Notes under the pieces: generated by a model | Databases searched by the model: none | Seen by the model: the letters and a program-made list of their open reading frames with translations, nothing else | Told to the model about the DNA's origin: nothing | Position numbers and translations under genes: made by a program | Shown: one piece after another, positions 1-64,000 of the stretch | How positions within the stretch are numbered: the stretch's first letter is position 1 | How the letters are laid out: each line of letters begins with the position of its first letter | NCBI RefSeq assembly: GCF_002283365.1 | Contig: NZ_MQWD01000010.1 | Location: forward strand, 1-64,000 | Direction: 5' to 3' | DNA length: 64,000 bases | From: Rubrivirga marina | GTDB lineage: Bacteria; Bacteroidota; Rhodothermia; Rhodothermales; Rubricoccaceae

Positions 1-408
1 TCCCCCATCCCCGCCGCCGAAGGCGGCCATCCCCCATCCCTGGCGAGCGTCAGCGAGCCGCCGCACCCCCTCGCGGCCGACCTGGACCGGCTCCGCGCCG
101 ACGTCGTGGCCCTCTTCGAGGACGCCGTCGGTCGCGACCGCGCCCGGCAGCACGAGGCCCACGTCCTCGAAACGCTCGGGCTCCCCTCGCCCATCCCGCC
201 CGAGCACGCGGTCCCGTTCCTCCGCGCGCTCCTCACCGCCGACCCGCCCCGCCGGTGGCACCTCTTCAAGCGCGCCCGGGGACGCCTCCACGCCCCCGTC
301 GCCGACCGGCTCATGGCCTTCCACGTCGCCCACGGTCACGCCGCCGAGCCGCGCGCCCAGGACGCCGTCGAGGCCGTCGCCGCGCTCTGGACCCGCCTCC
401 ACCGATGA
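1..408 (+). CDS. Hypothetical protein, 5' end outside the window
   Basis: The reading frame is open from the first base of the window, so the gene probably starts upstream; the first in-window start codon is GTG at 106, which would give a 100-residue protein. The visible part is alpha-helical and rich in Ala, Arg and His, without a recognisable motif. Its TGA stop overlaps the ATG of the following ATPase gene (ATGA), so the two are likely co-translated and may work together. I do not recognise the family. Confidence 0.5.
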   Translation, partial: SPIPAAEGGHPPSLASVSEPPHPLAADLDRLRADVVALFEDAVGRDRARQHEAHVLETLGLPSPIPPEHAVPFLRALLTADPPRRWHLFKRARGRLHAPVADRLMAFHVAHGHAAEPRAQDAVEAVAALWTRLHR

Positions 409-1610
409 CGGAGGCCGTCCCCACCCTCGACCACTGGCGGCCCGTCCTCCCGACCGTGGCCCGCCCCGGCGCCCTCGTCGGCACCGAAGGCCCCGGCCGC
501 TCTGGGGCCGGCGGCATCGCCGTAGGCCCCGACGGGCTCCGCACGGCCGGACCCGCCGCCGACGGCCCGGCCCACACCGTCCTCACCGACCCGGTCCGCG
601 TCGGCCACGGCCGCGCCCTCGCCGAGCTGGTCGGCCGCGCCGCACGCGGGCGCCACACGCTCCTCGTCGGCGACGAGGGCGTCGGGAAGACCCGGCTCCT
701 CCAGGAGCTGGCCGCCGTCGTGGCCGGCCGCCGCGTCGTCCTCGACCCGGCCGACCAGCGGGCCACGAGACGCCGGACGGTCCAGCTCCCCCAGAGCCCC
801 GACCGCGCGTTCACGCTCGTGTTCGTCCCCGAGGCCGGGCCGCCCTCGCGGCTCGTCGCCGCGCTCGTCGACGCGTTCCACGCGCTCGGCGTGCTGGCGC
901 TGCCCGGCGTCCCCGTCGCCATGCGGGCCGGGGCCTGCGCCGAGCTGTCGGCCGCCGAGGTCCGAAAACTCCTCCGCACCGTGGACGAGCGCCAGGCGGC
1001 CCTCGTCGAGTCGCTCGCGGACCTCGCGGGCGGCGGCCGCGCGCCCCGCCTCCTCCTCGCCCTCGACGGGCTCGACCGGGCCTCGCCGACGCAGGGCCTC
1101 TTCTTCCGCGAGCTGCAACGCCGCGCGACCGTCGTCGGCGCCGTCCGCACGGTCCCCCAGGGCCGCTCGCTCCGGACGTTCTTCGCCACGTTCGGCCAGG
1201 TCCCGGTCGCGCCGCTCGACGAGGCCCACGCGGGCGCGCTCTTCGAGTACGTCCGCGCCCGCTACGACGTCGCCGCGGCCGACCCCGCCCACTACCGCCG
1301 CGAGGTCCTCCGCCGGGCCGAGGGGAATCCTGCCGTCCTCCGGGCCATGATGCACGACGGCGCGCAGTCCCGGCTCGTCACGCCCCAGGACGTCCGCGAC
1401 CTCCAAGCCCGCGACGACGCCCCCTTCTTCAACCTCGGCCTCGTCTACGTCTTCGGGCTCATCGGGCTCGGCGCGCTCCGGGTCCTCATGATCGGCGTCC
1501 GCGACACCGACCTCTACATCGTCCTCACGCTCGCGACGGTCCTCGGCTACCTCGTCTTCCGGGTGTTCCGGACCTTCTTCATGTTCCAGCCGAGGCCGGA
1601 CAGCAAGTAG
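405..1610 (+). CDS. AAA/STAND-type ATPase with two C-terminal membrane helices
   Basis: A 401-residue protein starting at the ATG that overlaps the upstream stop. A Walker A motif (GDEGVGKT, about residue 89) lies in a typical strand-loop context, and a Walker B-like stretch (LLLALDGLD) lies near residue 220. The middle looks like an AAA_16/orc-like NTPase with a GNPAVLR helix as in winged-helix lids. The last 70 residues hold two hydrophobic segments (FNLGLVYVFGLIGLGALRVL and TDLYIVLTLATVLGYLVF) that should place the protein in the inner membrane with the NTPase in the cytoplasm. The substrate is unknown. An ExeA-like or defence-type sensor ATPase is possible; no partner gene is diagnostic. 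Confidence 0.7.
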   Translation: MTEAVPTLDHWRPVLPTVARPGALVGTEGPGRSGAGGIAVGPDGLRTAGPAADGPAHTVLTDPVRVGHGRALAELVGRAARGRHTLLVGDEGVGKTRLLQELAAVVAGRRVVLDPADQRATRRRTVQLPQSPDRAFTLVFVPEAGPPSRLVAALVDAFHALGVLALPGVPVAMRAGACAELSAAEVRKLLRTVDERQAALVESLADLAGGGRAPRLLLALDGLDRASPTQGLFFRELQRRATVVGAVRTVPQGRSLRTFFATFGQVPVAPLDEAHAGALFEYVRARYDVAAADPAHYRREVLRRAEGNPAVLRAMMHDGAQSRLVTPQDVRDLQARDDAPFFNLGLVYVFGLIGLGALRVLMIGVRDTDLYIVLTLATVLGYLVFRVFRTFFMFQPRPDSK

Positions 1611-1697
1611 CGCCACCCGGGTCCCCCGCGGACCCGCCCGGCGCCGCTCGCTGGCGGCGGCGCCCGGACCCTCCCGCCAGCGCCACCCCCGAGTCCC

Positions 1698-1859
1698 GTG
1701 CTCCCGTCCCTCTTCTACGCCCTCGCGCTCGCCGCCGCTCAACTCTTCGCGACGCCGGCCGACATCTGCGACGACTGCAACTACCCCGTCGACGACGGCT
1801 GCAAGTGCGTCTGCTACTCCGGCGGCTACGACCCCGACGACCCGGCCTGCCAGTTCTAG
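1698..1859 (+). CDS. Small secreted cysteine-rich peptide (53 aa)
   Basis: A GTG-started frame of 53 residues sits between the ATPase and the T9SS nuclease. It begins with a hydrophobic signal-like segment (LPSLFYALALAAAQLFA) followed by a short mature part with six cysteines arranged C-x2-C-x7-C-x-C-x-C-x10-C and many Asp/Tyr/Gly. It ends two bases before the nuclease ATG, so the two may be co-expressed. The signal segment has no N-terminal Lys or Arg, which is atypical, and the frame is open further upstream, so the exact start is uncertain. Disulfide-stabilised or metal-binding roles are possible; the function is unknown. Confidence 0.45.
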   Translation: MLPSLFYALALAAAQLFATPADICDDCNYPVDDGCKCVCYSGGYDPDDPACQF

Positions 1860-1861
1860 CC

Positions 1862-4312
1862 ATGCGGCGTAGCCTCCTCCCGCTGGCGGCGCTCCTCGGA
1901 GTCGCCGCCAGCGCCCAACCGCAGGTCGGCGCTAGCCAAACGCCGTGCTCGGACAGGCCCGACGGCTGGCCGCTCCGCGCGTGCCTCCGGGCCGCCCACG
2001 CGCCCGCCTCGGTCCTCTCGGCCGAGAGCGCGACGGCCGCGCTCGTCTCGACCGTCGACGTCCGCGTCCGCCGCGACTCGACGCGGCAGACCGACAGCAC
2101 GTTCGTCGAGGCGGACTCGGCGTGGACCGTCGAGTCGTGGTGGGAGGTCACGGAGACCCCCTCCCTCGCCGCGATCGACGACACGACGACGGCCCACGCG
2201 CCCGGCGCGCTGCCGCCCGGCTGGACCGTCCACACGCCCGAACGGGTCGCCGAGCCCCTGGCCCACGTCGTCGGCACCCCGCTCCCCGCCGATGCCCTTC
2301 CCACTCCCGTAGACGGTCACCTCGACCTCCACGCCGCCTGGCCGTCGGCCTCCGGCGGCGCCGGTCTCGAGGATCGCCGTGGCGACGTGGCGCGCGCCGC
2401 GCTCTACGTCCGCACGGTCTACCCGCTCCACGTCGAAGCCTCCGGCGAGTGGCCCGCCTCGGCGCACGCCCGGGGGCCGCGCGTCGAGCAGCTCCTCGCC
2501 GATCACGAGGCCGACCCGCCCGACGACTGGGAGCGCGAGCGCCACGGCCGCGCCTCTGCGGGCCAGGGCAACCTGAACCCGTTCGTCCTCTCCCCTGCCC
2601 TCGCCCGCCGCGCCTTCCCGCTCGGGCCGCGCGTCGACCGCGAGGCCCCGCCGCTCTGGGTCAACGAGGTCCACGCCACGAACGACGGCCGCGACGCGGG
2701 CGAGGGCGTCGAGGTCGCCGGTCCTGCCCACACCGACCTCGCCGCCTGGCGGCTCGTCCTCTACGGCGGGCGTGGTCACCCCTACGACCCGTACGACGAC
2801 TTCGTCTTGGCCACGCCCGCGCTCTCCGGCGCGCTCCCCGCCGAGGGGTCGCTCGGGGCCGCCTGGCTCCCGGTCCGTGGGATGTGGAACCGGTGCAACG
2901 GGGTCGCCCTGTTCGACCCCGACGCCGCGCTCGTCCAGTTCGTGAGCTACGGGGGCTGCCGGTTCAACGCCTCGACCGGCCCCGTCGCCGACGCTGCCGA
3001 AACCGTGGCCTCCGGCGCGAGCGATCCCGCCCACCCCGACTCGCTCGCCTGGACCACGCCCACGCTCGGGCACGACGGCCGCGCGCTCCAGGAGTGGACC
3101 CAGATGCCCGTCGGCCTCAGCCTCCAGCTCACGGGCGCGGGCAGCGTCGCCGCCGACTTCGCGTGGGGCGGCCCGCACCCCGCCTCGCCCGGACGACTCA
3201 ACGACTACCAGGCCCCCGCGATGGGTGCGAACGGTCGCACTGCTCGCACCGCCCCGAGCACTCCTTCGATCTACCCTGATCTCACGGGTCGTCCCCTCCT
3301 CACGGCGCTCGCCGCCGACTACAGCCCGGCGACCACGTTCTCGTACGACCGCGCCCGGGACTCCCTCTTCGCCGCCGTTTGGCGCGAGCCGCGGGAGGAC
3401 ACCGGCGCGGCGTCAGACTCCCTCCGCGGCTTCTACTCCGGCCTCGCCATCGCCCTCCCGCGCGGCGTCGATCCCACGACGCACGCGTGGAACAGCGCGC
3501 CCCGGTTCTCGACCGAGCACCTCTGGCCGCAGTCGCGCGGCGCCGTCGAGGGCACCCCGCTCCACGCCGATCTCCACGGCCTCGCCCCGGTCCGGCAATC
3601 AGTCAACAGCTCGCGCTCGAACCACCCGCTCGGGGAGGTCCCCGACGCCCAGGTCGACCGCTGGTACGGCCCCGTAGACGGGTACCTGTCGTCCCCGCCC
3701 GGCGTCTCGGTCCGCGACGCCTACAGCAAGAAGCGCGGCGGCGCCTCCCCCCTCTTCGAGCCGCGCGAGGGGCACGCGGGCGACGCCGCGCGCGCCCTGT
3801 TCTACGCCTGGACCGTCTACGGTCCCTACGACGGTCCGCTCGACGAAGGCCGCCTCGACGTTGCGTTCTGGGAGGACCAGCTCCCCGACCTCCTCGCGTG
3901 GCACGTACAGGATCCGCCCCACGACGCCGAGCGCCAGCGGTCTGCGACCATCGCCGCCTGGCAAGGAACCGAGAACCCGTTCGTTCTCGACCCCACGCTC
4001 GCCGAGCGGGCCTTCGCGCCCCGTCCGACGGAGACCGAGAACGCGTCAGCGCCCGCGCTCTCGCTCTCGCTCCCTCGGCCGAACCCCGCTCGCGGTCCCG
4101 TCTCTGCCACGCTCACGCTCCCCCGCCCCGGGCCTGTCCGCGTCGTGGTCCACGACGCGCTCGGCCGTGAAGTCCTCGTCGCCCACGATGGCCCCGCCCC
4201 TCTACGCCTGGACGTCCGGCTCGACACCTCCACGCTGGGGACGGGCGTGTACACGCTCCGCGCCCTCACGAGCGTGGGGGCCGCGGTGAGATCCGTGGTC
4301 GTGGTCCGGTGA
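1862..4312 (+). CDS. Secreted endonuclease I-family nuclease with lamin-tail domain and T9SS sorting domain
   Basis: The ATG at 1862 gives an 816-residue precursor with a clear signal peptide (MRRSLLPLAALLGVAASAQ). Residues roughly 150-250 resemble the C-terminal half of an endonuclease I domain. A lamin-tail-like beta domain follows (PPLWVNEVHA onward). A full endonuclease I domain comes next, with the core STEHLWPQS, DLHGLAPV and N-x3-R-x-N-x-P-x-G motifs and its own C-terminal half ending GTENPFVL. The end is a type A T9SS sorting domain (RPNPARG...DALGREV...GVYTLRA). Family knowledge: such enzymes degrade extracellular DNA or RNA. The first nuclease half lacks the catalytic segment, so it appears to be a degenerate duplication. 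A GTG at 1805 would lengthen the frame but overlaps the small peptide gene and spoils the signal peptide. Confidence 0.85.
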   Translation: MRRSLLPLAALLGVAASAQPQVGASQTPCSDRPDGWPLRACLRAAHAPASVLSAESATAALVSTVDVRVRRDSTRQTDSTFVEADSAWTVESWWEVTETPSLAAIDDTTTAHAPGALPPGWTVHTPERVAEPLAHVVGTPLPADALPTPVDGHLDLHAAWPSASGGAGLEDRRGDVARAALYVRTVYPLHVEASGEWPASAHARGPRVEQLLADHEADPPDDWERERHGRASAGQGNLNPFVLSPALARRAFPLGPRVDREAPPLWVNEVHATNDGRDAGEGVEVAGPAHTDLAAWRLVLYGGRGHPYDPYDDFVLATPALSGALPAEGSLGAAWLPVRGMWNRCNGVALFDPDAALVQFVSYGGCRFNASTGPVADAAETVASGASDPAHPDSLAWTTPTLGHDGRALQEWTQMPVGLSLQLTGAGSVAADFAWGGPHPASPGRLNDYQAPAMGANGRTARTAPSTPSIYPDLTGRPLLTALAADYSPATTFSYDRARDSLFAAVWREPREDTGAASDSLRGFYSGLAIALPRGVDPTTHAWNSAPRFSTEHLWPQSRGAVEGTPLHADLHGLAPVRQSVNSSRSNHPLGEVPDAQVDRWYGPVDGYLSSPPGVSVRDAYSKKRGGASPLFEPREGHAGDAARALFYAWTVYGPYDGPLDEGRLDVAFWEDQLPDLLAWHVQDPPHDAERQRSATIAAWQGTENPFVLDPTLAERAFAPRPTETENASAPALSLSLPRPNPARGPVSATLTLPRPGPVRVVVHDALGREVLVAHDGPAPLRLDVRLDTSTLGTGVYTLRALTSVGAAVRSVVVVR

Positions 4313-4317
4313 GAGCG

Positions 4318-5259
4318 CTACGTCCAGCACTGACCCGACGTGCACGGCAGGTCTTCCGCCTGGTGGCATCCTTCGCCGAGGTCTGCCTCGCCCAGCGGTA
4401 CCCCACTCCGGTGGAGGTAGACCCCGGAGTCGCGCCGACGTAACTCCGCCTCCAACGAAATCGCTCGCGCCCAGTCTTCCGGCCACGCCTCGCGTAGCTC
4501 ACGCCACTGCGCATCGCTCCGGTACGGGCAGCACCAGCACGACGACTTCGGTGGGCGCGGCCATCCCGCCTCGGCCACGAGCTCCAGACACTCCGCCCGC
4601 GTCGTCGGCCGGTCGAAGACGAGCGGCCACCGGGTCACGATCCACTTCCGCCGGTCCCCGCCCATCCGCCCCGCCTCGTCGCGGCTGATCCCCAGCCAGT
4701 TCACCACGGGGCCGAGTTCGCTCCGCCCCTCCGGCCCGTACCCGAGTTGGCGGACGTACCGCCGCACCACGTCGCGCTTCCACTCGCCCGAGCAGAAGTT
4801 CCGCATCTGGCCGACCTTCCCGGACCGCTGGCGGTCCTCCGCTTGGCGCGTGTAGACCGGCATCAGCGGCCTCCCGTCGGTCGAGACCAGGTCCTTCGTC
4901 GCGAGCTCGTGCGGCGCGACCTCGACCCGGAGCCCGCCCCCCGCCAGCGCGGGCTGGACCACGTCCTCGAGGTAGGCCCATGTGGCACTCGCCTCGCGCG
5001 ACGTGTCGGCCATGACGATCCGCTCGGGCCGAGGCAGCTCGCCCCGCAGCACGAGCACAGCGATCGCGGCCGACTGCACCCCGCCCCCGTAGCTCCAGAT
5101 CACGGGCCGGTCCACCGCGGCCGTCGTCCACCGCTCCCGTAGCGCGGCGACGTCCCGACCTCCCGCCGTGAACAGGTCGAGTTGGGCGTCGAGCACGGCG
5201 TGCCAAACGGTGGTATCCGTTTGACAAGATGGCCCCCCCTGCCCTTCCATGCAACCCAC
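4318..5259 (-). CDS. PAPS-reductase/PP-loop ATPase-like protein
   Basis: Up to 313 residues. The N-terminal part carries a PP-loop motif (WSYGGGVQSAAIAVL) followed by VMADTSREASATW, the signature of adenine-nucleotide alpha hydrolases related to PAPS reductase. Cysteine groups occur at NFCSGEWKR, SSCWCCPYR and near the C terminus (GCHQAEDLPCTSGQC), suggesting a bound Fe-S cluster or zinc. Such proteins are common on phages and plasmids, where sulfur transfer to nucleic acids (DndC-like) or nucleotide chemistry has been suggested. No dnd partner is present here. A GTG at 5196 is an alternative start (292 aa) and would leave a palindrome at 5201-5226 free as an operator. The gene is convergent with the nuclease gene; the stops are 5 bp apart. 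Confidence 0.7.
   Translation of the reverse strand: MGCMEGQGGPSCQTDTTVWHAVLDAQLDLFTAGGRDVAALRERWTTAAVDRPVIWSYGGGVQSAAIAVLVLRGELPRPERIVMADTSREASATWAYLEDVVQPALAGGGLRVEVAPHELATKDLVSTDGRPLMPVYTRQAEDRQRSGKVGQMRNFCSGEWKRDVVRRYVRQLGYGPEGRSELGPVVNWLGISRDEAGRMGGDRRKWIVTRWPLVFDRPTTRAECLELVAEAGWPRPPKSSCWCCPYRSDAQWRELREAWPEDWARAISLEAELRRRDSGVYLHRSGVPLGEADLGEGCHQAEDLPCTSGQCWT
5201..5226. promoter_or_regulatory. Candidate operator palindrome before the PP-loop gene
   Basis: TGCCAAACG and CGTTTGACA form an inverted repeat (8 of 9 matched) separated by 8 bp, in a locally less GC-rich stretch. It lies just upstream of the alternative GTG start at 5196 and 38 bp after the ribbon-helix-helix gene's stop. A binding site for that small DNA-binding protein is one possibility. 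This is inference. Confidence 0.35.
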
Positions 5260-5263
5260 CCGC

Positions 5264-5596
5264 CTAGACGAAGCCGAGCGCGCGCCGGACGTAGTCCGAC
5301 GGCGACAGCCCGGCCTCCAGCGCGAGCGCCTTCAGCCGCCGACGCTCGGCCTCCGTCACCATCACCACCGTCCGGACCATCTTCGTCCCGTCGGCCTTGA
5401 CGTACCCCGTCCCCGTCCTCCGGTACCCGTCCCCCCCCACCGACTCGTCGGGTGCGAGCGGTGTGACCGTTGACACCGGTGCGACGTTCGTTTCCTTGTC
5501 CTCCGTTCCGGCGGGTTCGGCCGCCTCGGGCTTCGGGCGGGACACCATCCCGCCCAGGGCGGCGGCCATCGCTTCGCGGTCGGTCTTCTTCGCCAT
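5264..5596 (-). CDS. Ribbon-helix-helix DNA-binding protein, probable partition partner of ParA
   Basis: A 110-residue protein with a Lys/Glu-rich flexible N-terminal arm and a C-terminal segment (MVRTVVMVTEAERRRLKALA, then LSPSDYVRRALGF) that fits a CopG/MetJ-type ribbon-helix-helix fold: a short beta strand followed by two helices. It starts 34 bp after the ParA stop on the same strand. In type Ib partition loci a small ribbon-helix-helix protein binds the centromere and stimulates the ParA ATPase, which matches this size and order. The gene itself contains one copy of the 17-bp repeat proposed as parS (5452-5468). Confidence 0.7.
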   Translation of the reverse strand: MAKKTDREAMAAALGGMVSRPKPEAAEPAGTEDKETNVAPVSTVTPLAPDESVGGDGYRRTGTGYVKADGTKMVRTVVMVTEAERRRLKALALEAGLSPSDYVRRALGFV

Positions 5597-5630
5597 CGGT
5601 CTCGGGGTCGTGTGAGAAGGGCGTCAGGGT

Positions 5631-6512
5631 CTACAAATCGAGGTCGGCGGCCACGCGCTCCGCCAGCGCGACGTAGGCGGCGGCCGAGCCGTGCCCCGAC
5701 CGCGCGTGCTCGCGGACCGTCCGCCCGAGCGCCGCCGCCTCCTGCACGCGGACCGACTGCGGCACGGGCTCAGCCACGACGGGGGCCGCCCCGTCGCCCC
5801 GGTCGATCTCGGCCGCCGCCGCCCGGATCGCCTCCAGCACCTGGCCGTGCGCCACGGGCCGCGAGTCGAACATCGTCGGGACGATCTGGAGGAGGAGCGG
5901 CAACCGCTCGCCCCCGAACCGCTGGCGCGTCCGCTGGACCCCGCCGAGGTGGCCCACGAACGTCCCCAGCGCCTGCAGCGCGAGCGGCTGGAGCGAGACG
6001 GGCGCGAGCACGACATCGGAGGCCGCGAGCACACCGAGCGCGAGTGGCCCCCATCCTGGGGGCACGTCGACCACGACGAGCGGCGCGTCCCCGCGGACGG
6101 CCTCGGCCAGCGCCTCGATGGCGTCGCCCACGGCGAGGAGCCCCGCCGCCGGGTCCGCCCCGAGCCGCGACGACTCCGTCGCGAGCGCGTCGCCCGCCGG
6201 GCACACGTCGAGCCCAGGCCGGACGTCGGCGACCACGGCCTCGACCGCCCGTGCCGGCCGACCGGCCTCCGAGGCCGACAGCACACCGGACAGCCCGGGC
6301 GAGGCCACCGCCGCCTCCGGGTCCACGCCGAGCGCGCCCGCGAGCTGGTCCTGGGGGTCGGCGTCGACGAGGAGCACCCGCCGCGCCGCGTCGCCGTCGC
6401 GCTCTTGGAAAAGCGCGGCCAGCTCCGCGGCGAGGTTCGCGGCCGTCGTGGTCTTCCCGGTCCCGCCCTTCGTGAGGGCGACGGCCAGGACGAGGGGGGA
6501 GGGGGTAGGCAC
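5631..6512 (-). CDS. parA: ParA-family partition ATPase
   Basis: The GTG at 6512 gives 293 residues beginning VPTPSPLVLAVALTKGGTGK. This puts the deviant Walker A motif (KGGTGKTTTAANLA) near residue 14, as in short plasmid ParA/Soj proteins without an N-terminal DNA-binding domain. Walker A' (VLLVDADPQDQL) and Walker B (LVVVDVPPGWG) are present, the latter with P-P in place of the usual D-x-P. ATP-driven positioning of plasmid copies on the nucleoid is the known role. It is followed by the ribbon-helix-helix gene in the same operon. Longer upstream starts (to 6959) run through the repeat-bearing noncoding region and are not credible. Confidence 0.88.
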   Translation of the reverse strand: MPTPSPLVLAVALTKGGTGKTTTAANLAAELAALFQERDGDAARRVLLVDADPQDQLAGALGVDPEAAVASPGLSGVLSASEAGRPARAVEAVVADVRPGLDVCPAGDALATESSRLGADPAAGLLAVGDAIEALAEAVRGDAPLVVVDVPPGWGPLALGVLAASDVVLAPVSLQPLALQALGTFVGHLGGVQRTRQRFGGERLPLLLQIVPTMFDSRPVAHGQVLEAIRAAAAEIDRGDGAAPVVAEPVPQSVRVQEAAALGRTVREHARSGHGSAAAYVALAERVAADLDL

Positions 6513-7193
6513 GGGGTCGTACGGGTGTGAGCGGTGCGACTGCTCGCATGGGTGACAGTCCGGAAGGTACGACCGGTGCGACCCCTGCGACGGAAACCCA
6601 TCATCTCGGCCCCTCCGACCCGGCCACCCCGAAGCGAGATCGTACGGAGCGCCCTCTGAGCGCGTCGCCCGCCCCGTCCGACCTCCGACACTCTCCCGCC
6701 GTCCGCGCGCAGCAGCGGCGACGCCAGGGCCTCTGGCGGGGCTCTCCGACACCGGCCGCGCTCGGTCCTCGTCATCACGCCCTCCGTTGGCCTCGTCGGG
6801 ACATGTGTCGACGGATAGTTCGGCTGGGTGGCGGCTCGCGGGGCGAACGGTCGCACCGCTCGCACGGGTCGTTCTCGTCGCACCCAGTGACGGCAGGCAC
6901 TCTGTCCACGCCCCTGCCTCCGGGACCACCAGCGACAAGTGGACCGACGGGATCGCCATGGACCGTCTGACGAGACAGTCGTGCAGATGGGGCAGGGGAG
7001 GGGCCGTCCCCGAACGACGGGGAAGGACGCCCGCTCGTCACGGTGCTCGTCGGTCCGTCTCGAGTAGGCGAGAGCCCGTTCCCCTCTCCTCATCCCCACG
7101 ACGCGCGCTCGTCGCGTTTAAGAGAGTTTAGAACCTTTAAATACCGTTTAGGGGCGCCCATCTTGTTGGGGCGCAACGGGATCGAGACGCAAA
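6513..7193. other. Noncoding region between parA and the iterons
   Basis: About 680 bp without a convincing gene; open frames here have no domain or start support. It contains three copies of a 17-bp repeat near parA (listed separately) and, at about 7111-7150, the most AT-rich run nearby, with repeated TTTA words (GTTTAAGAGAGTTTAGAACC, then CTTTAAATACCGTTTAG). This run lies about 45 bp before the first iteron and is a candidate DNA-unwinding element. No DnaA box consensus was found by eye. Confidence 0.5.
6525..6865. repeat. Candidate parS-like 17-bp repeats
   Basis: Consensus GTGCGAGCGGTGCGACC. Copies: 6525-6541 (GTGTGAGCGGTGCGACT), 6567-6583 (GTACGACCGGTGCGACC) and 6849-6865 in reverse orientation (exact). 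Further copies lie inside the ribbon-helix-helix gene (5452-5468, GTGCGAGCGGTGTGACC) and inside the T9SS nuclease gene in reverse (3233-3249, one mismatch). Clustering upstream of parA fits a centromere or a parA operator. Part of the similarity could come from the high GC content. Confidence 0.5.
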
Positions 7194-7536
7194 GGTGGCC
7201 GTCTATGGGACGACGGGTGGTCATCTATGGGACGTGAGGTGGCCGTTTATGGGACGTCGGGGGGTCATCTATGGGATGGCCTCGCCCAAAGGTGGCCGTT
7301 TATGGGACCGTGCTCGATCTCGTTGTCCGGCAACGCACTGGGAGGCCGAATGCGCCGCTCGCGGCCCAAAGGTGGCCGTCTATGGGACGTGAGGTGGTCG
7401 TTTGTGGGACGGAGGCTCCGTACAGGTGGCCGTTTGTGGGACGGGACCGGCCTCGACGTCCTCAGACGCCCGTCTGGACACCCCGCCTCGCCGCCTACGA
7501 GGGGCCCAAGGCGCTCAGGTGGTCATCTATGGGACG
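7194..7536 (+). repeat. Replication origin: nine 19-bp iterons
   Basis: Direct repeats of GGTGGYCRTYTATGGGACG start at 7194, 7216, 7238, 7260, 7291, 7371, 7393, 7425 and 7518. The first four, and the pair 7371/7393, are spaced exactly 22 bp (two helical turns). Copy 4 (7260) is imperfect (GGGGG start, GATG end), copy 5 ends GACC, and copies 7 and 8 carry TTTGTGG. They lie directly upstream of the Rep gene, as in Rep_3/iteron plasmids, where Rep monomers bind the iterons to open the origin and dimers handcuff them for copy control. Confidence 0.9.
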
Positions 7537-7550
7537 GGCCCGCGTGACCC

Positions 7551-9032
7551 TTGCCACGCACGGACCCCGCGCGTACCCTGACCGTCCGGCCCCGGCCGCG
7601 ACTCCCACAGACGACCACCCGAGCCATCCAGACCTCGCTCCTCCTCGGCATCGACGACCCCGCCCCGCCCGCGGTCGAGGTCAAGAAGCACGTGGGCGCG
7701 GTCCACGCCAAGGCCCCCCTCTCGCTCCTCCAGCGGAAGGTCGCCAACGTCCTCCTCCTCAACGCCTTCGAGGAGCTGGCCGACGACGGCGTCGAGCGCC
7801 ACGAGATCGCCCTCCGCGACCTCGCCCGGATCTGCGGGTTCGACTCCAACAACTGGGAGTACCTCCAGGACGCCCTCCGCGCGCTCACCGACGTCCGGAT
7901 CGAGTGGAACGTGCTCGACGAGAAGGGAAAAAAACGGTGGGGGCGGAGCGCCTACCTCGCCGAGGTCGAGATGGTCGAGCGGTCCGGGACGGCCAGCTAC
8001 GTCTACCCGCCGACCCTCCGCCGCCAGCTCGCCGACCCCGCCGTCTATGCCCGGATCAACCTGGCCATCCAGGCCCGGTTCGGGTCCGGCTACGCGCTCG
8101 CCCTCTACGAGAACTGCGTCCGGTTCCGGAAGGTCGGCACGACGGGGTGGATCTCGCTCGACGACTGGCGCGGGCTCCTCGGCGTCGAGGACGGCCAGTA
8201 CGCCGAGTACAAGTACCTCAACAAGCAGGTCCTGAAGCGGGCCGCCGCCGAGGTCAACGAGTTCTCCGACATCCGGGTCGAGATGGAGACCCGGAAGGAG
8301 GGCCGCTCCGTCGTTGCCCTCCGGTTCACCGTCGCCGAGGCCCCCGACGACGACGCCCTCCGCGCCTCCGGCGCCGTCGGCCCGGCCATCCGCGAGGCGC
8401 TCGGGGCCGTCCCCGACCCCCGTGACCTCGCCCCCGAGCCGGCCGACGTTATCGCCGACCACCCCCTCGCCGACCTCCAGCGCCGGCTCCTCACGTTCGG
8501 GCTCACCGAGGCCCAGGCCCTCGACCTCTCGACCGAGTTCGACGCCGACCGCGTCGTCCGCAACCTCGACCACGTCGAGCACGAGGTGGCCCGGTCGAAG
8601 AAGGGGAGGGGGGAGGTCAAGAACGTGGCCGCGTTCACCGTCGCCGCCGTCCGGGGCGACTACGCCGCGGCGTCCGGTCCGCCCCCCGTCGTCCAGCGCG
8701 CCCAGGAGAAGGAGGTCCAAGCCGAGCGCGCGCAGGCCGACGAGCGCCGCCAGCGCCAGGCCGAGAAGGCCCAGCGCGCCCGGGCCGAGCGCGAGAGCGT
8801 GGAGGCGCGCGCCGAGGCGCTCGACGAGGCCTTCGGCGCGCTCCCCGAGGCCGAGCGCGACGCGCTCACGGCCCGCGCCGTCGCCCGCCTGGCGGACGAG
8901 GCCCCCCAGGTCCACGCCTGGTACCGAGAGGAGGTCGAGGCCGGCCTGGGCGAGGACGCCATGCGCCCGGCCGTCCGGTCCACTCTCCGCGCCTTCCGCC
9001 GCGACCTCCTCGCCGAGGATACCGCGGACTAA
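7551..9032 (+). CDS. Replication initiator protein (RepB/Rep_3 family) with long C-terminal extension
   Basis: 493 residues from a TTG at 7551, 14 bp after the last iteron. The N-terminal 250 residues fit the two winged-helix domains of Rep_3 initiators: LSLLQRKVANVLLLNAFEEL, IALRDLARICGFDSNNWEYL, then GYALALYENCVRFRKVGTTG and WRGLLGVEDGQYAEYKYLNK. The C-terminal third is a predicted coiled coil rich in Ala/Glu/Arg (about residues 380-450), absent from short Rep proteins. It binds the upstream iterons to start plasmid replication. The start is uncertain because no ATG is in frame nearby. Confidence 0.85.
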   Translation: MPRTDPARTLTVRPRPRLPQTTTRAIQTSLLLGIDDPAPPAVEVKKHVGAVHAKAPLSLLQRKVANVLLLNAFEELADDGVERHEIALRDLARICGFDSNNWEYLQDALRALTDVRIEWNVLDEKGKKRWGRSAYLAEVEMVERSGTASYVYPPTLRRQLADPAVYARINLAIQARFGSGYALALYENCVRFRKVGTTGWISLDDWRGLLGVEDGQYAEYKYLNKQVLKRAAAEVNEFSDIRVEMETRKEGRSVVALRFTVAEAPDDDALRASGAVGPAIREALGAVPDPRDLAPEPADVIADHPLADLQRRLLTFGLTEAQALDLSTEFDADRVVRNLDHVEHEVARSKKGRGEVKNVAAFTVAAVRGDYAAASGPPPVVQRAQEKEVQAERAQADERRQRQAEKAQRARAERESVEARAEALDEAFGALPEAERDALTARAVARLADEAPQVHAWYREEVEAGLGEDAMRPAVRSTLRAFRRDLLAEDTAD

Positions 9033-9143
9033 CAGTCGGCGTCCACGGCGGCCTGCTCAAACAGGTCCGCCCGCGTCGGGTACCGGCTTGGCCGCCCGCG
9101 CCGACTACCGCGTTCGGCTGCGACACTCGGCTGTCGCGGTCAC

Positions 9144-12100
9144 GTGCGAACATGGGCAGCGTTGGTCTCCCTCGATACTGTATCCGTGACAGCTTTTCTG
9201 CTCTGGCTAGTGTCTGCACTCGGCGAGACGACCGTGGGAAGCGCTGTGTCAGGCCTCGCCGGTCGGTTCCTCGGTCGTCCCATCGACGAGGCTGAACGGG
9301 CTACGGCCGCCGCGCTCGACGAAACCCGACGCGCACACCATGACGCGTATGGTGCGGCCTTCGGGTCACCCGGTTCCACGTTCCTTGACCGCGAGGCGAA
9401 CGAGGTGCTCCTGCTCCGCTCCACGTTTCCCCGGGGGCGGCGCGTGACCACGACCGACCTCAGCCCTGAGGGGTTCGACGGGGCGCCGTCGGCGACGCCA
9501 GAGGTCCTCGACGCCGCGCTCCGCGCGTTCTACGCCGCGCTCGATCTCGCCCCGTCGCGCGCGTTGGACCGGGACCGTGGCGCGCAGGAGGACCGGCTTC
9601 TCTTGGAAAACGTCGCTGCCGACACGAAGGCGACGCGTGAGGCCCTCTTGGCCGACGCCGAGATCCCGGACGCTCTCCGCACCGTCCTCGAGCAGCAGGC
9701 ACCCGACGCGGCGGCGCTCGCCCGCGATGGCCGGCCTGCTGAGGCGGTCCACCAACTCCAAGAGCACATCAGACGGATCGAGGATCTCGGCACCGGCGCG
9801 GGCACGGGGCTCCGCACGCTCCTCGATGCCCACCTCCTCACGCTCCGTCTCGAGCTCGGAGGCGCCCACGCACGAGCGGGTGACCACGCCGCCGCTGCGG
9901 GCGAGTTCGCGGGCCTCCCCGACATCCGGAGGCTCGCGCCAACGGTCCTCCCCGCGGTCGCCCGGCTCGCGTACAACGCCCGGGACGCCCGAGCCCTCGC
10001 GGACCTCACCCCCCGGATCCCGGAAGGGTCCGTCGAGCGTCTCCGCGCAGAGTTGTGGCTCGCCATCACCCGCGGGGACTGGACGGCGACGCTGGCAGCG
10101 CTCGACGCCCTCGATGCCATCGAGACCGAGGACGGCACCCGGCTTCAAGCCCGCGCGCGGGCGCTCATCGAGCTCGGCCGGGACCCGGTCGAGGCGGTCG
10201 CCTTACTCGACCGCGCGTGGGACGCTGCCGACACGCCGCTCGCCCGGCTCGCCGTCGCCGCAGCCACCGCCGACCTTGTGGAGGGGGTCATCGACCGCGA
10301 GGCCGAAGCCCCAGGCCTCGACCGCCCCGCCACGGTTCAGAGCGCCTCCGTACGTCTCGTCGAATGCGTCGACGACGGCGATGCGCCCCTGGTACACGCC
10401 GCGGCTCATACGCGGGCCTCAGCGTGGTTCGGGTTTCTTGACGACCACGAGCGCTACGACCGCCACCGCCTCGCGTTCGACGCTGTCGAACTGCCGGACG
10501 GCGTCCGCGAGCGGTTCGTTATCGATCCCGCCCTCGGAGCCCCCGCCCTCGCACGCCTCGCTGACGACGGCGTCATCGATCAAGCCACGCTCCACCGCGT
10601 CCGCGCCCTCCACCATAAGGCCTCCGGCGACGCGCTCCGTGAGGAGGCGTCCATCCGCGAGGCGCTTGACGCGGGCGCCGACGGACCCATCCGCTCGGCG
10701 CTCATCGAGCGCTTGCTCGACCTCCGGCTCGGCGCGAACGACCTCCCGGGCGCCGAGGCGCTTCTCGACGGCCTCGCTCAGGACGACCCGATGCGCCCGC
10801 TCTTCGAGGCCAAGGTGGTCTTGGCACGCCACGGGCGCGACGCGGCCCGGACCGCGCTCCGCGCCGTCCTCAACGGCCGTCCCCGCGCGCGCCCGGCGCT
10901 CCGGTCCCTCGCGCTCCTCACGGCCAACGCTGCTCGCGACGCCGAGGGGGAGCGGCGTGATGAGCTGTTCGCAGACGCGGTCGCCTTGCTCCGTCGTCTC
11001 AACTCTCTGCTCCCATGCCGTGCCCACGCGCTCATGGAGGCCGAGATCGCCGCGAGCCTGGGGCGGACCGCGGACGCCCTTGCCGCCCTCGACCGCGCGG
11101 ACGTCTTCCACACGTCCCCGGCGTCCCAGCGGATGCGCGCAAGCGTGCTCCACGCCGCCGACCGACTCCCCGAGGCCGCACAGGCGCTCGCTGACGCCTA
11201 CGATCTCGACCCGACGGACCCGGAAGCCGGCTCCGAGGCGGGCCGGCTGTGGATCGAGGCCACCCGCTTCGACACGGCGGCCGACCTCCTCGCCCGCGTC
11301 GCGGCCGACCACCCGGACGAGCCGGTCATCCACGCGAATCTGGGCCTCGCGCTCCTCAAGACGTCCGCCCCGGAGCGTCGTGCCCAGGCCCTCGCAGCGC
11401 TCGACCACGCTCTTCGCCTCGACCCGGCCCTTCCGATCCCCCCGTTCGCGCGCATGGAGGCGGCCGACGCCGCGGGGGATACGGAGGCCGGGCGCCGAGC
11501 CGCCGCTGACGCCCGGCGCAGCTCGCCGACGCTCACGGTCGCCACCGACGAGGACGTCCGCGAGAGCGAGCGCCTCGTGAGCGAGTCCGGGGCCGTCTGG
11601 CTCGACATGCAAGGTCGACCCGCGCTCGAGGCCTTCCTCCGCGTTCACTCCGACCGTGCCGAGGCCGCCCATCGGCTCTCGCAGTCGGACATGGCCCCTT
11701 TCGGAGGCATCGCTACGCGGCCGTGGACGAACTGGCTCGCGGCCGTCGACGCCTTCCGCCGCGGCGACGGCGCCGCGCACCCCGAGGCCTTCACGAACCG
11801 CGCGCCGTGGCCGTCCGAGTCCATGATGCAGCCGTTCGGGCCGGGCAGCGACCCACTCCCACCCGCGGACGGCCTGCTCCTCGACCTCACCGCGCTCCTC
11901 ACGCTCGCCTCGCTCGACGCCCTCGACGAGGGGCTCCGCGCGGCCCACGCCTCGTTCGGCCGCATCGTCCTCTACCCCGGAGCCCTCGCCGACCTCCGCG
12001 ACGAAGTCGGCAACCTCGCCGGCGGGTTCGACTGGGAGGGCCGCCAGCCATACCCCGAGACGCTCGCCCTCGTCGAGCGCTACGCGCTCGGCCCGCGCCC

Positions 12101-15100
12101 CGACGACCCCGCACCGGACGCGCTCCGCGACGCCGTCCCCGAGCCCGCCCGGACCCCGCTCGGGAACAGCGCCGATGACGTCGGGCTCGCGGTCCACCTC
12201 GGCGCCGACTTCGTCCGGCAGCCGTCCTCCTTCGACGAGGGCGATGAGGAGCTGTGGGGGGGGCGGACCTGGACCTCGGCCGAGGTTCTCGCCGCGCTCC
12301 ACCGCGAGAACCGGGTCGGCCTCTCACAAGCCCGCCAGATGGCCGAGGCCGCCCCAGAGACGTTCGGGGGATGGGAAGCCGCCGACCCGCCTCCGCTCCC
12401 CGACCTCGTCGTGTCCGGCTTCCTCTTGACCGATTGGTACAAGGCGGGCCTCCTCGATCTGTGGACGTCGCGGGGGGCAGCCTGGCCGGCCCTCCGCGTT
12501 GGCCCGTTCGCCCTCGCCACGCTCAGGGGGCAGACCGAGGGCCGCGCCCGACGCCAGAGCCTCGCCGAGCGGGTGCAAGGAGCCCTCCGTACCCTCGACA
12601 CCCTGGCCGCCGAGGGGGTCGTGGAGCCACTCGCGCGCCCGCCCGACGCCGACGCCCCTGAGGACCCCATCTCGCGACTCTGGGACCACGCGACGGTGCT
12701 CTTCGACGCCGCCCACAGCCGGGGCCTCCACGTCTGGGCCGACGACCGCGCCCTCGGCTTCCTCCTGTGGAGTTACGACGTTCCCATCTCCGGCCCCGAG
12801 GTCGCCCCCCAACTCCGCGCCCTCCGCGAACGGTACGAGGGAACGGGCCTGCTGAGCACCGAGATGGTACTCGAGCGGTCAGCCGGCCTCGCACCTAACC
12901 GCGCCGCCGCTCTCGGCTGGCGTCTCTTCGAGGCCGGGTACCGGCCGCTCCTCGGTCGCCTCGCGCTCCGGCACCTTCTGGCCGAGTACGCCCACACGTT
13001 CGACGCGGACCCGTTCCGTCGCCTCCTCGCCGCCGCGGGCGCGCTCGACGCGTTCCTCCCGAGCCAAGAGATCCTCCCAGCGGGTCGCCGAGAGCCGTTC
13101 CTCAACGCCGCCGCCGTCCCCATCCTCGACTCCCTCCTCGGCGTCGCGTGGGACGACCCGTCCCTGCCCGACGACGAGCGCCCCGGGCTCGGCACAGCCA
13201 TCCTCGACGCCTGCTGGCCCCTCTTTGAGGGACCCGCACTCCGCGACGCCCTCGGCCTGAGCGTCGCCCGCCTCCTCCTATCCCGGGCCGTCCGCGCTCG
13301 CCGGGACCCCGACGCAGACGACCCTGCCGACGTGGGGGAGGGGGACCCCCGCGCTGAGCTCTGGCTCGCGACGGCCCTCGCTGAGCGCCTCTCCTCGGAC
13401 GACCGCGCGGCGGTCGCGCGGGCCGTCGAGGACATGGCCCTCGACTTCTACCGCGGCCTCTGCGACCGCCCGCTCGATGTCGAGGGCGCGCCGCCCCTCG
13501 TGACCGACGAGGAGCGGATCGGGGCCGAGATCTTTACGCGGCGCCTCGCGGCTCGGACCGCCTGGCGGCGCCTCACCCCTCTGCTCCGCACGCCGCTCCT
13601 CGACGACCTTGCCCCCGTCGTCCGGCGTGTCCTGGCCCTCCTCGCTGGAGAGCCCGCGGCCGGCCTCACGGAGCGTGCGTACCGCGTCGGGTCCGGCGAG
13701 TCCGGCGGGGTCATTCGGGTGGACGAGGAAGACATCGAGGCCGCAGCGATGCGCGCGATCGAGGCCGCCGTGGCCGGCAACGCGGGTCCGGGCTCGCCCG
13801 TCTTCCCCTCGCGCGTTCACGGGACGTGGAACAGGGCCGTACCCGTGGAGGACCGCGAACAGGAGCCGTCCCTCCCCGAGATCCTCCCTATCGGCCTCGA
13901 CGTCCCCGCCCTCGTGCTCGCCCTCCGAGACCACCCCGTCCTCCAACCCGCCGTCGTCGAGCACCTCGCGCGGTCGCTCGACCACATCGACCCGCCCCTC
14001 CGCGCGCGCGTCCTCGGCCTCCGGGACGATCTCCTCGCCGACGACGAGGCCGAGCGCGAACTCGCCGTCGAGCGGCTCGCGGACGCCGCCGTCGGCAGCG
14101 TCTCTCTCGACCTCGAGCGCGACCCGGCGCACGCCGCCACCCGGCTCCGCTCACGCTCGCTCGAAGACCTCGAAGCGTGGCTCTACGCCCCGACCGCGGA
14201 CCCCACCCCCTTCGACGAGGCCGACGTCGTGGTGTACGGCGACTTCCGCGCGCCCCTCAGCAGCCTCCAGACGGCCCTCCTCTTGACGCTCGACGGGTCG
14301 CAGTCGGACGGCCACTTCTTCCCGCAGGCGGACGCCGCCCTCCGAGCCGTCACCGACGGCACCGTCCCGTCTCCGACCGACGCGCTCTCCGCGTTCGCCC
14401 ACGCTGCTGAGACGAGACGGTCCAGCTTCTCCGCGGTGTACGTCTTCCTCATCGCGCTCCACCTTGCTGCCCGTCACTCCGACGTCGCCGACGGGGAACT
14501 CGCCCGACGACCGGGGGACGGGGGGGGCAGCAGGGCGCTCTCCGGCACCGACTGGCTCCGGCGGTTCGCCGCTGAGGCGCTCGGTCATCGTGGCGAGGGT
14601 TCTCCGCTCCGGGACCCTCTCCTCGGCCACGCTCACTCGCGCGTGCTCCGCCTGGCCGTCCACGCGTGCAGCGGACCGGCCGCCGTCGGCGCTCTCTTCG
14701 CCCGCGCAGAGGGTGACGCTGACCGGGTCGCGGCCGAGTGGGCTACGGCGGTCCTCGTCGCCTCTGACCGTCTCTGGGCCTTCCTCGCCGACCGGTACCC
14801 GGAACCCGTCGTTGCTGCCCAAGAACTCGACGCTGCTTGTACGCGCGTCGGATTCGTCCTCGGCGCTCCAGGTCGGACCGGCGACCTCTTCAACCCCCTC
14901 GCCGTCGGCCCGGGACTCGTCGATTACGAGCGGTGGCTCATGCTCCACGCCCTGGACCAGACGTGGGACGCGCTGACGCCACCGGCCGGCCTCCCCCTAT
15001 GGTGGTCTACCGACGCAGCCGACGCGCTCCGCGCAATCGCTGAGCGCCCCCATGAGCGCGAGGCCCAGCTCTTCGAGGGAGTGGAACGCAATGGCCTGCG

Positions 15101-15170
15101 TTCCACGCTCGACCGCCCCCCCTCTGCCATCGCTCAGAGCCTCCTCGACCGTTCGGCTGCCGCCCTCTAG
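9144..15170 (+). CDS. Giant TPR-like repeat protein with possible PIN-like domain
   Basis: About 2,000 residues in one frame; possible starts are GTG at 9144, 9186 or 9210. Residues ~20-40 are mildly hydrophobic. The first ~850 residues are helical repeats of TPR type (for example the runs around AAQALADAYDLDPTDPEAGS and VIHANLGLALLKTSAPERRA). The middle has LLLDLTALLTLASLDALD, then DVGLAVHLGADFV, then LVVSGFLLTDWYKAGLLDLW, which is compatible with a PIN-like nuclease fold as in PIN-TPR proteins, but a full acidic triad could not be assigned. The rest is helical and unrecognised. It stands alone behind Rep, with about 110 bp upstream. A single very large protein of this kind suggests defence or signalling; the function is unknown. 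Confidence 0.6.
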   Translation: MRTWAALVSLDTVSVTAFLLWLVSALGETTVGSAVSGLAGRFLGRPIDEAERATAAALDETRRAHHDAYGAAFGSPGSTFLDREANEVLLLRSTFPRGRRVTTTDLSPEGFDGAPSATPEVLDAALRAFYAALDLAPSRALDRDRGAQEDRLLLENVAADTKATREALLADAEIPDALRTVLEQQAPDAAALARDGRPAEAVHQLQEHIRRIEDLGTGAGTGLRTLLDAHLLTLRLELGGAHARAGDHAAAAGEFAGLPDIRRLAPTVLPAVARLAYNARDARALADLTPRIPEGSVERLRAELWLAITRGDWTATLAALDALDAIETEDGTRLQARARALIELGRDPVEAVALLDRAWDAADTPLARLAVAAATADLVEGVIDREAEAPGLDRPATVQSASVRLVECVDDGDAPLVHAAAHTRASAWFGFLDDHERYDRHRLAFDAVELPDGVRERFVIDPALGAPALARLADDGVIDQATLHRVRALHHKASGDALREEASIREALDAGADGPIRSALIERLLDLRLGANDLPGAEALLDGLAQDDPMRPLFEAKVVLARHGRDAARTALRAVLNGRPRARPALRSLALLTANAARDAEGERRDELFADAVALLRRLNSLLPCRAHALMEAEIAASLGRTADALAALDRADVFHTSPASQRMRASVLHAADRLPEAAQALADAYDLDPTDPEAGSEAGRLWIEATRFDTAADLLARVAADHPDEPVIHANLGLALLKTSAPERRAQALAALDHALRLDPALPIPPFARMEAADAAGDTEAGRRAAADARRSSPTLTVATDEDVRESERLVSESGAVWLDMQGRPALEAFLRVHSDRAEAAHRLSQSDMAPFGGIATRPWTNWLAAVDAFRRGDGAAHPEAFTNRAPWPSESMMQPFGPGSDPLPPADGLLLDLTALLTLASLDALDEGLRAAHASFGRIVLYPGALADLRDEVGNLAGGFDWEGRQPYPETLALVERYALGPRPDDPAPDALRDAVPEPARTPLGNSADDVGLAVHLGADFVRQPSSFDEGDEELWGGRTWTSAEVLAALHRENRVGLSQARQMAEAAPETFGGWEAADPPPLPDLVVSGFLLTDWYKAGLLDLWTSRGAAWPALRVGPFALATLRGQTEGRARRQSLAERVQGALRTLDTLAAEGVVEPLARPPDADAPEDPISRLWDHATVLFDAAHSRGLHVWADDRALGFLLWSYDVPISGPEVAPQLRALRERYEGTGLLSTEMVLERSAGLAPNRAAALGWRLFEAGYRPLLGRLALRHLLAEYAHTFDADPFRRLLAAAGALDAFLPSQEILPAGRREPFLNAAAVPILDSLLGVAWDDPSLPDDERPGLGTAILDACWPLFEGPALRDALGLSVARLLLSRAVRARRDPDADDPADVGEGDPRAELWLATALAERLSSDDRAAVARAVEDMALDFYRGLCDRPLDVEGAPPLVTDEERIGAEIFTRRLAARTAWRRLTPLLRTPLLDDLAPVVRRVLALLAGEPAAGLTERAYRVGSGESGGVIRVDEEDIEAAAMRAIEAAVAGNAGPGSPVFPSRVHGTWNRAVPVEDREQEPSLPEILPIGLDVPALVLALRDHPVLQPAVVEHLARSLDHIDPPLRARVLGLRDDLLADDEAERELAVERLADAAVGSVSLDLERDPAHAATRLRSRSLEDLEAWLYAPTADPTPFDEADVVVYGDFRAPLSSLQTALLLTLDGSQSDGHFFPQADAALRAVTDGTVPSPTDALSAFAHAAETRRSSFSAVYVFLIALHLAARHSDVADGELARRPGDGGGSRALSGTDWLRRFAAEALGHRGEGSPLRDPLLGHAHSRVLRLAVHACSGPAAVGALFARAEGDADRVAAEWATAVLVASDRLWAFLADRYPEPVVAAQELDAACTRVGFVLGAPGRTGDLFNPLAVGPGLVDYERWLMLHALDQTWDALTPPAGLPLWWSTDAADALRAIAERPHEREAQLFEGVERNGLRSTLDRPPSAIAQSLLDRSAAAL

Positions 15171-15840
15171 CACGATCGGAGAGCGGAGAGGGCGCCCGTA
15201 TACCGCTCAAAAAGTCGGTCGAGCCCATAGGCTGCGGGCATCTCGCCCGGTGCGCATTCGCCGAGTCCAGCCCTGAGTCTCGCGCCGCCGGGCCGCTCGG
15301 CGCCGCTGCACCGACGGCCCCGCGCCCGCTCGGTGAGCCCCCCGCCTGGCCGACGCCCCGCTCGCCGCGCAGGCGGAGACCCGCCGCCCGGCGCCTGGTG
15401 GGGAAGGGGAGAGGCTCGCCCCGCCGCCCGTCTAGGAGGCCGGGCCGCGCGGCTCTGAGCACCCCGTGGCCGGCTGATCCCTCTCTAACCGCCCGGCCCT
15501 GGCGGCCCCGGCGGAGGTGCGCCGAGGGCTGGCCCTCCCTCCGGTCGGGGGCGGACTGCGGTGCGGCCTCCGGCCGCGAATGAGGGTGCGCGCCCGGGGG
15601 CTCACGCAAGAAAGGCGCGCCGGGCCTCCGGCCCTCTCCGGGCTGCGGCAAGGGGCGCTCGGCTCGGGCCGACGAGCGGCCCGGCCTCGCTCCGTGCTCG
15701 CCGTCCTCCCGACGAGCGGTCCGGGCGGCTCCGCGCGGCCCTGGCCTCCGCCCTCCGCGCGCGAATGCGGGGCTTCCAGCCCCCGGGCGCTGGGCCTCTC
15801 GGTCCCCCTCGGGGTGTGGTTCCACTCATCCCCCAAACCC
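15171..15840. other. GC-extreme stretch without a supported gene
   Basis: About 670 bp between the giant gene and the next small gene. Long open frames exist here on both strands, but they reflect the lack of stop codons in such GC-rich DNA: they are Arg/Pro/Gly-rich and contain no motif. The stretch has many CCGG/GGCC words (about 15540-15790) and could fold strongly as RNA. No clear promoter or terminator was seen. Confidence 0.4.
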
Positions 15841-16116
15841 ATGTCCTCCGCCACCTCCGCCGCGCTCACCGTCCGGTTCGAGCGCCTCTCGTGCGACGCC
15901 TTCACCGTCACCGACCGCGACCGGCCCTGGCGGGTCCTCGTCGTCTACCGCGACCGCGACCCGCTCGCCTACGACGCCCTCCGCGAGCTCGAGCTCTGCA
16001 CCGCCGACGTCACGCCGCGCCGGGAGGCCCACCTCCTCGGCGTCGTCGCCGCCGCCTGGCAGGCCCGCGACGCCCGCCTCGGCCGTCCGCCGCTCCCCGT
16101 CCGCCCCGCCGCCTAG
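15841..16116 (+). CDS. Small hypothetical plasmid protein (91 aa)
   Basis: The ATG at 15841 gives 91 residues with a compact alpha/beta look (LTVRFERLSCDAFTVTDRDR, then WRVLVVYRDRDPLAYDALRE). The frame is open far upstream, but that part is low-complexity and overlaps the noncoding stretch. It is the first of a run of four same-strand genes ending with the SprT-like gene. I do not recognise a family. Confidence 0.5.
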   Translation: MSSATSAALTVRFERLSCDAFTVTDRDRPWRVLVVYRDRDPLAYDALRELELCTADVTPRREAHLLGVVAAAWQARDARLGRPPLPVRPAA

Positions 16117-16192
16117 TCCCTCACGTGCGCCGCTGGCGGCTCCCGTCGCCAACCGAAGGTCGACGCAGTCAGCGGCCCAGCCCTCCGATCCC

Positions 16193-16522
16193 ATGACCGC
16201 TCTCCGCTCCCGCGTCGCCGAGACCGCCCGCGTCTACCGCCTCCATCCGCCCCGCGTCTCGCTCGGCCGCGTCGTCGCCACTCCCGGTGCCCTCGACGTC
16301 GTCCGCGACCACGGCGTCGACCTCCCCGGCCTCCTCCGCCGCCACGCGTCCGGCGACTGGGGCGACGTGTGCGCCGCCGACGCCCAGGCCAACGACCTCG
16401 CCGCCGACCCGGCGTGCCCGGCCCGGCTCCTCTCGGCCTACGACACGGCCGGCGGCCGGCTCTGGGTCCTCACCGAGGCCGACCGCTCCGCCACCACGGT
16501 CCTCCTCCCCAGCGAGTACTAG
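16193..16522 (+). CDS. Small conserved plasmid-type protein (109 aa)
   Basis: The core SGDWGDVCAADAQAND, then LLSAYDTAGGRLWVLTEADR and TTVLLPSEY, matches a widespread small protein of plasmids and mobile elements that is often labelled 'plasmid-related' or, misleadingly, 'type I restriction subunit M'. Its biochemical role is not known. It starts at an ATG 76 bp after the previous gene and precedes a DUF6166-like gene by 53 bp, so the group may be one transcription unit. Confidence 0.65.
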   Translation: MTALRSRVAETARVYRLHPPRVSLGRVVATPGALDVVRDHGVDLPGLLRRHASGDWGDVCAADAQANDLAADPACPARLLSAYDTAGGRLWVLTEADRSATTVLLPSEY

Positions 16523-16575
16523 CCCCGTCCACCGGCGCCCCCGCCGTGCGTGGGGGCGCCCTCCCCTCCGGCCCC

Positions 16576-17502
16576 ATGTCCGCCCTCCGCATCGCCCCCT
16601 TCACCGCCTCGCCCGCGCTCGACCCGGCCCGCCGGCCGGCGCCCGACGCGCTCACCGACCAGGCCGCCCGCTGGGCCGAGCACGTCCTCCGGACGGCCCG
16701 GCACCTCCCGCCGGTCTACGTCACCCGGAAAGCCCTCGACGCCGTCGCCTTCTCGCTCCGCCACGGGCTCCGCCGCCTCGCCGTCCCCACCAAGCTCGTC
16801 GGCGTGGCCGCCCACCAGCCGGCCGTCGAGGCCCTGGCCCGGTCCCACCGCCTCCCGCGCGCGCTCCGGCCCCGCCTCGTCGTCTCGCGCACTCGCCGGG
16901 CCGAGGGCGGCCCCGAGCGCCTCGCCGTGCTCGCCCCGCAGCCCGACCGGACGCTCGCCCCCCTCGGCTACGTCCAACCCAAGCACGTCGCCTGGCTCGC
17001 GCCGCTCCTCGGCGCCGGCGGCGGCTCGGCCGAGACGGACGGCCCCCACCCGCCGGCGGCGTCCGTCCACCTCGTGGAGGTCACCGGCCTCGGCCGTCGC
17101 GAGCGCGGGCTCCCCGTGACGCTGGGCGTCAACGTCCGCATCGAGCCCGCAACTCCGGACGTCACGCAGCGCGAGCCGCGCACTGCACCGGCCGTCCTCG
17201 CGGTCCGCCTCTGGCGGGACGCCGACGGCACGGCCCGCATGAGCTGCCCGCACCTCGTCCGCCATTCGCCGTCGGGCCCTGAGTGGGGCTATCGTGGCTC
17301 CGGCCCCGCCGACTGTGCGCGGTCCGTCCTCATCGCCTTGGTCGACGAGCCCACGGCGGACGCCCACTACCAGGCCTTCAAGGACGAGGTCGTCGCCGTG
17401 CTCCCCGAGACCGGGGCGATCATCCAGCGCACGGCCGTCCTCGCCTGGCTGGCGGGCCGCGCCGAGGCGCCCGCCCAGACGACCACCCCCCGCACGGCCT
17501 GA
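16576..17502 (+). CDS. Hypothetical protein with DUF6166-like C-terminal segment
   Basis: 308 residues from the ATG at 16576. The C-terminal half holds HSPSGPEWGYRGSGPADCA, then RSVLIALVD, resembling the WGYGGSGPADLA motif of plasmid/phage DUF6166 proteins, followed by a helix (YQAFKDEVVAVLPE). The N-terminal 180 residues are unrecognised. No enzyme motif is visible. Its place between the small conserved plasmid protein and the SprT-like gene suggests plasmid accessory maintenance, which is inference. Confidence 0.5.
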   Translation: MSALRIAPFTASPALDPARRPAPDALTDQAARWAEHVLRTARHLPPVYVTRKALDAVAFSLRHGLRRLAVPTKLVGVAAHQPAVEALARSHRLPRALRPRLVVSRTRRAEGGPERLAVLAPQPDRTLAPLGYVQPKHVAWLAPLLGAGGGSAETDGPHPPAASVHLVEVTGLGRRERGLPVTLGVNVRIEPATPDVTQREPRTAPAVLAVRLWRDADGTARMSCPHLVRHSPSGPEWGYRGSGPADCARSVLIALVDEPTADAHYQAFKDEVVAVLPETGAIIQRTAVLAWLAGRAEAPAQTTTPRTA

Positions 17503-17523
17503 CCGCGAAGCGACGACGACGTC

Positions 17524-18207
17524 ATGCCCACGCTCGATGAAACCCGCGCCCTCGCGCTCCGGCTCTTCGACGAGCTGGGCCGCGACGTCCTCGGCGAGTC
17601 GCTCCGCCAGCGCGGCTGGACCTTCGGGTTCGACCGCGCCCGCAAACGGCTCGGCGTCTGTCGCGTCCGCGACAAGCGGGTCACGCTCTCCTCGCACCTC
17701 GCCCGGACGCTCCCCGAGGCCGAGGTCGAGGACACCGTCCGCCACGAGATCGCCCACGCTCTCGACGCCGAGCGGCGCGGGCGCACGAACCACGACCGGA
17801 CGTGGAAGGCGCTTGCCCGCCGCTGCGGGGCCAAGCCCGAACGGTGCTACTCCGGCGACCTCCCCGACGACCCGGCCGCGCCCTACGTCGCGACGTGCCC
17901 CTCGTGCGACGCCACGCTCGGCCGCTACCGCGAGCCGGCCACGCCGCTCCGGTGCCGGGCCTGCGCACCCGCCGGGCGGCCCGCCTACCTCCGCGTCGTC
18001 CACCGGGCCTCCGGCCGCGTGGTCTGGCCCGGCGGAGCCGAGCCCGGCGACTACGGCGGCACGGCCGGCGTCGAGGCCACGTGCCCCCGGTGCGGGGCCA
18101 CGTACCGACGCACCCGGCGGCCCAAGAAGGCGACGGCGTGCGCCCCGTGCTGCCGACGCCACGCCCGAGGGCGCTACGACGACCGCTTCCGCCTCCGGTA
18201 CCGTTGA
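17524..18207 (+). CDS. SprT-like zinc metalloprotease with zinc-ribbon tail
   Basis: 227 residues. The N-terminal domain has the SprT-like active-site motif HEIAHALDAE (HExxH, about residues 74-78), followed by HDRTWKALARRCG, as in SprT/Spartan proteins. The C-terminal part carries zinc-ribbon-like CxxC pairs (TCPSCD, RCRACA, TCPRCG, CAPCC). Family knowledge: Spartan relatives cleave DNA-protein crosslinks; bacterial plasmid versions are poorly studied. Start ATG at 17524, 21 bp after the previous stop. Cytoplasmic; no signal peptide. Confidence 0.75.
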   Translation: MPTLDETRALALRLFDELGRDVLGESLRQRGWTFGFDRARKRLGVCRVRDKRVTLSSHLARTLPEAEVEDTVRHEIAHALDAERRGRTNHDRTWKALARRCGAKPERCYSGDLPDDPAAPYVATCPSCDATLGRYREPATPLRCRACAPAGRPAYLRVVHRASGRVVWPGGAEPGDYGGTAGVEATCPRCGATYRRTRRPKKATACAPCCRRHARGRYDDRFRLRYR

Positions 18208-18334
18208 CCAGACCTCCCGCCCGTGGTGAGGGATACCACGGCGGATTCCGCGTCACGAATGCTCAGCCGCGCTTCGGTGGTCGTGAGAGGACGATGCGAC
18301 GGGTGCCACTAACGGGGGGTTACTTTGGCGGGCC

Positions 18335-21211
18335 GTGAATCCAACGCCAAACGTCCCGACGGACTGGCGCACGTGGGGTCCCTTGGAGTGGAGCGCCTGC
18401 CTCTGCCGTCACCTGTTCGGGACCGACCGCGCGGCCGGCCCCGTCGCCTTCGTCCCCGCTACCCGGTTCGACCTCCGCCGCGCCGTCGCCGACCCGAGCG
18501 CCGACGCGGCCGAGGTCGAGTGGGCGTTCGTGCGGGCGGTCCGGACGACGCCGGAGCGCACGCGCCGACTGCTGTCGCCTCGGAGCCCCGAGTTCGTGGC
18601 GTCTTGGCTCTCGGACGACCCCCCCGCGTACCTCGCGCACCTCGTCCTCACGTGCTACGTGGCGGCCGGGGGGGAAGAGGGGACGCTCGACGAGGGCCGG
18701 TTCCGGGAGCGCCTACGGCGGACGCTCGGGCACCCCGAGGGGACGACGTACGACCTCCCGAACCTCGGCCTCCTCTGGGAAGCCTTCGCCGCGTGGCTCG
18801 AGGTCAGGGCGTCCGCCGGCAACCTCCGCCCCCTTCGGCTGCCCGACCCTGGGAGGATGAGCAGGATTGGGTACTCCCTCCGTCTCGCCTTTCCGACCCT
18901 GCGCGACCGGAGGATTCTGGCCGACGCGTTCGCCGACCTCCGCGGGGACGTTCCGTCGACGCGCGCCGCCGTCGAGCGCGTCCGGGGGCTCGACTTCGGA
19001 GAGCGCTCTCAGGTCCCGTCCGTAACGGACGACTTCATCCGTCACCTCCGCCGAGGGGACCCCCACGTCCACGGCCACCCGTTCTGGACGGCCGTCCGCG
19101 ATGCCGTCGCGCTCGACTACGCCTCCCCGAGCGAGCCCCGCCTCCGTCTCGCGCTCGTCGTCGACGAGCCGGCCGCGCTCGACCTGTCCTGCCTCCTCGC
19201 GTGCGGCGAGCTCCCAGCGGGGTGGATGCCGCCTCCCCGCGTGTGGATCGAACCGCTCGCCGCTCGCGTCGGCGGCTTCGAGCGCGCCATCCACTTCGAC
19301 GGCGGCCCGGGTCCGGTCCAGGCGCTCCTGGATGGCCGCGCCGGGTCACGGTGGACCCCTCTCGGCAGGACGGCCTTGGCGCGGGCAGCCTCGGAAGGGG
19401 CCGTCCTGCTGGCCCGAGACGAGTCGGGGTGGCCGGTCTCTCGCCTCTCGCTCCCCGACCCCGGCACGGACGTCTGGGTCCTCGCGCGCCGCCAGACCCT
19501 GGCCGCCGTACTCCGCGTCGCTGCGGTCGCTCCGCGCCCGAGGTCGTCCGCTTACGAGGGGTGGGACTGGGTCGGTCCCCTCGACGCAGAGGCCTTCTGC
19601 GGGGTGAGCGACCAGCTCCCTAAGCTCAGCGTCTTCCAGCGGTCGGTCCCGCCCCCTGCCGTCCGACTCGTCGGTGGGGTAAGGACGGGGGCCGCGTACT
19701 TGGGCGTGCCGGGCGCCCTCCCAGCCGTCTCTGCGCCCTCGGGCGCTCGGGTCGTCCGAGAGGAGCCCGACGGACGCCAAGTCGCTCTCCGTCCTGCTAG
19801 CGGCGGCCGGTACTACGACCCCGACGACGCCGAGCCCATCGGCCTCCACCGCTATGAGGCCGCCGTCGGAGGTCGGCACGTCGGCAGCACCTCGGCCCGC
19901 TTCGTGGCGGCCCACGTCGGCGTCGACTACCGAGCCCCCGGCGGGGGGCCGTGGTACGTCGAGTCCAGCCACGCCGAGTTGGAAGTCTGGGGAGACCCGC
20001 CGGAGACGACTGAGGAGGGGGCGTCTACCGAGCGCGTCGCCGACTTCTCCGTCCTGGTAGGCGGTCGGTCGGCCGTCGTCCCTGACGCCCAGCCGGTTCG
20101 AGAACTGGCCCCGTTCGTTGAAGTCGTTGCCGCCCTCTCCACGACGAGGGCCGGACTCCCGGAGGGCGAGTTCGTCCGGCTCCTCGCCAGCGTGCTGGGC
20201 GTCCCCGGGGGCCCGCTCCTGTGGGACGTCGCGCGGGCGTGGGTCGAGGCGGGGCACCTCGACCTCCTCGCGCCAAACGCGTGGCCGAATCGGAGATACG
20301 TCGCCCGGAGGCCTGCCCTCGTCATCTGGCCCGAGGAGAGGCGGACGGCGACGCTCGTGGGCCTCGCACCGGCCGAGGTCCGGGACCGGATCGCGTCGCA
20401 CGCTGGGCGCCTCGGAGTCGAGGTGCACCGACGGACGCGCCATTCGCCTTGGGTGCCGGACCTCCCGACGGTACGCGCGCCGTCCGAAGCCTCTCTCGCC
20501 GAGCTCGCACGGATCGTGGACCTCCCCTCGCCCGTCGCGGCGAGCCCGTTCCGCGCGGCCGCTCCGTCGGCCGTCGTGAGGACGGCGCCCATCGATCTGC
20601 CGAGAGACCTCGTTTCTCAGGGAGTGTGGTCGTGGGCGTACGGTGGCTTTGGCCACCACGCCGGTGGGGACGTCTCCGTCTCTCGATGGACGCACCCCCG
20701 CCGCGCCCCGGCTTACGCGGTCGAGTCGGGAGGGGAGAGGAGGGTCTTCCGGACGCGCACGTGGGCGTTCCTGTACGCCACTGCGCTCCGCGGCGAGCAC
20801 GCGTTCTCCGCTGACGCTGGCGGACGCCTCGTGACGACCGGCCCCGTCCGCCTCCCCGTCCCGCTCGCCCGCGCGCTCGCGGTCGTCGCCGGGGCACCAG
20901 GGCCGTTCGCCGACTCGGCCGGTCAGTCAGGCTACGCCATCCCGTGCGTGCCCGCGGCGCAGACGGCCCTCGTCGACTGGCTCTCAGAGACGCGGAAGGT
21001 CCCGCAGAGGGCGTCCCTTCACGCCCGACGTCTCGCCCAGCTCGCCGCCTCGTCGGCGGGGCCTACCATGCCGATCTCCTCCGTCATCCGTAACCGGCTC
21101 CGTCCGTTCGACCACGACCCAGACGTACGCCGTCTGCTCAGTCTCCGCGTCCCAGTCCCTTTGACCGCGCACGTCGCCCGCCTGGCCGACGACCTCGCAG
21201 CACGCCGATGA
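18335..21211 (+). CDS. Large orphan protein of the helicase defence operon (DruF position)
   Basis: 958 residues from a GTG at 18335. A TTACTTTG element at 18320-18327 could be a -7 promoter box giving a near-leaderless message. The protein has no motif that I can assign; it is a mixed alpha/beta protein with Arg/Trp-rich regions (PTDWRTWGPLEWSACLCRHL at the N terminus). Its stop overlaps the start of the next gene (ATGA), and that gene is followed immediately by the DUF1998 helicase. The order of two large unknown proteins followed by a ~2,000-residue helicase matches my recollection of Druantia type II (DruF-DruG-DruE). The assignment rests on position, not sequence. Confidence 0.6.
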   Translation: MNPTPNVPTDWRTWGPLEWSACLCRHLFGTDRAAGPVAFVPATRFDLRRAVADPSADAAEVEWAFVRAVRTTPERTRRLLSPRSPEFVASWLSDDPPAYLAHLVLTCYVAAGGEEGTLDEGRFRERLRRTLGHPEGTTYDLPNLGLLWEAFAAWLEVRASAGNLRPLRLPDPGRMSRIGYSLRLAFPTLRDRRILADAFADLRGDVPSTRAAVERVRGLDFGERSQVPSVTDDFIRHLRRGDPHVHGHPFWTAVRDAVALDYASPSEPRLRLALVVDEPAALDLSCLLACGELPAGWMPPPRVWIEPLAARVGGFERAIHFDGGPGPVQALLDGRAGSRWTPLGRTALARAASEGAVLLARDESGWPVSRLSLPDPGTDVWVLARRQTLAAVLRVAAVAPRPRSSAYEGWDWVGPLDAEAFCGVSDQLPKLSVFQRSVPPPAVRLVGGVRTGAAYLGVPGALPAVSAPSGARVVREEPDGRQVALRPASGGRYYDPDDAEPIGLHRYEAAVGGRHVGSTSARFVAAHVGVDYRAPGGGPWYVESSHAELEVWGDPPETTEEGASTERVADFSVLVGGRSAVVPDAQPVRELAPFVEVVAALSTTRAGLPEGEFVRLLASVLGVPGGPLLWDVARAWVEAGHLDLLAPNAWPNRRYVARRPALVIWPEERRTATLVGLAPAEVRDRIASHAGRLGVEVHRRTRHSPWVPDLPTVRAPSEASLAELARIVDLPSPVAASPFRAAAPSAVVRTAPIDLPRDLVSQGVWSWAYGGFGHHAGGDVSVSRWTHPRRAPAYAVESGGERRVFRTRTWAFLYATALRGEHAFSADAGGRLVTTGPVRLPVPLARALAVVAGAPGPFADSAGQSGYAIPCVPAAQTALVDWLSETRKVPQRASLHARRLAQLAASSAGPTMPISSVIRNRLRPFDHDPDVRRLLSLRVPVPLTAHVARLADDLAARR

Positions 21212-23364
21212 AGCCGCCTCCGCCCTCCGAGTCCCTATGGCTGTGCCGAGTCGACTGGGTCAACCGGCACGCGGACGGTGAGCCGTACGGAAACGTCGAG
21301 CCCCTCGCGTGGTCGGACGACGCCGGGTGGGGTCAGAGCCCCAAGATCCCCGAACGCTTCCCCGACCGCGGCCGGGCGTTCTGGCACGGCGTGCCGGACG
21401 ACGTCGGAGAAGGCGACCTGGTCGTGGCTCGGTTCGAGCGGCGGCACAACTACCGACCCGACGGGCGGAGCGAGGCGTTCCAACTCGCGTGGTGGGAGCC
21501 CGCCGTCGAGGTCGTCGACCTCAGCGCACACGGCGACGAGCGGGCCGTCCGCACGGCGCTGGCGAACGACGGTGTCGAAGCCGATCTCGCGACGCGCCGC
21601 GTCGTCGTCCAAGTCGACGAGGAGACCGTCGCCGGCCCCCTCGACCTCGACCGCACGGACGGCGGGCGGTGGCGGCTCCCCGACGAGGGGCACGAAGACG
21701 TCGAGGCCCGGCCGACGGAGGGCCTCCTGGCCTCCCCGGTCGCTCTCGACGGAGTGTCTAGGCAGGTGGTCCATGGGCCTCTCGGGCGGCCCGCCAAACT
21801 CCTCAACTGGACCTCCGACCGCACGCTCGCGCTCGGGCTTCTACGTCGCCTCCGTAAGCTCGGCGGCGCGTCCACGGAAGAGCTCGGCGTGACGGAGGGC
21901 ATCTTTCGGCAGTACGTGGAGGCCTATCCCAGCTTCCAATGCCACAACGACCGCCAGCGCGACCAGGAGGCCGCTCGGTTCCGTCGCGTCCAGGAGCTCG
22001 TCGCAGTCGTCGAGCGCGACCGGACCCTGCTCGACTCGGCTGCCAACGCCCTCCTCGCGCATCCCCGTGTCGCCGCCGCCCTGGAGGAGCCTAAGCGTGC
22101 GGCCGTCGAGGCTGCGGTCACCAGCGCGCGTGGCGAGATCGAGGCGGCGCTCGCCGACGTTCAGAGTGCGCTGGAGGCGGCGCGGCGGGAGCACGACGCC
22201 CTCTCCGCTGAGAAACGCACGTTGCTCGCCGAGATCGAGGAGGCGAGGGCGAGGTCGGAGCGCGTGAGGGCCGCCGCGGAGACGGACGCCGCGGAAGCCG
22301 AGTTGGCCCTTCGATCGCGGCTGGAAGCGCTGGCGGAGGAGCCCGCCAAGCTCTTTGCCGAGGCCGCCATCCTCCGCGCGCTGACGGGTCCCCACGCCGA
22401 GGGCAGTCCGAGACCGAGCCCGACGCGAGTGGAGGAGAGCGAGGACGCCCCCGTGGGAACGCTCGTCGAGAGCGTCGAGGACGCGGCGGTCGCTCTCGCT
22501 GGGCGGATCCGGGCGGGCGGCGGAGACTTCGCGACCGGGCCGACGGCGCTAGCCGCGTTCCTCACGGGCCGCGCCGTCGTCGTCGCGGGGGACTCGGCTT
22601 ACGACCTCCTCCGCGCCCTGGCCGACGTCGTCGCAGACGGGCGGCTCACCTGGATCCCCGCCGCCCCGACGCTCGCGTCCCCCACCGACCTCCTCGGCGC
22701 GTTCGAGCCGGCCGTCGGGCGGTTCGTCCCCCACCCGGGAGGACTCCTCGCGGAGCTCGAGGGTGGCGGACCCGACGACCCGATGTCGGTCGTCGTCGTC
22801 GAGGGGTTCGACCGAGCCCCACCGGAGCACTACCTCACTCCCCTCGTCCAGGCCTACGCCGACGCCGGCAAGCCGCGCGCGCGAACGCTCCCGCACGCCG
22901 CGGTCGACGGCTCGCCCCGCCGCTTAACGTGGCCCCCCAGCGTCCTCCTCGCCCTCACCCCGAGCGAGGGGAGCGGGGGGTTCCCGGCCGGACCCGCGTT
23001 CTGGCGCGAGGCCGTCCTCCTCGACGCCGGCGACGACTTCGTCTCACCCGTCGCGCCGCCGTCGTGGCTCTCGTCCAACGCGTGGCGGCGCGCCCGCGCG
23101 GGCGTCGAGCCCGGCGACCGTCCGTTCCACGTCGAGGGGTCCTCGCCCTCGGTCGACCGGGCCACCGCCGATCTTTACGCAGCGGCGACTCACCTCGGAC
23201 TCGGACCCGACGACGCACGCCGCGCGGCCTTCGTCGCCGCCCAGATCCCGAACCAAGCGGCCGTCGACGACGCGCGGAACGCCATGCAGATCGCTCTCGG
23301 AGCTGCCGCCGCCCCCCTGGAGGGCCGCCTCGCCCGCCTCTTCGCCGCGACGCCCACGACCTGA
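21208..23364 (+). CDS. Coiled-coil protein with degenerate NTPase-like domain (DruG position)
   Basis: 718 residues. The N-terminal ~200 residues look like a beta-rich recognition domain (SLWLCRVDWVNRHADGEPYG). A long coiled coil spans about residues 270-390 (Ala/Glu/Arg heptads). The C-terminal part has AVVVAGDSAYDLLRALADVV and PMSVVVVEGFDRAPPEHY, which resemble the P-loop and Walker B strands of McrB-like AAA proteins but without the GxxxxGKS lysine, so ATP binding is doubtful. Overlapped at the start by the 958-residue gene; the helicase begins 2 bp after its stop. This indicates a stoichiometric complex with its neighbours. Confidence 0.6.
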   Translation: MKPPPPSESLWLCRVDWVNRHADGEPYGNVEPLAWSDDAGWGQSPKIPERFPDRGRAFWHGVPDDVGEGDLVVARFERRHNYRPDGRSEAFQLAWWEPAVEVVDLSAHGDERAVRTALANDGVEADLATRRVVVQVDEETVAGPLDLDRTDGGRWRLPDEGHEDVEARPTEGLLASPVALDGVSRQVVHGPLGRPAKLLNWTSDRTLALGLLRRLRKLGGASTEELGVTEGIFRQYVEAYPSFQCHNDRQRDQEAARFRRVQELVAVVERDRTLLDSAANALLAHPRVAAALEEPKRAAVEAAVTSARGEIEAALADVQSALEAARREHDALSAEKRTLLAEIEEARARSERVRAAAETDAAEAELALRSRLEALAEEPAKLFAEAAILRALTGPHAEGSPRPSPTRVEESEDAPVGTLVESVEDAAVALAGRIRAGGGDFATGPTALAAFLTGRAVVVAGDSAYDLLRALADVVADGRLTWIPAAPTLASPTDLLGAFEPAVGRFVPHPGGLLAELEGGGPDDPMSVVVVEGFDRAPPEHYLTPLVQAYADAGKPRARTLPHAAVDGSPRRLTWPPSVLLALTPSEGSGGFPAGPAFWREAVLLDAGDDFVSPVAPPSWLSSNAWRRARAGVEPGDRPFHVEGSSPSVDRATADLYAAATHLGLGPDDARRAAFVAAQIPNQAAVDDARNAMQIALGAAAAPLEGRLARLFAATPTT

Positions 23365-23366
23365 CC

Positions 23367-26300
23367 ATGCACGACCCCATCGGCAGTTTCGAGAGGATCC
23401 GGGACCTCTACCTCACCTACCTCGAGACGGCCTTCCGCGTCCGGGACGAGGGCATCTCCCGAGAGCGGCGGGCGCTTCTCGAAGGCGAGCTGAGCTCCGA
23501 AGGGTCGACCGACGCGCTAGCGACGGACCCGCTCGTCGAGCCCGTCCCGCGGTACGCCCCGGCGACGGACGGCGCAGGGCGCCCGGTCCACCTCCACGAC
23601 CTCACCGACGACGAGCACGGCCACCGCCTCCCAGGGTTCACCTCGGCCGAGCGGGAGGCGTTCGTCGACCTCGCTCTCGCGGGCCTCTTCGACGCCGCGC
23701 CCATCCCCGAGGGAACTCCCGTACGGCGGAGAGCGGACTACCCGCTCTACGAGCACCAGGCCGACATGCTTTCGCGGGGCGTTCAGGCAGGCCGGCCCGG
23801 CGTCGTCACGTCGGGGACCGGCTCAGGTAAGACCGAGGCGTTCCTCTTACCCGTCCTCGCGAGGATCGCCAAGGAGGCGGCGTCGTGGCCGGCTCCCAAA
23901 CCGGGCTACCTCGGCGGCCGGTGGTGGCGTCAGGGCGGCGACTTTCGACCCCACCGCGAGGGCGAGCACCCGGACCGCCCCGCCGCCGTCCGCGCCCTCG
24001 TTCTCTACCCGATGAACGCGCTCGTCGAGGACCAGCTCACCCGCATCCGCCGAGCGCTGGACTCCCCGGAGGCCCGCCGCGTCATGGACGACCGCTTCCG
24101 CGGCAACCGGGTCTTCTTCGGGCGCTACACCAGCGCGTCGCCCGTGACGGGGCACCTCGACCACCCGCGGCCCGGCCCAGACGAGGCCGAACGAAAGAAA
24201 CGCGTGGTCGAACGACTCGCCGCCGCGCTCGCCGACGCCGAGCAGACGCAAGCCGCGGCCCGCGACCACGACGCCGCAGCAGAGAAAGCGGCCCGCGAAC
24301 GGAGCGGCCCGACGCCCGAGCCCACGCGTTACCTCTTCCCGTCCGTCGACGGGGCCGAGCTTCTCTCACGGTGGGACGCCCAGCGGACCCCGCCCGACCT
24401 CCTCGTCACCAACACCAGCATGCTGAGCGCCATGCTGGTCCGCGAGGTCGACGCCCCGGTCTTCGACCGGACGCGTGCGTGGATCGAGTCCGACCCCGAC
24501 GCCTACTTCTACCTCGTACTCGACGAGCTCCACCTTCAGCGAGGGTCGGCCGGGACGGAGGTGGCCTACCTCCTCCGCGTCCTGCTGGAGCGCCTCGGGC
24601 TCACTCAGCCCGAGCACCGGCACAAGCTCCGCGTCCTCGCCTCTAGCGCGTCGCTCCCCGTCGACCAGGAGCCCGAGCGGAGTCGGAGCCTCCAGTACCT
24701 CTACGACTTCTTCGGGAACCACGGGCTCCATGGACACGAAGGGGCCGTTCCCATCGACGCGCCCGAGGCCTGGGCCGGGGCCGTCGTCGACGGGCACCCA
24801 CTTCTCCCGAGCCCGGCGGAGACGGGCTTCCTCGACCCCGCGCCGTTCGTTGGTCTTCTTGATGCGTACGAGGGTGCGGAACGGGAGGCGCTCGGCCATC
24901 CTCGCCATCATGAGGCCGCCTGGCGCGCGGCGGCGACGGGCTTGGGGCTTGGCGAGGGCGGCGACCTCGTGGACTTGGCTCCCGCCGTCGTTCGCGAGTG
25001 CGGAGCACATCTCGTCCGGGCGTGCCTCGACGACGGTCGCCCCCGTGCCACGGCCACGACGGCCCTCGCCCGCACCCTCTTCGGGTTCGCCTCCCCCGCG
25101 GCTCTGCGGGCGGTCCGGGGGCTCCTCGTCGCCCGCGGGCTCGGCGACGCTCTCCCGACGTGGTGGCCCGAACGGGCCTCGACGTTCGCCAAAGCCCTAG
25201 CGGCCGAGCCTTCCTTCCGGGTTCACCTCTTCTTTCGGGCCATCGAGGGGCTCTTCGCGGCTCCCGATGAGCCGTCCGCCGTCGATCCCCAATTCCAATC
25301 GGAGGGCCGGATGCTCGGGCCGCTCTCCGTCGAGCGCGGCGAGCGGTTCGCCGAGCGAGCCGACGGCTCGCGAGGCCACCGCATGCTCGAGCTCCTCTAT
25401 TGCGAGTGCTGCGGTGAACTCTACCTCGGCGGACGGCGGAGCGAGGTCGATGGGGCCATCGAGCTCCTGCCGTACGAGCCCGACGTCTCGAACCTCCCCG
25501 AGGCCGCTCGTCAGCGGCTCTTCGAGGAGCTCTCCTACGACGACTACGCCGTCTTCTGGCCCTCGACGCGAACCCCGGCCGAGACGCCGAGTGGGGAGCC
25601 CGAGGCCGGCACGTGGCAGCGGGCCGTCCTCGACCCGTCCGCCGGCGTGGTCCGTCTCACTCAGTCCCGGACCGACGGCGTCGTCGGTAAGCTCTTCGTC
25701 CGCGGCCCTGGGCACCACGACCGCCGCCACGGCCGGGCCAACGACGAGCCCGGGACGGCCGTCCCCTTCGCGTGCCCGTACTGCGGGACGAACTACGGCT
25801 TCCGGAAGCCTGAGATGCGGCTCTCCCCACTCCGAAGCTTCCGGGCCGGCTTCGCCAAGACGACCCAGCTCCTCGCTACGGAGCTGTTCGACGTGCTCCG
25901 GCTCGGGTCCGACGACCCCAAGCTCATCTCGTTCTCGGACAGCCGGCAGGAGGCGGCCCGCGCCGCGCTCGACGTCGAGGCTGGCCATCACGCCGACCTC
26001 CGACGTGACCTCCTCGTCGCCGCTCTCCGCGAGGCGGCCCGCTCCGACGCCGCCCTCGACCCTGACGAGGTCGAGGCGCAGATCCAGAAGGCCATCGAGG
26101 CCCGTGACTTCGAGCGCGCCGGCATACTTGACGCGGCCCTCAAAGCCGCCCAGGCGGCGGGGGCCGACGACGCCATCCCGCTAGACCGCGTCGTCGAGAG
26201 CAACGACCGCAAGGACTTCCAGTCCGCCGCGGGCGGCACGCGCCGCCCGCTCCGGCCCTTCGTCGCGGGCTTCGTCCGGCTCGGGCTCCACCCGGCCGAC

Positions 26301-29300
26301 GACGCCGGCGTCGCCCCGGTCACGTACCGGCACGGCGACGAACGCCTCGAGCGACACTGGGCCGAGCTGTTCGCCGTCGACGCCGACGGCCGGCCGGACT
26401 GGCGGGACGACCCGGCCCACGCCGCCGAGATCGACCAGGCCCGCGTTGCCCTCGTCGACCAAGTCCAGCGCGTCCTCACGGACGCCCTGTTTAGCCGGAA
26501 CTACTTCGCCCTCGAAGAGACCGGCCTCGGCTACCCCTGCCTCCTCAACGTACCCCCCGGCGAGCGGTCCGAGGCCGACGCGTTCCTCCGCGTGCTCACT
26601 GACGCCTATCGGCTCCGCGACGACCCATGGGCGAAGCCCGGCGACGAGCGCGGCAAGCCGTGGGCCTCCGCGGCCGACGTGCCCAAGCGGAACCGGCTCC
26701 GCCGGTTCGCGGAGCGGGCCGGGCAGGACCCCGACGCCGCCCTGGACCGCGTCCTCCGGCGCCTCCGGGCGTCGGGCCACCCCGACGGGTTCGTCGCAAC
26801 GGCCCAACTCGGCGTCCGCCTCGTCGGGCCTGCCGACCCGTTCTGGCGGTGCGGGCACTGTGGCCGGGTCCACCTCCACCGCGGCGTCGGGGCGTGCACC
26901 CGGTGCTTCCAGCCCCTCCCCAGTGCGCCCTCCGGCGAGGCCGGAGCCCTCCGCCGTCGGCACTACCTCGCCAAGCGCGTCGAGCGCAGCGCGCCCCCGT
27001 TCCGCCTCCGATGCGAGGAGTTGACCGGTCAGACGTTCGATCCCGCCGACCGCCAGCGCCGCTTCCGCGGCGTGGTCCTCGGCGCGGCCACCTCCGGGAC
27101 GGGCCTTCCCGACGCCGTCGAGGGCCCGCTCCGCCGGGTCGCGAGCGAGGTCGACCTCCTCACGGTCACGACGACGATGGAGGTCGGCGTCGACGTGGGC
27201 AGCCTCCAGGCCACCGTCCAGGCCAACATGCCGCCCCAGAGGTTCAACTACCAGCAGCGCGTCGGACGGGCGGGTCGGCGACGCCAGGCGTTCTCCGTCG
27301 TCCTCACGGTCTGCCGTAACCGGAGCCACGACCTCCACTACTTCCGCCACCCCGAGGCCATCACCGGCGACCAGCCGCCGCCGCCGTTCCTGTCCAAGTC
27401 GCTCCCCGAGCCGGCCCTCCGGTTCGCGCGGAAGGCGTGGCTCTCGCGGGCGTTCGAGCACGTTCGCAGCGCGTGCGCCCAGACTGGGGAGCCGTTCCCG
27501 TACGACGACCTCCGTCCGCCGGACGTCCACGGCGAGTTCGTCCCGACGGCCGACTTCTTCGCCGGCCCGGTCTGGGCCGACCGGCTCCGCCGCGCGCTCG
27601 CGGCGACGAAGTCGTACGCCGACCGCCTGCTCGGCGTGCTCGCCGAGAGCTCCCCGCTCGGCCGGCTCGACCTCGGCGTCGACGACCTCCTCGCCGACGT
27701 GGCGTCCGTTGACCCGACCGCCGAGGGGCGACTGGAGGCGACCGCCGAGGGGCTCGGCCAGACGCTCGCCGAGGCGGGCCTCCTCCCCATGCTCGGCATG
27801 CCGACCCGCGTCCGCGACCTCTACTACGACGCGGAGCCGAAGGGGAACCCCTTCCGACCCCGGGCCGAGTGGAAGACGATCGACCGTGACCTCGACGTCG
27901 CCATCTACGAGTTCGCCCCCGGCGCCGTCCTCGTCAACGACAAGCGCCAGCTCGAGTGCGTCGGGTTCACGGGGCCGCTCCCCGAGACGCCTAAGAAAGA
28001 CGCCTCGGGACGGTGGACCTACGAGCCTCGAGCCCGCGCTCTCGGCGCCCCCTTCTGGCTCGTCGAGTGCGAGCGGTGCGGGGGCTGGAACCGCCTCGAC
28101 CGCGCGCCCGACCTCGCCGCGCCCGACCCCTGTGAGAACTGCGGGGCCGCGCTCGACGCGACGGCCGCGGCCGAGCACCGCGTGCCGAACGGGTTCCGCA
28201 CCGACCTCCGGCCGAAGCCGTTCGACCCGGGGCTCCGCTCGCCGCGGCGGTCGGGCTTCGGCCTCGTCGCCGAGAGCCATCCCGCCCCGTTCGGCGACGG
28301 CCCCGGCAACCTCGCCTGCGCGTTCTCCTCCCGCGCCCGTACCTACCGCGTCAACGGGGGCGACGGGGCCGGGTACCGGGCGGTGACGGTCCGGGATTGG
28401 AAGTACCCCCGGCGCACGCTCCCGGGACAGCCCGTCCTCGTGGACCAGGTCGTCGCTGCCGAAGACCTCGACGAGGTCCGCGACCGGTTCGACCTCGACG
28501 GGCCGCGGTTCGACGGCCTCCACCTCGCGGCCCCGAAAACGACCGACGCCCTCTACCTCGCCCCCCGCGCCATCCACCCCCACCTCGACCTCCTCCCGCG
28601 CCGCGATGGGAAGCGGACGGTCGCCGTCCGGGCCGCCGCGCTCTCGGCCGCGTTCCTCCTGACCTACCGGGCCGCTGAGGCGCTCGACGTCGACCCCGAC
28701 GAGCTCGAGGTCGTCGAGCCCCGCGTCGTCCGCCTCGAGGATGGGGCGCCGCCCGTCCCCGCGCTCCAAATCACCGACCAGCTCGTCAACGGGGCCGGCT
28801 ACTGCCGGCAGCTCCACGAGCGCGACGCCGACGGCGTCCCCCTCGCCGTCCGCCTGGCCCGGTCCGTCGTCGGCGACCCCGGCCGCAGCCCGCTCGCGGA
28901 CCTCCTCGCTCCGGGCCACCCCGACGCCTGCGACCAGGCCTGCTACCGCTGCCTCCAGCGGTACGGGAACCAGCCGTACCACGGCCTCCTCGACTGGCGG
29001 CTCGGCCTCGCCTATCTCCAGGCGCTCCTCGACCCCGCGTACGACTGCGCTCTCGGCGGGGCCGGCGGCGACCCGGCAACGGCCGACTGGCTCGACCTCG
29101 CCCACCGCTACGCGACCGACCTCGTCCGCTTCGACGGGGCCGGCGAGGTCCGCGAGGCCGGCGGCCTCGTCGCCTTCCAGGTCCATCCCCACGGCCGGTG
29201 GGCGGTCGTCGTCCACCCGCTCTGGAACGTCCGCGGCGACATCCTGCCCCCGAGGGTCGAGGAGGCGCTCGACGAGATCGAGCTCGGCGACGAGCAGGGG

Positions 29301-29372
29301 AGGGCCGTCTGCGTCGACACCTTCGACCTCGCCCGAAGCGCGCTCACGGTCCGGGGTCGCCTCCTCTCGTGA
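23367..29372 (+). CDS. Superfamily 2 helicase with DUF1998 domain, Druantia DruE-like
   Basis: 2,001 residues from the ATG at 23367. Helicase motifs: I TSGTGSGKTEAFLLPVL (~res 150), Ia LYPMNALVEDQL, II LVLDELHLQRGS (DELH, ~385), III LASSASLP, IV ISFSDSRQEAARAA, V TTTMEVGVDVGSLQATVQ, VI QQRVGRAGRRRQ (~1300). Zinc-binding CxxC pairs lie between the lobes (YCECCGELY, CPYCGTNYG, CGHCGRVH, CTRCF). The C-terminal DUF1998 domain has C-x3-C-x2-C (CDQACYRCLQRYGNQ, ~1855). DUF1998 helicases are the motor of DISARM, Druantia and related phage defence; length and single-chain layout fit DruE best. The following nuclease gene overlaps its stop (GTGA). Confidence 0.85.
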   Translation: MHDPIGSFERIRDLYLTYLETAFRVRDEGISRERRALLEGELSSEGSTDALATDPLVEPVPRYAPATDGAGRPVHLHDLTDDEHGHRLPGFTSAEREAFVDLALAGLFDAAPIPEGTPVRRRADYPLYEHQADMLSRGVQAGRPGVVTSGTGSGKTEAFLLPVLARIAKEAASWPAPKPGYLGGRWWRQGGDFRPHREGEHPDRPAAVRALVLYPMNALVEDQLTRIRRALDSPEARRVMDDRFRGNRVFFGRYTSASPVTGHLDHPRPGPDEAERKKRVVERLAAALADAEQTQAAARDHDAAAEKAARERSGPTPEPTRYLFPSVDGAELLSRWDAQRTPPDLLVTNTSMLSAMLVREVDAPVFDRTRAWIESDPDAYFYLVLDELHLQRGSAGTEVAYLLRVLLERLGLTQPEHRHKLRVLASSASLPVDQEPERSRSLQYLYDFFGNHGLHGHEGAVPIDAPEAWAGAVVDGHPLLPSPAETGFLDPAPFVGLLDAYEGAEREALGHPRHHEAAWRAAATGLGLGEGGDLVDLAPAVVRECGAHLVRACLDDGRPRATATTALARTLFGFASPAALRAVRGLLVARGLGDALPTWWPERASTFAKALAAEPSFRVHLFFRAIEGLFAAPDEPSAVDPQFQSEGRMLGPLSVERGERFAERADGSRGHRMLELLYCECCGELYLGGRRSEVDGAIELLPYEPDVSNLPEAARQRLFEELSYDDYAVFWPSTRTPAETPSGEPEAGTWQRAVLDPSAGVVRLTQSRTDGVVGKLFVRGPGHHDRRHGRANDEPGTAVPFACPYCGTNYGFRKPEMRLSPLRSFRAGFAKTTQLLATELFDVLRLGSDDPKLISFSDSRQEAARAALDVEAGHHADLRRDLLVAALREAARSDAALDPDEVEAQIQKAIEARDFERAGILDAALKAAQAAGADDAIPLDRVVESNDRKDFQSAAGGTRRPLRPFVAGFVRLGLHPADDAGVAPVTYRHGDERLERHWAELFAVDADGRPDWRDDPAHAAEIDQARVALVDQVQRVLTDALFSRNYFALEETGLGYPCLLNVPPGERSEADAFLRVLTDAYRLRDDPWAKPGDERGKPWASAADVPKRNRLRRFAERAGQDPDAALDRVLRRLRASGHPDGFVATAQLGVRLVGPADPFWRCGHCGRVHLHRGVGACTRCFQPLPSAPSGEAGALRRRHYLAKRVERSAPPFRLRCEELTGQTFDPADRQRRFRGVVLGAATSGTGLPDAVEGPLRRVASEVDLLTVTTTMEVGVDVGSLQATVQANMPPQRFNYQQRVGRAGRRRQAFSVVLTVCRNRSHDLHYFRHPEAITGDQPPPPFLSKSLPEPALRFARKAWLSRAFEHVRSACAQTGEPFPYDDLRPPDVHGEFVPTADFFAGPVWADRLRRALAATKSYADRLLGVLAESSPLGRLDLGVDDLLADVASVDPTAEGRLEATAEGLGQTLAEAGLLPMLGMPTRVRDLYYDAEPKGNPFRPRAEWKTIDRDLDVAIYEFAPGAVLVNDKRQLECVGFTGPLPETPKKDASGRWTYEPRARALGAPFWLVECERCGGWNRLDRAPDLAAPDPCENCGAALDATAAAEHRVPNGFRTDLRPKPFDPGLRSPRRSGFGLVAESHPAPFGDGPGNLACAFSSRARTYRVNGGDGAGYRAVTVRDWKYPRRTLPGQPVLVDQVVAAEDLDEVRDRFDLDGPRFDGLHLAAPKTTDALYLAPRAIHPHLDLLPRRDGKRTVAVRAAALSAAFLLTYRAAEALDVDPDELEVVEPRVVRLEDGAPPVPALQITDQLVNGAGYCRQLHERDADGVPLAVRLARSVVGDPGRSPLADLLAPGHPDACDQACYRCLQRYGNQPYHGLLDWRLGLAYLQALLDPAYDCALGGAGGDPATADWLDLAHRYATDLVRFDGAGEVREAGGLVAFQVHPHGRWAVVVHPLWNVRGDILPPRVEEALDEIELGDEQGRAVCVDTFDLARSALTVRGRLLS

Positions 29373-30577
29373 CGCCGTCCCCGCTCCCCCCGCCGGTTCG
29401 GAGCGTCGTCGGCCCGGACGCCCTCTCGGCGTCCGGGCTTGGTCGAGCGTCACAGTGCCCGCTCTCGGCCGCACTCGACGCGGACCCCGACGCCCCCCGT
29501 CTGCCGGTCCACCCCCGCGCCCTCTACGGCCGGGTCCTCCACCGCCTCGTCGAGGCCGCCGCACGCGGCCAAGTGGACGACCGGGACGGATTCGCGAGGG
29601 GCGCTCGCCGCGCGGTCGACGCCCTCCTCGCCGAGCTCCCCGAGCGGACGCCCGCCCCGCAACGTGTGCTCGGGGCGCTCGAGTGGAGGCGCAGGCGGGC
29701 CGACGCCGTCGCGGTCGCGCGGTCCGTCGCCGGCAAAGCACCCGTTCGCCGCGGAGCCTCGGCTCCAGCCCGCTCGCCGGACCGCCCTGAACCTTGGACC
29801 GTGGCGGACGGCCGGTGGACGGAGGTGGTGCTCCGGAGCGACGTGCTCCGCGTGACGGGGCGGGCCGACCTCGTCGAGCGCTCCGGCGACCTCGTCCGCA
29901 TCTCGGACTTGAAGACCGGGTCGCCGACGACCTCCGACGGTACCGTCCGCGCGTCGGTCGTCCTCCAACTCCGCGCTTACGGTCTCGTCGCGGCCGAGAG
30001 GCTGCCCAGCGCGCGGATCGAGCTCCGCGTCGTCGGCACGTCGTCCTTCGACGTTTCATTCAATGAGGGCGACCGGGACGCCGCGCTGAGGACGATCCGT
30101 TCGGTCTCCGACCAACTCCCGCCGTCGCGCCACGTCTCCGCTGCGGACCTCGCCAGACCGGGGGCCGCGTGCGGGTCATGCCGCCATCGACACCGTTGCG
30201 GGCCGTACCTGGCGAGCGCTCCGAGTTGGTGGAGGGACGGCGAGGACTTCCCGTTCCCCCTCGACCTCTGGGGGACCGTCGAGTCCGTCAGGAGCGGAGG
30301 GGAGACGTCGGACCTCGTTCTCCGCGACCCCACAGGGCGCCGGGTCCGCGTCGCCGGGCTCCGTGCAGCGCTCGCGCGCGACCTCGAACCCGGCGACGCC
30401 CTCTTCGCGTTCGGCTTCGACGAACCGACTGGGCGCCGGGGTCCCAGCTGGCGCCCGGCCCCGCTCGTGCTCCGCGACCTCGACCCCGACACGGGTGCCG
30501 CGGCGTGGTCGCTCGCCGTGTTCGGCCCCCCGCTCCCCGACGTGCCGCCGCTCCCCGTCCGATCACCCGCCCACTGA
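29369..30577 (+). CDS. PD-(D/E)XK nuclease, Cas4/RecB-like with Fe-S cysteines
   Basis: 402 residues from the GTG that overlaps the helicase stop. The nuclease core is visible as VTGRADLVERSGDLVRISDL followed by KTG (the D and D-x-K of PD-(D/E)XK). A C-terminal CGSCRHRHRC group plus an N-terminal cysteine (ASQCPLSAALD) give the four-cysteine pattern of Cas4/AddB-type 4Fe-4S nucleases. The C-terminal ~130 residues are beta-rich and could be an OB-like domain. Co-translation with the DUF1998 helicase suggests that the helicase feeds DNA to this nuclease. I am not aware of such a nuclease as a core Druantia component. Confidence 0.75.
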   Translation: MTPSPLPPPVRSVVGPDALSASGLGRASQCPLSAALDADPDAPRLPVHPRALYGRVLHRLVEAAARGQVDDRDGFARGARRAVDALLAELPERTPAPQRVLGALEWRRRRADAVAVARSVAGKAPVRRGASAPARSPDRPEPWTVADGRWTEVVLRSDVLRVTGRADLVERSGDLVRISDLKTGSPTTSDGTVRASVVLQLRAYGLVAAERLPSARIELRVVGTSSFDVSFNEGDRDAALRTIRSVSDQLPPSRHVSAADLARPGAACGSCRHRHRCGPYLASAPSWWRDGEDFPFPLDLWGTVESVRSGGETSDLVLRDPTGRRVRVAGLRAALARDLEPGDALFAFGFDEPTGRRGPSWRPAPLVLRDLDPDTGAAAWSLAVFGPPLPDVPPLPVRSPAH

Positions 30578-30585
30578 CCCGACTG

Positions 30586-31122
30586 ATGGCGACCTACGAC
30601 ATCCGACTCGTCTACGAGGCCGGCCCCGACCCCGTCACGCGCGAGCCGCTCGGCCGAGACGATGAAGTCGTCACGGTTGCCGCAGACTCCCCTTGGGAGG
30701 CCCGCTCCCGCGCTTTGGCGTCCGCCACCACCCGCGCGATGGGCCGCGTCGTCAGGGCTTACGACCTCGCCACCGGTGAAGAGGTCAGGCCGCCGCTCTC
30801 CGAGGGGTTCCGGCCCGGGCGGTTCCGCGTGGACGGCCTCGACGGGACCTACGATGGCTTCACTCGCGGCGAGACGTGGAACGGGTTTGCCGTCCCCTAC
30901 TTCCCCCTCGCCGAAGCCCGCCGCATCGCGGCCGACTTCGCCGCGCAGCCTCCGAACCCGGACGGCCAGCCCATCGGCGAGTACGACGCCGACCGAGACG
31001 TCGTCCGGCTGCGGGATCCTTCGTCGGACGACTGGGACGAGACGCCGCGCGTCGAGATCGACGGCCGTTCGCTCTACCCCGTTGGCGCCCACCTCTGGAC
31101 GTGGGAGGAGGCGGAGCGGTGA
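30586..31122 (+). CDS. Small hypothetical protein of the defence operon (178 aa)
   Basis: 178 residues from the ATG at 30586, 8 bp after the nuclease stop; its own stop overlaps the Vsr start (GTGA). Acidic, with a beta-alpha start (MATYDIRLVYEAGPDPVT) and no motif I recognise. Tight packing on both sides makes it part of the same operon. A small adaptor or inhibitor role is possible but not shown. Confidence 0.6.
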   Translation: MATYDIRLVYEAGPDPVTREPLGRDDEVVTVAADSPWEARSRALASATTRAMGRVVRAYDLATGEEVRPPLSEGFRPGRFRVDGLDGTYDGFTRGETWNGFAVPYFPLAEARRIAADFAAQPPNPDGQPIGEYDADRDVVRLRDPSSDDWDETPRVEIDGRSLYPVGAHLWTWEEAER

Positions 31123-31550
31123 CCGGGCCGAACGCTGGGGACCGTGACGACGAAGCACCGTCGGAGACCACGCGGCGGCGGATGTCCCGCGTCGGGTCGA
31201 AGGACACGGGACCCGAGATGCGCGTCCGCCAGACGGCCCACGCCCTCGGCTACCGCTACCGGCTTCACGCGCGGGACCTCCCCGGCTCGCCGGACCTCGT
31301 CTTCCGAGGCCGGAGGAAGGTGATCTTCGTCCACGGCTGCTACTGGCACCGCCACCCGGGGTGCAAGCGGGCCTCGATGCCCTCGACGCGGCGTGAATAC
31401 TGGCAGGCCAAGTTCGACCGGAACGTCGCGCGCGACGCCGACGCCGAGACCGCCCTGCGAGAGGCTGGTTGGGACGTCCTCGTCGTGTGGGAATGCGAGA
31501 CGAAAGACTCCCATGGGCTCAAGGACCGGCTCAGGCGGTTCCTCGGATAG
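31119..31550 (+). CDS. vsr: Very short patch repair (Vsr) endonuclease
   Basis: 143 residues with the Vsr core: RRRMSRVGSKDTGPEMRVR, then LPGSPDLVFRGRRKVIFVHG, CYWHRHPGCK and REYWQAKFDRNVARD. The catalytic Asp (SPDLVF), the His of VHGCYWH and the zinc ligands (Cys/His around CYWHRHPGC) are present. Vsr nicks T:G mismatches produced by deamination of 5-methylcytosine and so protects Dcm-type methylation sites; a cytosine-5 methyltransferase lies 0.7 kb away on the other strand. Its 3' end overlaps the convergent HNH gene by 20 bp. Confidence 0.9.
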   Translation: MTGPNAGDRDDEAPSETTRRRMSRVGSKDTGPEMRVRQTAHALGYRYRLHARDLPGSPDLVFRGRRKVIFVHGCYWHRHPGCKRASMPSTRREYWQAKFDRNVARDADAETALREAGWDVLVVWECETKDSHGLKDRLRRFLG

Positions 31551-32253
31551 CCTCGATCAAGGTCCGAAGGTCGGCCACCGCCATCATCGGTCGGCTCCTG
31601 TGGATCATCCGGTGGCAGTTCGCACAAAGAAGTGCGAGGTCACGGAGACGCGTCGCGCCGCCTCCGGGCCGGAGCGACGACACGGGTACGGTGTGGTGGC
31701 ATTCGATGAAGCCGTCTCCGAGCTCTCCGTACGTCGCAGAGAAGTCGAAGCCGCACGTCTCGCATGTCAGACGCCCTTGCTCTGCCATGGCTCTCTTCTT
31801 CCTACGGACGGCTCCTGCGTTCCGTTCACGCGTCCGATGCAGCCTCGTGAGCAAGCGGCCCTCGGCGAACTCCTCCATGTCCTCTCCCAGATCCAGCGCG
31901 TCGCTTCCGACGAGCGATCGGATGGCGTCCGCTGCGTTCCCGATCGCGTCGGGATCCCCGCCGAAGTCGTCCCACACCTCGCGCTCGACGCGGCCCCCGC
32001 GTGGCAAGCCGCTCCCGACGTGCTCCGGGTCGACGGCCAACAAGTTGCCGAGCTTCATCGACACGCTCGTCGGGTTCCTGAACGTCGCCAGACGGTCGCT
32101 TGGGGCGTGGAGGGGCAATCGCCCCAAGAGGTCACTCAGCGCGACCACCTCCGGATCCGTCGCGGGGAGCTGGCGGCGCCCAGCCGCGAAGTAGAGGTCG
32201 AGGGCGAGGATGACCTCGTCGCGGCTCCAGTTCGGGTTGCGCGTCGTGCCCAC
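31531..32253 (-). CDS. HNH endonuclease
   Basis: 240 residues. The C-terminal HNH domain shows CETCGFDF, then FIECHHTVPVSSL, then DLALLCANCHRMIH: the H-H/N/H catalytic set with two CxxC zinc pairs, as in McrA/restriction HNH nucleases. The N-terminal ~130 residues (WSRDEVILALDLYFAAGRRQ, then FRNPTSVSMKLGNLLAVDPE) match the N-terminal domain often fused to HNH restriction enzymes. It starts 5 bp after the methyltransferase stop, so the two form an operon. It may be the cutting partner of the methyltransferase (type II restriction) or a methylation-dependent nuclease. Confidence 0.85.
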   Translation of the reverse strand: MGTTRNPNWSRDEVILALDLYFAAGRRQLPATDPEVVALSDLLGRLPLHAPSDRLATFRNPTSVSMKLGNLLAVDPEHVGSGLPRGGRVEREVWDDFGGDPDAIGNAADAIRSLVGSDALDLGEDMEEFAEGRLLTRLHRTRERNAGAVRRKKRAMAEQGRLTCETCGFDFSATYGELGDGFIECHHTVPVSSLRPGGGATRLRDLALLCANCHRMIHRSRPMMAVADLRTLIEAIRGTA

Positions 32254-32258
32254 GGCCC

Positions 32259-33587
32259 TCAGAGCCGTTTCACCGCCCGGCGGTGTCGGGGGTCCGCCGC
32301 TGGGAGGAGCTCGTCGTCGGAGATGGCCTCGGGACTGTCGAGGAGCCTAGCCAGGACCCGCCCGTGCAACCCGGTGAAGAGGGGGGGGACGGCCTCGCCG
32401 ATCATGGTGCGGACCGTTCCCAGTCCGCGACGGACGGCCTCGCCCCATTGAAACGAATCGGGGAACGTCTGAAGCTTCTGGCACTCGTACGGGCTGAGGA
32501 CGCGGGGCTCCCGGTGGTGGAGCGTCACGTCGCTCCCGACGCGTCCCGACGCGGTCGTTACCGTCGAGGCCGGCGCGTCGGCGCGCATCCGGCGGTAGCT
32601 CGAGTTTCGAAACCCCTTTACGAGCCGGGGAGCGCCGTCCGTGACGACGACGGGGCGGAGGAGCGGCTCCCCGCACGTCGGGCACGTGGCCTCATCCTCA
32701 CCCACGCTGAGGTTCTCGCACCCCGCCTCGCAGCACCGGTTCTCCCACGCGCTACCGCCTTGGTCAGGAGGGATCGAGTCGACCATCGCGAACTGGCGCT
32801 CTGACCACACGGGCACGGCGTGGAGTCCCCCGAACCCATCCGCACGTGCCGCGTCCGGGCTCCCGGCGCTGAGCGGCGGGACGCCCGCGAGAGCCTCCGC
32901 GACCGTCACGCGTTCGCCGCCGTAGTCCGGCGCACAACGGGGGAGGGGGTACGGCGTCAGGCCGCGCGCCTCGAGCACGGAGAACGCCGGGAGGTCGCGC
33001 CGGACGAACGTGGTGAACGCCCGTCGCCGCGACTGAGGAACGCCGAAGTCGGCCAGATCCACGACGACGGGATACGCCTCGTACCCGAGCGCGTCGAGCT
33101 TGTCCGTGAGATACCGCGCGGCCGTGACCGCCGCGGCCGTCTCCGGGTGGCGGACCTTCCGAGTCAGGAACTGGGGCACGTTCTCCACCACGACGAACTG
33201 AGGGCGCGACTCCGCGACCACGTCGGCGATCACCGTGACGAGCAGGTTCCTCTCGTCCTTGGAACCCGCGTCTGGGTCGTCCCCTCTCCCGAGGTCGTTC
33301 CGGGCCGCGCTCATACCTTGGCATGGGGGGCACGCGGTCAACAGCGCGAGGGGGGCGCTCTCGGCCGTGCTCCTCCGCCGCGCGTCTAGCCTCGTGAGGA
33401 CGTCCCGCCACGTCTCGCGGAGATCCCCTTCTATGGTGTCCGCCTGTGGGTGGTTGAGGTGGCACACGGCGAGCCGGTCCGGCTCCAGCTCCGCCATGAC
33501 CTCGAAGCGAAACCCGGCCTCCACGTAGCCCAGGTCCCCTGCGCCGCAGTTCGAGAACAAGCTGGCGGACCTCTTGGGCACCGTCAC
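32259..33587 (-). CDS. DNA cytosine-5 methyltransferase (Dcm/DruM-like)
   Basis: 442 residues. Motif I is FSNCGAGDLGYVEAGF, motif IV holds the catalytic Cys (TACPPCQGMSAARN, ~residue 86), motif VI is VVVENVPQF and motif VIII is VPQSRRRAF; motifs IX/X lie near the C terminus (RVLSPYECQKLQTFPDSF). A zinc-binding insert (CCEAGCENL, then ATCPTCGEPL) interrupts the target-recognition region. The enzyme methylates C5 of cytosine in a specific sequence. Its position beside vsr, HNH and the DUF1998 operon fits either a restriction-modification unit or the methylase (DruM) of Druantia type II. The start overlaps the stop of a small upstream gene (ATGA). Confidence 0.9.
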   Translation of the reverse strand: MTVPKRSASLFSNCGAGDLGYVEAGFRFEVMAELEPDRLAVCHLNHPQADTIEGDLRETWRDVLTRLDARRRSTAESAPLALLTACPPCQGMSAARNDLGRGDDPDAGSKDERNLLVTVIADVVAESRPQFVVVENVPQFLTRKVRHPETAAAVTAARYLTDKLDALGYEAYPVVVDLADFGVPQSRRRAFTTFVRRDLPAFSVLEARGLTPYPLPRCAPDYGGERVTVAEALAGVPPLSAGSPDAARADGFGGLHAVPVWSERQFAMVDSIPPDQGGSAWENRCCEAGCENLSVGEDEATCPTCGEPLLRPVVVTDGAPRLVKGFRNSSYRRMRADAPASTVTTASGRVGSDVTLHHREPRVLSPYECQKLQTFPDSFQWGEAVRRGLGTVRTMIGEAVPPLFTGLHGRVLARLLDSPEAISDDELLPAADPRHRRAVKRL

Positions 33588-33799
33588 GACCAGAGGGAAG
33601 AAACGGACGCCACAGAGTCATCCGGCTCCAGGGGGAGCTCTTTGGTGACCCTCTCTGCCATCCGGCCTTGGGCTGCGAGTAGCTCGACCGTGCCGGTCCG
33701 GATCTCGGCATCCCCGACCTTCACGCCCTTGACTTTCGAATATGTGGGCGTCGGTGGAGGCATGAGCAGAGGCAGAACGGGGAGGCGCAAGCTAGCCAT
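33584..33799 (-). CDS. Small hypothetical protein coupled to the methyltransferase
   Basis: 71 residues from an ATG at 33799; the TGA overlaps the methyltransferase ATG, indicating translational coupling. It contains YSKVKGVKVGDAEIRTGTVE and an acidic C-terminal part. No helix-turn-helix of the C-protein type is evident. It may be a regulator or a translation-coupling leader; the family is unknown. Confidence 0.4.
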   Translation of the reverse strand: MASLRLPVLPLLMPPPTPTYSKVKGVKVGDAEIRTGTVELLAAQGRMAERVTKELPLEPDDSVASVSSLWS

Positions 33800-33936
33800 T
33801 GAGTGTGTCCCAGGCTGCCGGCGAGAGGGAGGGGAGCCCATGTGAAGCGAAGAGCCGCCAGTCAGGTCCGGCCTTCCGGACGATCCTGTTCCATTGCTTG
33901 TTACAGCCCAGAAGCCCTTCAGCGCCAGGGCAAGGT

Positions 33937-33975
33937 AGTTGACTCAATAGAACGAGTTGACAAATATTGTCAACT
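33937..33975. promoter_or_regulatory. Palindromic operator upstream of the AbiE-like pair
   Basis: AGTTGACAA-ATA-TTGTCAACT (33955-33975) is a perfect 9-bp inverted repeat, with an additional half-site AGTTGAC at 33937. It lies in a markedly AT-rich island 17 bp before the ATG at 33992, and TAATTTGG at 33977 could serve as a -7 element between operator and start. Antitoxins of AbiE systems are known to repress their own promoter through inverted repeats, so self-regulation is likely. Confidence 0.65.
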
Positions 33976-33991
33976 AGGCTAATTTGGTCAA

Positions 33992-35080
33992 ATGCCAACC
34001 GATCCCACCGGACTCGAGACCGAGATGCGGGCCGCCGTCGACGTGCCCCGCTGGCTCCACGACTGGACCGGCCTCGACATCCACGTCGAGGAGGAGGCCG
34101 AGAGGGGAGGGGCCCGGGTTGACCTCGCGGGCACGCTCGGGGGGGCCCCGTTCGTCGTTGAGGTCAAGGCCGAGGGGGGCGTCGCCGCCGTCCAGCGCGC
34201 CATCGACGGCCTCCAGGCCGTCGGCGACGCGGCCCGCATCGTCGTCGTCCCGTTCATGTCGCCCGCCGGGCGCGAGCGGTGCGAGGCCGCGGGGGTCTCC
34301 TGGATCGACCTCTCGGGCAACGCCCAGCTCCGCGTCCAGCGCGGCGACCTCCGCGTCGCCGTCCACGTCGAGGGCAAGCCCGACGCGTTCCGCGGCCCCG
34401 GGCGCCCCCGCAACGCGTTCGCCCCCAAGGCCGCCCGCGTCGTCCGCCTGCTCCTCGCCGACCCCACACGCCGGCTCACCCAGGCCGAGATCGCCGAGGC
34501 CACCGACCTCGGGCCGGGCTACGTGAGCCGGATCGTCCGGCACCTCGAGGACGAGCGGCTCCTCGACCGCGACGACGCCCGCGCCGTCGGGCCCCCCGAC
34601 CCCGGCCTCCTCCTCGACGCCTGGGCCGACGCCGACGCCTTCCGCCACGAGGTCCTCGGCGGCCACGTCCCCGGCCGCACGGGCGAGGAGCGCGCCCGTC
34701 GGCTCCAGGACGCCCTCGCGGACCACGGGCTCCGCCACGCCTTCACCGGCCTCGCCGCCGCCTGGGCCTACACCCACGCCGCCGCCTTCCGGTCCGTCGC
34801 GTGCTACGTCGCCGGCGACGCCGCCGCGCGCGCCCGCGCCCTCGCCGACGCCGGGTTCCGCGCCGACACGGCCGCCCCGAACGCCCGCGTCCTCCTGCCC
34901 GCCGACGAGGGCGTCTTCGACGGGGCCCGCGCGGCCTCCGGCCTCGAGTGCGTCTCGCCGGTCCAGGCCGTCGTCGACCTCGCGCACGAGCCGGAGCGGG
35001 CCGCCGAGTTCCGCGAGGCGCTCCGCGAGCGGGCGCTCGCCGGATCCCCAGCGGACCACGACACGACCGCCGCCGACTGA
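33992..35080 (+). CDS. AbiEi-like antitoxin/regulator with N-terminal nuclease-like fold and winged helix
   Basis: 362 residues. Residues ~15-120 look like a PD-(D/E)XK-type fold (RVDLAGTLGGAPFVVEVKAE). A winged helix follows (LTQAEIAEATDLGPGYVSRI, then VRHLEDERLLDRDD, residues ~155-190), and the C-terminal part matches AbiEi-type transcriptional regulators. The stop overlaps the next start (TGATG), giving the usual antitoxin-toxin order. The upstream palindrome suggests autorepression. In type IV AbiE systems the antitoxin does not contact the toxin. It could also act as a stand-alone sensor because of the nuclease-like domain. Confidence 0.7.
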   Translation: MPTDPTGLETEMRAAVDVPRWLHDWTGLDIHVEEEAERGGARVDLAGTLGGAPFVVEVKAEGGVAAVQRAIDGLQAVGDAARIVVVPFMSPAGRERCEAAGVSWIDLSGNAQLRVQRGDLRVAVHVEGKPDAFRGPGRPRNAFAPKAARVVRLLLADPTRRLTQAEIAEATDLGPGYVSRIVRHLEDERLLDRDDARAVGPPDPGLLLDAWADADAFRHEVLGGHVPGRTGEERARRLQDALADHGLRHAFTGLAAAWAYTHAAAFRSVACYVAGDAAARARALADAGFRADTAAPNARVLLPADEGVFDGARAASGLECVSPVQAVVDLAHEPERAAEFREALRERALAGSPADHDTTAAD

Positions 35081-35940
35081 TGGCCGACCCCAAGCCGCTC
35101 TACGCCACCGACTACTCGCCCGAACAGGTCGACCGGACCGTCCGGGCGCTCCTCCAGGTCGCCGTCGCCCTCGGCGACGACCTCCCCCACGTCGTCCTCG
35201 TCGGTGGCCTCGTCCCGCTCTTCCTCGTCGACCAGGCCGAGGCGGCCACGCGCGACGAGGCCCACGTCGGCTCGGCGGACGTCGACGTCGCCCTCCACTT
35301 CGCGCTCCTCGACGAGGACCGCTACGACGCCCTCGCCGGGCGCCTCGCCGCGAGCCGGTTCGAGCCCGACGAGAACGCCCGGGGCAACCCCACCCCCCAG
35401 CGGTGGAGGTACGGGCCGGCCCCCTCCGTCAAGGTCGACTTCCTCATCGACGAGACCGAGACCGACGACGGAACCTGGGACCGCGTCCTCCACCTGGGCG
35501 AGGGCCTCGCCGCCGTCCGCGCGCTCGGGCTGGCGCTCGCCTTCGACGACGCCGTCGAGCACGAGCTGGACGGCGACACCCTCGACGGCGCCCACGCCCG
35601 ACGCACGATCCGCGTCTGCGGCCCCGGCGCGTTCGTCGTCCTCAAGGCGCTCGCGTTCCGGAACCGGGCCGCGCGGAAGGACGCGTACGACCTCGCCTAC
35701 GTCCTCCGGAACGTCGGGGGCGGGCCCGAGGGCGTCGCCGACCACTTGGCGCCGTTCCGGGACCACCCCGCCGTGCAGCGCGCCGTCCGAGTGCTCCAGG
35801 AGGACTTCGGGTCGGAGCGGGAGACCGGTCCCCGCGCGGCGTCGGCCTTCCTCTACGCCGAACGGATCGACCCGGACTACGTCGCGGGCGTCGCGGGCTC
35901 GGTCCAGATCGTCCTCCGGCGACTCCAGGCCACCGGCTGA
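35080..35940 (+). CDS. AbiEii-like nucleotidyltransferase toxin
   Basis: 286 residues. The nucleotidyltransferase core is visible: VVLVGGLVPLFLVDQ (GG-S/L motif), HVGSADVDVALHF (D-x-D metal ligands) and VKVDFLIDE (third acidic position). The helical C-terminal half includes AFRNRAARKDAYDLAYVLRN, as in AbiEii/MenT toxins. Such toxins add nucleotides to tRNA or other acceptors and block growth upon phage infection. The gene overlaps the preceding antitoxin gene. No other operon member follows; 77 bp separate it from the next gene. Confidence 0.75.
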   Translation: MADPKPLYATDYSPEQVDRTVRALLQVAVALGDDLPHVVLVGGLVPLFLVDQAEAATRDEAHVGSADVDVALHFALLDEDRYDALAGRLAASRFEPDENARGNPTPQRWRYGPAPSVKVDFLIDETETDDGTWDRVLHLGEGLAAVRALGLALAFDDAVEHELDGDTLDGAHARRTIRVCGPGAFVVLKALAFRNRAARKDAYDLAYVLRNVGGGPEGVADHLAPFRDHPAVQRAVRVLQEDFGSERETGPRAASAFLYAERIDPDYVAGVAGSVQIVLRRLQATG

Positions 35941-36017
35941 CCAGCACTTACTGGCGCCTCACCGATTGCGTCACCAGCAGCGACCACCCTAGAGCCCGCT
36001 CGCGCTGACCTCGATCC

Positions 36018-37730
36018 ATGCCTCGGCACCGCTACAGAACCTCGGACACGATCGGGAAGATCGGTGCGGCCGCCTTCCGAAGCTGGGCGGAGGCCGTCGG
36101 GCTCGTCGTCAACGAGTCGGCCGACGACCAGGCTGGGTGGGACTTCATCGTCGAGTCCAATCCCGAGGCGGCCCACGAGCCGCCAGCGGACCCCTTCGGG
36201 CATGCCGACTCCTTCCCGGTCCGCGCCCGAGTGCAGGTCAAGGCCACCGACAAACGGGACGGGGCCATCGACATGAAGTTGAGCAACTGGGTCCGGCTTG
36301 TCGAGTCGCCCGACCCGGCGTTCGTCTTCGTCGCCGAGCTCGACGGCAAGGACATCCCCCAACGGGCGTGGCTCTACCACGTCGGCGAGGACGACTGGCG
36401 CGACATCGAGCGGCGGAAGTGGGAGAACGAGACGGGGCACGGCAAGAAGGCGAAGCGCCCGCTCCACAAACTGTCCCGGCGACTCCGGTACGGCGCACAC
36501 GATGCGCTCCCGTCCCTGGACGGTTGTGCCCTCCTCGACGCGATGGCCGACGCCGTCGGACCGTCGCCCTCCGAGTACGCATCGCGCAAAATGACCGTAG
36601 TCCGCGAGGCGGGGTACGAGCGAGGCAACGCGACGGTCCGCCTCCGGATCGGCGGTGACGCTCCCCCGGACGTCACGCTCGCGGAGGCCCAACTCGGTCT
36701 GCGGCCCCGCGTCCGTGTTCGCGACGTCCACGTCGCGCCCATGCGTTTCGGCGTCACCCACGAGGGCCGTGTCCACGTCGTCGGAGACGCCGAGCTGTTT
36801 GTGCAGACGGCCGCGCCCGGGGTGCCTGTGGAGGTCGAGTTGGAGGCTAGCGGCGACGTCGCCCGCGTCCCGGCCACGCTGCACGTGCCCCACGCCTTCA
36901 CTCACCGACTGGCGTCCGGTCAGGACCCCGAGGGGCTGAGCCTCCGAGCCCGGTCGCCCGAACTCGACCTCGTCGTCCGGTTCGGACGGGCGTCGTCGCT
37001 CAACTTGAGTTCCCCGGCATCGGATCACCCCACCCCTCTCCGCTCTCTCCTCGTCCTCTCGCGGGCGACCCGGGTAATGGGCTCGGCGGCCCGGAACGGC
37101 GTCCCGCTCGACATTCGGGTCGTGGGTCCGGACGGGGTCGCACTCAAGCTGAAGCAGGATCCAGTCCCTCCCAGTGAGGGCGGCATCAACATCGATGACT
37201 TTCCACCCGACTGGCTCCTCGACGGCGTCGAGGACGCGTGGCACGTCGCCCGTGTGTTCGAAGCGGAGAACGAGGTGGTGACCACGATCGACGAGATTGC
37301 CGAGAGCGCCCTCGGTCTCTCGCAACTCCGGTCCTTCGCCGACGGGAGCGCCGACGGGGCGTACCGTTTTGAGTGGGAACCCGGTGCCGAAGGCGAAGGA
37401 CCGCAGCGTTTGACCGAGCTGTCCGAGGCCGTCATCGTGGCCTACCACGCGGCGCTGGGGGCGACTCGCTTCAGCGTCGCGGCCCACCTCGGGGGCTCTT
37501 TGGAGTTCGAACACCCCTGTGCCTACTCGGTCCATTTCGGCTCGGTCGACCACCAGGTGCTGCGAGCGACCAAGATGGCCGCGCCCCCGCCGGATCTGGC
37601 GGCCCTCGCAAACCGGTCGTGCCAGAAGCTTGGGAAGGTCGCCCTCCTGTGCCTCCTCGTCGAAGACCAGATGCGTATGCTGCTCCCCGGTCCGAGCGGT
37701 GAGCTCCCACCACCCGCTGGCCAGGACTAG
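36018..37730 (+). CDS. DUF4365-like PD-(D/E)XK domain protein
   Basis: 570 residues. The N terminus (TSDTIGKIGAAAFRSWAEAV, then GWDFIVES and VRARVQVKATDKRDGAIDMK) has the D...Q-V-K pattern of DUF4365, a restriction-endonuclease-like fold common in defence islands. The remaining ~430 residues are beta-rich and unrecognised. It may be a single-gene defence nuclease. Its TAG stop (37728-37730) overlaps the end of the degraded integrase tail at 37727, so it lies exactly at the edge of the cassette array and is oriented towards it. Confidence 0.65.
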   Translation: MPRHRYRTSDTIGKIGAAAFRSWAEAVGLVVNESADDQAGWDFIVESNPEAAHEPPADPFGHADSFPVRARVQVKATDKRDGAIDMKLSNWVRLVESPDPAFVFVAELDGKDIPQRAWLYHVGEDDWRDIERRKWENETGHGKKAKRPLHKLSRRLRYGAHDALPSLDGCALLDAMADAVGPSPSEYASRKMTVVREAGYERGNATVRLRIGGDAPPDVTLAEAQLGLRPRVRVRDVHVAPMRFGVTHEGRVHVVGDAELFVQTAAPGVPVEVELEASGDVARVPATLHVPHAFTHRLASGQDPEGLSLRARSPELDLVVRFGRASSLNLSSPASDHPTPLRSLLVLSRATRVMGSAARNGVPLDIRVVGPDGVALKLKQDPVPPSEGGINIDDFPPDWLLDGVEDAWHVARVFEAENEVVTTIDEIAESALGLSQLRSFADGSADGAYRFEWEPGAEGEGPQRLTELSEAVIVAYHAALGATRFSVAAHLGGSLEFEHPCAYSVHFGSVDHQVLRATKMAAPPPDLAALANRSCQKLGKVALLCLLVEDQMRMLLPGPSGELPPPAGQD

Positions 37731-37826
37731 AGGGCACCTCCCTCGGAGCCATCCTCGTCGAAGAGCCATCACTCGCGGACGTACTCGGCGAGCATGGCGG
37801 CCGACTTGTGCCACGCGCTACTGGAT
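37727..37826 (-). pseudogene. Degraded integrase 3'-end tail (array copy A)
   Basis: This 100-bp stretch aligns with the last 102 bp of the integrase gene at 48499-48600 (one 2-bp deletion). Reading the minus strand it still gives HKSAAMLAEYVRE, then a stop in place of Gly, then WLFDEDGSEGGAL and TAG. It begins at ATCCAG like the other copies. It closes the array 26 bp beyond the STAND gene's stop. The frame is broken, so this is a relic. Confidence 0.8.
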
Positions 37827-37852
37827 AAAACGCACGGACCGCCCCAGCATCC

Positions 37853-40800
37853 TTAGCCGTCGCCTACGCGCTGCGCTAGTTCGAACGCGACGGGGACTTG
37901 CTGCGTGACCATCGCTCCAAGCAGGTGCCGAAACGCGGCGAACGCCGCCTCGCGCTGGCGGAGCGCCTCGCGGTCGTGCTGCCACACGTGGACGAGAAGC
38001 TGAATCGTCAGGTCCACTGACTTGCTGCGAGCCCGCGGACCGACCGTATGGTCTTTCCATAAATGGGCTCCTTCTCGCCGGGCGGCGTCGCTGAGCCAGA
38101 TTAGACCGTCGAACCGAACCGCGTCAGCTGCAGGCAGAACCAGGAAGGCCGCCAGATGGGCGACGTCCGTGTCACGCCGGAGATGGGTCTCAGCCCACGC
38201 TCTCAGGCCCGGCTCAACGGCGGCCACCACCTGGGCTCGGTCCGCCGTCCAGGTCTCCGCCGAGAGGTGCTTGAGTCCCAAGAGGTCGCGCCACAGCTCG
38301 TCTCGCCGGAACCATACGCCCGCGTCCGCCAGCGCCCAACGCGCGTGACCCTGTGCGTACTCGATCATCAGCTGCCATCGTCGGAGAACGACCTGAGACG
38401 CGCCCAGCACCGCTCGTGGCCACCACTCCATTAAGAACCACGAGACGAGCCCTGAGGCCGACGGTCCGAGGTTGAGAATCGGCTCCCAGTACTCGCGGGC
38501 CTCAGCATCGGAGTCGGCCTCTGCGGCGAGTGCCGCCGCGTGCGACGCGACGAACCGGACCCAGGGATCGTCCACACCCTCGAAGTCCTCGGTCGGGGCA
38601 TCATCTGGGAGCGTGAGCCATTCCGCGGTCTCGCGAACGGCGTCTGCCCAGACGGCCCGCCACCGCTCCCACGACTCCACCTCCGCCAACTCACCTGGCA
38701 GAGGGATACCACGGAAGGCCGAGACAGCGAGTCCAGAGTCGAACGGCATATCCGGGCGGGCGCGGTGACCCGGTCGCGCAGATCGAAGCCTCGGCTCGGT
38801 GTCCGAGTCACCTGCTGTCAACTCCGACACCGGGGGCACGGTCGCGCTCAGGCTCCCATCGACGAAACGGCGGCTCGCGTCCTCGCGCTCCGCATCGAGC
38901 CGGTCGATTTCATCCTGGATGATCGCCTCGCCTCCCTCTGGTGGGAATCTCGCGACGTTCCTGAGCTGCCCCAGCCTCCGATCCGTGCGGGCGAGTCGCA
39001 GAATCAAGTGAACAAGGCGCAGGTGGTCGTTCCCTAGGCGCGCCCTCTGTGCCTTGACGCCGTCCACCAGTGCGTCGATCTCCTCGCCGACGCCCGTCAG
39101 AGCGAGCCGTGCGACCGCTCGACGGAGTTCTTGGTCGTCTGGGTCGGAAGCCCACACCGTCGGGAGCACACGTGCGGCGAAAGACCGCGCGCTCCACATC
39201 CCAAGGCCGGGGTGATCGGAAACCGACCTGGCGGCCTCCAGCAGAGTCGCGCGCGCCCACGCCGCACGCTCAGCGTGCGACGCAGTGCTGCGTTCTCCGA
39301 ACACGGCGAGGACGGCGGCGATGCCGGCGAGTACATCGAGAGCGCTCTGCGGAGTATCTGCCCACTGACGATCGCTGAGAGCCTCGAGCCGTTCGACGCG
39401 CGACCACAACTCGTCGAGACACTCAGGCGTCGCCTCCTTCTCCCGGTCTAGAAGCTGGGAGCAGTCCATCGGCGTCGTGAGCGGAAGCATGTTCGCAACG
39501 AACTCGGCCTGAGCTTCGTCATTCCGGACTTGCTGCTCGGGCGGAGGCTGGAACACGAGGATTTGGCGCGCGGGCCCCCCGTCTTCGTCGTCTGTCGCTT
39601 CTATGGCGTCCTCCTCGGCCGGCGCCCAATTGTCCGGGTCGAACTGTGCGAGAAGGGTCGGGATGTACTCCCACCCGTGATAGACCGTGTCGACCTCGCG
39701 AGACCAACGTTCCCGCGCGTCCGCGACCGCCTCGCGAAAGCTCTCGTCGCTGTGGAGCAGGAAGAGGGCCACGTTGACCAGGGAGGCCCGACGGTGGGGG
39801 TACTCGTGCCACTCGCGGTAGGCGTCGTGCTGAGCACGAGGGAGGAGCGTGAATGGCGGCGAGATCGCCGACTTCCACATCATGTTCTGGCTCCCCATGT
39901 TCGTCCAAGAGAACAGGTGCGGGCTGAGCAGGAGCGGCCTCAGAGGCCCGAGGAACAGATGGGGCGCCCGCCGCCCGACTGACGCTAGCACGCCGACCAT
40001 GGCCGTTGAGGTGGTCTCTCGCAGCAGCCGGGCCACGAGAGGGCCGACATCGTCACCCGCCTCGATCCGGTCGTACAGGTGCTTTTCCAGCGCCATCAGC
40101 GCGCTCGCCACGACCCCCTCCGATGTAGGGCCGTCGAGGTTCCAGCCGAACACCTCGGCGTGACCGACCGTCTCGATCTCTCCATCGGACGTCGCCAATC
40201 GCAAGACGAACGGCTCGGCGCGCTTCCCGTGCCACCGTTCGAACCGGTCGGAATGGTTCTCCGCCCAGCGCTCCGTCGCGTGACGCAGCAACCGGACGAT
40301 CACCTCAATTCCGGCGTCCTCGTCGAGGGTGAGCAGCTGTCGGAACGGACCGCGGGTGTAGAACGGGGGGTGCCACTGGGGTCGGGCGACGTAGACATCG
40401 CGAAGCGGAACCTCGTCGTACCGGTCCCTTGCGGCGGGTGCGCGGATCAAGAGCGCGAGGAGGATCTCGACGGCGGCTTCGGGAGCCGCGACCACGAGCG
40501 GTGCCAGCGCTCCCTCTTCGAGGACCACGTGCTGCAAGGACCCATCTACCTCGAAGGCCGGGCCGTCAGGCCACGGCTCAGGCGTCGGACCGGGTGGGCC
40601 GAACACGGAGCCCAGAGGGACGCCCTTCTGGCGCGCAAACGCCCGGTTCTCCTCTTTCTCTTCCTCCGTCAGCGGCGGCGGCTCGAACCGTTTGGGGCTG
40701 AGTCCGGACGCCTCTCGGAGGATGGCCAGCGCGGGGTCGGTGTCCTGCGACGCCGAGAGGAGCACCGCCGTATACACCGAGCGGCTCACCAGGTCGTCGC

Positions 40801-43153
40801 TGCGGAGCCCGTAGCTGCCCCGGCCCTCCTTGTCGCGGAGCGTGGCTTCGCCCAGCGCCACGGCCGTCTCTGCGGCCTCGACCCTCATCGGCCAACCGTC
40901 GCGCGTGTGCTGAAGCCAGAGCGCGACCACACGCGCCACGACTAGGCGTGCGGGGTAGGGGATCTCGTTCCGGTGCGTGTGGAGCACCGCCAGCGGCGCG
41001 ACCCAGTACGGCGCGTACGGAATCCGAGCCGAGGCCGCGAGGTACGGTTCCATGTCGGGCGCGACCTCGGCGAGGACCGTGCGGAACGCGTCGTTCGGAA
41101 CGGTCGCTGAGTGGAGCAGTCGGTGCAGGAGCCGGTTGAGCAAGGCGCCTTCGTCCTCGATGAGGACCGGCCACAAGGCCGTCAGTGCACGCGCGGACCC
41201 GACCGTATGCGCCGAGGCTTCGAGCAGCAGGTCGCGCGCGAGGTCCGCCGCGTCGCCCAGGTCCTCGAACGCGGCGAACGCCTCCCGCCAGGACGCCAGT
41301 CCGTCGTGTTCGAGAAGGTGGAGGCCGTAGAGCCGAACCGCTCGGTACCACACGGGTGAGTCCATCCGGCTCTTCAAGAACTCCACCAACCGGCCGCTCT
41401 CCGTCTGCTCGCGCAGGATTCGGAGCCGGACCCAATCCCCGTAGAGGTCGTGCTCGAACCGGACGCGGTCGTCCCGCCGAGTCAGGAGACGGTCGTCAAC
41501 GAGTGCCTCCAGCGCGCTCCGTTCACCCGTGTCGAACTCGCCCGACTCAACGCGAACCTCCGTCACCAGGCGATCCGCCTGCTTGCGCGCGAGCGTGGCC
41601 GCGGCGGCGCCTCGGTCGAGGGACACGTCGGCGCGCTCGATCTGCTGGTCCCAGAACCACATCGCGAGATGCGACTCGCCGACCGTGTGGAGGTCGAGTC
41701 CGCTCGTCGAGTGCAGCGCGAGCAGGTCGAGCACCTTGGGGCGGAGCAGCACGGGCGCCAGGTGCTGCCGCAGACGCAGCGGCCTCAGCTCGGGGAACGC
41801 CTCCCAGACGGGCGCCAACTCGTCCACGTCTGGGCTCTCGACCGCGTACGACTCGACGCGCTCGGCCGCTAACCCGTCGCGCCGCAACTCGTCCCGGACG
41901 CGCGGCCACGCCTCCGGCGTACAGGTGAGCAGCGTCCGCCAGCCCGGCCGGACCTCTTCGCCGTGGGTCAAGCCCACCGCGGCGAGCAGCGCGCCCACGC
42001 GGGCGAAGGCCTCGGGGGCGTACAGCCGGTCCAGCTGGTCGATCACGAGGAGACCCGGAGCGACGTCGTGCTCCATCAACGTCGGGAACGATGGAGATCC
42101 TGAGACCACGTTGCCGCGCTCCAACGCGTCCCCGGACGCCCACACCACGCGGCCGGCGTCGTCCTCAAGGGCATTGAGGGCTTCGTGACGCGCGATTACG
42201 GACTTCCCGACGCCGGACGCACCTAGCAAGATCACCGCTGGCGCGTCCATGCCCGCTAGATCGGTTCGGGCACGTGACCGGGGGAGCACTACCTGGCCTC
42301 CGATCCGGTGGCGGACGCGCCTCGCCGCCTCGGCGCTCGCGTCTCGCAGAGCCTCCCATGCAGGACGGTGGTCCGGTCGGCCGCGCAGCACGAACCGGGG
42401 CGGCACCCGGGCGAGCACCCCCGCACGGTCTACGTCTCCCGAGGCGGTGCGCAGACTCCACGCGATCTCTTTGAGCGATTCCCACAGGGCGTCGGCCTCG
42501 TCGGCGTCTCCGCTCTGCAGCGTGTCTTGCAACAGTTCCTTCGCGCGCAATCGCCGCAACGAGTTCTGAGCGTTGAGGTCGAACGGGAGCCACAGCACGC
42601 GTCGCAGCATCCGGCCCGCTAGGGGAGGGCTCGAGCCTGCGGGCACGAGGTCGTCGGGGCACGCCGCGCTCGCGAGCAGTCCACGGACGGTGTCGTTGGC
42701 GCGGTGAGGTCGAGCGACATCCTCGTCCAACTCGTCCGGGCTCTGTGCGTGGGCACGTGCCAGGAGGTCCTGGACATCCGACTCCACGTGGGGCGCAGGA
42801 GCCGACACGAGAGCCAGCCAGTCCCGATCCTCGACGAACGCGTCAGACGACGTGCCGAGGAGTTGCTCCCACGCGTCCCGTACGAAGTCCGCCGGGAACG
42901 ATGCCACGCCGAACTGCGCGCTGCTCTTCACGGAGGCCGCCACGTAGACGGAGCCTGGGTACGTGAGCACGACATCGTCGAGATGCCACACGCTCGCCGG
43001 CTCTTGCACGTCCACGCGCTGTGGCACGCCGGGGACCCTCTCGATTAGAGTGCGTCCTGCGATAAGGTGTGCCAGGACGTAGGCCACCACCTCGGTCTCG
43101 AAGTCGTACCCGCCGCCGCCGGTCTGCTTCGGAGTCGCGTCGCGTCGGGCCAT
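37853..43153 (-). CDS. STAND-type NTPase with N-terminal PD-(D/E)XK-like nuclease domain (Avs-like)
   Basis: 1,766 residues. The N terminus (GGGGYDFETEVVAYVLAHLI, then VWHLDDVVLTY and VYVAASVKSSAQFG, residues ~12-80) fits a restriction-like nuclease domain fused to many defence NTPases. The NTPase follows: Walker A ILLGASGVGKSVIA (~residue 310) and Walker B GLLVIDQLDRL (~370), then a winged-helix-like segment (FEHDLYGDWVRLRIL). The C-terminal ~1,100 residues are helical repeats that would serve as the ligand-sensing region. Avs-type proteins bind phage proteins, oligomerise and activate the nuclease. It is the only full gene of its cassette and starts 22 bp after a short conserved frame. Confidence 0.8.
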   Translation of the reverse strand: MARRDATPKQTGGGGYDFETEVVAYVLAHLIAGRTLIERVPGVPQRVDVQEPASVWHLDDVVLTYPGSVYVAASVKSSAQFGVASFPADFVRDAWEQLLGTSSDAFVEDRDWLALVSAPAPHVESDVQDLLARAHAQSPDELDEDVARPHRANDTVRGLLASAACPDDLVPAGSSPPLAGRMLRRVLWLPFDLNAQNSLRRLRAKELLQDTLQSGDADEADALWESLKEIAWSLRTASGDVDRAGVLARVPPRFVLRGRPDHRPAWEALRDASAEAARRVRHRIGGQVVLPRSRARTDLAGMDAPAVILLGASGVGKSVIARHEALNALEDDAGRVVWASGDALERGNVVSGSPSFPTLMEHDVAPGLLVIDQLDRLYAPEAFARVGALLAAVGLTHGEEVRPGWRTLLTCTPEAWPRVRDELRRDGLAAERVESYAVESPDVDELAPVWEAFPELRPLRLRQHLAPVLLRPKVLDLLALHSTSGLDLHTVGESHLAMWFWDQQIERADVSLDRGAAAATLARKQADRLVTEVRVESGEFDTGERSALEALVDDRLLTRRDDRVRFEHDLYGDWVRLRILREQTESGRLVEFLKSRMDSPVWYRAVRLYGLHLLEHDGLASWREAFAAFEDLGDAADLARDLLLEASAHTVGSARALTALWPVLIEDEGALLNRLLHRLLHSATVPNDAFRTVLAEVAPDMEPYLAASARIPYAPYWVAPLAVLHTHRNEIPYPARLVVARVVALWLQHTRDGWPMRVEAAETAVALGEATLRDKEGRGSYGLRSDDLVSRSVYTAVLLSASQDTDPALAILREASGLSPKRFEPPPLTEEEKEENRAFARQKGVPLGSVFGPPGPTPEPWPDGPAFEVDGSLQHVVLEEGALAPLVVAAPEAAVEILLALLIRAPAARDRYDEVPLRDVYVARPQWHPPFYTRGPFRQLLTLDEDAGIEVIVRLLRHATERWAENHSDRFERWHGKRAEPFVLRLATSDGEIETVGHAEVFGWNLDGPTSEGVVASALMALEKHLYDRIEAGDDVGPLVARLLRETTSTAMVGVLASVGRRAPHLFLGPLRPLLLSPHLFSWTNMGSQNMMWKSAISPPFTLLPRAQHDAYREWHEYPHRRASLVNVALFLLHSDESFREAVADARERWSREVDTVYHGWEYIPTLLAQFDPDNWAPAEEDAIEATDDEDGGPARQILVFQPPPEQQVRNDEAQAEFVANMLPLTTPMDCSQLLDREKEATPECLDELWSRVERLEALSDRQWADTPQSALDVLAGIAAVLAVFGERSTASHAERAAWARATLLEAARSVSDHPGLGMWSARSFAARVLPTVWASDPDDQELRRAVARLALTGVGEEIDALVDGVKAQRARLGNDHLRLVHLILRLARTDRRLGQLRNVARFPPEGGEAIIQDEIDRLDAEREDASRRFVDGSLSATVPPVSELTAGDSDTEPRLRSARPGHRARPDMPFDSGLAVSAFRGIPLPGELAEVESWERWRAVWADAVRETAEWLTLPDDAPTEDFEGVDDPWVRFVASHAAALAAEADSDAEAREYWEPILNLGPSASGLVSWFLMEWWPRAVLGASQVVLRRWQLMIEYAQGHARWALADAGVWFRRDELWRDLLGLKHLSAETWTADRAQVVAAVEPGLRAWAETHLRRDTDVAHLAAFLVLPAADAVRFDGLIWLSDAARREGAHLWKDHTVGPRARSKSVDLTIQLLVHVWQHDREALRQREAAFAAFRHLLGAMVTQQVPVAFELAQRVGDG

Positions 43154-43175
43154 CGATTAGTGACTAGGGTACCGG

Positions 43176-43244
43176 TCAGATAGGAGCATAATCTCGCAGT
43201 TGCACGAACGCTCTCTGGACTTCCGAGCGGAGCCTGACGCTCAC
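43176..43244 (-). CDS. Short conserved leader frame of the STAND cassette (22 aa)
   Basis: Starts with a GTG that overlaps the stop of the integrase tail (GTGA) and reads VSVRLRSEVQRAFVQLRDYA plus two residues. The frame in the neighbouring cassette (45883-45978) reads LSVRLRSERRGASSLLRDFA..., and the two differ partly at synonymous positions (GCT/GCG, CCT/CCG). It ends 22 bp before the STAND gene. It may be a translated leader that couples the genes, or the remnant of a gene that followed an ancestral integrase. It could instead be a conserved DNA element. Confidence 0.4.
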   Translation of the reverse strand: MSVRLRSEVQRAFVQLRDYAPI

Positions 43245-43342
43245 AGCCCGATCCCCTCGCTGGCGTTCTCGTCGAAGAGCCGGCCCTCCCGGACGTCCTC
43301 GGCGAGCATCGCCGCGCTCTTGTACAGCGTCTGCTTCTGAAT
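43241..43342 (-). pseudogene. Integrase 3'-end tail (array copy B)
   Basis: 102 bp, exactly the length of the final 34 codons of the integrase at 48499. It translates as IQKQTLYKSAAMLAEDVREG, then RLFDENASEGIGL and stop. The catalytic Tyr position is Asp, so it could not work as recombinase sequence, yet the frame is intact to the stop. The homology ends abruptly at the ATT/ATC codon, at the same point as in the other copies. It lies 48 bp beyond the stop of the PD-(D/E)XK gene. Confidence 0.85.
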
Positions 43343-43390
43343 CACCTAGTTGCTCCACGCCGAGCGGGGGTTGATGTGACAGACGGGCGG

Positions 43391-45877
43391 CTACGTCGGT
43401 TCGTCCGGGGGCGTGGGACGCTGCTGGAGCGCATCGAGCGCAGGGTTGGGCACCCAGGGCTCTGCGTTCAGGACCACGACGGACGCCCATTCGTCGGCAC
43501 CCGCACGAGTCCCAATCCCGAGCCACCGGTCGCTCCGGGTCTCGTACTTCCGCGTCGCGACCATCCCACCCACCTGGGGTATGCCCTCTTGGTCTGGCGT
43601 CTCCGGCCGGAGCATGAGGTGTGTGAGCCCGAGGCTCGCGCCCTGGATCGGGAACGAGGCCCCGGTGTCACGGCCCTCGGTCTCAGCCACTTGGCGGTTC
43701 TCTCGAATCCGCTCGGCGATGGGCTCTCGAAGCTCGTGCGGGAGGTCGTAGATCACCGACGCGATAGCCATTCTCCCTCTTGGTGCTCGGGCCTCAATCT
43801 CGTCGCGGATCTTTCGGAGCGGTTCGGGGAGCGGCTGGGCTGGCTTCGCAGCGGGCGTCTGGCGCCCGCCATAGGTATGCATGAAGTAGGCGTCCATCGA
43901 AGTGGTGTAACCCATGAGTTGGACGCCAGCGTCGGGGTCGCCGCCGGTGGCGTGCTCGAATCCGGTCCCCTCAAGGAGGTAGTGGCCGAGCCAGTCGAGC
44001 TCGTCGTTCGCCTTCGCTGAGGGATTCCCGGCCACATCGACGCGGTGCGCGAGGAAGTGGAGAAACTCGGTTGGTGAGTCTACTAGCTCTGCGACCACTT
44101 CGAGGTCGGCGAGACTCACGCACCACGGCGTGTCGTCGGGGCCTGCGTTCTCGGCGAGGAGGCCCGCCTCAGCCAGTTCGGGGAGGTCGGTCGTGAACGC
44201 ACCGAGGTCCTCCAGCGTGATGACGACGAGCGCCGCGTCTTGGACGTCGCCTGGGGCCAGATTCACCTCCGACCCGTCCTCGCGTCGGAACCGGTCTCCG
44301 CCCTCGAAGAACCGTTTCGCCCGGACAGCCTGATAATGGCCCTCGCCGACGAGTCGGTCCCGCAGCTCTTCCCGGAGCGAGTCCGACGCGCCCCGTCTCG
44401 CGGGGGGTGAGAGGACGCCGGCCTTGACCTCGACGAAGAGGAGCGTCTCGTCGTAGCGCAGCAAACCGTCCAATTCTGTCTCGCCCACCTCGCCCGCGCG
44501 GTCCTCCGCCTCGTAGGTGAGGTTCCGCTCGACGGTGGCGCCTGGAAGGAGCCCTGACAGAAGCTCCATCGCGCGACGCTCGGCGTATGACGCACGCGAG
44601 CGTTCGTAGCGGTCCCAGGCCGCTTCCGTCGCCTCTGCAGCCTGGAGCGGGCGGAGCTCTCTCGGCGGGTCGGGGTTGAGAGCGCTCTCGATGTTCGCTC
44701 GCAGAGCCCAGAACACCGACTGGGGCACGGGGCAGAAATATGCGTCTCCAGCGTGCGCCTCGACTGAGTGCTCGCCGGGGCGGAGCCGGATCAGGGGGCG
44801 GACGTGGAGCGGCGGCGTCGCCGAGGGCTGGGTGAAGAACTGCGATGCGACGTCGCCGAACCCGAGCGCCATCCGCTCCGCGAACGCGGCGGCCCGGTCG
44901 GGAGCTACGCCCGACGTGACCGCCAGTTCGTCGGCTGTGAACACGAGCGCGTCGCCGATGAACGTGTAGGCCCACGGCATGAGCCGGTACAGCGCGCGTT
45001 CGCGGCGTTCGTCCGGTGGGAGCGCCGCCCCCTCGCGGTAGAAGGTCTCGTCATGTGGAGGGGTCACCGTCCCGTCTTCCACGTACGCATCGACCCCAGC
45101 TAACAGACCGTCCACAGCCTCCCGGAGCCGCTGGAGGTGCTGGTTCAGCTTCTGCTCTGTCACTGCTTCCACGGCCGCGCACAGAGCGAGCGCGTCGGTC
45201 CCCGAGAACCCCAGCACGTCCAGGAGCACATCGTCGATGGGCGTGAGCACGCCGCGCAGCATTCGCTCGAGATGGACCGGGTAGGCAGCGTACCGGGTTG
45301 CCGTGCCCGTGATGAGGGCTTTGAACCGTAGCCACGCGAACCTGGACTGGGGTTCGTCGGCCTCCAGGTCGATGCTCTTTGCCCCATGCAGTCCAACGAC
45401 CGAGCGGAACAGGTCCTCCACTCGCGCCTGGATTCTCGCCATCTCGGACGGGAGGTGGGGCACGAGCCCGCCCCCCTCACCCCGGTCGAACGGCTGGGTC
45501 AGCGCGAGCGTTGCCACGTACTCGGTGAATGCGTCGTTGCCGTGGTGAAGGTATTCGGCGTAGGTCTCACCGTCGGTGATCGCATTGGCGAGCCAGAGCG
45601 AGGCGATCACGTTGAGCGGGTTCCGCTGGGCGAGCACGTGCTGGATCGCCGCTACCTCCGCCTCGATCTCGCCCTCCACCCGTGGGATCGCCTCGACCAG
45701 CGGACGGAGCGCGTCGCGCCGCTCCTCCAACGTCATGTCCAGGTTGTGCCGAACGATCCGATCTCCTTCGTTGACGAGTACGAAGCCGGGTCCGACGAGG
45801 ACATCTTCGCCGTGGGCGGGCTCACCAGGCTCACGTTCAGCCAGCTGACCCTGTTCGCTAGCTTCGTCGTCAGACAT
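43391..45877 (-). CDS. Large PD-(D/E)XK nuclease-like defence protein
   Basis: 828 residues from the ATG at 45877 (MSDDEASEQGQLAEREPG); longer starts run through the leader frame and integrase tail and are rejected. A nuclease core lies at about residues 464-485: ETELDGLLRYDETLLFVEVK, the D-x(n)-E-V-K pattern of PD-(D/E)XK enzymes, preceded by YAERRAMELLSGLLPG. The N-terminal ~400 residues are helical and the C-terminal ~300 residues have no recognised motif. It is the sole gene of its cassette, so it should act alone or with host factors, probably against phage. The exact family is unknown to me. Confidence 0.7.
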   Translation of the reverse strand: MSDDEASEQGQLAEREPGEPAHGEDVLVGPGFVLVNEGDRIVRHNLDMTLEERRDALRPLVEAIPRVEGEIEAEVAAIQHVLAQRNPLNVIASLWLANAITDGETYAEYLHHGNDAFTEYVATLALTQPFDRGEGGGLVPHLPSEMARIQARVEDLFRSVVGLHGAKSIDLEADEPQSRFAWLRFKALITGTATRYAAYPVHLERMLRGVLTPIDDVLLDVLGFSGTDALALCAAVEAVTEQKLNQHLQRLREAVDGLLAGVDAYVEDGTVTPPHDETFYREGAALPPDERRERALYRLMPWAYTFIGDALVFTADELAVTSGVAPDRAAAFAERMALGFGDVASQFFTQPSATPPLHVRPLIRLRPGEHSVEAHAGDAYFCPVPQSVFWALRANIESALNPDPPRELRPLQAAEATEAAWDRYERSRASYAERRAMELLSGLLPGATVERNLTYEAEDRAGEVGETELDGLLRYDETLLFVEVKAGVLSPPARRGASDSLREELRDRLVGEGHYQAVRAKRFFEGGDRFRREDGSEVNLAPGDVQDAALVVITLEDLGAFTTDLPELAEAGLLAENAGPDDTPWCVSLADLEVVAELVDSPTEFLHFLAHRVDVAGNPSAKANDELDWLGHYLLEGTGFEHATGGDPDAGVQLMGYTTSMDAYFMHTYGGRQTPAAKPAQPLPEPLRKIRDEIEARAPRGRMAIASVIYDLPHELREPIAERIRENRQVAETEGRDTGASFPIQGASLGLTHLMLRPETPDQEGIPQVGGMVATRKYETRSDRWLGIGTRAGADEWASVVVLNAEPWVPNPALDALQQRPTPPDEPT

Positions 45878-45882
45878 GGCGT

Positions 45883-45978
45883 TCAGTGTGGGTGAAGTGA
45901 GGGTAGCGGACCGACCGGCGCGAAATCTCGCAGGAGCGATGACGCTCCCCGCCTCTCCGAGCGGAGCCTGACGCTCAG
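45883..45978 (-). CDS. Short conserved leader frame of the nuclease cassette (31 aa)
   Basis: Begins at CTG overlapping the integrase-tail stop and reads LSVRLRSERRGASSLLRDFA and eleven further residues, ending 5 bp before the nuclease ATG. The first 21 codons match the leader of the STAND cassette (SVRLRSE...LRD-Y/F-AP). The DNA also has GAGCG and CGCTC flanking GAGCCTGA in both copies. The lack of a standard start codon argues for caution; it may be a recombination or regulatory element instead. Confidence 0.35.
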   Translation of the reverse strand: MSVRLRSERRGASSLLRDFAPVGPLPSLHPH

Positions 45979-46076
45979 AGCCCGATGCCCTCGGAGGCTT
46001 TGTCGTCGAAAGGGCGTCCCTCGCGGACGTACTCGGTGAGCATGGCTGCGCGCTTGTGCCGGGTCTGCTTCTGGAT
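45975..46076 (-). pseudogene. Integrase 3'-end tail (array copy C)
   Basis: 102 bp matching the integrase end at about 85% by hand count. It reads IQKQTRHKRAAMLTEYVREG, then RPFDDKASEGIGL and stop. Many differences are synonymous or conservative, so it derives from a related but different integrase allele rather than a recent copy of the resident one. Similarity continues for about six more bases (GGCCCG on the plus strand) than in copies A and B. Confidence 0.85.
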
Positions 46077-46215
46077 GGCCCGTCAGCCTTAGTGTCGTCA
46101 TAACCATGCTCTTCTCTCGCCCCAACTGATTGCGTCCTGCCTCCCAATCGGCCCCGCCTGCCAGACGGGCGACGGGTGCATCCCTATCGGCGACTTCCCC
46201 GAGGCCCCCTATAAG

Positions 46216-47502
46216 TCAGGGCGGTGCATCCGACAGCGGGGATCCCCCCTCGACGGACTGTCCGTCGTAGGTCCCGTGCTCAAAGTACTCGCTCAGCCAG
46301 TTTGCATTCCCCCTCGGCCTCGCGAACCCTTCGATCCCCCACAGGTGGTCCAGGTGGCGCTGGACCAGCCCCGGGATGAGTTGCGCTCCGTAGAACATCG
46401 TCGCTCCTTTCCGGTGGAGAATCTGCTCATCCTCGTCGTCACGATTGATCCACGTCGGTTCTCGGAGCTGGCCCGTGTGAAGGAGCCCGTTACGCATCTC
46501 AGCCACGTGGTTCGCTCGTTTTTTGGCGTCCGAGCCGTCCGGGAGGTTCGAGAGCCCGTAGTGAACCACGTACCGACGGACGAGCGGGCCGAGACCGGGT
46601 GCGCCCCAGTCCTCCACCTTCTGTCGGAAGCGGGATTTCCGGGCGCTTGACAGGTCCGTGCGTGCGTCGACCACCGCTCGGAGCTCGTCTCGCAGGTCCT
46701 CGGCAACGGGCTCGTCCGGCTCCGGGGGCGCCTGGGCACCGATGTCACGGACCGCGTTCTCGAGGGCGACGGAACCCATTGCGGCTCTGACTTCGGCCTC
46801 GACCGAGTCGACCGCCTGGAGGTACAGGAGGAACGCGGTGCGCCTCTCCGGCGGCACGAGGTTCGGACGGTGCTCCCAGGCCACCCAAGCGGCCCTGTGC
46901 AACTCAAACTCCTCAACGACGGGTGCGCTGACGCGGGGCAAGACGTACCGTCCCGCGTCGGACGGTAGCATCACGCGGCGTCCAGTGAGGTAGCTCAAAA
47001 TCTGGAGGAGGTCCCAGATCGCTCCCATCGGCCTCTCGTCGGGTAGGTGCGGCACACCCAGTAGCGCCTCACCTTCAGAGTCGGTCTCGGCAGTGGCCGT
47101 GACCAGCGGCTGCCTCATCACCGTGCTGTTGAGAGATAGGTAGAGAGGCAGGCGGGGCTCCTCGAACCGAATCGTGAAGGGGCCGACGTGCCACGGCTGC
47201 CCTGTCGTAGACGGGTGGGCTTGCAGGTTGCCGAGTTCGTAGCGGGGCACTGGGATGACAGCTGAGTCCCTGCCGGGACGCGTTTTCGGCGCATGTGGGT
47301 CCCGACTTCCTTTTCCTCTCGTGTTGTAGAAGAGCAGTCGCTCGCCGGGAGGAGACGCGAGCGCGTCCGCGGCCGCAACGCCTTCGAGCGGGTCGTACCG
47401 CCGGCTCCGGCGGGCGAAGGCGTGGCGCAGATCGGACTGGGTTGGAAACGGAGTGTCGGATGCAGTACCAACTACCGGAGGCCACAGCCACTCATCCATC
47501 AC
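46216..47502 (-). CDS. Putative HEPN-like protein (phage defence candidate)
   Basis: 428 residues from MMDEWLWPPVV; its start overlaps the end of the Lit-like gene by 11 bp. The C-terminal third contains HVAEMRNGLLHTGQL, an R-N-x3-H pattern typical of HEPN ribonuclease domains, inside a helical region. The N-terminal ~180 residues are beta-rich (WHVGPFTIRFEEPRLPLYLS), as in ApeA-type proteins where a sensor domain precedes HEPN. If this is correct, it would be an abortive-infection RNase. The assignment rests on one motif. Confidence 0.5.
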   Translation of the reverse strand: MMDEWLWPPVVGTASDTPFPTQSDLRHAFARRSRRYDPLEGVAAADALASPPGERLLFYNTRGKGSRDPHAPKTRPGRDSAVIPVPRYELGNLQAHPSTTGQPWHVGPFTIRFEEPRLPLYLSLNSTVMRQPLVTATAETDSEGEALLGVPHLPDERPMGAIWDLLQILSYLTGRRVMLPSDAGRYVLPRVSAPVVEEFELHRAAWVAWEHRPNLVPPERRTAFLLYLQAVDSVEAEVRAAMGSVALENAVRDIGAQAPPEPDEPVAEDLRDELRAVVDARTDLSSARKSRFRQKVEDWGAPGLGPLVRRYVVHYGLSNLPDGSDAKKRANHVAEMRNGLLHTGQLREPTWINRDDEDEQILHRKGATMFYGAQLIPGLVQRHLDHLWGIEGFARPRGNANWLSEYFEHGTYDGQSVEGGSPLSDAPP

Positions 47503-48502
47503 CCCCGATGCCCTCCTTCAACTCGTCCACCTCACGGACGAGCTGGCCGACCCACGCCTGAGCCGTCTCCGACTCCACGATCTCCGGCGGCCGCTCGGAC
47601 AGGGACAGGAACAGGGTGAGAGCGCACCCCGCCATCGTCCAGAGGTGGTCCTCTGGACCGACGGCCTCCGGGTCGAGGAACCCGAGCGCGTGGAGGAGCC
47701 GGTCGTCGAGGTCGGGGTGCCTCGACTGGCTCAGGCGCGACCCGCCGTGCCGCTCGCGGTCGTTCTTGCTCTCGACGGCGAGGAAGAGGAGCGCGCAGTG
47801 CGCGACGACGACCCCCGCCCTACGGGTGCGCGCCTCCCTACCGTCGTCGCCGTCGAGCAGGGCCTCGCGGGCGAACACGTCGGCCTCGGCCTCGACCGCC
47901 TTCGCCTCCTCCAACGACCGATCGCCAGCCTCCCACAGGTGATCGAGAGTCACGTGAGCGTACTCGTGGAGCAGGACGTAGACAGCGGCCGCCACATACA
48001 GGCCGTTTGCCTTCGCCACGTAGTCTATTCCGTCTCCAGGCACGGGCCGTCCGGGCCGTGGCCACTCCTGTCTCCAGGCCGGAGTGGTTTCGCGCGCGTC
48101 GAACGCCCAACCGAAGGCGGCCTCCGCCGCTCGTACGAGTCGGTTCCGGACGGCGGGGTTGGGATGCTCCGGGACCCCACGCTGCGCCCGCCGGTGGACC
48201 TCCTGGTCGAGGACGACCATCGCGAAGGCGATTGCCCAGAGATACTGGAGGAAGGGTTCGTGGAGTTCGATCCGCGCCGGCACCCCATCCTCATAACGGA
48301 CCCGCGGCGTCTCCAACGGGCGGGGCTCGACGTCGAATTGGATGGCCGGCGAGAGCACCCCGCCCTCGACATCCGTCTGGTACTGGCAGAGGAGGAACGG
48401 CCGGGCGCGTTCGAAGCCGTGCAGGACGTTCCCGTTGAGCTCCGAGATGGGGAGGAGAGAGGCCACACCTTCGCCGTCTGTCCCAGGGTTGAGGGTGTTC
48501 AT
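47492..48502 (-). CDS. Lit/U49-like zinc metallopeptidase
   Basis: 336 residues. The motif VYVLLHEYAHVTLDHLWE (HExxH, ~residue 177) followed 25 residues later by EAEADVFA gives a metallopeptidase site; HEYAH recalls the phage-exclusion protease Lit (family U49), which cleaves elongation factor Tu upon phage infection. The ATG overlaps the integrase TGA (ATGA), so it is translated from the integrase message. The next gene overlaps by 11 bp. The Lit relationship is inferred from the motif and context. Confidence 0.6.
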   Translation of the reverse strand: MNTLNPGTDGEGVASLLPISELNGNVLHGFERARPFLLCQYQTDVEGGVLSPAIQFDVEPRPLETPRVRYEDGVPARIELHEPFLQYLWAIAFAMVVLDQEVHRRAQRGVPEHPNPAVRNRLVRAAEAAFGWAFDARETTPAWRQEWPRPGRPVPGDGIDYVAKANGLYVAAAVYVLLHEYAHVTLDHLWEAGDRSLEEAKAVEAEADVFAREALLDGDDGREARTRRAGVVVAHCALLFLAVESKNDRERHGGSRLSQSRHPDLDDRLLHALGFLDPEAVGPEDHLWTMAGCALTLFLSLSERPPEIVESETAQAWVGQLVREVDELKEGIGGDG

Positions 48503-49587
48503 AGCCCGATCCCCTCGCTGGCGTTGTCGTCAAAGAGCCGACCCTCGCGGACGTACTCGGCGAGCATGGCGGCCGACTTGTGCCGGGTCTGCTTCTGGAT
48601 GGCCCGGTCGGGCTTCCCCGCGCGGGCGGCCGTCGTCGCGAACCCCGCCCTCAGCGAGTGCCCGGCGTACAGGGCCGGGTCGAGTCCCGCGGACTCCGCG
48701 CGCTCCTTGACGACGTTCGCCACGGTCCGCCCCGTGACAGCCTTACGCCCCAGCCGGCCCCACCGGTCAACGCCTCGGAACACGGGCCCCGAGAGGGGGG
48801 AGGGCCGCCCCTGGTCGGCGAGCGCCCCGCTCGCGGCGGCCACGTACGACCGGACCGCCCGGACGGGGCACGTCTCGGCGTGGTCGCCGTAAGCGACACC
48901 CACGACTTGGCCCGCCCCCTCCTGGTCGCTCTTCGACTTGGGGATCAGGAGCCTCAAGCCCTCCGGCGTGTACGAAACGTCCTCCAGGCGGACGGCGGCG
49001 AGCTCGCTCCGCCGGAGCGCGGCGGCGAACCCGAGGAGGAGCATCGCCTTGTCCCGCCTCGCCCGGAGCATCACGCCCGGCGCCGTGTCGTCGGGGAACG
49101 CCGTCGCCAGCCGCACGGCCTCGTCGCAGACGGCCGCCATCTGGACGACGTCGGCGGCCAGGGCCGGGGCCACCTTCCGACGGGCGACCCCGAGCTGGCG
49201 GACGACGCCCGCCCACACCGAGTGGAGCGGTTCTCTCGACCGCGACGCCGGGGTCTCGAGCCCAGCCAGCTTGTGAGCTTGGCTGATCGCGGCGAGCCGG
49301 CGCTCGAGCGTGGCCACCTTCAGCGGGGCCGTCGGCCGCCCGCGGTCGTCGTCGGGCCCGGCCTCGGCGCGGCTCGCTATATATAAGGCGACGGTCTCTG
49401 GCGTCGCCGGCATGGCCAAGACCGAGCGCTCATCACACCAGCCCGCGAAGTCGGCCCAGTCCGAGCGGTAGGCCCGGAGCGTGGCGTCGGACCGGGAGGC
49501 CTCCGCGAACCGCCGGGCGGCCTCCGCGTCGGCCTGGAGCGGGGAGGGGACATGGCTCCGGCGCGGGGCCGGGAGAGACTCGCTCAT
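48499..49587 (-). CDS. Tyrosine recombinase/integrase of the cassette array
   Basis: 362 residues. The N-terminal SAM-like domain (DATLRAYRSDWADFAGWCDE) is followed by the catalytic domain: Arg in FAAALRRSELAAV (~190), Lys in IPKSKSD, HSLRAGFATT (H-x-x-R, ~310), RHKS (~335) and the nucleophile in LAEYVREG (~343). The start overlaps the stop of the preceding gene (ATGA) and its stop overlaps the next start (ATGA). Its last 102 bp recur three times downstream between defence genes, so the gene's own 3' end appears to be the attachment site used to insert cassettes. The gene is intact and probably active. Confidence 0.92.
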   Translation of the reverse strand: MSESLPAPRRSHVPSPLQADAEAARRFAEASRSDATLRAYRSDWADFAGWCDERSVLAMPATPETVALYIASRAEAGPDDDRGRPTAPLKVATLERRLAAISQAHKLAGLETPASRSREPLHSVWAGVVRQLGVARRKVAPALAADVVQMAAVCDEAVRLATAFPDDTAPGVMLRARRDKAMLLLGFAAALRRSELAAVRLEDVSYTPEGLRLLIPKSKSDQEGAGQVVGVAYGDHAETCPVRAVRSYVAAASGALADQGRPSPLSGPVFRGVDRWGRLGRKAVTGRTVANVVKERAESAGLDPALYAGHSLRAGFATTAARAGKPDRAIQKQTRHKSAAMLAEYVREGRLFDDNASEGIGL

Positions 49588-50969
49588 GTCGGAGACGACG
49601 CGCCGGTGAGGAGGGACGGACGGGGTTTCCGAGGGAACCGCTGGACGCCCAGATCAAGGTCCTCGCGCTCTGCCCACGCGTCGAAGTCGACCTGGACGCG
49701 CGCCTCCTCGCCGTCAATCCAAATCGCCGACTCGAACATGAGGTCGATGAGTCCGGCGGTCTCGTCGTCGTACTGAGCGAGGAGCGCCCCCGGGGTCTCG
49801 AGTGTGACCCGTGAGGGGGCTCCGTCCGGTCCCCTCGGCGTCCGTGTGACGTACGGTTCGAACAGGTCCCCGTAGACCGTCTGGGCCAGGAGGTTGTAGC
49901 GGAAGAGCGGGATCGCGGCGTTGAGGACGGCCTCGTCCGTTTCGGCTTCGGCCAGCGCCCGGTTCAACTCCGGATCGTCGACCTCCAGAACGAGCGGAGT
50001 AGGGTTCTCGCTCGACCGGACAAACGCGCTCGGGGGCGTCATCCCACGCACGCGGAGGTTCTCGTCGAGGATCTCACGCAGTCGACGCATCTTCTCACCG
50101 AACGGCATGTCCGGGGCGGCGCGGATCGCCGGGATCCCCGCGTCGATTCGTTCTCGCATCTCCCTCCGCTGGTCCTCATCGAACGCGTAGTTCATGAGCG
50201 CTGCGACGCCATCGAAGCCGCTCATCAGCGTCTCGATGCAGTCGAAGCCGAACACGTTCTCCGCGAGGGAGATCGATCGGACCGTCTCGATCAGGCCGGC
50301 CGTGTGCTGGAGCACCTCGTCGTGCGTCCACCGGACCACTTCCACCTTCCGGTCCGAACGGCGGACGTTCCGGAAGATGACGGTATCCTCGTGGACCTCG
50401 TAGCCGTGTGAGCCGGCGTGAGAGACGGCGTTGCGCACCACCGGGTCGTAGTGTTGGAAAAGGTCCCAGCCCTCGTTGTCCCGTCGGATCCTGCTCCGGG
50501 CGTACTCCACCTTCCCCAACTCCGTCGACCCCAGGTTCGCCACCTCGATCCCGTCGAAGGTCCCCTCGATGAACTGGTAGCTCGCGGACACCAGAGTCGC
50601 GTAGGGGTCGAACAGGTCACCGACGACATCCCGGTAGACCCGGACGAGCTCGTTGCTCCGCGCGGCAACGTCGTCGTCGAGGAATGCCCCTACAAAGGAG
50701 CTATAGACGCGGGCCGCATGAGTCCGTGCGCGGTTCTTGACCGCCACCCACGGCAGGAAGACCCGCTGCAGGTAACCGGTCTCGTCGCGCTGGCGCGCCT
50801 CGTGGAGAAGTCCGAGCAGGAAGTGGATGTTGTCAGACCGCTCAGCGAGGTCGCCAAGCGGCATGAGCAGAGCACGCTGGATATCAGCAGCGACCTCCGG
50901 GTCGTCCTGAGACGAGCGGAGGTAGAGGAGCCCGTCAAGCTCGAGGAGAGAGTGTGGCGCCGAAGGCAT
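49584..50969 (-). CDS. Hypothetical protein coupled to the integrase
   Basis: 461 residues. Mostly helical, no recognised motif; it contains YDPVVRNAVSHAGSHGYEVH (an R-N-x3-H pattern, so a HEPN relationship is possible) and a helical C-terminal half. Its stop overlaps the integrase ATG, so the two are co-translated and it heads the operon. TCGATTTG on the minus strand at 50990-50983, 13 bp before the ATG, could be a -7 promoter element. It may be an integrase partner, or the youngest defence cargo. Confidence 0.55.
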   Translation of the reverse strand: MPSAPHSLLELDGLLYLRSSQDDPEVAADIQRALLMPLGDLAERSDNIHFLLGLLHEARQRDETGYLQRVFLPWVAVKNRARTHAARVYSSFVGAFLDDDVAARSNELVRVYRDVVGDLFDPYATLVSASYQFIEGTFDGIEVANLGSTELGKVEYARSRIRRDNEGWDLFQHYDPVVRNAVSHAGSHGYEVHEDTVIFRNVRRSDRKVEVVRWTHDEVLQHTAGLIETVRSISLAENVFGFDCIETLMSGFDGVAALMNYAFDEDQRREMRERIDAGIPAIRAAPDMPFGEKMRRLREILDENLRVRGMTPPSAFVRSSENPTPLVLEVDDPELNRALAEAETDEAVLNAAIPLFRYNLLAQTVYGDLFEPYVTRTPRGPDGAPSRVTLETPGALLAQYDDETAGLIDLMFESAIWIDGEEARVQVDFDAWAEREDLDLGVQRFPRKPRPSLLTGASSPT

Positions 50970-51538
50970 TAGCTGTTATTGCAAATCGACAAGCCCCATA
51001 TAGAATCCCATCGGGGAGCCGGAAGGTACGCCGTGTGGCGGCGTCGATTTCCGATAACGTCCCCTTATCGGAAGTCAGACACGACCGGCCTCGGCACGTC
51101 CGAAAAGCCGGAGCGCGCGAGGTTGATGGACGCCGATTCCTGAACGGGATCCCGAACGGCAAACGCTGCCATCAGGGCCGATCCGGTCTCGGCTTCTGCC
51201 GCGATGCGAAACCCGCCGTTTGCCGAACTGGGGAGGACCTTCCGGTGCAACGTCGAGCCCGATCGGCTGCCACTCCTGAGCAACCCCGGCGGGCGCTGGC
51301 TGCCGAGACCGAGCGCCGGTCGACGACCGGGGTGTGCATGAGGCGCCGTCGGACCGCGGCGTATCCTGTCGCGCACCGTGCCCGTCCCTCCCGTAGCTCA
51401 CCCCGTCCTTTCTTATGAGCGCCGTCGCGGTGCTCGGATGACCGCTTGGTCAGACCGCAGGGCCGGCCGCGTCGGGGAGGGTCGGGGCCTCGCCGGTCGG
51501 TGTCCAGCCCGCCGGCCTCTTTCCTGGCGGTCGGGCTG
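50970..51538. other. Intergenic region at the right edge of the array
   Basis: About 570 bp with no supported gene. The first 100 bp are relatively AT-rich and should hold the promoter of the leftward operon. An exact inverted repeat lies at 51049-51073 (separate entry). Open frames in the rest lack motifs. This is the boundary between the defence array and the stress-gene cargo. Confidence 0.4.
51049..51073. promoter_or_regulatory. Perfect 9-bp inverted repeat with 7-bp spacer
   Basis: TTCCGATAA-CGTCCCC-TTATCGGAA. Two readings fit. The arm and spacer lengths are those of a tyrosine-recombinase core site. The inner GATAA-N7-TTATC is also identical in its arms to the site just upstream of the OxyR-like gene (53969-53985), which points to a LysR-type regulator box. 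It lies 80 bp upstream of the leftward operon. Confidence 0.5.
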
Positions 51539-52057
51539 GTGCGTCGCGTGAGCCGTAGGTCGCAGGGGGGGCCGGGGCTGGGCGGCCGCGCCCTCCGCGT
51601 CGGCGTCGAGGCCGGCCTCCAGGTGGCCCTCCTCGGGGCCGTCCTGTGGGCGACCGGCCTCCCGTTCGTGTTCCCGAGCCTCGGCCCGACCGCCTTCGCC
51701 CTCGTCACGCGGTCGGGGACGGCCCCGGCCCGGGAGGTCCTCGGCGGCCACCTCTGTGGCCTCGCCGCCGGGCTCCTCGCCTACCACGCCCTCGCGCCCG
51801 GCCTCGCGATCACCGACGCGATCGGCCCGCTCTCCGCGGGCGGCCTCCGGCTCGCCGCGAGCGGGGCCCTCTCGGTCGCGCTCACGGCCGGGGCGATGGT
51901 CCGGCTCCGGGCCGTCCACGGCCCCGCCTGCGCGACGACGCTCATCGTCGCGCTCGGCGTGCTCCCCGGGCTCCGGGAGGCCGCCGTCATCGTGGCCGCG
52001 GTGGCCGGGATGTACGGGGCGCACGTGGCGTCCCGCGGGCGGCGGGCGCGCGGCTAG
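51539..52057 (+). CDS. HPP-family integral membrane protein
   Basis: 172 residues from the GTG at 51539 (51548 is also possible). Four hydrophobic segments are visible (VALLGAVLWATGLPFVFP, LCGLAAGLLAYHAL, LAASGALSVALTAGAMV, ACATTLIVALGVLP). FPSLGPTAFAL and VHGPACATTLIVALG match the HPP family (the latter replaces the name-giving HPP with HGP). The family is linked to nitrite or small-molecule transport in some organisms; the substrate here is unknown. Its stop overlaps the stop of the convergent pseudogene. Confidence 0.7.
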   Translation: MRRVSRRSQGGPGLGGRALRVGVEAGLQVALLGAVLWATGLPFVFPSLGPTAFALVTRSGTAPAREVLGGHLCGLAAGLLAYHALAPGLAITDAIGPLSAGGLRLAASGALSVALTAGAMVRLRAVHGPACATTLIVALGVLPGLREAAVIVAAVAGMYGAHVASRGRRARG

Positions 52058-52442
52058 GCGTCGGGGCCGAGGGCCCGCTCGACGAGCGCGAGGAGGTCGT
52101 CTTCCCCCGGCGTCACGCGGCCGTCGGCCGCGGCCACCCGGCGGAGGTCGGCGAGGACGCGGGCCCGGGCGCGCGGCCCTGCGCCGGCAGCCCCCGAGAG
52201 CGGTGCCGTCCGTGACGGGCCTCGGCGGCATCCGCGCTGCGATCCGGGGGTGTGGGGCCCCTCCGGTCCGTGTCGCTTCGCCCCGCGTCGGGAGCGACAG
52301 GGTCGCTGGCTGGGGGAGCATAGACCACCCACGACCGCCAATGTCGACGGGCGTAGAGGACCGCCCCCGCGGCCAAGGCGATGGGCAGGACGATCGCGAG
52401 GAGGGCCAGGGCGCTGAGGGCAGCGTAGAGGGGGGTCGGCAC
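52054..52442 (-). pseudogene. Frameshifted membrane protein with TerB-like tail
   Basis: One minus-strand frame from ATG 52442 gives a membrane anchor (YAALSALALLAIVLPIALAA, then GAVLYARRHW) and runs on as low-complexity sequence. A second frame ending at 52054 finishes with VLADLRRVAAADGRVTPGED, then DLLALVERALG, a TerB-like acidic helical motif. Joining the two by one frameshift in the GC-rich stretch around 52200-52260 gives a plausible single protein of about 125 residues. It may be a true pseudogene or a sequencing indel. Confidence 0.4.
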
Positions 52443-52498
52443 GGCTAGAGAGATCGGGTCGAGGGGGGCTCCACAGCAGGCGTACAGGGCACCGGGGG

Positions 52499-52642
52499 CT
52501 AGAGGACGGCTGTGCCCCGTGGGGGGCGCGCGGCGCGTCCGACCCCGCGGAGGCGCTCGCCCACCTGCCAGGCGAGGACGTAGAAGGAGATGAAGGCAGC
52601 GAGGCCAGCGGCCTCGAGAACCTGCGTGAGGGAGATCGACAT
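52499..52642 (-). CDS. Small single-pass membrane protein (47 aa)
   Basis: Starts MSISLTQVLEAAGLAAFISF, continues YVLAWQVGERLRG and has a basic tail. One transmembrane helix (residues ~8-27) is followed by positive charges, so the C terminus should face the cytoplasm. No neighbour explains it. Codon usage is like that of surrounding genes (GC-rich third positions). Unknown function. Confidence 0.4.
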   Translation of the reverse strand: MSISLTQVLEAAGLAAFISFYVLAWQVGERLRGVGRAARPPRGTAVL

Positions 52643-53026
52643 GGCGAGCGAGGCGAGGGGGAGCGGGCGGCAGGGGGCGTTGACGGGCCGGTGGCCTATT
52701 GGCCCCCCCGAGACCGGCGGCGCCTCAGCGTAGGCCGAGGTTCAGGGGCGTGCGCCCGTGGGATCACGGGGGCGTGAGGAGCGGGGAGGGCTCGTCATCG
52801 GTGCGGGGGTCCGCTGAGGTGTGAGTCGTGTAGCGCCGGAGATCACTATTCGTTTCATCTATTGTTTTCATGACGCGACAATCTTTGATTATCGGACGGC
52901 CACCTCACTCCCCACGCGCGACCGAACACCCCTCGACGCAGAGGGGCGCTCCCACACGCCGCGCCCGGGGCGCCCCCTTACTGGGCGGCCCTAGACCCCG
53001 GAGGGCACGGCGCCTAAGAGTGTCGG
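52643..53026. other. Intergenic stretch, nothing identified
   Basis: About 380 bp. It contains a short AT-rich island (about 52845-52900, with ATTCGTTTCATCTATTG and a GATTATCGGAC half-site like the OxyR-type box) in otherwise GC-rich sequence. No gene or clear hairpin terminator was recognised. Confidence 0.3.
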
Positions 53027-53965
53027 TCAACCCTCAGGCGCGTAGAGGACCGCGCCCTCCGGGAGGTCCGCCGCCGCAGCGCGCGCGACCTCGGCCGCGA
53101 ACGCCCGGACGAGCTGGCGGCGCACGAGCGTCGCCGCGTAGACGAGCCGGACGGTCCGGCTCGGGGCCGGGGCTCGGAACGGGCGGACCGAGGCGGGCGC
53201 GTGCGACCCCTGCCCCTGGACGGCCAGCCACGGGAGGAGCGTCATCCCGTAGCCGCGGTCGACGATCCGCTGGAGCGTCTCGAGGTTGCCGCTCTCGAAC
53301 TGGACGGCCTTCGCGTCGGGCCGCCCGGCCGCGCCACGCGCGAGAAGGTCGAGAGCCTGATCTCGGAAGCAGTGGCCCTCGCGCATGACCCACACGTCGT
53401 CCGGGCTGAGGTCCTCGACGCCGATCGCGTCCTGGTCGTAGAGCCGGTGGCCCGGGGCCACGTAGCCCACGAGCGGCTCCTCAAAAAGCGGAACCTCCTC
53501 GACCCCGCGTACGGTCGGGGGCGTCGCCACGAGCCCGGCGTCCAAGAGGTCGCGGCGGACGTGGTCCGAGATCGTCTCGGCGACGAGCTCCTCGAACACC
53601 AGCTCGACGCCGGGGTAGCGCCGGGCGAACGGGCCGATCACGAGCGGGATGAGGTAGGGCGCGAGCGTGGACAGGATGCCGACGCGGAGCTCGCCGGCCA
53701 GCTCGCCCGTCGCCTCGCTCACGAGGTCCTCCAGCCGCTCGGCCTCAGCGAGGACCTGGCGCGCCTGGGCGACGACGGCCCGGCCGACCTCCGTCGGCTC
53801 GATGGGGTGGGCCGCCCGGTCGAACAGGACCACGCCGAGCTCGGCCTCGAGCTTCTGGAGACCGGCGCTGAGCGCGGGCTGCGTGACGTGGCAGGCCTCG
53901 GCTGCCCGGCCGAAGTGGCCGTGGCGATCGAGGGCGACGGCGTAGGTGAGTTGGAGGAGGGTCAC
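53027..53965 (-). CDS. oxyR: OxyR-like LysR-family regulator with a single redox cysteine
   Basis: 312 residues. N-terminal winged helix (GHFGRAAEACHVTQPALSAG) and a LysR substrate domain. The redox loop reads VMREGHCFRDQALDLLARG: the peroxidatic Cys (~residue 198, E. coli C199 context GHCLRDQ) is present, but the resolving Cys that should follow about nine residues later is absent (Leu). NLETLQRIVDRGYGMTLLP matches OxyR. It should sense peroxide, perhaps by a sulfenic acid or mixed disulfide state. A GATAA-N7-TTATC site lies directly before its start, suggesting autoregulation. Confidence 0.85.
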   Translation of the reverse strand: MTLLQLTYAVALDRHGHFGRAAEACHVTQPALSAGLQKLEAELGVVLFDRAAHPIEPTEVGRAVVAQARQVLAEAERLEDLVSEATGELAGELRVGILSTLAPYLIPLVIGPFARRYPGVELVFEELVAETISDHVRRDLLDAGLVATPPTVRGVEEVPLFEEPLVGYVAPGHRLYDQDAIGVEDLSPDDVWVMREGHCFRDQALDLLARGAAGRPDAKAVQFESGNLETLQRIVDRGYGMTLLPWLAVQGQGSHAPASVRPFRAPAPSRTVRLVYAATLVRRQLVRAFAAEVARAAAADLPEGAVLYAPEG

Positions 53966-53968
53966 GGT

Positions 53969-53985
53969 GATAAAGATCGATTATC
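53969..53985. promoter_or_regulatory. Probable OxyR self-binding site
   Basis: GATAA-AGATCGA-TTATC, 4 bp upstream of the oxyR start codon, obeys the LysR-type T-N11-A rule. The same arms occur at 51049-51073 with longer flanks. Binding here would block its own transcription. Confidence 0.55.
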
Positions 53986-54098
53986 GCGGGATGAAAACAA
54001 GCGATTGGACTAATGATCCCGGGGTGCCGAACCTGCCTCCAGCCTGGCGCTCCGCCCGGCCCGGGCCCCGCCCGGTCTCCCCATCTCGACCACCCGTC

Positions 54099-54153
54099 CC
54101 CGCCGCCCCTCGGGGGCCGGGGCCCCGCGCCCCGGCCCCCGAGGGGCGGCGGG
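54099..54153. promoter_or_regulatory. 25-bp perfect inverted repeat (strong RNA hairpin)
   Basis: Arms 54099-54123 and 54129-54153 are perfectly complementary, with a 5-base loop (CCCGC). They lie 34 bp before the Rnk-like gene, in what should be its 5' untranslated region. There is no T-run after the stem. It could act as an attenuator, an RNA polymerase pause signal or a stabilising 5' hairpin. An unrelated mobile hairpin is possible. Confidence 0.6.
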
Positions 54154-54187
54154 TCCCACCCCGACGGGCCGCGAGTCCCCCGCAGCC

Positions 54188-54604
54188 ATGTCCACGCGCC
54201 CCCTTACGCTGACCGCCCCCGACCGAGCCCTGCTCGGTCAGATCCTCTCGTCCCGCGCGCCCACGGGCGACGAGGCCCGCACGCTGGCCGACCTCGTCGT
54301 GGGGATGAGCGAGGCCGTGACCGTCCCCTCGGCCGAGGTCCCCCGCACCGTCGTCACGCTCAACTCGCGCGTCCGCGTCCGGCCGCTCGGGACCGACGGC
54401 GCGCGGGAGTTCACGCTCGTCGTCCCGGGCCAGGCCGACGTCCAGCGAGGCCGGCTCTCCGTGCTCACCCCGGTGGGGGGCGCGCTCTTGGGCCGTCGCG
54501 AGGGCGACGTCGTGACCTGCGAGGCGCCGGCCGGCCGGGTCCACTACAAGATCGAGGCGGTCCTCTACCAGCCCGAGGCCGACGGCCTCGCGGCGGCGGC
54601 CTGA
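54188..54604 (+). CDS. Rnk/GreA-C-like RNA polymerase-binding protein
   Basis: 138 residues. The C-terminal half has VTLNSRVRVRPLGTDGAREF, TLVVPGQADVQRGRLSVLTP, VGGALLGRREGDVV and VHYKIEAVLYQP, the FKBP-like GreA/GreB C-terminal fold as in Rnk (regulator of nucleoside diphosphate kinase). The N-terminal coiled coil is short (LLGQILSSRAPTGDEARTLA), as in Rnk rather than GreA. Rnk binds the polymerase but lacks RNA cleavage activity. The strong hairpin in its leader is a possible self-control point. Confidence 0.8.
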   Translation: MSTRPLTLTAPDRALLGQILSSRAPTGDEARTLADLVVGMSEAVTVPSAEVPRTVVTLNSRVRVRPLGTDGAREFTLVVPGQADVQRGRLSVLTPVGGALLGRREGDVVTCEAPAGRVHYKIEAVLYQPEADGLAAAA

Positions 54605-54636
54605 CCCCACCGAGCGATCCTCCTGCGGACCGGGCC

Positions 54637-55023
54637 ATGCTCCACCCCGCCTTCCTCATCGCCGCCGCCGTCAACGACGAGGGGCACGTCGAGCTCCCCG
54701 CCGCCGGGGGCGGCACGGCCTTCCCCATCGCGCGCGCTCACTTCGCCCCCGACGACCAGGGCGGGTTCGTCCAGCGCGTCGTGCCCGCCGTCGGGCAAGA
54801 CGGCCGCTGGGAGACCCTCGACATGGCCTTTTTCGCGCGGTGCCTCGCGCTCGCCCTTGGCGCGCTCACGCCCGACCTCTTCGCCGTCCGCGGCGTCGGC
54901 GTGCCGGGCCAGGCGCGGGGCCGGCTGGCCCGGCGGGACCCGGCCTCAGAAGAGGCCCGCCTCCAGACGCTCCGCGCGGCGTTCCTCGTCCACCTCGCGG
55001 CCTACGAAGGCCGCCTCGTCTAG
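54637..55023 (+). CDS. Hypothetical protein (128 aa)
   Basis: Starts at the ATG at 54637, 32 bp after the Rnk-like gene and 44 bp before gdhA, so the three may be one operon. Contains MLHPAFLIAAAVNDEGHVEL and a helical C terminus (LQTLRAAFLVHLAAYEGRLV). There is no recognised family; a soluble cytoplasmic protein is likely. Confidence 0.55.
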   Translation: MLHPAFLIAAAVNDEGHVELPAAGGGTAFPIARAHFAPDDQGGFVQRVVPAVGQDGRWETLDMAFFARCLALALGALTPDLFAVRGVGVPGQARGRLARRDPASEEARLQTLRAAFLVHLAAYEGRLV

Positions 55024-55067
55024 CACGGCGTCGTCTCGCACCTCCCGTTTCGTCCCCCCGACCTCCC

Positions 55068-56435
55068 ATGTCCGCCCCGACCACGCTCCCTGCCCCGTCC
55101 ACCCAGGAAGAGCTCAACCCGTTCGCCATCGCGCAGGCCCAGTTCCACGCGGCCGTCCGGTACCTCCCGGACCTCGAGCCCGGGCTCATCGAGTTTCTCG
55201 TCCGTCCCGAACGCCTCATCACGGTCGAGTTCCCGATCGAGACGGCCGACGGGCGGGTCCAGAACTTCGTCGGGCACCGCGTGCTCCACAGCAGCATCCG
55301 CGGGCCGGGCAAGGGCGGCATCCGGTTCCACCCCGACGTCACGGCCGACGAGGTCCGCGCGCTCGCGGCGTGGATGACGTGGAAGTGCGCCGTCGTCGAC
55401 GTCCCGTTCGGCGGGGCCAAGGGCGGCGTCTGCTGCGACCCGTCCGAACTAACGGAGTCCGACCTCCGGCGGATCACGCGGCGGTTCGTGTCCCAGCTCG
55501 GCGACGCGCTTGGGCCGTTCGTCGACGTCCCCGCCCCCGACGTCAACACGAACGCCCGGACGATGGCGTGGGTCTACGACACCTACGCCATGATGCACCC
55601 CGGCGAGAACAACCTCCCCGTCGTGACCGGCAAGCCGGTCGACATGGGCGGCTCGCTCGGGCGCGCCGAGGCGACCGGCCGCGGCGTCCTCTTCGCCTGC
55701 CAGCGGGCCCTCGCGCGCGGCGTCGTCGACGGGCTCGACTCGCTCGACGGGGCGACCGTCGCCGTCCAGGGGTTCGGGAACGTCGGCGCGACGGCGGCCC
55801 GGCTCTTCGCCGAGGCCGGCGCGCGCGTCGTCGCGATCAGCGACGTGACCGGGGGGCGGTACAACCCGGACGGGATCGATATCGACGCCGCCCTCGCGCT
55901 CCGCGACGCGACCGGGTTCGTCGACGGGCTGGAGGACACCGAGCCGATCTCGAACGACGACCTGCTCGCGCTCGACGTCGACGTCCTGGTGCCGGCCGCG
56001 CTCGAGAACCAGATCCGCGCCGACAACGTGGACTCGGTCCGCGCCCGGTTCGTGGTCGAGGGCGCGAACGGGCCGACGACGCCGGCCGCCGACCGGGCCC
56101 TCTTCGAGCGGGGTGTCCCCGTCCTCCCGGACATCCTGTGCAACGCCGGCGGCGTGACCGTGAGCTACTACGAGTGGGTCCAGAACCACGAGAACGAGCA
56201 GTGGGACGAGGACACGGTCAACGCCAAGCTCCTCGCCAAGATGGACCGGGCGACCGACGCCGTCCTCGACGCCCAGGCCCGGATCAACGGCGGCCTCGAC
56301 GGGCTCGAGCGCCAGCGCGCCGAGCGCGGCCTGAACGGCCAGCCCCTCGCCCCGGTCGACCTCCGGACGGCCGCCTACGTCCTCGCCGTCGGCCGCGTGG
56401 CCGGCGTAGCCCTCCAGCGGGGGATCTGGCCGTAG
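55068..56435 (+). CDS. gdhA: Glu/Leu/Phe/Val family dehydrogenase (glutamate dehydrogenase)
   Basis: 455 residues. GPGKGGIRFHPDVTADEVRA and MTWKCAVVDVPFGGAKGGVC hold the catalytic Lys and substrate-binding residues; PAPDVNTNARTMAWVYDTYA follows. The NAD(P) fold has VAVQGFGNVGATAARLFAEA, then VVAISDVTGG. The C-terminal NAGGVTVSYYEWVQN is typical of hexameric glutamate dehydrogenases. It interconverts glutamate and 2-oxoglutarate plus ammonia. Length is normal for the family. A GC-rich hairpin lies 27 bp after the stop. Confidence 0.95.
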   Translation: MSAPTTLPAPSTQEELNPFAIAQAQFHAAVRYLPDLEPGLIEFLVRPERLITVEFPIETADGRVQNFVGHRVLHSSIRGPGKGGIRFHPDVTADEVRALAAWMTWKCAVVDVPFGGAKGGVCCDPSELTESDLRRITRRFVSQLGDALGPFVDVPAPDVNTNARTMAWVYDTYAMMHPGENNLPVVTGKPVDMGGSLGRAEATGRGVLFACQRALARGVVDGLDSLDGATVAVQGFGNVGATAARLFAEAGARVVAISDVTGGRYNPDGIDIDAALALRDATGFVDGLEDTEPISNDDLLALDVDVLVPAALENQIRADNVDSVRARFVVEGANGPTTPAADRALFERGVPVLPDILCNAGGVTVSYYEWVQNHENEQWDEDTVNAKLLAKMDRATDAVLDAQARINGGLDGLERQRAERGLNGQPLAPVDLRTAAYVLAVGRVAGVALQRGIWP

Positions 56436-56461
56436 GAAACGCACGGGGCGTGCCGGACATC

Positions 56462-56485
56462 GCCCCCCCTGAGCACGGGGGGGGC
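56462..56485 (+). terminator. Hairpin after gdhA
   Basis: GCCCCCCC-TGAGCACG-GGGGGGGC forms an 8-bp GC stem with an 8-base loop, 27 bp beyond the gdhA stop. No T-tract follows, so it may be a weak or factor-assisted terminator. A second small stem (CTCCGCC-CGA-GGCGGAG) is at 56562-56578. Nothing else was found between gdhA and the next regulatory box. Confidence 0.45.
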
Positions 56486-56645
56486 TGCCTCGACGTGGGT
56501 TTCCCCGCAGAGGAGAGGCAGAACCATCGGGCGCGACGGCGTGCCCGACGGCGTGCCTGAGCTCCGCCCGAGGCGGAGGGGCAGGAGCGCCCCCCTCTCG
56601 CTCCGTCCCCGCGACGATGGCCGACGGCCCGTCGCGCGGCGACCC

Positions 56646-56672
56646 GGCTCGATAGTTCACCCCTATCGAGCC
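56646..56672. promoter_or_regulatory. LysR/OxyR-type box before the universal stress gene
   Basis: GGCTCGATAG-TTCACCC-CTATCGAGCC is a perfect 10-bp inverted repeat with a 7-bp spacer; its core ATAG-N7-CTAT is the classic OxyR half-operator spacing. It lies about 100 bp before the usp ATG. A similar box is at 59221-59241 and an imperfect one at 62208-62222. Confidence 0.65.
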
Positions 56673-56772
56673 GTTCGAATCATTCCATCGAATGAATCAT
56701 ACGGCCGCGCGTTCTCTCCCCGACGGCGCCCTCGCGGCCCGCGCTCCCCGCGTCATCAGCCCCCCGCTCGCC

Positions 56773-57738
56773 ATGTTCGCCCCGACCCGCATCCTCGCCC
56801 CCGTCGACTTCTCCGAAGGCTCCGAGGCCGCGCTCCGCTGGGCCGTCGACCTCGCCCAGCGCACCGGGGCCGAGCTCCACGTCCTCCACGTCGAGTCGGG
56901 CTCGGCCTTCGGTGGGGAGACGTCCGGCGACGCCTCCCTCGCGGGAGGGCGCTCGCTCCGAGTCCCCGATCGGGATCGGTCCGGCGACGACCTGGCGGCG
57001 TTGATCGACCGCGTGCCCACGGGCGAGGTCCTCGTGACGCGCGCGCGCGCCCACGGCCGCCCCTCGCGTGAGGTGCTCGACTACGCGGAGCGGGAGGGGG
57101 CCGACCTCGTCGTGATGGGTACGCGGGGCCGCCGCGGCCTCCGCCGGCTCCTGCTCGGCAGCGTCGCCGGGGAGGTGCTCCGTCGGGCTCGGGTGCCGGT
57201 CCTCGTCGTGCCCGAGACCGCGCCGCTGGGGCCGGTCCGCCTCGTCCTCGCCCCCACCGACTTCTCCGACGCCGCGCGCCAGACGCTCCCCATCGCCGCA
57301 GGGCTCGCCGCGCTCCACGGGGCCGACCTCGAGCTCGTCCACGCCCTCGAACCCGTCCGAGCCGTCCGGGTGACGATCCCGGCCGGTGCGATCCCCGGCC
57401 TCTCGGACGGAGCCCGATGCCGGCTCCGCGCTATGGCCGGCGACCCCGCTCTCACCGCGGAGCTGGGCAGCGGAAAGGCCACTGGGGTGGCCCACGAAGA
57501 GGGCGGCGTCCTCGTCGCGGCCCGCCCGCCCACGAAGATCGGCCACCACCTCATCGAGGGGTATGCGCCGGAGGCCATCGTCGGGTACGCCCGGTCGCGG
57601 GGCGCCGACGCGGTCGTGATGGCGCGGCGGGGCCTCACCGGCGTCGAGCGGCTCCTGCTCGGGAGCGTGACCGAACGCGTCTGCCAGCTCGGCCCCTGCC
57701 CCGTCCTCGTCGTCCCTCCGGAGACTCCCGGCGCGTAA
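56773..57738 (+). CDS. Tandem universal stress protein
   Basis: 321 residues from the ATG at 56773 (MFAPTRILAPVDFSEGSEAA); an upstream ATG at 56692 adds 27 residues without USP character. Two UspA domains: the first begins ILAPVDFSEGSEAAL and ends with MGTRGRRGLRRLLLGSVAGE (G-2x-G-9x-G-S/T ATP motif), and the second begins LVLAPTDFSDAARQT and ends with MARRGLTGVERLLLGSVTER. Such proteins bind ATP and support survival under stress. The perfect LysR-type box upstream suggests control by peroxide or envelope stress. Confidence 0.9.
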   Translation: MFAPTRILAPVDFSEGSEAALRWAVDLAQRTGAELHVLHVESGSAFGGETSGDASLAGGRSLRVPDRDRSGDDLAALIDRVPTGEVLVTRARAHGRPSREVLDYAEREGADLVVMGTRGRRGLRRLLLGSVAGEVLRRARVPVLVVPETAPLGPVRLVLAPTDFSDAARQTLPIAAGLAALHGADLELVHALEPVRAVRVTIPAGAIPGLSDGARCRLRAMAGDPALTAELGSGKATGVAHEEGGVLVAARPPTKIGHHLIEGYAPEAIVGYARSRGADAVVMARRGLTGVERLLLGSVTERVCQLGPCPVLVVPPETPGA

Positions 57739-57816
57739 GGCGGCCCCTGCGTCGGGCGCGATCTCCGCGCTGTAACCCCCTCGACCTTCCCCGTGGCCGC
57801 CGGCCTCGAGCGATCT

Positions 57817-58395
57817 ATGGAAACCCTCCTCGCCGCCCCTATCGGGGCGCTGCTCATTTTCACGCTGCGCATCCTCGACGTCTCGATGTCGATCATGCGC
57901 ATGATCCTCGCCGTCCGGGGCCACCGTGGCGTCGCGGCCGTGATCGGGTTCTTCGAGGTCCTCCTGTGGCTCGTCGCCGTTGGGACCGCGCTCGAGCACC
58001 TGGACTCGTGGCTCCACATCGTCGGCTACGCCGCGGGCTTCGCGGCCGGCAACTACGTCGGGGTGTGGGTGGAGGAGCGCTTCGCGATGGGCACCAACGT
58101 GGTCCGGGCCATCCTGCCCCAGGTGGAGCACGCCGACGGGGGCACGGCGGGGGGCGCCGCCGCGCACGCGCTGCGGGAGTCCGGGTACGCCGTCACGGAG
58201 ATGCACGGGCGCGGCCGCGAGAGCGCCGTCGAGATCCTCAACGTGGTCGTGCCGCGCAAGCGCGTGAGCGAGGTGATGGGGATCGTCCAGGCTCACACGT
58301 CGAAGGCGTTCGTGACGGTGGAGGAGGTCCGCTCGGCCCACGGCGGCCGCGTGCGCCCGGGCGGCCGCAAGACCCCGTTCTTGGTCGGCGGGTAA
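57817..58395 (+). CDS. UPF0316 (DUF5698/DUF2179) membrane protein
   Basis: 192 residues from METLLAAPIGALLIF. Three transmembrane helices with the family pattern RILDVSMSIMRMILAVRGHR and IGFFEVLLWLVAVGTAL, followed by HIVGYAAGFAAGNYVGVWVE and a cytoplasmic DUF2179 domain (EILNVVVPRKRVSEVMGIVQ). The function is unknown; DUF2179 may bind a small ligand. A GTG 24 bp upstream is an alternative start. It follows usp by 78 bp and may share its promoter. Confidence 0.8.
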   Translation: METLLAAPIGALLIFTLRILDVSMSIMRMILAVRGHRGVAAVIGFFEVLLWLVAVGTALEHLDSWLHIVGYAAGFAAGNYVGVWVEERFAMGTNVVRAILPQVEHADGGTAGGAAAHALRESGYAVTEMHGRGRESAVEILNVVVPRKRVSEVMGIVQAHTSKAFVTVEEVRSAHGGRVRPGGRKTPFLVGG

Positions 58396-58456
58396 TGCCC
58401 CTCCTCCTCTGCCGCGGCCCCATGACGCATCCCTTCCACCCCTACCCCGTTCTACG

Positions 58457-59194
58457 ATGAGCTCGACTGACCGACCGTCCCCCACCCACCCCCCGACCCT
58501 CGCGGCCGCCGACCGCATCGCCGAGGCCGTCCGGGACGCGTGCGTGGAGGCCGCACTCGACGCCTTCGAGGACGCATCCATGAGCGGGCTCTGCTGCACC
58601 GGGGCCTGGGAGTGCGCCGTCGGGGCCGTCCGGACGCTCGACCTCGGCCCCGCCGTCGGCGACGACCGCGGCCCTCCGTTGACGGCCCGCCCCCCCCACA
58701 AGGAGACTCTCTCGGCCGTTGACCGCGAGCACCTCGCCCGGTGCGTCGCCCTCGCCGAGGAGGCGCTCGACGCCGGCGACGAGCCGTTCGGGTCCGTCCT
58801 CGTCGGGCCGGACGGCGAGGTTCTCCGCGAGGCCCGCAACCGGGCCGTCACGGGCGCCCCCACGCGCCACCCCGAGCTCGAGCTGGCCCAGTGGGCGGCG
58901 GCCCACCTCGGCGCCGACGCCCGCGCCGCGGCCACCGTCTACACGTCGGGCGAGCACTGCCCGATGTGCGCGGCGGCCCACGCCTGGGCCGGGCTCGGCC
59001 GGATCGTCTACGCCTCGTCGGCCTCGCAGCTGGCGCGGTGGCTGGGGGCGTTCGGTGCCGCCGCGCCGCCTGTGCCGCCGCTCCCCGTCTGGGCGGTGGC
59101 CCCGGACGTGCCGGTGAGCGGGCCGGACCTCGCGCTCGCCCCGCACGTCCGCGACCTCCACCGGCGGTTCCACCTCGGCGACACGTCGGCGTAG
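58457..59194 (+). CDS. Nucleoside/tRNA deaminase-family protein with N-terminal helical fusion
   Basis: 245 residues. The C-terminal cytidine/guanine deaminase domain has the zinc motifs HPELELAQWAA (H-x-E, ~138) and GEHCPMCAAAHAWAGLGRIV (PCxxC-like C-P-M-C, ~167-170), with GDEPFGSVLVGPDGEVL at its start. This resembles guanine deaminase or TadA-like nucleoside deaminases. The first ~75 residues (IAEAVRDACVEAALDAFEDA, then GLCCTGAWECAVGAVRTLDL) match a separate small helical protein family often labelled acetyltransferase-related. The fusion is unusual. The substrate is not determinable. Confidence 0.75.
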   Translation: MSSTDRPSPTHPPTLAAADRIAEAVRDACVEAALDAFEDASMSGLCCTGAWECAVGAVRTLDLGPAVGDDRGPPLTARPPHKETLSAVDREHLARCVALAEEALDAGDEPFGSVLVGPDGEVLREARNRAVTGAPTRHPELELAQWAAAHLGADARAAATVYTSGEHCPMCAAAHAWAGLGRIVYASSASQLARWLGAFGAAAPPVPPLPVWAVAPDVPVSGPDLALAPHVRDLHRRFHLGDTSA

Positions 59195-59220
59195 GACGGA
59201 GGGCGGGGAGATGTGCCGCG

Positions 59221-59241
59221 CCGATAGGCCGGTCCTATCGG
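59221..59241. promoter_or_regulatory. LysR/OxyR-type box before the META lipoprotein
   Basis: CCGATAG-GCCGGTC-CTATCGG, a perfect 7-bp inverted repeat with a 7-bp spacer and the ATAG-N7-CTAT core, 94 bp before the lipoprotein ATG. It shares its core with the box before usp. Confidence 0.65.
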
Positions 59242-59335
59242 AACGATCCCAACAACCCATAGCAGCTATCGTCGAGTCGCGCGTTGGTTCGGAACTGGGA
59301 AGGTCCTCTTCCCAACTCTCCCGACCCTCCTCCCT

Positions 59336-60430
59336 ATGAAGCCCCTCTTGACCCTCCTCCTGCTCGGCGCCGTGGCCGCCGGGTGCGCCTCGTCCGGCCA
59401 CCTCGGCGATGCCACCGGGGCCGTCGGCCCGACCTGGACCCTCGTCGCGCTCGGCGACGACGCCCCGGAGGCCGAGGCCACGCTCACGTTCGGCGACGAC
59501 GGCCGCGTCTTCGGAACGACCGGCTGTAACCGGTACTTCGGGTCGTACGCCCTCGCGGACGACGGCGCCCTGACGCTCACCGGGGTCGGCTCGACGCGGA
59601 TGGCCTGCCCGCCGGCCGAGATGGCCCAGGAGGCCCAGTTCTTCGCGGCCCTGAACGGAGCCCAGCGGGTCGTCGTGACCGGCGACCGGCTCGCGCTCGG
59701 CACTAGCGGCCCGCCGCTCACTTTCCGCGCCACGCCCGGTGCGTCCGCCGACGCCACGCTCACGGGGACCGTCACCTACCGGCCCCGCATCGCGCTCCCG
59801 CCCGACGCCGTCCTCTCGGTGGAGCTCCTCGACGTGAGCCGCGCCGACGCCCCGTCGGTCACGCTAGCGGAGACGCGCGTCGGCACGGACGGTGCCCAGG
59901 TGCCCCTCCCGTTCTCGCTCGACTACGACTCGGCCGACGTCGAGCCCCGGAACCGCTACGTCGTCCGCGCCGAGATCTTCGACGCCGTGGGCGTCCTCCT
60001 CTGGACGACCGACACCGCGGCCCCCGTCCTCACGCAGGGCGCGCCGCGCGACGGCGTCGAGGTCGTGCTCGCGCAGGTAGCCGAGGCCGACCCGGCGGGT
60101 GCTCTCGTCGGCCGGTCGTGGCGGCTCTCCGAGATCCGCGAGGCCAGCGGCCTTACGCTCTCCTACGAGGGCGAGGCCCCGTTCACGCTCTCGTTTGGCG
60201 CCGACGGCCGCTACAACGGCCGGGCCGACTGCAACCGCTACGGCGGCGCGTTCGAGGCCGGCCCGTCCGGGTCGCTCCGGCTCTCGCAGGGGCTCTCGAC
60301 GCTCGCCGCCTGCCCCGGCCCGTCCGTCTCTGAGGACTTCTTCGAGGTCCTGAACGATGTTGACCGCTACGCCCTCGCCGACGGTCGGCTAACGCTGAGC
60401 GGTCCCGGGGGCGCGCTCGTGTTCGAGTAG
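59336..60430 (+). CDS. META-YbaY-META lipoprotein
   Basis: 364 residues with a lipoprotein signal (LLLLGAVAAGC, Cys ~17). Domain 1 is a META/HslJ domain (WTLVALG...FGTTGCNRYFGSYAL...RMACPPAEMAQE). Domain 2 resembles YbaY-type beta sandwiches (TGTVTYRPRIALPPDAVLSV...RYVVRAEIFDAVG). Domain 3 is a second META domain (WRLSEIREASG...[15 protein letters not shown]...LAACPGPSVSEDFF). HslJ-type proteins are outer-membrane stress proteins linked to antibiotic tolerance. A LysR-type box precedes it. Anchored to an envelope membrane, with domains in the periplasm. Confidence 0.85.
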   Translation: MKPLLTLLLLGAVAAGCASSGHLGDATGAVGPTWTLVALGDDAPEAEATLTFGDDGRVFGTTGCNRYFGSYALADDGALTLTGVGSTRMACPPAEMAQEAQFFAALNGAQRVVVTGDRLALGTSGPPLTFRATPGASADATLTGTVTYRPRIALPPDAVLSVELLDVSRADAPSVTLAETRVGTDGAQVPLPFSLDYDSADVEPRNRYVVRAEIFDAVGVLLWTTDTAAPVLTQGAPRDGVEVVLAQVAEADPAGALVGRSWRLSEIREASGLTLSYEGEAPFTLSFGADGRYNGRADCNRYGGAFEAGPSGSLRLSQGLSTLAACPGPSVSEDFFEVLNDVDRYALADGRLTLSGPGGALVFE

Positions 60431-60542
60431 GCCCGACGAGGGATCTGAGGGCGCGTGCGACCGAGTAAAGGGTCGGGCGCTCCTCAGAGAGCCGCATCCA
60501 CCGCTCGGGTAGTCCGTCCCCCGCGCGCAGCCCCCCTATTCC

Positions 60543-60929
60543 GTGTCCTTCCTCCACGACATCGGCCGTCGACCGCGTCGTCTGACCGGGTTCTCGGTGG
60601 GCGCGGCCGTCGTCGCGCTGGCCGGGCTCCTGTGGACCCCGCAGCCCGGCGCGGGGGGGAGCCATGCGGCGGAGGCGTGGGGCGGAGGCAGCACCTCGGT
60701 CTTCGAGGGCCGGCTCCACCCGCTCACTGCCGTCCTCGTCGTCCCCGCCCCGCCGGCGCTGACGGCGGCGGAGCGGGTCGGTCCGCCTGGCGTGGGCACT
60801 CCGGCCTCGTTCCGCGCCGTGTCCCGGCCCGGGCTCGGGGCGCCGGCGGTGGGGGGCGCGAGCCCCTCGGCCCCGTACGTGGTGGCGGGGGTCGAGAGGT
60901 GCCGCCTGGGGTGCGTGTTCAGACTGTGA
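60543..60929 (+). CDS. Uncertain small protein with one membrane segment
   Basis: 128 residues from a GTG. A basic N terminus (HDIGRRPRRLTG) is followed by one hydrophobic helix (FSVGAAVVALAGLLW) and a Pro/Gly/Ala-rich exported part with two cysteines near the end. Composition is low in complexity and no family is recognised, so it may be a chance frame; the membrane segment with positive-inside charge favours a real gene slightly. Confidence 0.3.
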   Translation: MSFLHDIGRRPRRLTGFSVGAAVVALAGLLWTPQPGAGGSHAAEAWGGGSTSVFEGRLHPLTAVLVVPAPPALTAAERVGPPGVGTPASFRAVSRPGLGAPAVGGASPSAPYVVAGVERCRLGCVFRL

Positions 60930-61085
60930 GGTCGGTGCCGGCGGCCTGACGCCCCGCGTCGGTCCGCTGTCCCTCCGATCCCCCTCACCTGGTGGACCCC
61001 TTCGGCGTCCGTCGGTCGGCCTGCATCTCGCGGGGCCGTCCGCCGGGATCGGGAGGGTCCCGTCTTCCATCTGGACACCCCTCCC

Positions 61086-61241
61086 ATGACTCCCTCGACC
61101 CCTGTCCCCCCCGCGCGCCCCTCGTCGCCCGGGGCCTCACCGAAGCCCCCCTCGCGTGGAGACGGCGTGGGCCTGTACGTCTTCATGGCCCTCGTCGTGC
61201 TGGGCGTGGTGGCCGTCGCCTACGCCTTCCTGCGGCTGTAG
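61086..61241 (+). CDS. Small tail-anchored membrane protein (51 aa)
   Basis: A Pro/Ser-rich N-terminal arm (MTPSTPVPPARPSSPGASPK) is followed by a C-terminal transmembrane helix (GLYVFMALVVLGVVAVAYAF, then LRL). A perfect 16-bp terminator stem begins 20 bp after the stop, which supports this being a real transcription unit. Function unknown. Confidence 0.5.
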   Translation: MTPSTPVPPARPSSPGASPKPPSRGDGVGLYVFMALVVLGVVAVAYAFLRL

Positions 61242-61261
61242 ACGATCGACCTGCAACCCCC

Positions 61262-61301
61262 ACCGCTCCCGCCTCGGCAGTGCGCCCGAGGCGGGAGCGG
61301 T
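61262..61301. terminator. Bidirectional terminator between convergent genes
   Basis: A perfect 16-bp stem (ACCGCTCCCGCCTCGG paired with its complement) with an 8-base loop CAGTGCGC. It lies between the small membrane gene and the end of the LysR gene on the other strand, so it can serve both. There is no U-tract. Confidence 0.75.
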
Positions 61302-62185
61302 CAGGCGGACTCGTCCCCGACGACCGCGCGGAGGAACCGCGCGAGGAGCGGCGAGGCGTCGTCGCGGCGCCAGACGACGCCGGTCGCGATGGTCAGCTCG
61401 GGCTCGACGAGGCGGGCGTAGGCCACGCCCGGGTACCCCGGCTGGACGCGGGCCTGGTGGACCGTCCCGATGCCGACGCCGGCGGCCACGAGCCCGAGCA
61501 AGCTCTCGACGTGGCGGACCTCCTGGACGACGCGGGGCTCGACCCCGGCCGCCCGGCTCGCGCGGAGGTAGGCGTCGTAGACCTCGGGGGCCGGGTCCCG
61601 CGCCCACGCCACCTGCGGCTCGTCGGCCAGCTCGGCGAGCGCGACCGTCTCCCGTCCGGCCAGGCGGTGGTCCGCCGGGAGCACGACGACCGTCGGGGCC
61701 TCGCCCAGCCGGCGGACGGCGAGGTCCCGCTCGTCGACGGGGAGGAGGACGAGGCCGACGTCGGCCCGGCCCTCGCGGACGGCGTCGGCCTGCGCGCGGC
61801 TCCCGGTCTCCCAGAGGTCAAGCGTGGCGCCGGGGACCTCGCCGCGGAAGTCGCGGATGGCGCCGGCGAGCCCGTCGCGCATGACGGCCGCCTCGTAGCC
61901 GACGCGGAGCGTCCCGGCCCGGCCCTCGGCCGCGGCCCGGACGGCGGCCTCGGCGCGGGCGGCCTCGTCGAGCACGCGCCGCGCGTGGGGGAGGAGGACG
62001 GCGCCCACGTCCGTCAGCGCGACGCCGCGCCGCGAGCGGTCGAAGAGGCGGGCCCCGACCTCGTCCTCGAACGCCTGGATCTGCTGGCTCAGCGTCGGCT
62101 GCGCGACGAACGACCGCTCGGCGGCCCGGCCGAAGTGGAGCTCCTCGGCGACGGCGACGAAGTAGCGGAGGTGGCGGAGTTCCAT
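61301..62185 (-). CDS. LysR-family transcriptional regulator
   Basis: 294 residues from MELRHLRYFVAVAEELHFGR, a standard LysR start (a longer start at 62206 adds seven residues). The winged helix (AAERSFVAQPTLSQQIQAFE) is followed by a substrate-binding domain (TLRVGYEAAVMRDGLAGAIR, then VGIGTVHQARVQPGYPG). It lacks the OxyR GHCxRDQ loop. It is divergent from the META-MliC lipoprotein gene; a near-perfect ATAG-N7-CTAC site lies between them, so it probably regulates itself and the lipoprotein. Similar boxes elsewhere suggest a wider regulon. Confidence 0.85.
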   Translation of the reverse strand: MELRHLRYFVAVAEELHFGRAAERSFVAQPTLSQQIQAFEDEVGARLFDRSRRGVALTDVGAVLLPHARRVLDEAARAEAAVRAAAEGRAGTLRVGYEAAVMRDGLAGAIRDFRGEVPGATLDLWETGSRAQADAVREGRADVGLVLLPVDERDLAVRRLGEAPTVVVLPADHRLAGRETVALAELADEPQVAWARDPAPEVYDAYLRASRAAGVEPRVVQEVRHVESLLGLVAAGVGIGTVHQARVQPGYPGVAYARLVEPELTIATGVVWRRDDASPLLARFLRAVVGDESA

Positions 62186-62207
62186 CGGGGGGGGCGGACC
62201 GCCCATG

Positions 62208-62222
62208 ATAGGCGGTGGCTAC
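62208..62222. promoter_or_regulatory. Imperfect LysR-type box between LysR and lipoprotein genes
   Basis: ATAG-GCGGTGG-CTAC, one mismatch from ATAG-N7-CTAT, 23 bp before the LysR start. A further CTATCG half-site lies about 30 bp away on the lipoprotein side. The arrangement is typical of a divergent LysR control region. Confidence 0.45.
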
Positions 62223-62315
62223 CAGTCCGATCCAATCTTTCCATCCAACCTATCGCCCGCGGTTCCGTTCTCCCCTCCAGGCCAGGCCGGACCCCCGGCC
62301 GCATCCTGATCCGAC

Positions 62316-63038
62316 ATGAACGCCCCCCTCGTCCTCCCCGCCCTCGCGCTCGCCGTGACCGGTTGCGCCACGGCCCCGCTCGCCCCGCCCACGCCGGGCG
62401 CCCCGAACACGGGCACGCTCCCCGGTCCCGTGTGGCACCTCACCGAGATCCGCTCGGCCACGGGCGCCGCGACCGCCCCCGAGGGCGAGGGCCGGTTTAC
62501 GGTCTCGTTCCTGGGCGACGGTCGGTTCGTCGGCCGGGCCGACTGCAACCGGTATGGGGGCACCTTCGAGGCGACCTCGAACGGCGACCTCGTGCTCATG
62601 AACACGTCCACGACCGTCGCCGCCTGCGCGCCGCCCTCGTCCTCACACGCCTTCTTCGACGTCGTCAACCAGGTCGTCGGGTTCGGCGTCTCGGGCGGCC
62701 GCCTCACGCTCCGCGGCGCGGACGGGGGCGCGCTCGTGTTCGAGCGCGAGGCCGGGTGGATGGAGCCCCAGGAGACCGGCCGCGGCCTCGCCTTCACGTG
62801 CGACGGCCCCGGCGGCCGGTTCACGTTCCGCGCCCGCACGGGGCCGGGCGAGCTGGCCGTCTGGCTCCCCCGGCGGTTCGAGGGCCGCGAGGGCGGGACG
62901 TACCTCGTGCTCGGCCAGGTCGTCTCCGCCAGCGGCGCGAGGTACGAGGACGGCCCCGTGACGGTGTGGACGCGCGGGCGCGAGGCGCTCCTCGTCGTCG
63001 ACGGCGCCGAGTACCGCGGGTGCGCGGCCCGGCACTGA
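62316..63038 (+). CDS. META-MliC fusion lipoprotein
   Basis: 240 residues with a lipobox (ALAVTGC). The N-terminal META/HslJ domain ([12 protein letters not shown]...[15 protein letters not shown]...[14 protein letters not shown]) is followed by a domain matching MliC/PliC C-type lysozyme inhibitors: [17 protein letters not shown], then [20 protein letters not shown], then [15 protein letters not shown], with the conserved SASGARY motif and terminal Cys. It should protect peptidoglycan from lysozyme while the META domain serves envelope stress. Under probable LysR control. Confidence 0.85.
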
Positions 63039-63057
63039 ACCGCCTCTCCCTTTGACC

Positions 63058-63399
63058 ATGACCCCCACCACCGCCTGGGCCGTCCTCGTCGTCGCCGGCC
63101 TGTTCGAGACCGGCTGGGCCGTCGGGCTGAAGTACACCGACGGGTTCACGCGGCTCTGGCCGAGCGTGTGGACGGCCGCCTCCATGATCGTGAGCGTGTA
63201 CCTCCTCGCCAGGGCGCTCCAGACTCTCCCCGTGGGCACCGGCTACGCCGTCTGGACCGGGATCGGGACGGTCGGGACGGCGCTCCTAGGGATGGCCCTG
63301 TTCGGGGAGCCCCGCGAGGCCCTCCGGCTCGCGTGCATCGGCCTCATCGTGGCCGGCATCGTCGGCCTCAAGCTCGTCACGCCCGCCCCGTCGCCATGA
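63058..63399 (+). CDS. SMR-family exporter, Gdx/SugE type
   Basis: 113 residues with four transmembrane helices. [20 protein letters not shown] with [11 protein letters not shown] and the active-site Glu in helix 1, plus [20 protein letters not shown] in helix 3, match the SugE/Gdx subgroup, known to export guanidinium ions and some quaternary ammonium compounds as antiparallel dimers. ATG at 63058; its stop overlaps the MarC start (ATGA). No guanidine riboswitch was seen in the 19 bp upstream. Confidence 0.88.
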
Positions 63400-63992
63400 C
63401 GCTCCTCGCCGCGACCGTCCTCCTGTTCCTCGTGATGGACGCCTTCGGCAACGTGCCGGTGTTCCTCTCCGTCCTCGCGCCCGTCGCGCCGGAGCGGCGG
63501 CGGCGCGTGATCGCCCGCGAGCTCCTGTTCGCGCTCGCGTTCCTCGTCGGGTTCCTGTTCGCCGGGCGGTTCCTGCTCGACGCCATCGGGCTGACCGAGA
63601 GCGCGGTGACGGTCGCGGGCGGGATCATCCTGTTCCTCATCGCGCTCAAGATGGTGTTCCCGCCGCCCGGCGGGGCCTGGGCCGCCGACATCGAGGAGGG
63701 CGGGGACGAGCCGTTCCTCGTCCCGCTGGCGGTCCCGTTCATCGCCGGGCCGTCGGTGCTCGCGTCGGTCCTGTTCGTGATGAGCTCGGACCCCGGGCGG
63801 TGGCCCGAGTGGCTCGCGGCCGTGCTCCTGGCGTGGGCCGGGACCGGGGCCATCCTGCTACTGGCGCCCGACCTCGCCCGCGTGCTCAAGCGTCGCGGGC
63901 TCGTGGCCATCGAGCGGCTAATGGGGATGGTCCTCACGGCCATCGCGACCAAGATGGTGCTCGACGGCGTCGGCAGCTTTTTCGGCTTGTAG
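63396..63992 (+). CDS. MarC-family integral membrane protein
   Basis: 198 residues and six hydrophobic helices. The pattern [17 protein letters not shown] at the start, [15 protein letters not shown] in the middle and [20 protein letters not shown] matches MarC (UPF0056) proteins. Despite the name it is not an established antibiotic exporter; the function is unknown. Translationally coupled to the SMR exporter. The stop at 63992 lies just inside the window. Confidence 0.88.
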
Positions 63993-64000
63993 ACCCATGC

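Follow-up and report, generated by a model that had tools for sequence, protein, structure and literature searches.

Copies of an integrase gene's 3′ end between putative defence genes suggest a slot for gene acquisition in Rubrivirga marina

Why should the 3′ end of a recombinase gene recur between putative defence genes? The question is raised by a 64,000-nucleotide stretch of the Rubrivirga marina genome (contig NZ_MQWD01000010.1, positions 1 to 64,000; hereafter the window), in which one complete tyrosine recombinase gene (int) is followed downstream by three further copies of the 34 codons with which it ends (the tails t1, t2 and t3). The presence of these copies between such genes suggests that the end of int is a slot for new defence genes.

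Integrase tails and their cargo in the window

The features of the locus, beginning upstream of int, are as follows:

51049..51073, no strand assigned: palindrome TTCCGATAA-N7-TTATCGGAA, at the left edge of the leader conserved ahead of int
49584..50969, minus strand: protein of 461 aa encoded between leader and int, matching no known family; 4-nt overlap with the int start
48499..49587, minus strand: tyrosine recombinase int, complete ORF of 362 aa (PF00589, 41.6 bits)
48499-48600, minus strand: current tail, last 102 nt (34 codons) of int, proposed attachment site
47492..48502, minus strand: cassette 1, gene 1, Lit-like peptidase (PADLOC Lit, 7.4e-21; Pfam Peptidase_U49, 5.4e-12)
46216..47502, minus strand: cassette 1, gene 2, HEPN-like protein, by motif only
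45975..46076, minus strand: tail t1, 102 bp, open, His and Tyr kept
45878..45974, minus strand: cassette 2 leader, homologous to the cassette 3 leader
43391..45877, minus strand: cassette 2, PD-(D/E)XK-like protein of 828 aa, by motif only
43241..43342, minus strand: tail t2, 102 bp, open, catalytic His and Tyr replaced
43154..43240, minus strand: cassette 3 leader, homologous to the cassette 2 leader
37853..43153, minus strand: cassette 3, STAND-like protein of 1766 aa (weak AAA_16; weak Avs4 in PADLOC)
37727..37826, minus strand: tail t3, 100 bp, frameshifted and containing a stop

Re-alignment of the tails to int reproduced the coordinates, lengths (102, 102 and 100 bp) and minus-strand orientation given in the initial annotation, and the similarity lies well beyond chance: t1, t2 and t3 score 135, 129 and 99 in local alignment against the int tail (tblastn E-values of 2.3e-13, 1.2e-11 and 5.8e-6), compared with a best score of 26-27 among 300 shuffles per tail region and of 31 for the best 300-bp segment in the whole window outside int and the tails. 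As had been reported, all three tails begin at the same ATC/ATT codon, equivalent to codon 330 of 362 in int; the homology ends sharply there, although t1 may match for some five further bases upstream. No inverted arms could be made out clearly by eye where the tails begin. Over 99 nt, int is 84.8% identical to t1 and 84.8% identical to t2, with 9 of 15 differences at third positions in the first pair and 10 of 15 in the second, and t1 and t2 are 79.8% identical to each other; these values mark the int tail, t1 and t2 as diverged alleles rather than recent copies, in agreement with the earlier proposal. Decay grows with distance from int, in the order int, t1, t2, t3.

Each tail closes a segment holding the genes first assigned to it (Lit-like with HEPN-like, PD-(D/E)XK-like and STAND-like). 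These cassettes are compact, measuring 2.4 to 5.4 kb with one or two defence-like genes each, and all share one orientation. The HEPN-like and PD-(D/E)XK-like proteins have no family matches in Pfam, PADLOC or NCBIfam; their names come from motifs read by eye, RNGLLH, which we take to be HEPN, and ELD...VEVK, which we take to be PD-(D/E)XK. Among the called genes of the window's three cassettes there is no recombinase gene, and no transfer gene was seen. The homology between t1 and t2 runs about 80 bp past the stop codon (equalled by 0 of 2000 shuffles), and this stretch forms a common leader ahead of the PD-(D/E)XK-like and STAND-like genes. Cassette 1 lacks the leader of cassettes 2 and 3; its Lit ATG and the stop of int overlap, and cassette 1 is presumably expressed by read-through from the int operon. 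The common leader, the leaderless first cassette and the decay with distance had been overlooked in the initial annotation.

Probable repeated insertion at the integrase 3′ end

We propose, with moderate confidence, that small defence and toxin-antitoxin cassettes have been inserted repeatedly and site-specifically at an attachment site inside the recombinase 3′ end. Under such a model, the recombinase gene would hold its own attachment site in its 3′ coding end, and small cassettes would each bring an int tail to match it. Exchange where the tail begins would put the cassette directly behind int; the incoming tail would become the new int end and provide the active-site tyrosine, and the old tail would be displaced downstream, where it would mark the far end of the cassette. 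Repeats of this process would build an array whose newest member adjoins int and whose older tails are more decayed. Catalysis of both insertion and excision by the resident int is our inference, as is the existence of free cassettes.

Searching related genomes uncovered the same architecture in G067, a member of the same order, in which two arrays of this kind carry STAND/TPR and toxin-antitoxin genes. Within a 503-nt query, blastn places the starts of their four tails at positions 314, 315, 318 and 330, such that three starts fall within 4 nt and the decayed fourth lies 12-16 nt later. At G067:C1, tail tA is intact and tB has two stops; at G067:C5, one called ORF lies in the opposite orientation. 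The STAND cassette itself recurs in a genome of the same genus (G049), where it is 89.5% identical to the window's and sits behind a different integrase or tail. The contig bearing it starts inside a tail and has an exact 55-base overlap with the end of a contig carrying a complete int, which has 81.5% identity to that of the window, as well as with the end of a contig that terminates in a lone tail. A reading of G049:C383, in this genome, as a pseudo-integrase was rejected, since the sequence is a solitary tail with its start near codon 299.

The tail is also the most synonymously conserved stretch of int in both array-bearing subfamilies. In the window's subfamily, synonymous identity is 82.4% for the tail against a background of 65.5% (0 of 297 scan windows as high), and in that of G067 it is 64.0% against 52.2% (0 of 217); for seven int genes without a tail in their loci, 9 of 263 scan windows reach the tail value. 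These analyses excluded G049:C383. The idea, put forward at the outset, that insertion recurs at the int 3′ end and displaces older tails is well supported by the shared starts in the window and G067, the decay, the G049 cassette and this synonymous peak.

Relatives of int are carried more widely. Viral carriers were considered and dropped: thirty-four viral loci encode such a relative, searching these loci with their own int gave nothing beyond paralogues, one fragment of the N-terminus and one weak match on the opposite strand, and an exact 24-base tail pattern had 0 matches. A view of int as a plasmid-only gene was likewise dropped, with 419 of 72,556 plasmid records matching, all below 60% identity. 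Contig ends fall within 350 bp of int downstream at 10 of 80 loci and upstream at 4 of 80, a difference that is suggestive only.

Passive target, homologous exchange or capture

Several observations stand against the simple form of the model. Most int loci of relatives have no displaced tail, and an int and RHH/PIN unit common to three relatives has a sharp far edge without a tail there. Near the STAND homologue of G061, no tail was found at E below 0.02 within 12 kb. Moreover, tails start at more than one codon (in window int numbering, 330 in the window, ~302 in G067, ~299 in G049:C383 and 308-318 in G034:C7). Varied starts would fit a passive int: separate islands, mobilised by other recombinases that act in trans or have disappeared since, would take the conserved 3′ ends of integrase genes as a hotspot. 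The 3′ ends of tRNA genes are an insertion target for many islands, the junction anatomy would be identical, and at many loci int relatives do sit among defence genes.

The palindrome upstream of int weighs in the same direction, as another candidate site for the enzyme: it is a candidate Int core site or operator, and it resembles a core site of this enzyme more closely than the tail start does. As a cassette insertion site it is unsupported, being present in one copy per locus and adjoining an int in 7 of the 8 places (in 7 genomes) returned by an exact search of 8 genomes, the exception being G034:C22; within the window, no second copy lies at the cassette boundaries. Against a passive int, several genomes have such arrays downstream of int genes of this one family (the tail search covered this family alone), and the compact cassettes, as seen in the window's three, bring no recombinase among their called genes. 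The initial annotation had cautioned that independent islands sharing int as a hotspot would look the same, a caveat now weakened because the readable cassettes within the arrays contain no further copy of this integrase. We judge a passive int to be unlikely.

A process without site specificity seems to us more improbable still. Here, homologous (RecA) exchange of DNA carrying int fragments, or deletion of tandem int elements to their ends, would generate the tails, whose constant start would go back to one truncated fragment ancestral to them all. In mosaic int genes, the breakpoints gather near the tail only in part (9 of 23 for the subfamily of the window) and precede the tail start by up to ~140 nt rather than coinciding with it, which favours this explanation, and full and partial int genes lie side by side at two loci (L060 and L184). 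The breakpoints also count against site-specific insertion, as does G048, where tail identity to the window's int rises little. However, different cargo behind same-start tails in the window and G067 would require repeated identical deletions, and synonymous conservation climbs at about the tail start in two subfamilies.

One recombinase and compact, same-orientation cassettes with toxin-antitoxin and defence genes would speak for a true integron, but an integron with attC sites is extremely improbable and was dropped because the tails fold ordinarily (z-scores of -0.94 to +1.14 on both strands for the int tail, t1 and t2), while int reaches 17.8 bits where the integron integrase profile TIGR02249 demands 265 and positions 30000-53000 have no Rfam match at gathering threshold, a negative that bears on attC only if Rfam contains such a family. 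As to an attI beside the integrase gene, the conserved palindrome lies upstream of int, with no second copy at any cassette boundary of the window. The int protein also falls below the cut-offs of the XerD (41.2 bits; 329.6) and XerC (35.5 bits; 335.15) profiles. The label of an integron-like acquisition system thus stands as an analogy only, in which the part of the resident int is presumed.

If cassettes are indeed captured at the end of int, phage-defence genes would be stacked in an integron-like manner on an unrelated site, and enzyme function would be tied to capture, with the recombinase working only when a cassette returns its catalytic end. The tails are searchable, and new defence systems could therefore be found as cargo; the mechanism is open to testing with short substrates. 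A broader proposal, which we advance tentatively and are inclined to doubt, is that of a gene-capture platform separate from and independent of integrons, in which the 3′ coding end of a tyrosine recombinase family is the capture site. Each defence or toxin-antitoxin cassette taken up would bring the catalytic tyrosine back and leave behind a scar that decays, and array order would record the history of defence acquisition. The platform would operate in several Rhodothermota families and perhaps in other phyla, the latter because a Bacillota MAG has one decayed tail at an approximately equivalent codon.

Comparison with known systems

A description of such arrays was not found in the openly accessible literature. 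Accretion arrays at gene 3′ ends (genomic islands, ICEs and CIMEs) comprise modules between direct repeats, with one recombinase serving several. The window's modules likewise lie between direct repeats, each a copy of a gene 3′ end, but the gene used is the recombinase itself, and the cassettes, at 2.4-5.4 kb, have no transfer gene among their called genes. Integrons combine one recombinase with small same-orientation cassettes bearing toxin-antitoxin and defence cargo, the newest presumably adjoining the recombinase, and the arrays described here resemble them in all of these respects. Unlike integrons, however, the window's enzyme is not IntI by score, no attC-like fold was found in its tails, the site lies within int, which is directed toward the cassettes, and cassettes 2 and 3 have a common leader of their own.

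For the integrase of the myxophage Mx8, published accounts place attP inside int and describe the whole phage integrating once, with int receiving a short foreign C-terminus (PMC6070905, PMC4701971). The window's junction similarly falls within int coding sequence, at codon 330 of 362, but there the int C-terminus is restored and int-free cassettes pile up in an array. Archaeal suicidal integrases of the SSV type also have their recombination target in the integrase gene, and int is split on integration (PMC8371274); the window would share a target within the integrase gene, whereas its int stays complete.

The integrase gene and the copies of its 3' end

The window (C10:1-64000) belongs to a 4.98-Mb genome and carries a complete tyrosine recombinase gene, int, with three cassettes behind it. 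The initial annotation held that the last 34 codons of int recur on the same strand as three displaced copies (t1, t2 and t3) sharing an ATC/ATT first codon; alignment scores of 135, 129 and 99 for t1, t2 and t3 against the int tail, versus a shuffle maximum of 27, bear out the recurrence, and comparison of the copies confirmed the common codon. The elements concerned are:

51049-51073, upstream of int: palindrome TTCCGATAA-N7-TTATCGGAA
48499-49587, minus strand: int, complete, 362-aa tyrosine recombinase (PF00589); current tail at 48499-48600
45975-46076, minus strand: t1, closing cassette 1 (2.4 kb; Lit-like peptidase and HEPN-like protein)
43241-43342, minus strand: t2, closing cassette 2 (2.6 kb; PD-(D/E)XK-like protein)
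37727-37826, minus strand: t3, closing cassette 3 (5.4 kb; STAND-like protein, weakly matching AAA_16 and Avs4)
36018-37730, opposite strand: 570-aa gene of no known family, its end overlapping that of t3 by 4 bp

All four cassette genes share the orientation of int, and the last gene of cassettes 1, 2 and 3 lies 139, 48 and 26 bp, respectively, from the next tail. The order of tail decay parallels distance from int: t2 lacks the catalytic His and Tyr of the tyrosine recombinase family, since TLYK and EDV replace the TRHK and EYV of int, and t3 is frameshifted. About 80 bp past the stop codon are common to t1 and t2 (as good in 0 of 2000 shuffles) and show no likeness to int's own post-stop sequence (775 of 2000 shuffles as good). 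When the genome itself was searched at E 1e-3, tail-only matches were confined to the window's contig, the three other matches being longer relatives at 30-37% identity.

Adjoining the array, at 31119-33587, are a very-short-patch-repair-like ORF, an HNH nuclease and a C5 cytosine methylase. A gene pair at 33992-35940, the second gene with a weak AbiEii match, has relatives 2.3 kb behind the int of another genome (G048), past an Mrr-nSTAND3 gene.

The tail in related integrases and genomes

Third-position agreement at identical residues was compared between tail and body. In the window's subfamily (ten ints, three incomplete) it reached 82.4% versus 65.5%, and none of 297 other 33-codon windows equalled the tail; the seven complete ints alone gave 78.8 versus 65.4% (again 0 of 297). 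Eight ints of the type found in G067, a genome of the same order, gave 64.0 versus 52.2% for codons 278-338 (0 of 217 windows), and seven intermediate ints, from fetched loci without a tail but with G034, which has one on another contig, among their genomes, gave 54.8 versus 46.5%, with 9 of 263 windows equalling the tail. Over the 60 bp that open the tail, the ints of the window and G050 are identical, against 73-84% identity in their bodies; for the G048 int, tail identity rises little. Either constraint on a DNA site or exchange of tails would yield such conservation.

In G049, of the same genus and a MAG (81% complete, 750 contigs) so fragmented that a strain mixture is possible, the STAND cassette that stands third in the window has other neighbours, and thus the upstream neighbour changes at the tail. 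Its contig C622 starts within the tail and matches the window's tail, leader and STAND gene at 89.5% identity across 3.2 kb (92% between the STAND proteins across residues 1-1007). The first 55 bases of C622 are the last 55 of both C341 and C383, the latter bearing a lone tail; the terminal 55 bases of C590 match 10 bases further into C622. The ints of C341 (81.5% across 996 nt) and C590 (80.3%) are less close to the window's, so similarity is higher in the cassette than in the surrounding integrases.

Within the order, the int family was present at E 1e-10 in 31 of 114 genomes, and a 36-aa tail profile matched in 24 of the 114 at E 1e-3, mostly full ints; a 60-aa profile at E 1e-6 matched 24 of 395 genomes. 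Own-int searches covered 148 loci, some of them one contig fetched twice, and skipped ints read as shorter than 100 aa. These searches, both profiles and one re-read contig placed tail-only copies in the window's genome, G049, G034 and G067. Outside the order, one decayed tail occurs in a Bacillota MAG (L179), roughly at the codon of the window's tails. A full int gene adjoins a partial one at L060 (G071:C118) and at L184, a Bacillota locus where the partial int lies immediately behind the full one; both may represent a different stage of one and the same process.

G067 holds two arrays. One (C1) runs from int through an 852-aa TPR protein, a tail and a 1760-aa NACHT/TPR-like protein to a further tail; on the other (C5), int is followed by small genes, RES/Xre and PIN among them, then by a tail, an RHH/PIN pair and a second tail, and eleven codons may be what is left of a further one. 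By blastn with a 503-nt query these tails start at 318, 315, 314 and 330, the last being decayed, with a reading frame that by eye extends to the same place as the others. On the window's int these starts correspond to a position close to codon 302, versus 330 for the window's own tails, so the tail start is common within a genome and different among subfamilies. Tails of G049 (C383, about codon 299) and G034 (C7, 308-318 by eye) start near the G067 position; the latter is preceded by an HTH_3 gene and by a gene whose RelE match falls below threshold.

Other candidate sites and explanations

A palindrome of the form CGATA-N5..12-TATCG, its spacer varying freely, lies within 400 bp upstream of 35 of 127 distinct ints, Bacillota and other phyla included, and within 400 bp downstream of 2 of 127. 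Among seven related loci, 19 of 21 pairs have an alignment, among those listed, that starts no more than 8 bp from the palindrome's outer edge. An exact search of eight genomes found it at eight places, seven adjoining an int, and the reversed palindrome, as a control, at none. The palindrome may be an Int core site or an operator. Were it the sole core site, the tails would need another explanation, and mainly for that reason our confidence in an attachment site within the tail is moderate.

A solitary palindrome stands at L237 5195-5219 (G034:C22), with no int nearby. Between the int leader and int, the window encodes a 461-aa protein of no known family (49584-50969; ATGA overlap); in G033 a 128-aa gene lies between the palindrome leader and int, and on plasmid pSR61 int likewise abuts the preceding gene.

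Further results weigh against capture at the tail. Three relatives from two families of the order (L040, L041 and L042) have in common int and an RHH/PIN toxin-antitoxin pair; the shared stretch ends sharply some 870 bp beyond int, and no tail lies at that edge. Mosaic breakpoints, scored in triplets that are not independent of one another, appeared in 23 of 105 triplets of the window's subfamily (9 at nt 870-989, 14 elsewhere; tail start 988) and in 6 of 168 of the G067 subfamily (5 around nt 700, with the tail beginning at about 830). The majority of ints stand alone. An island hotspot at int, without capture by Int, is also possible, because int relatives frequently adjoin defence genes: PDC-S73 in G048, an OLD/AAA_21-like gene in G046:C14, restriction-modification genes in G047, and Abi-alpha with a type I restriction system on pSR61.

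Comparison with described systems

In the open PMC literature, the scope of our search, we found no description of arrays bounded by integrase tails. Passages of a Salinibacter ruber genome paper list XerD-type recombinases both with the recombined genes and as plasmid-borne, and make no mention of an integrase-tail array. Insertion at an attachment site inside int itself has precedents in Mx8 (PMC6070905, PMC4701971) and in the archaeal suicidal integrases (PMC8371274).
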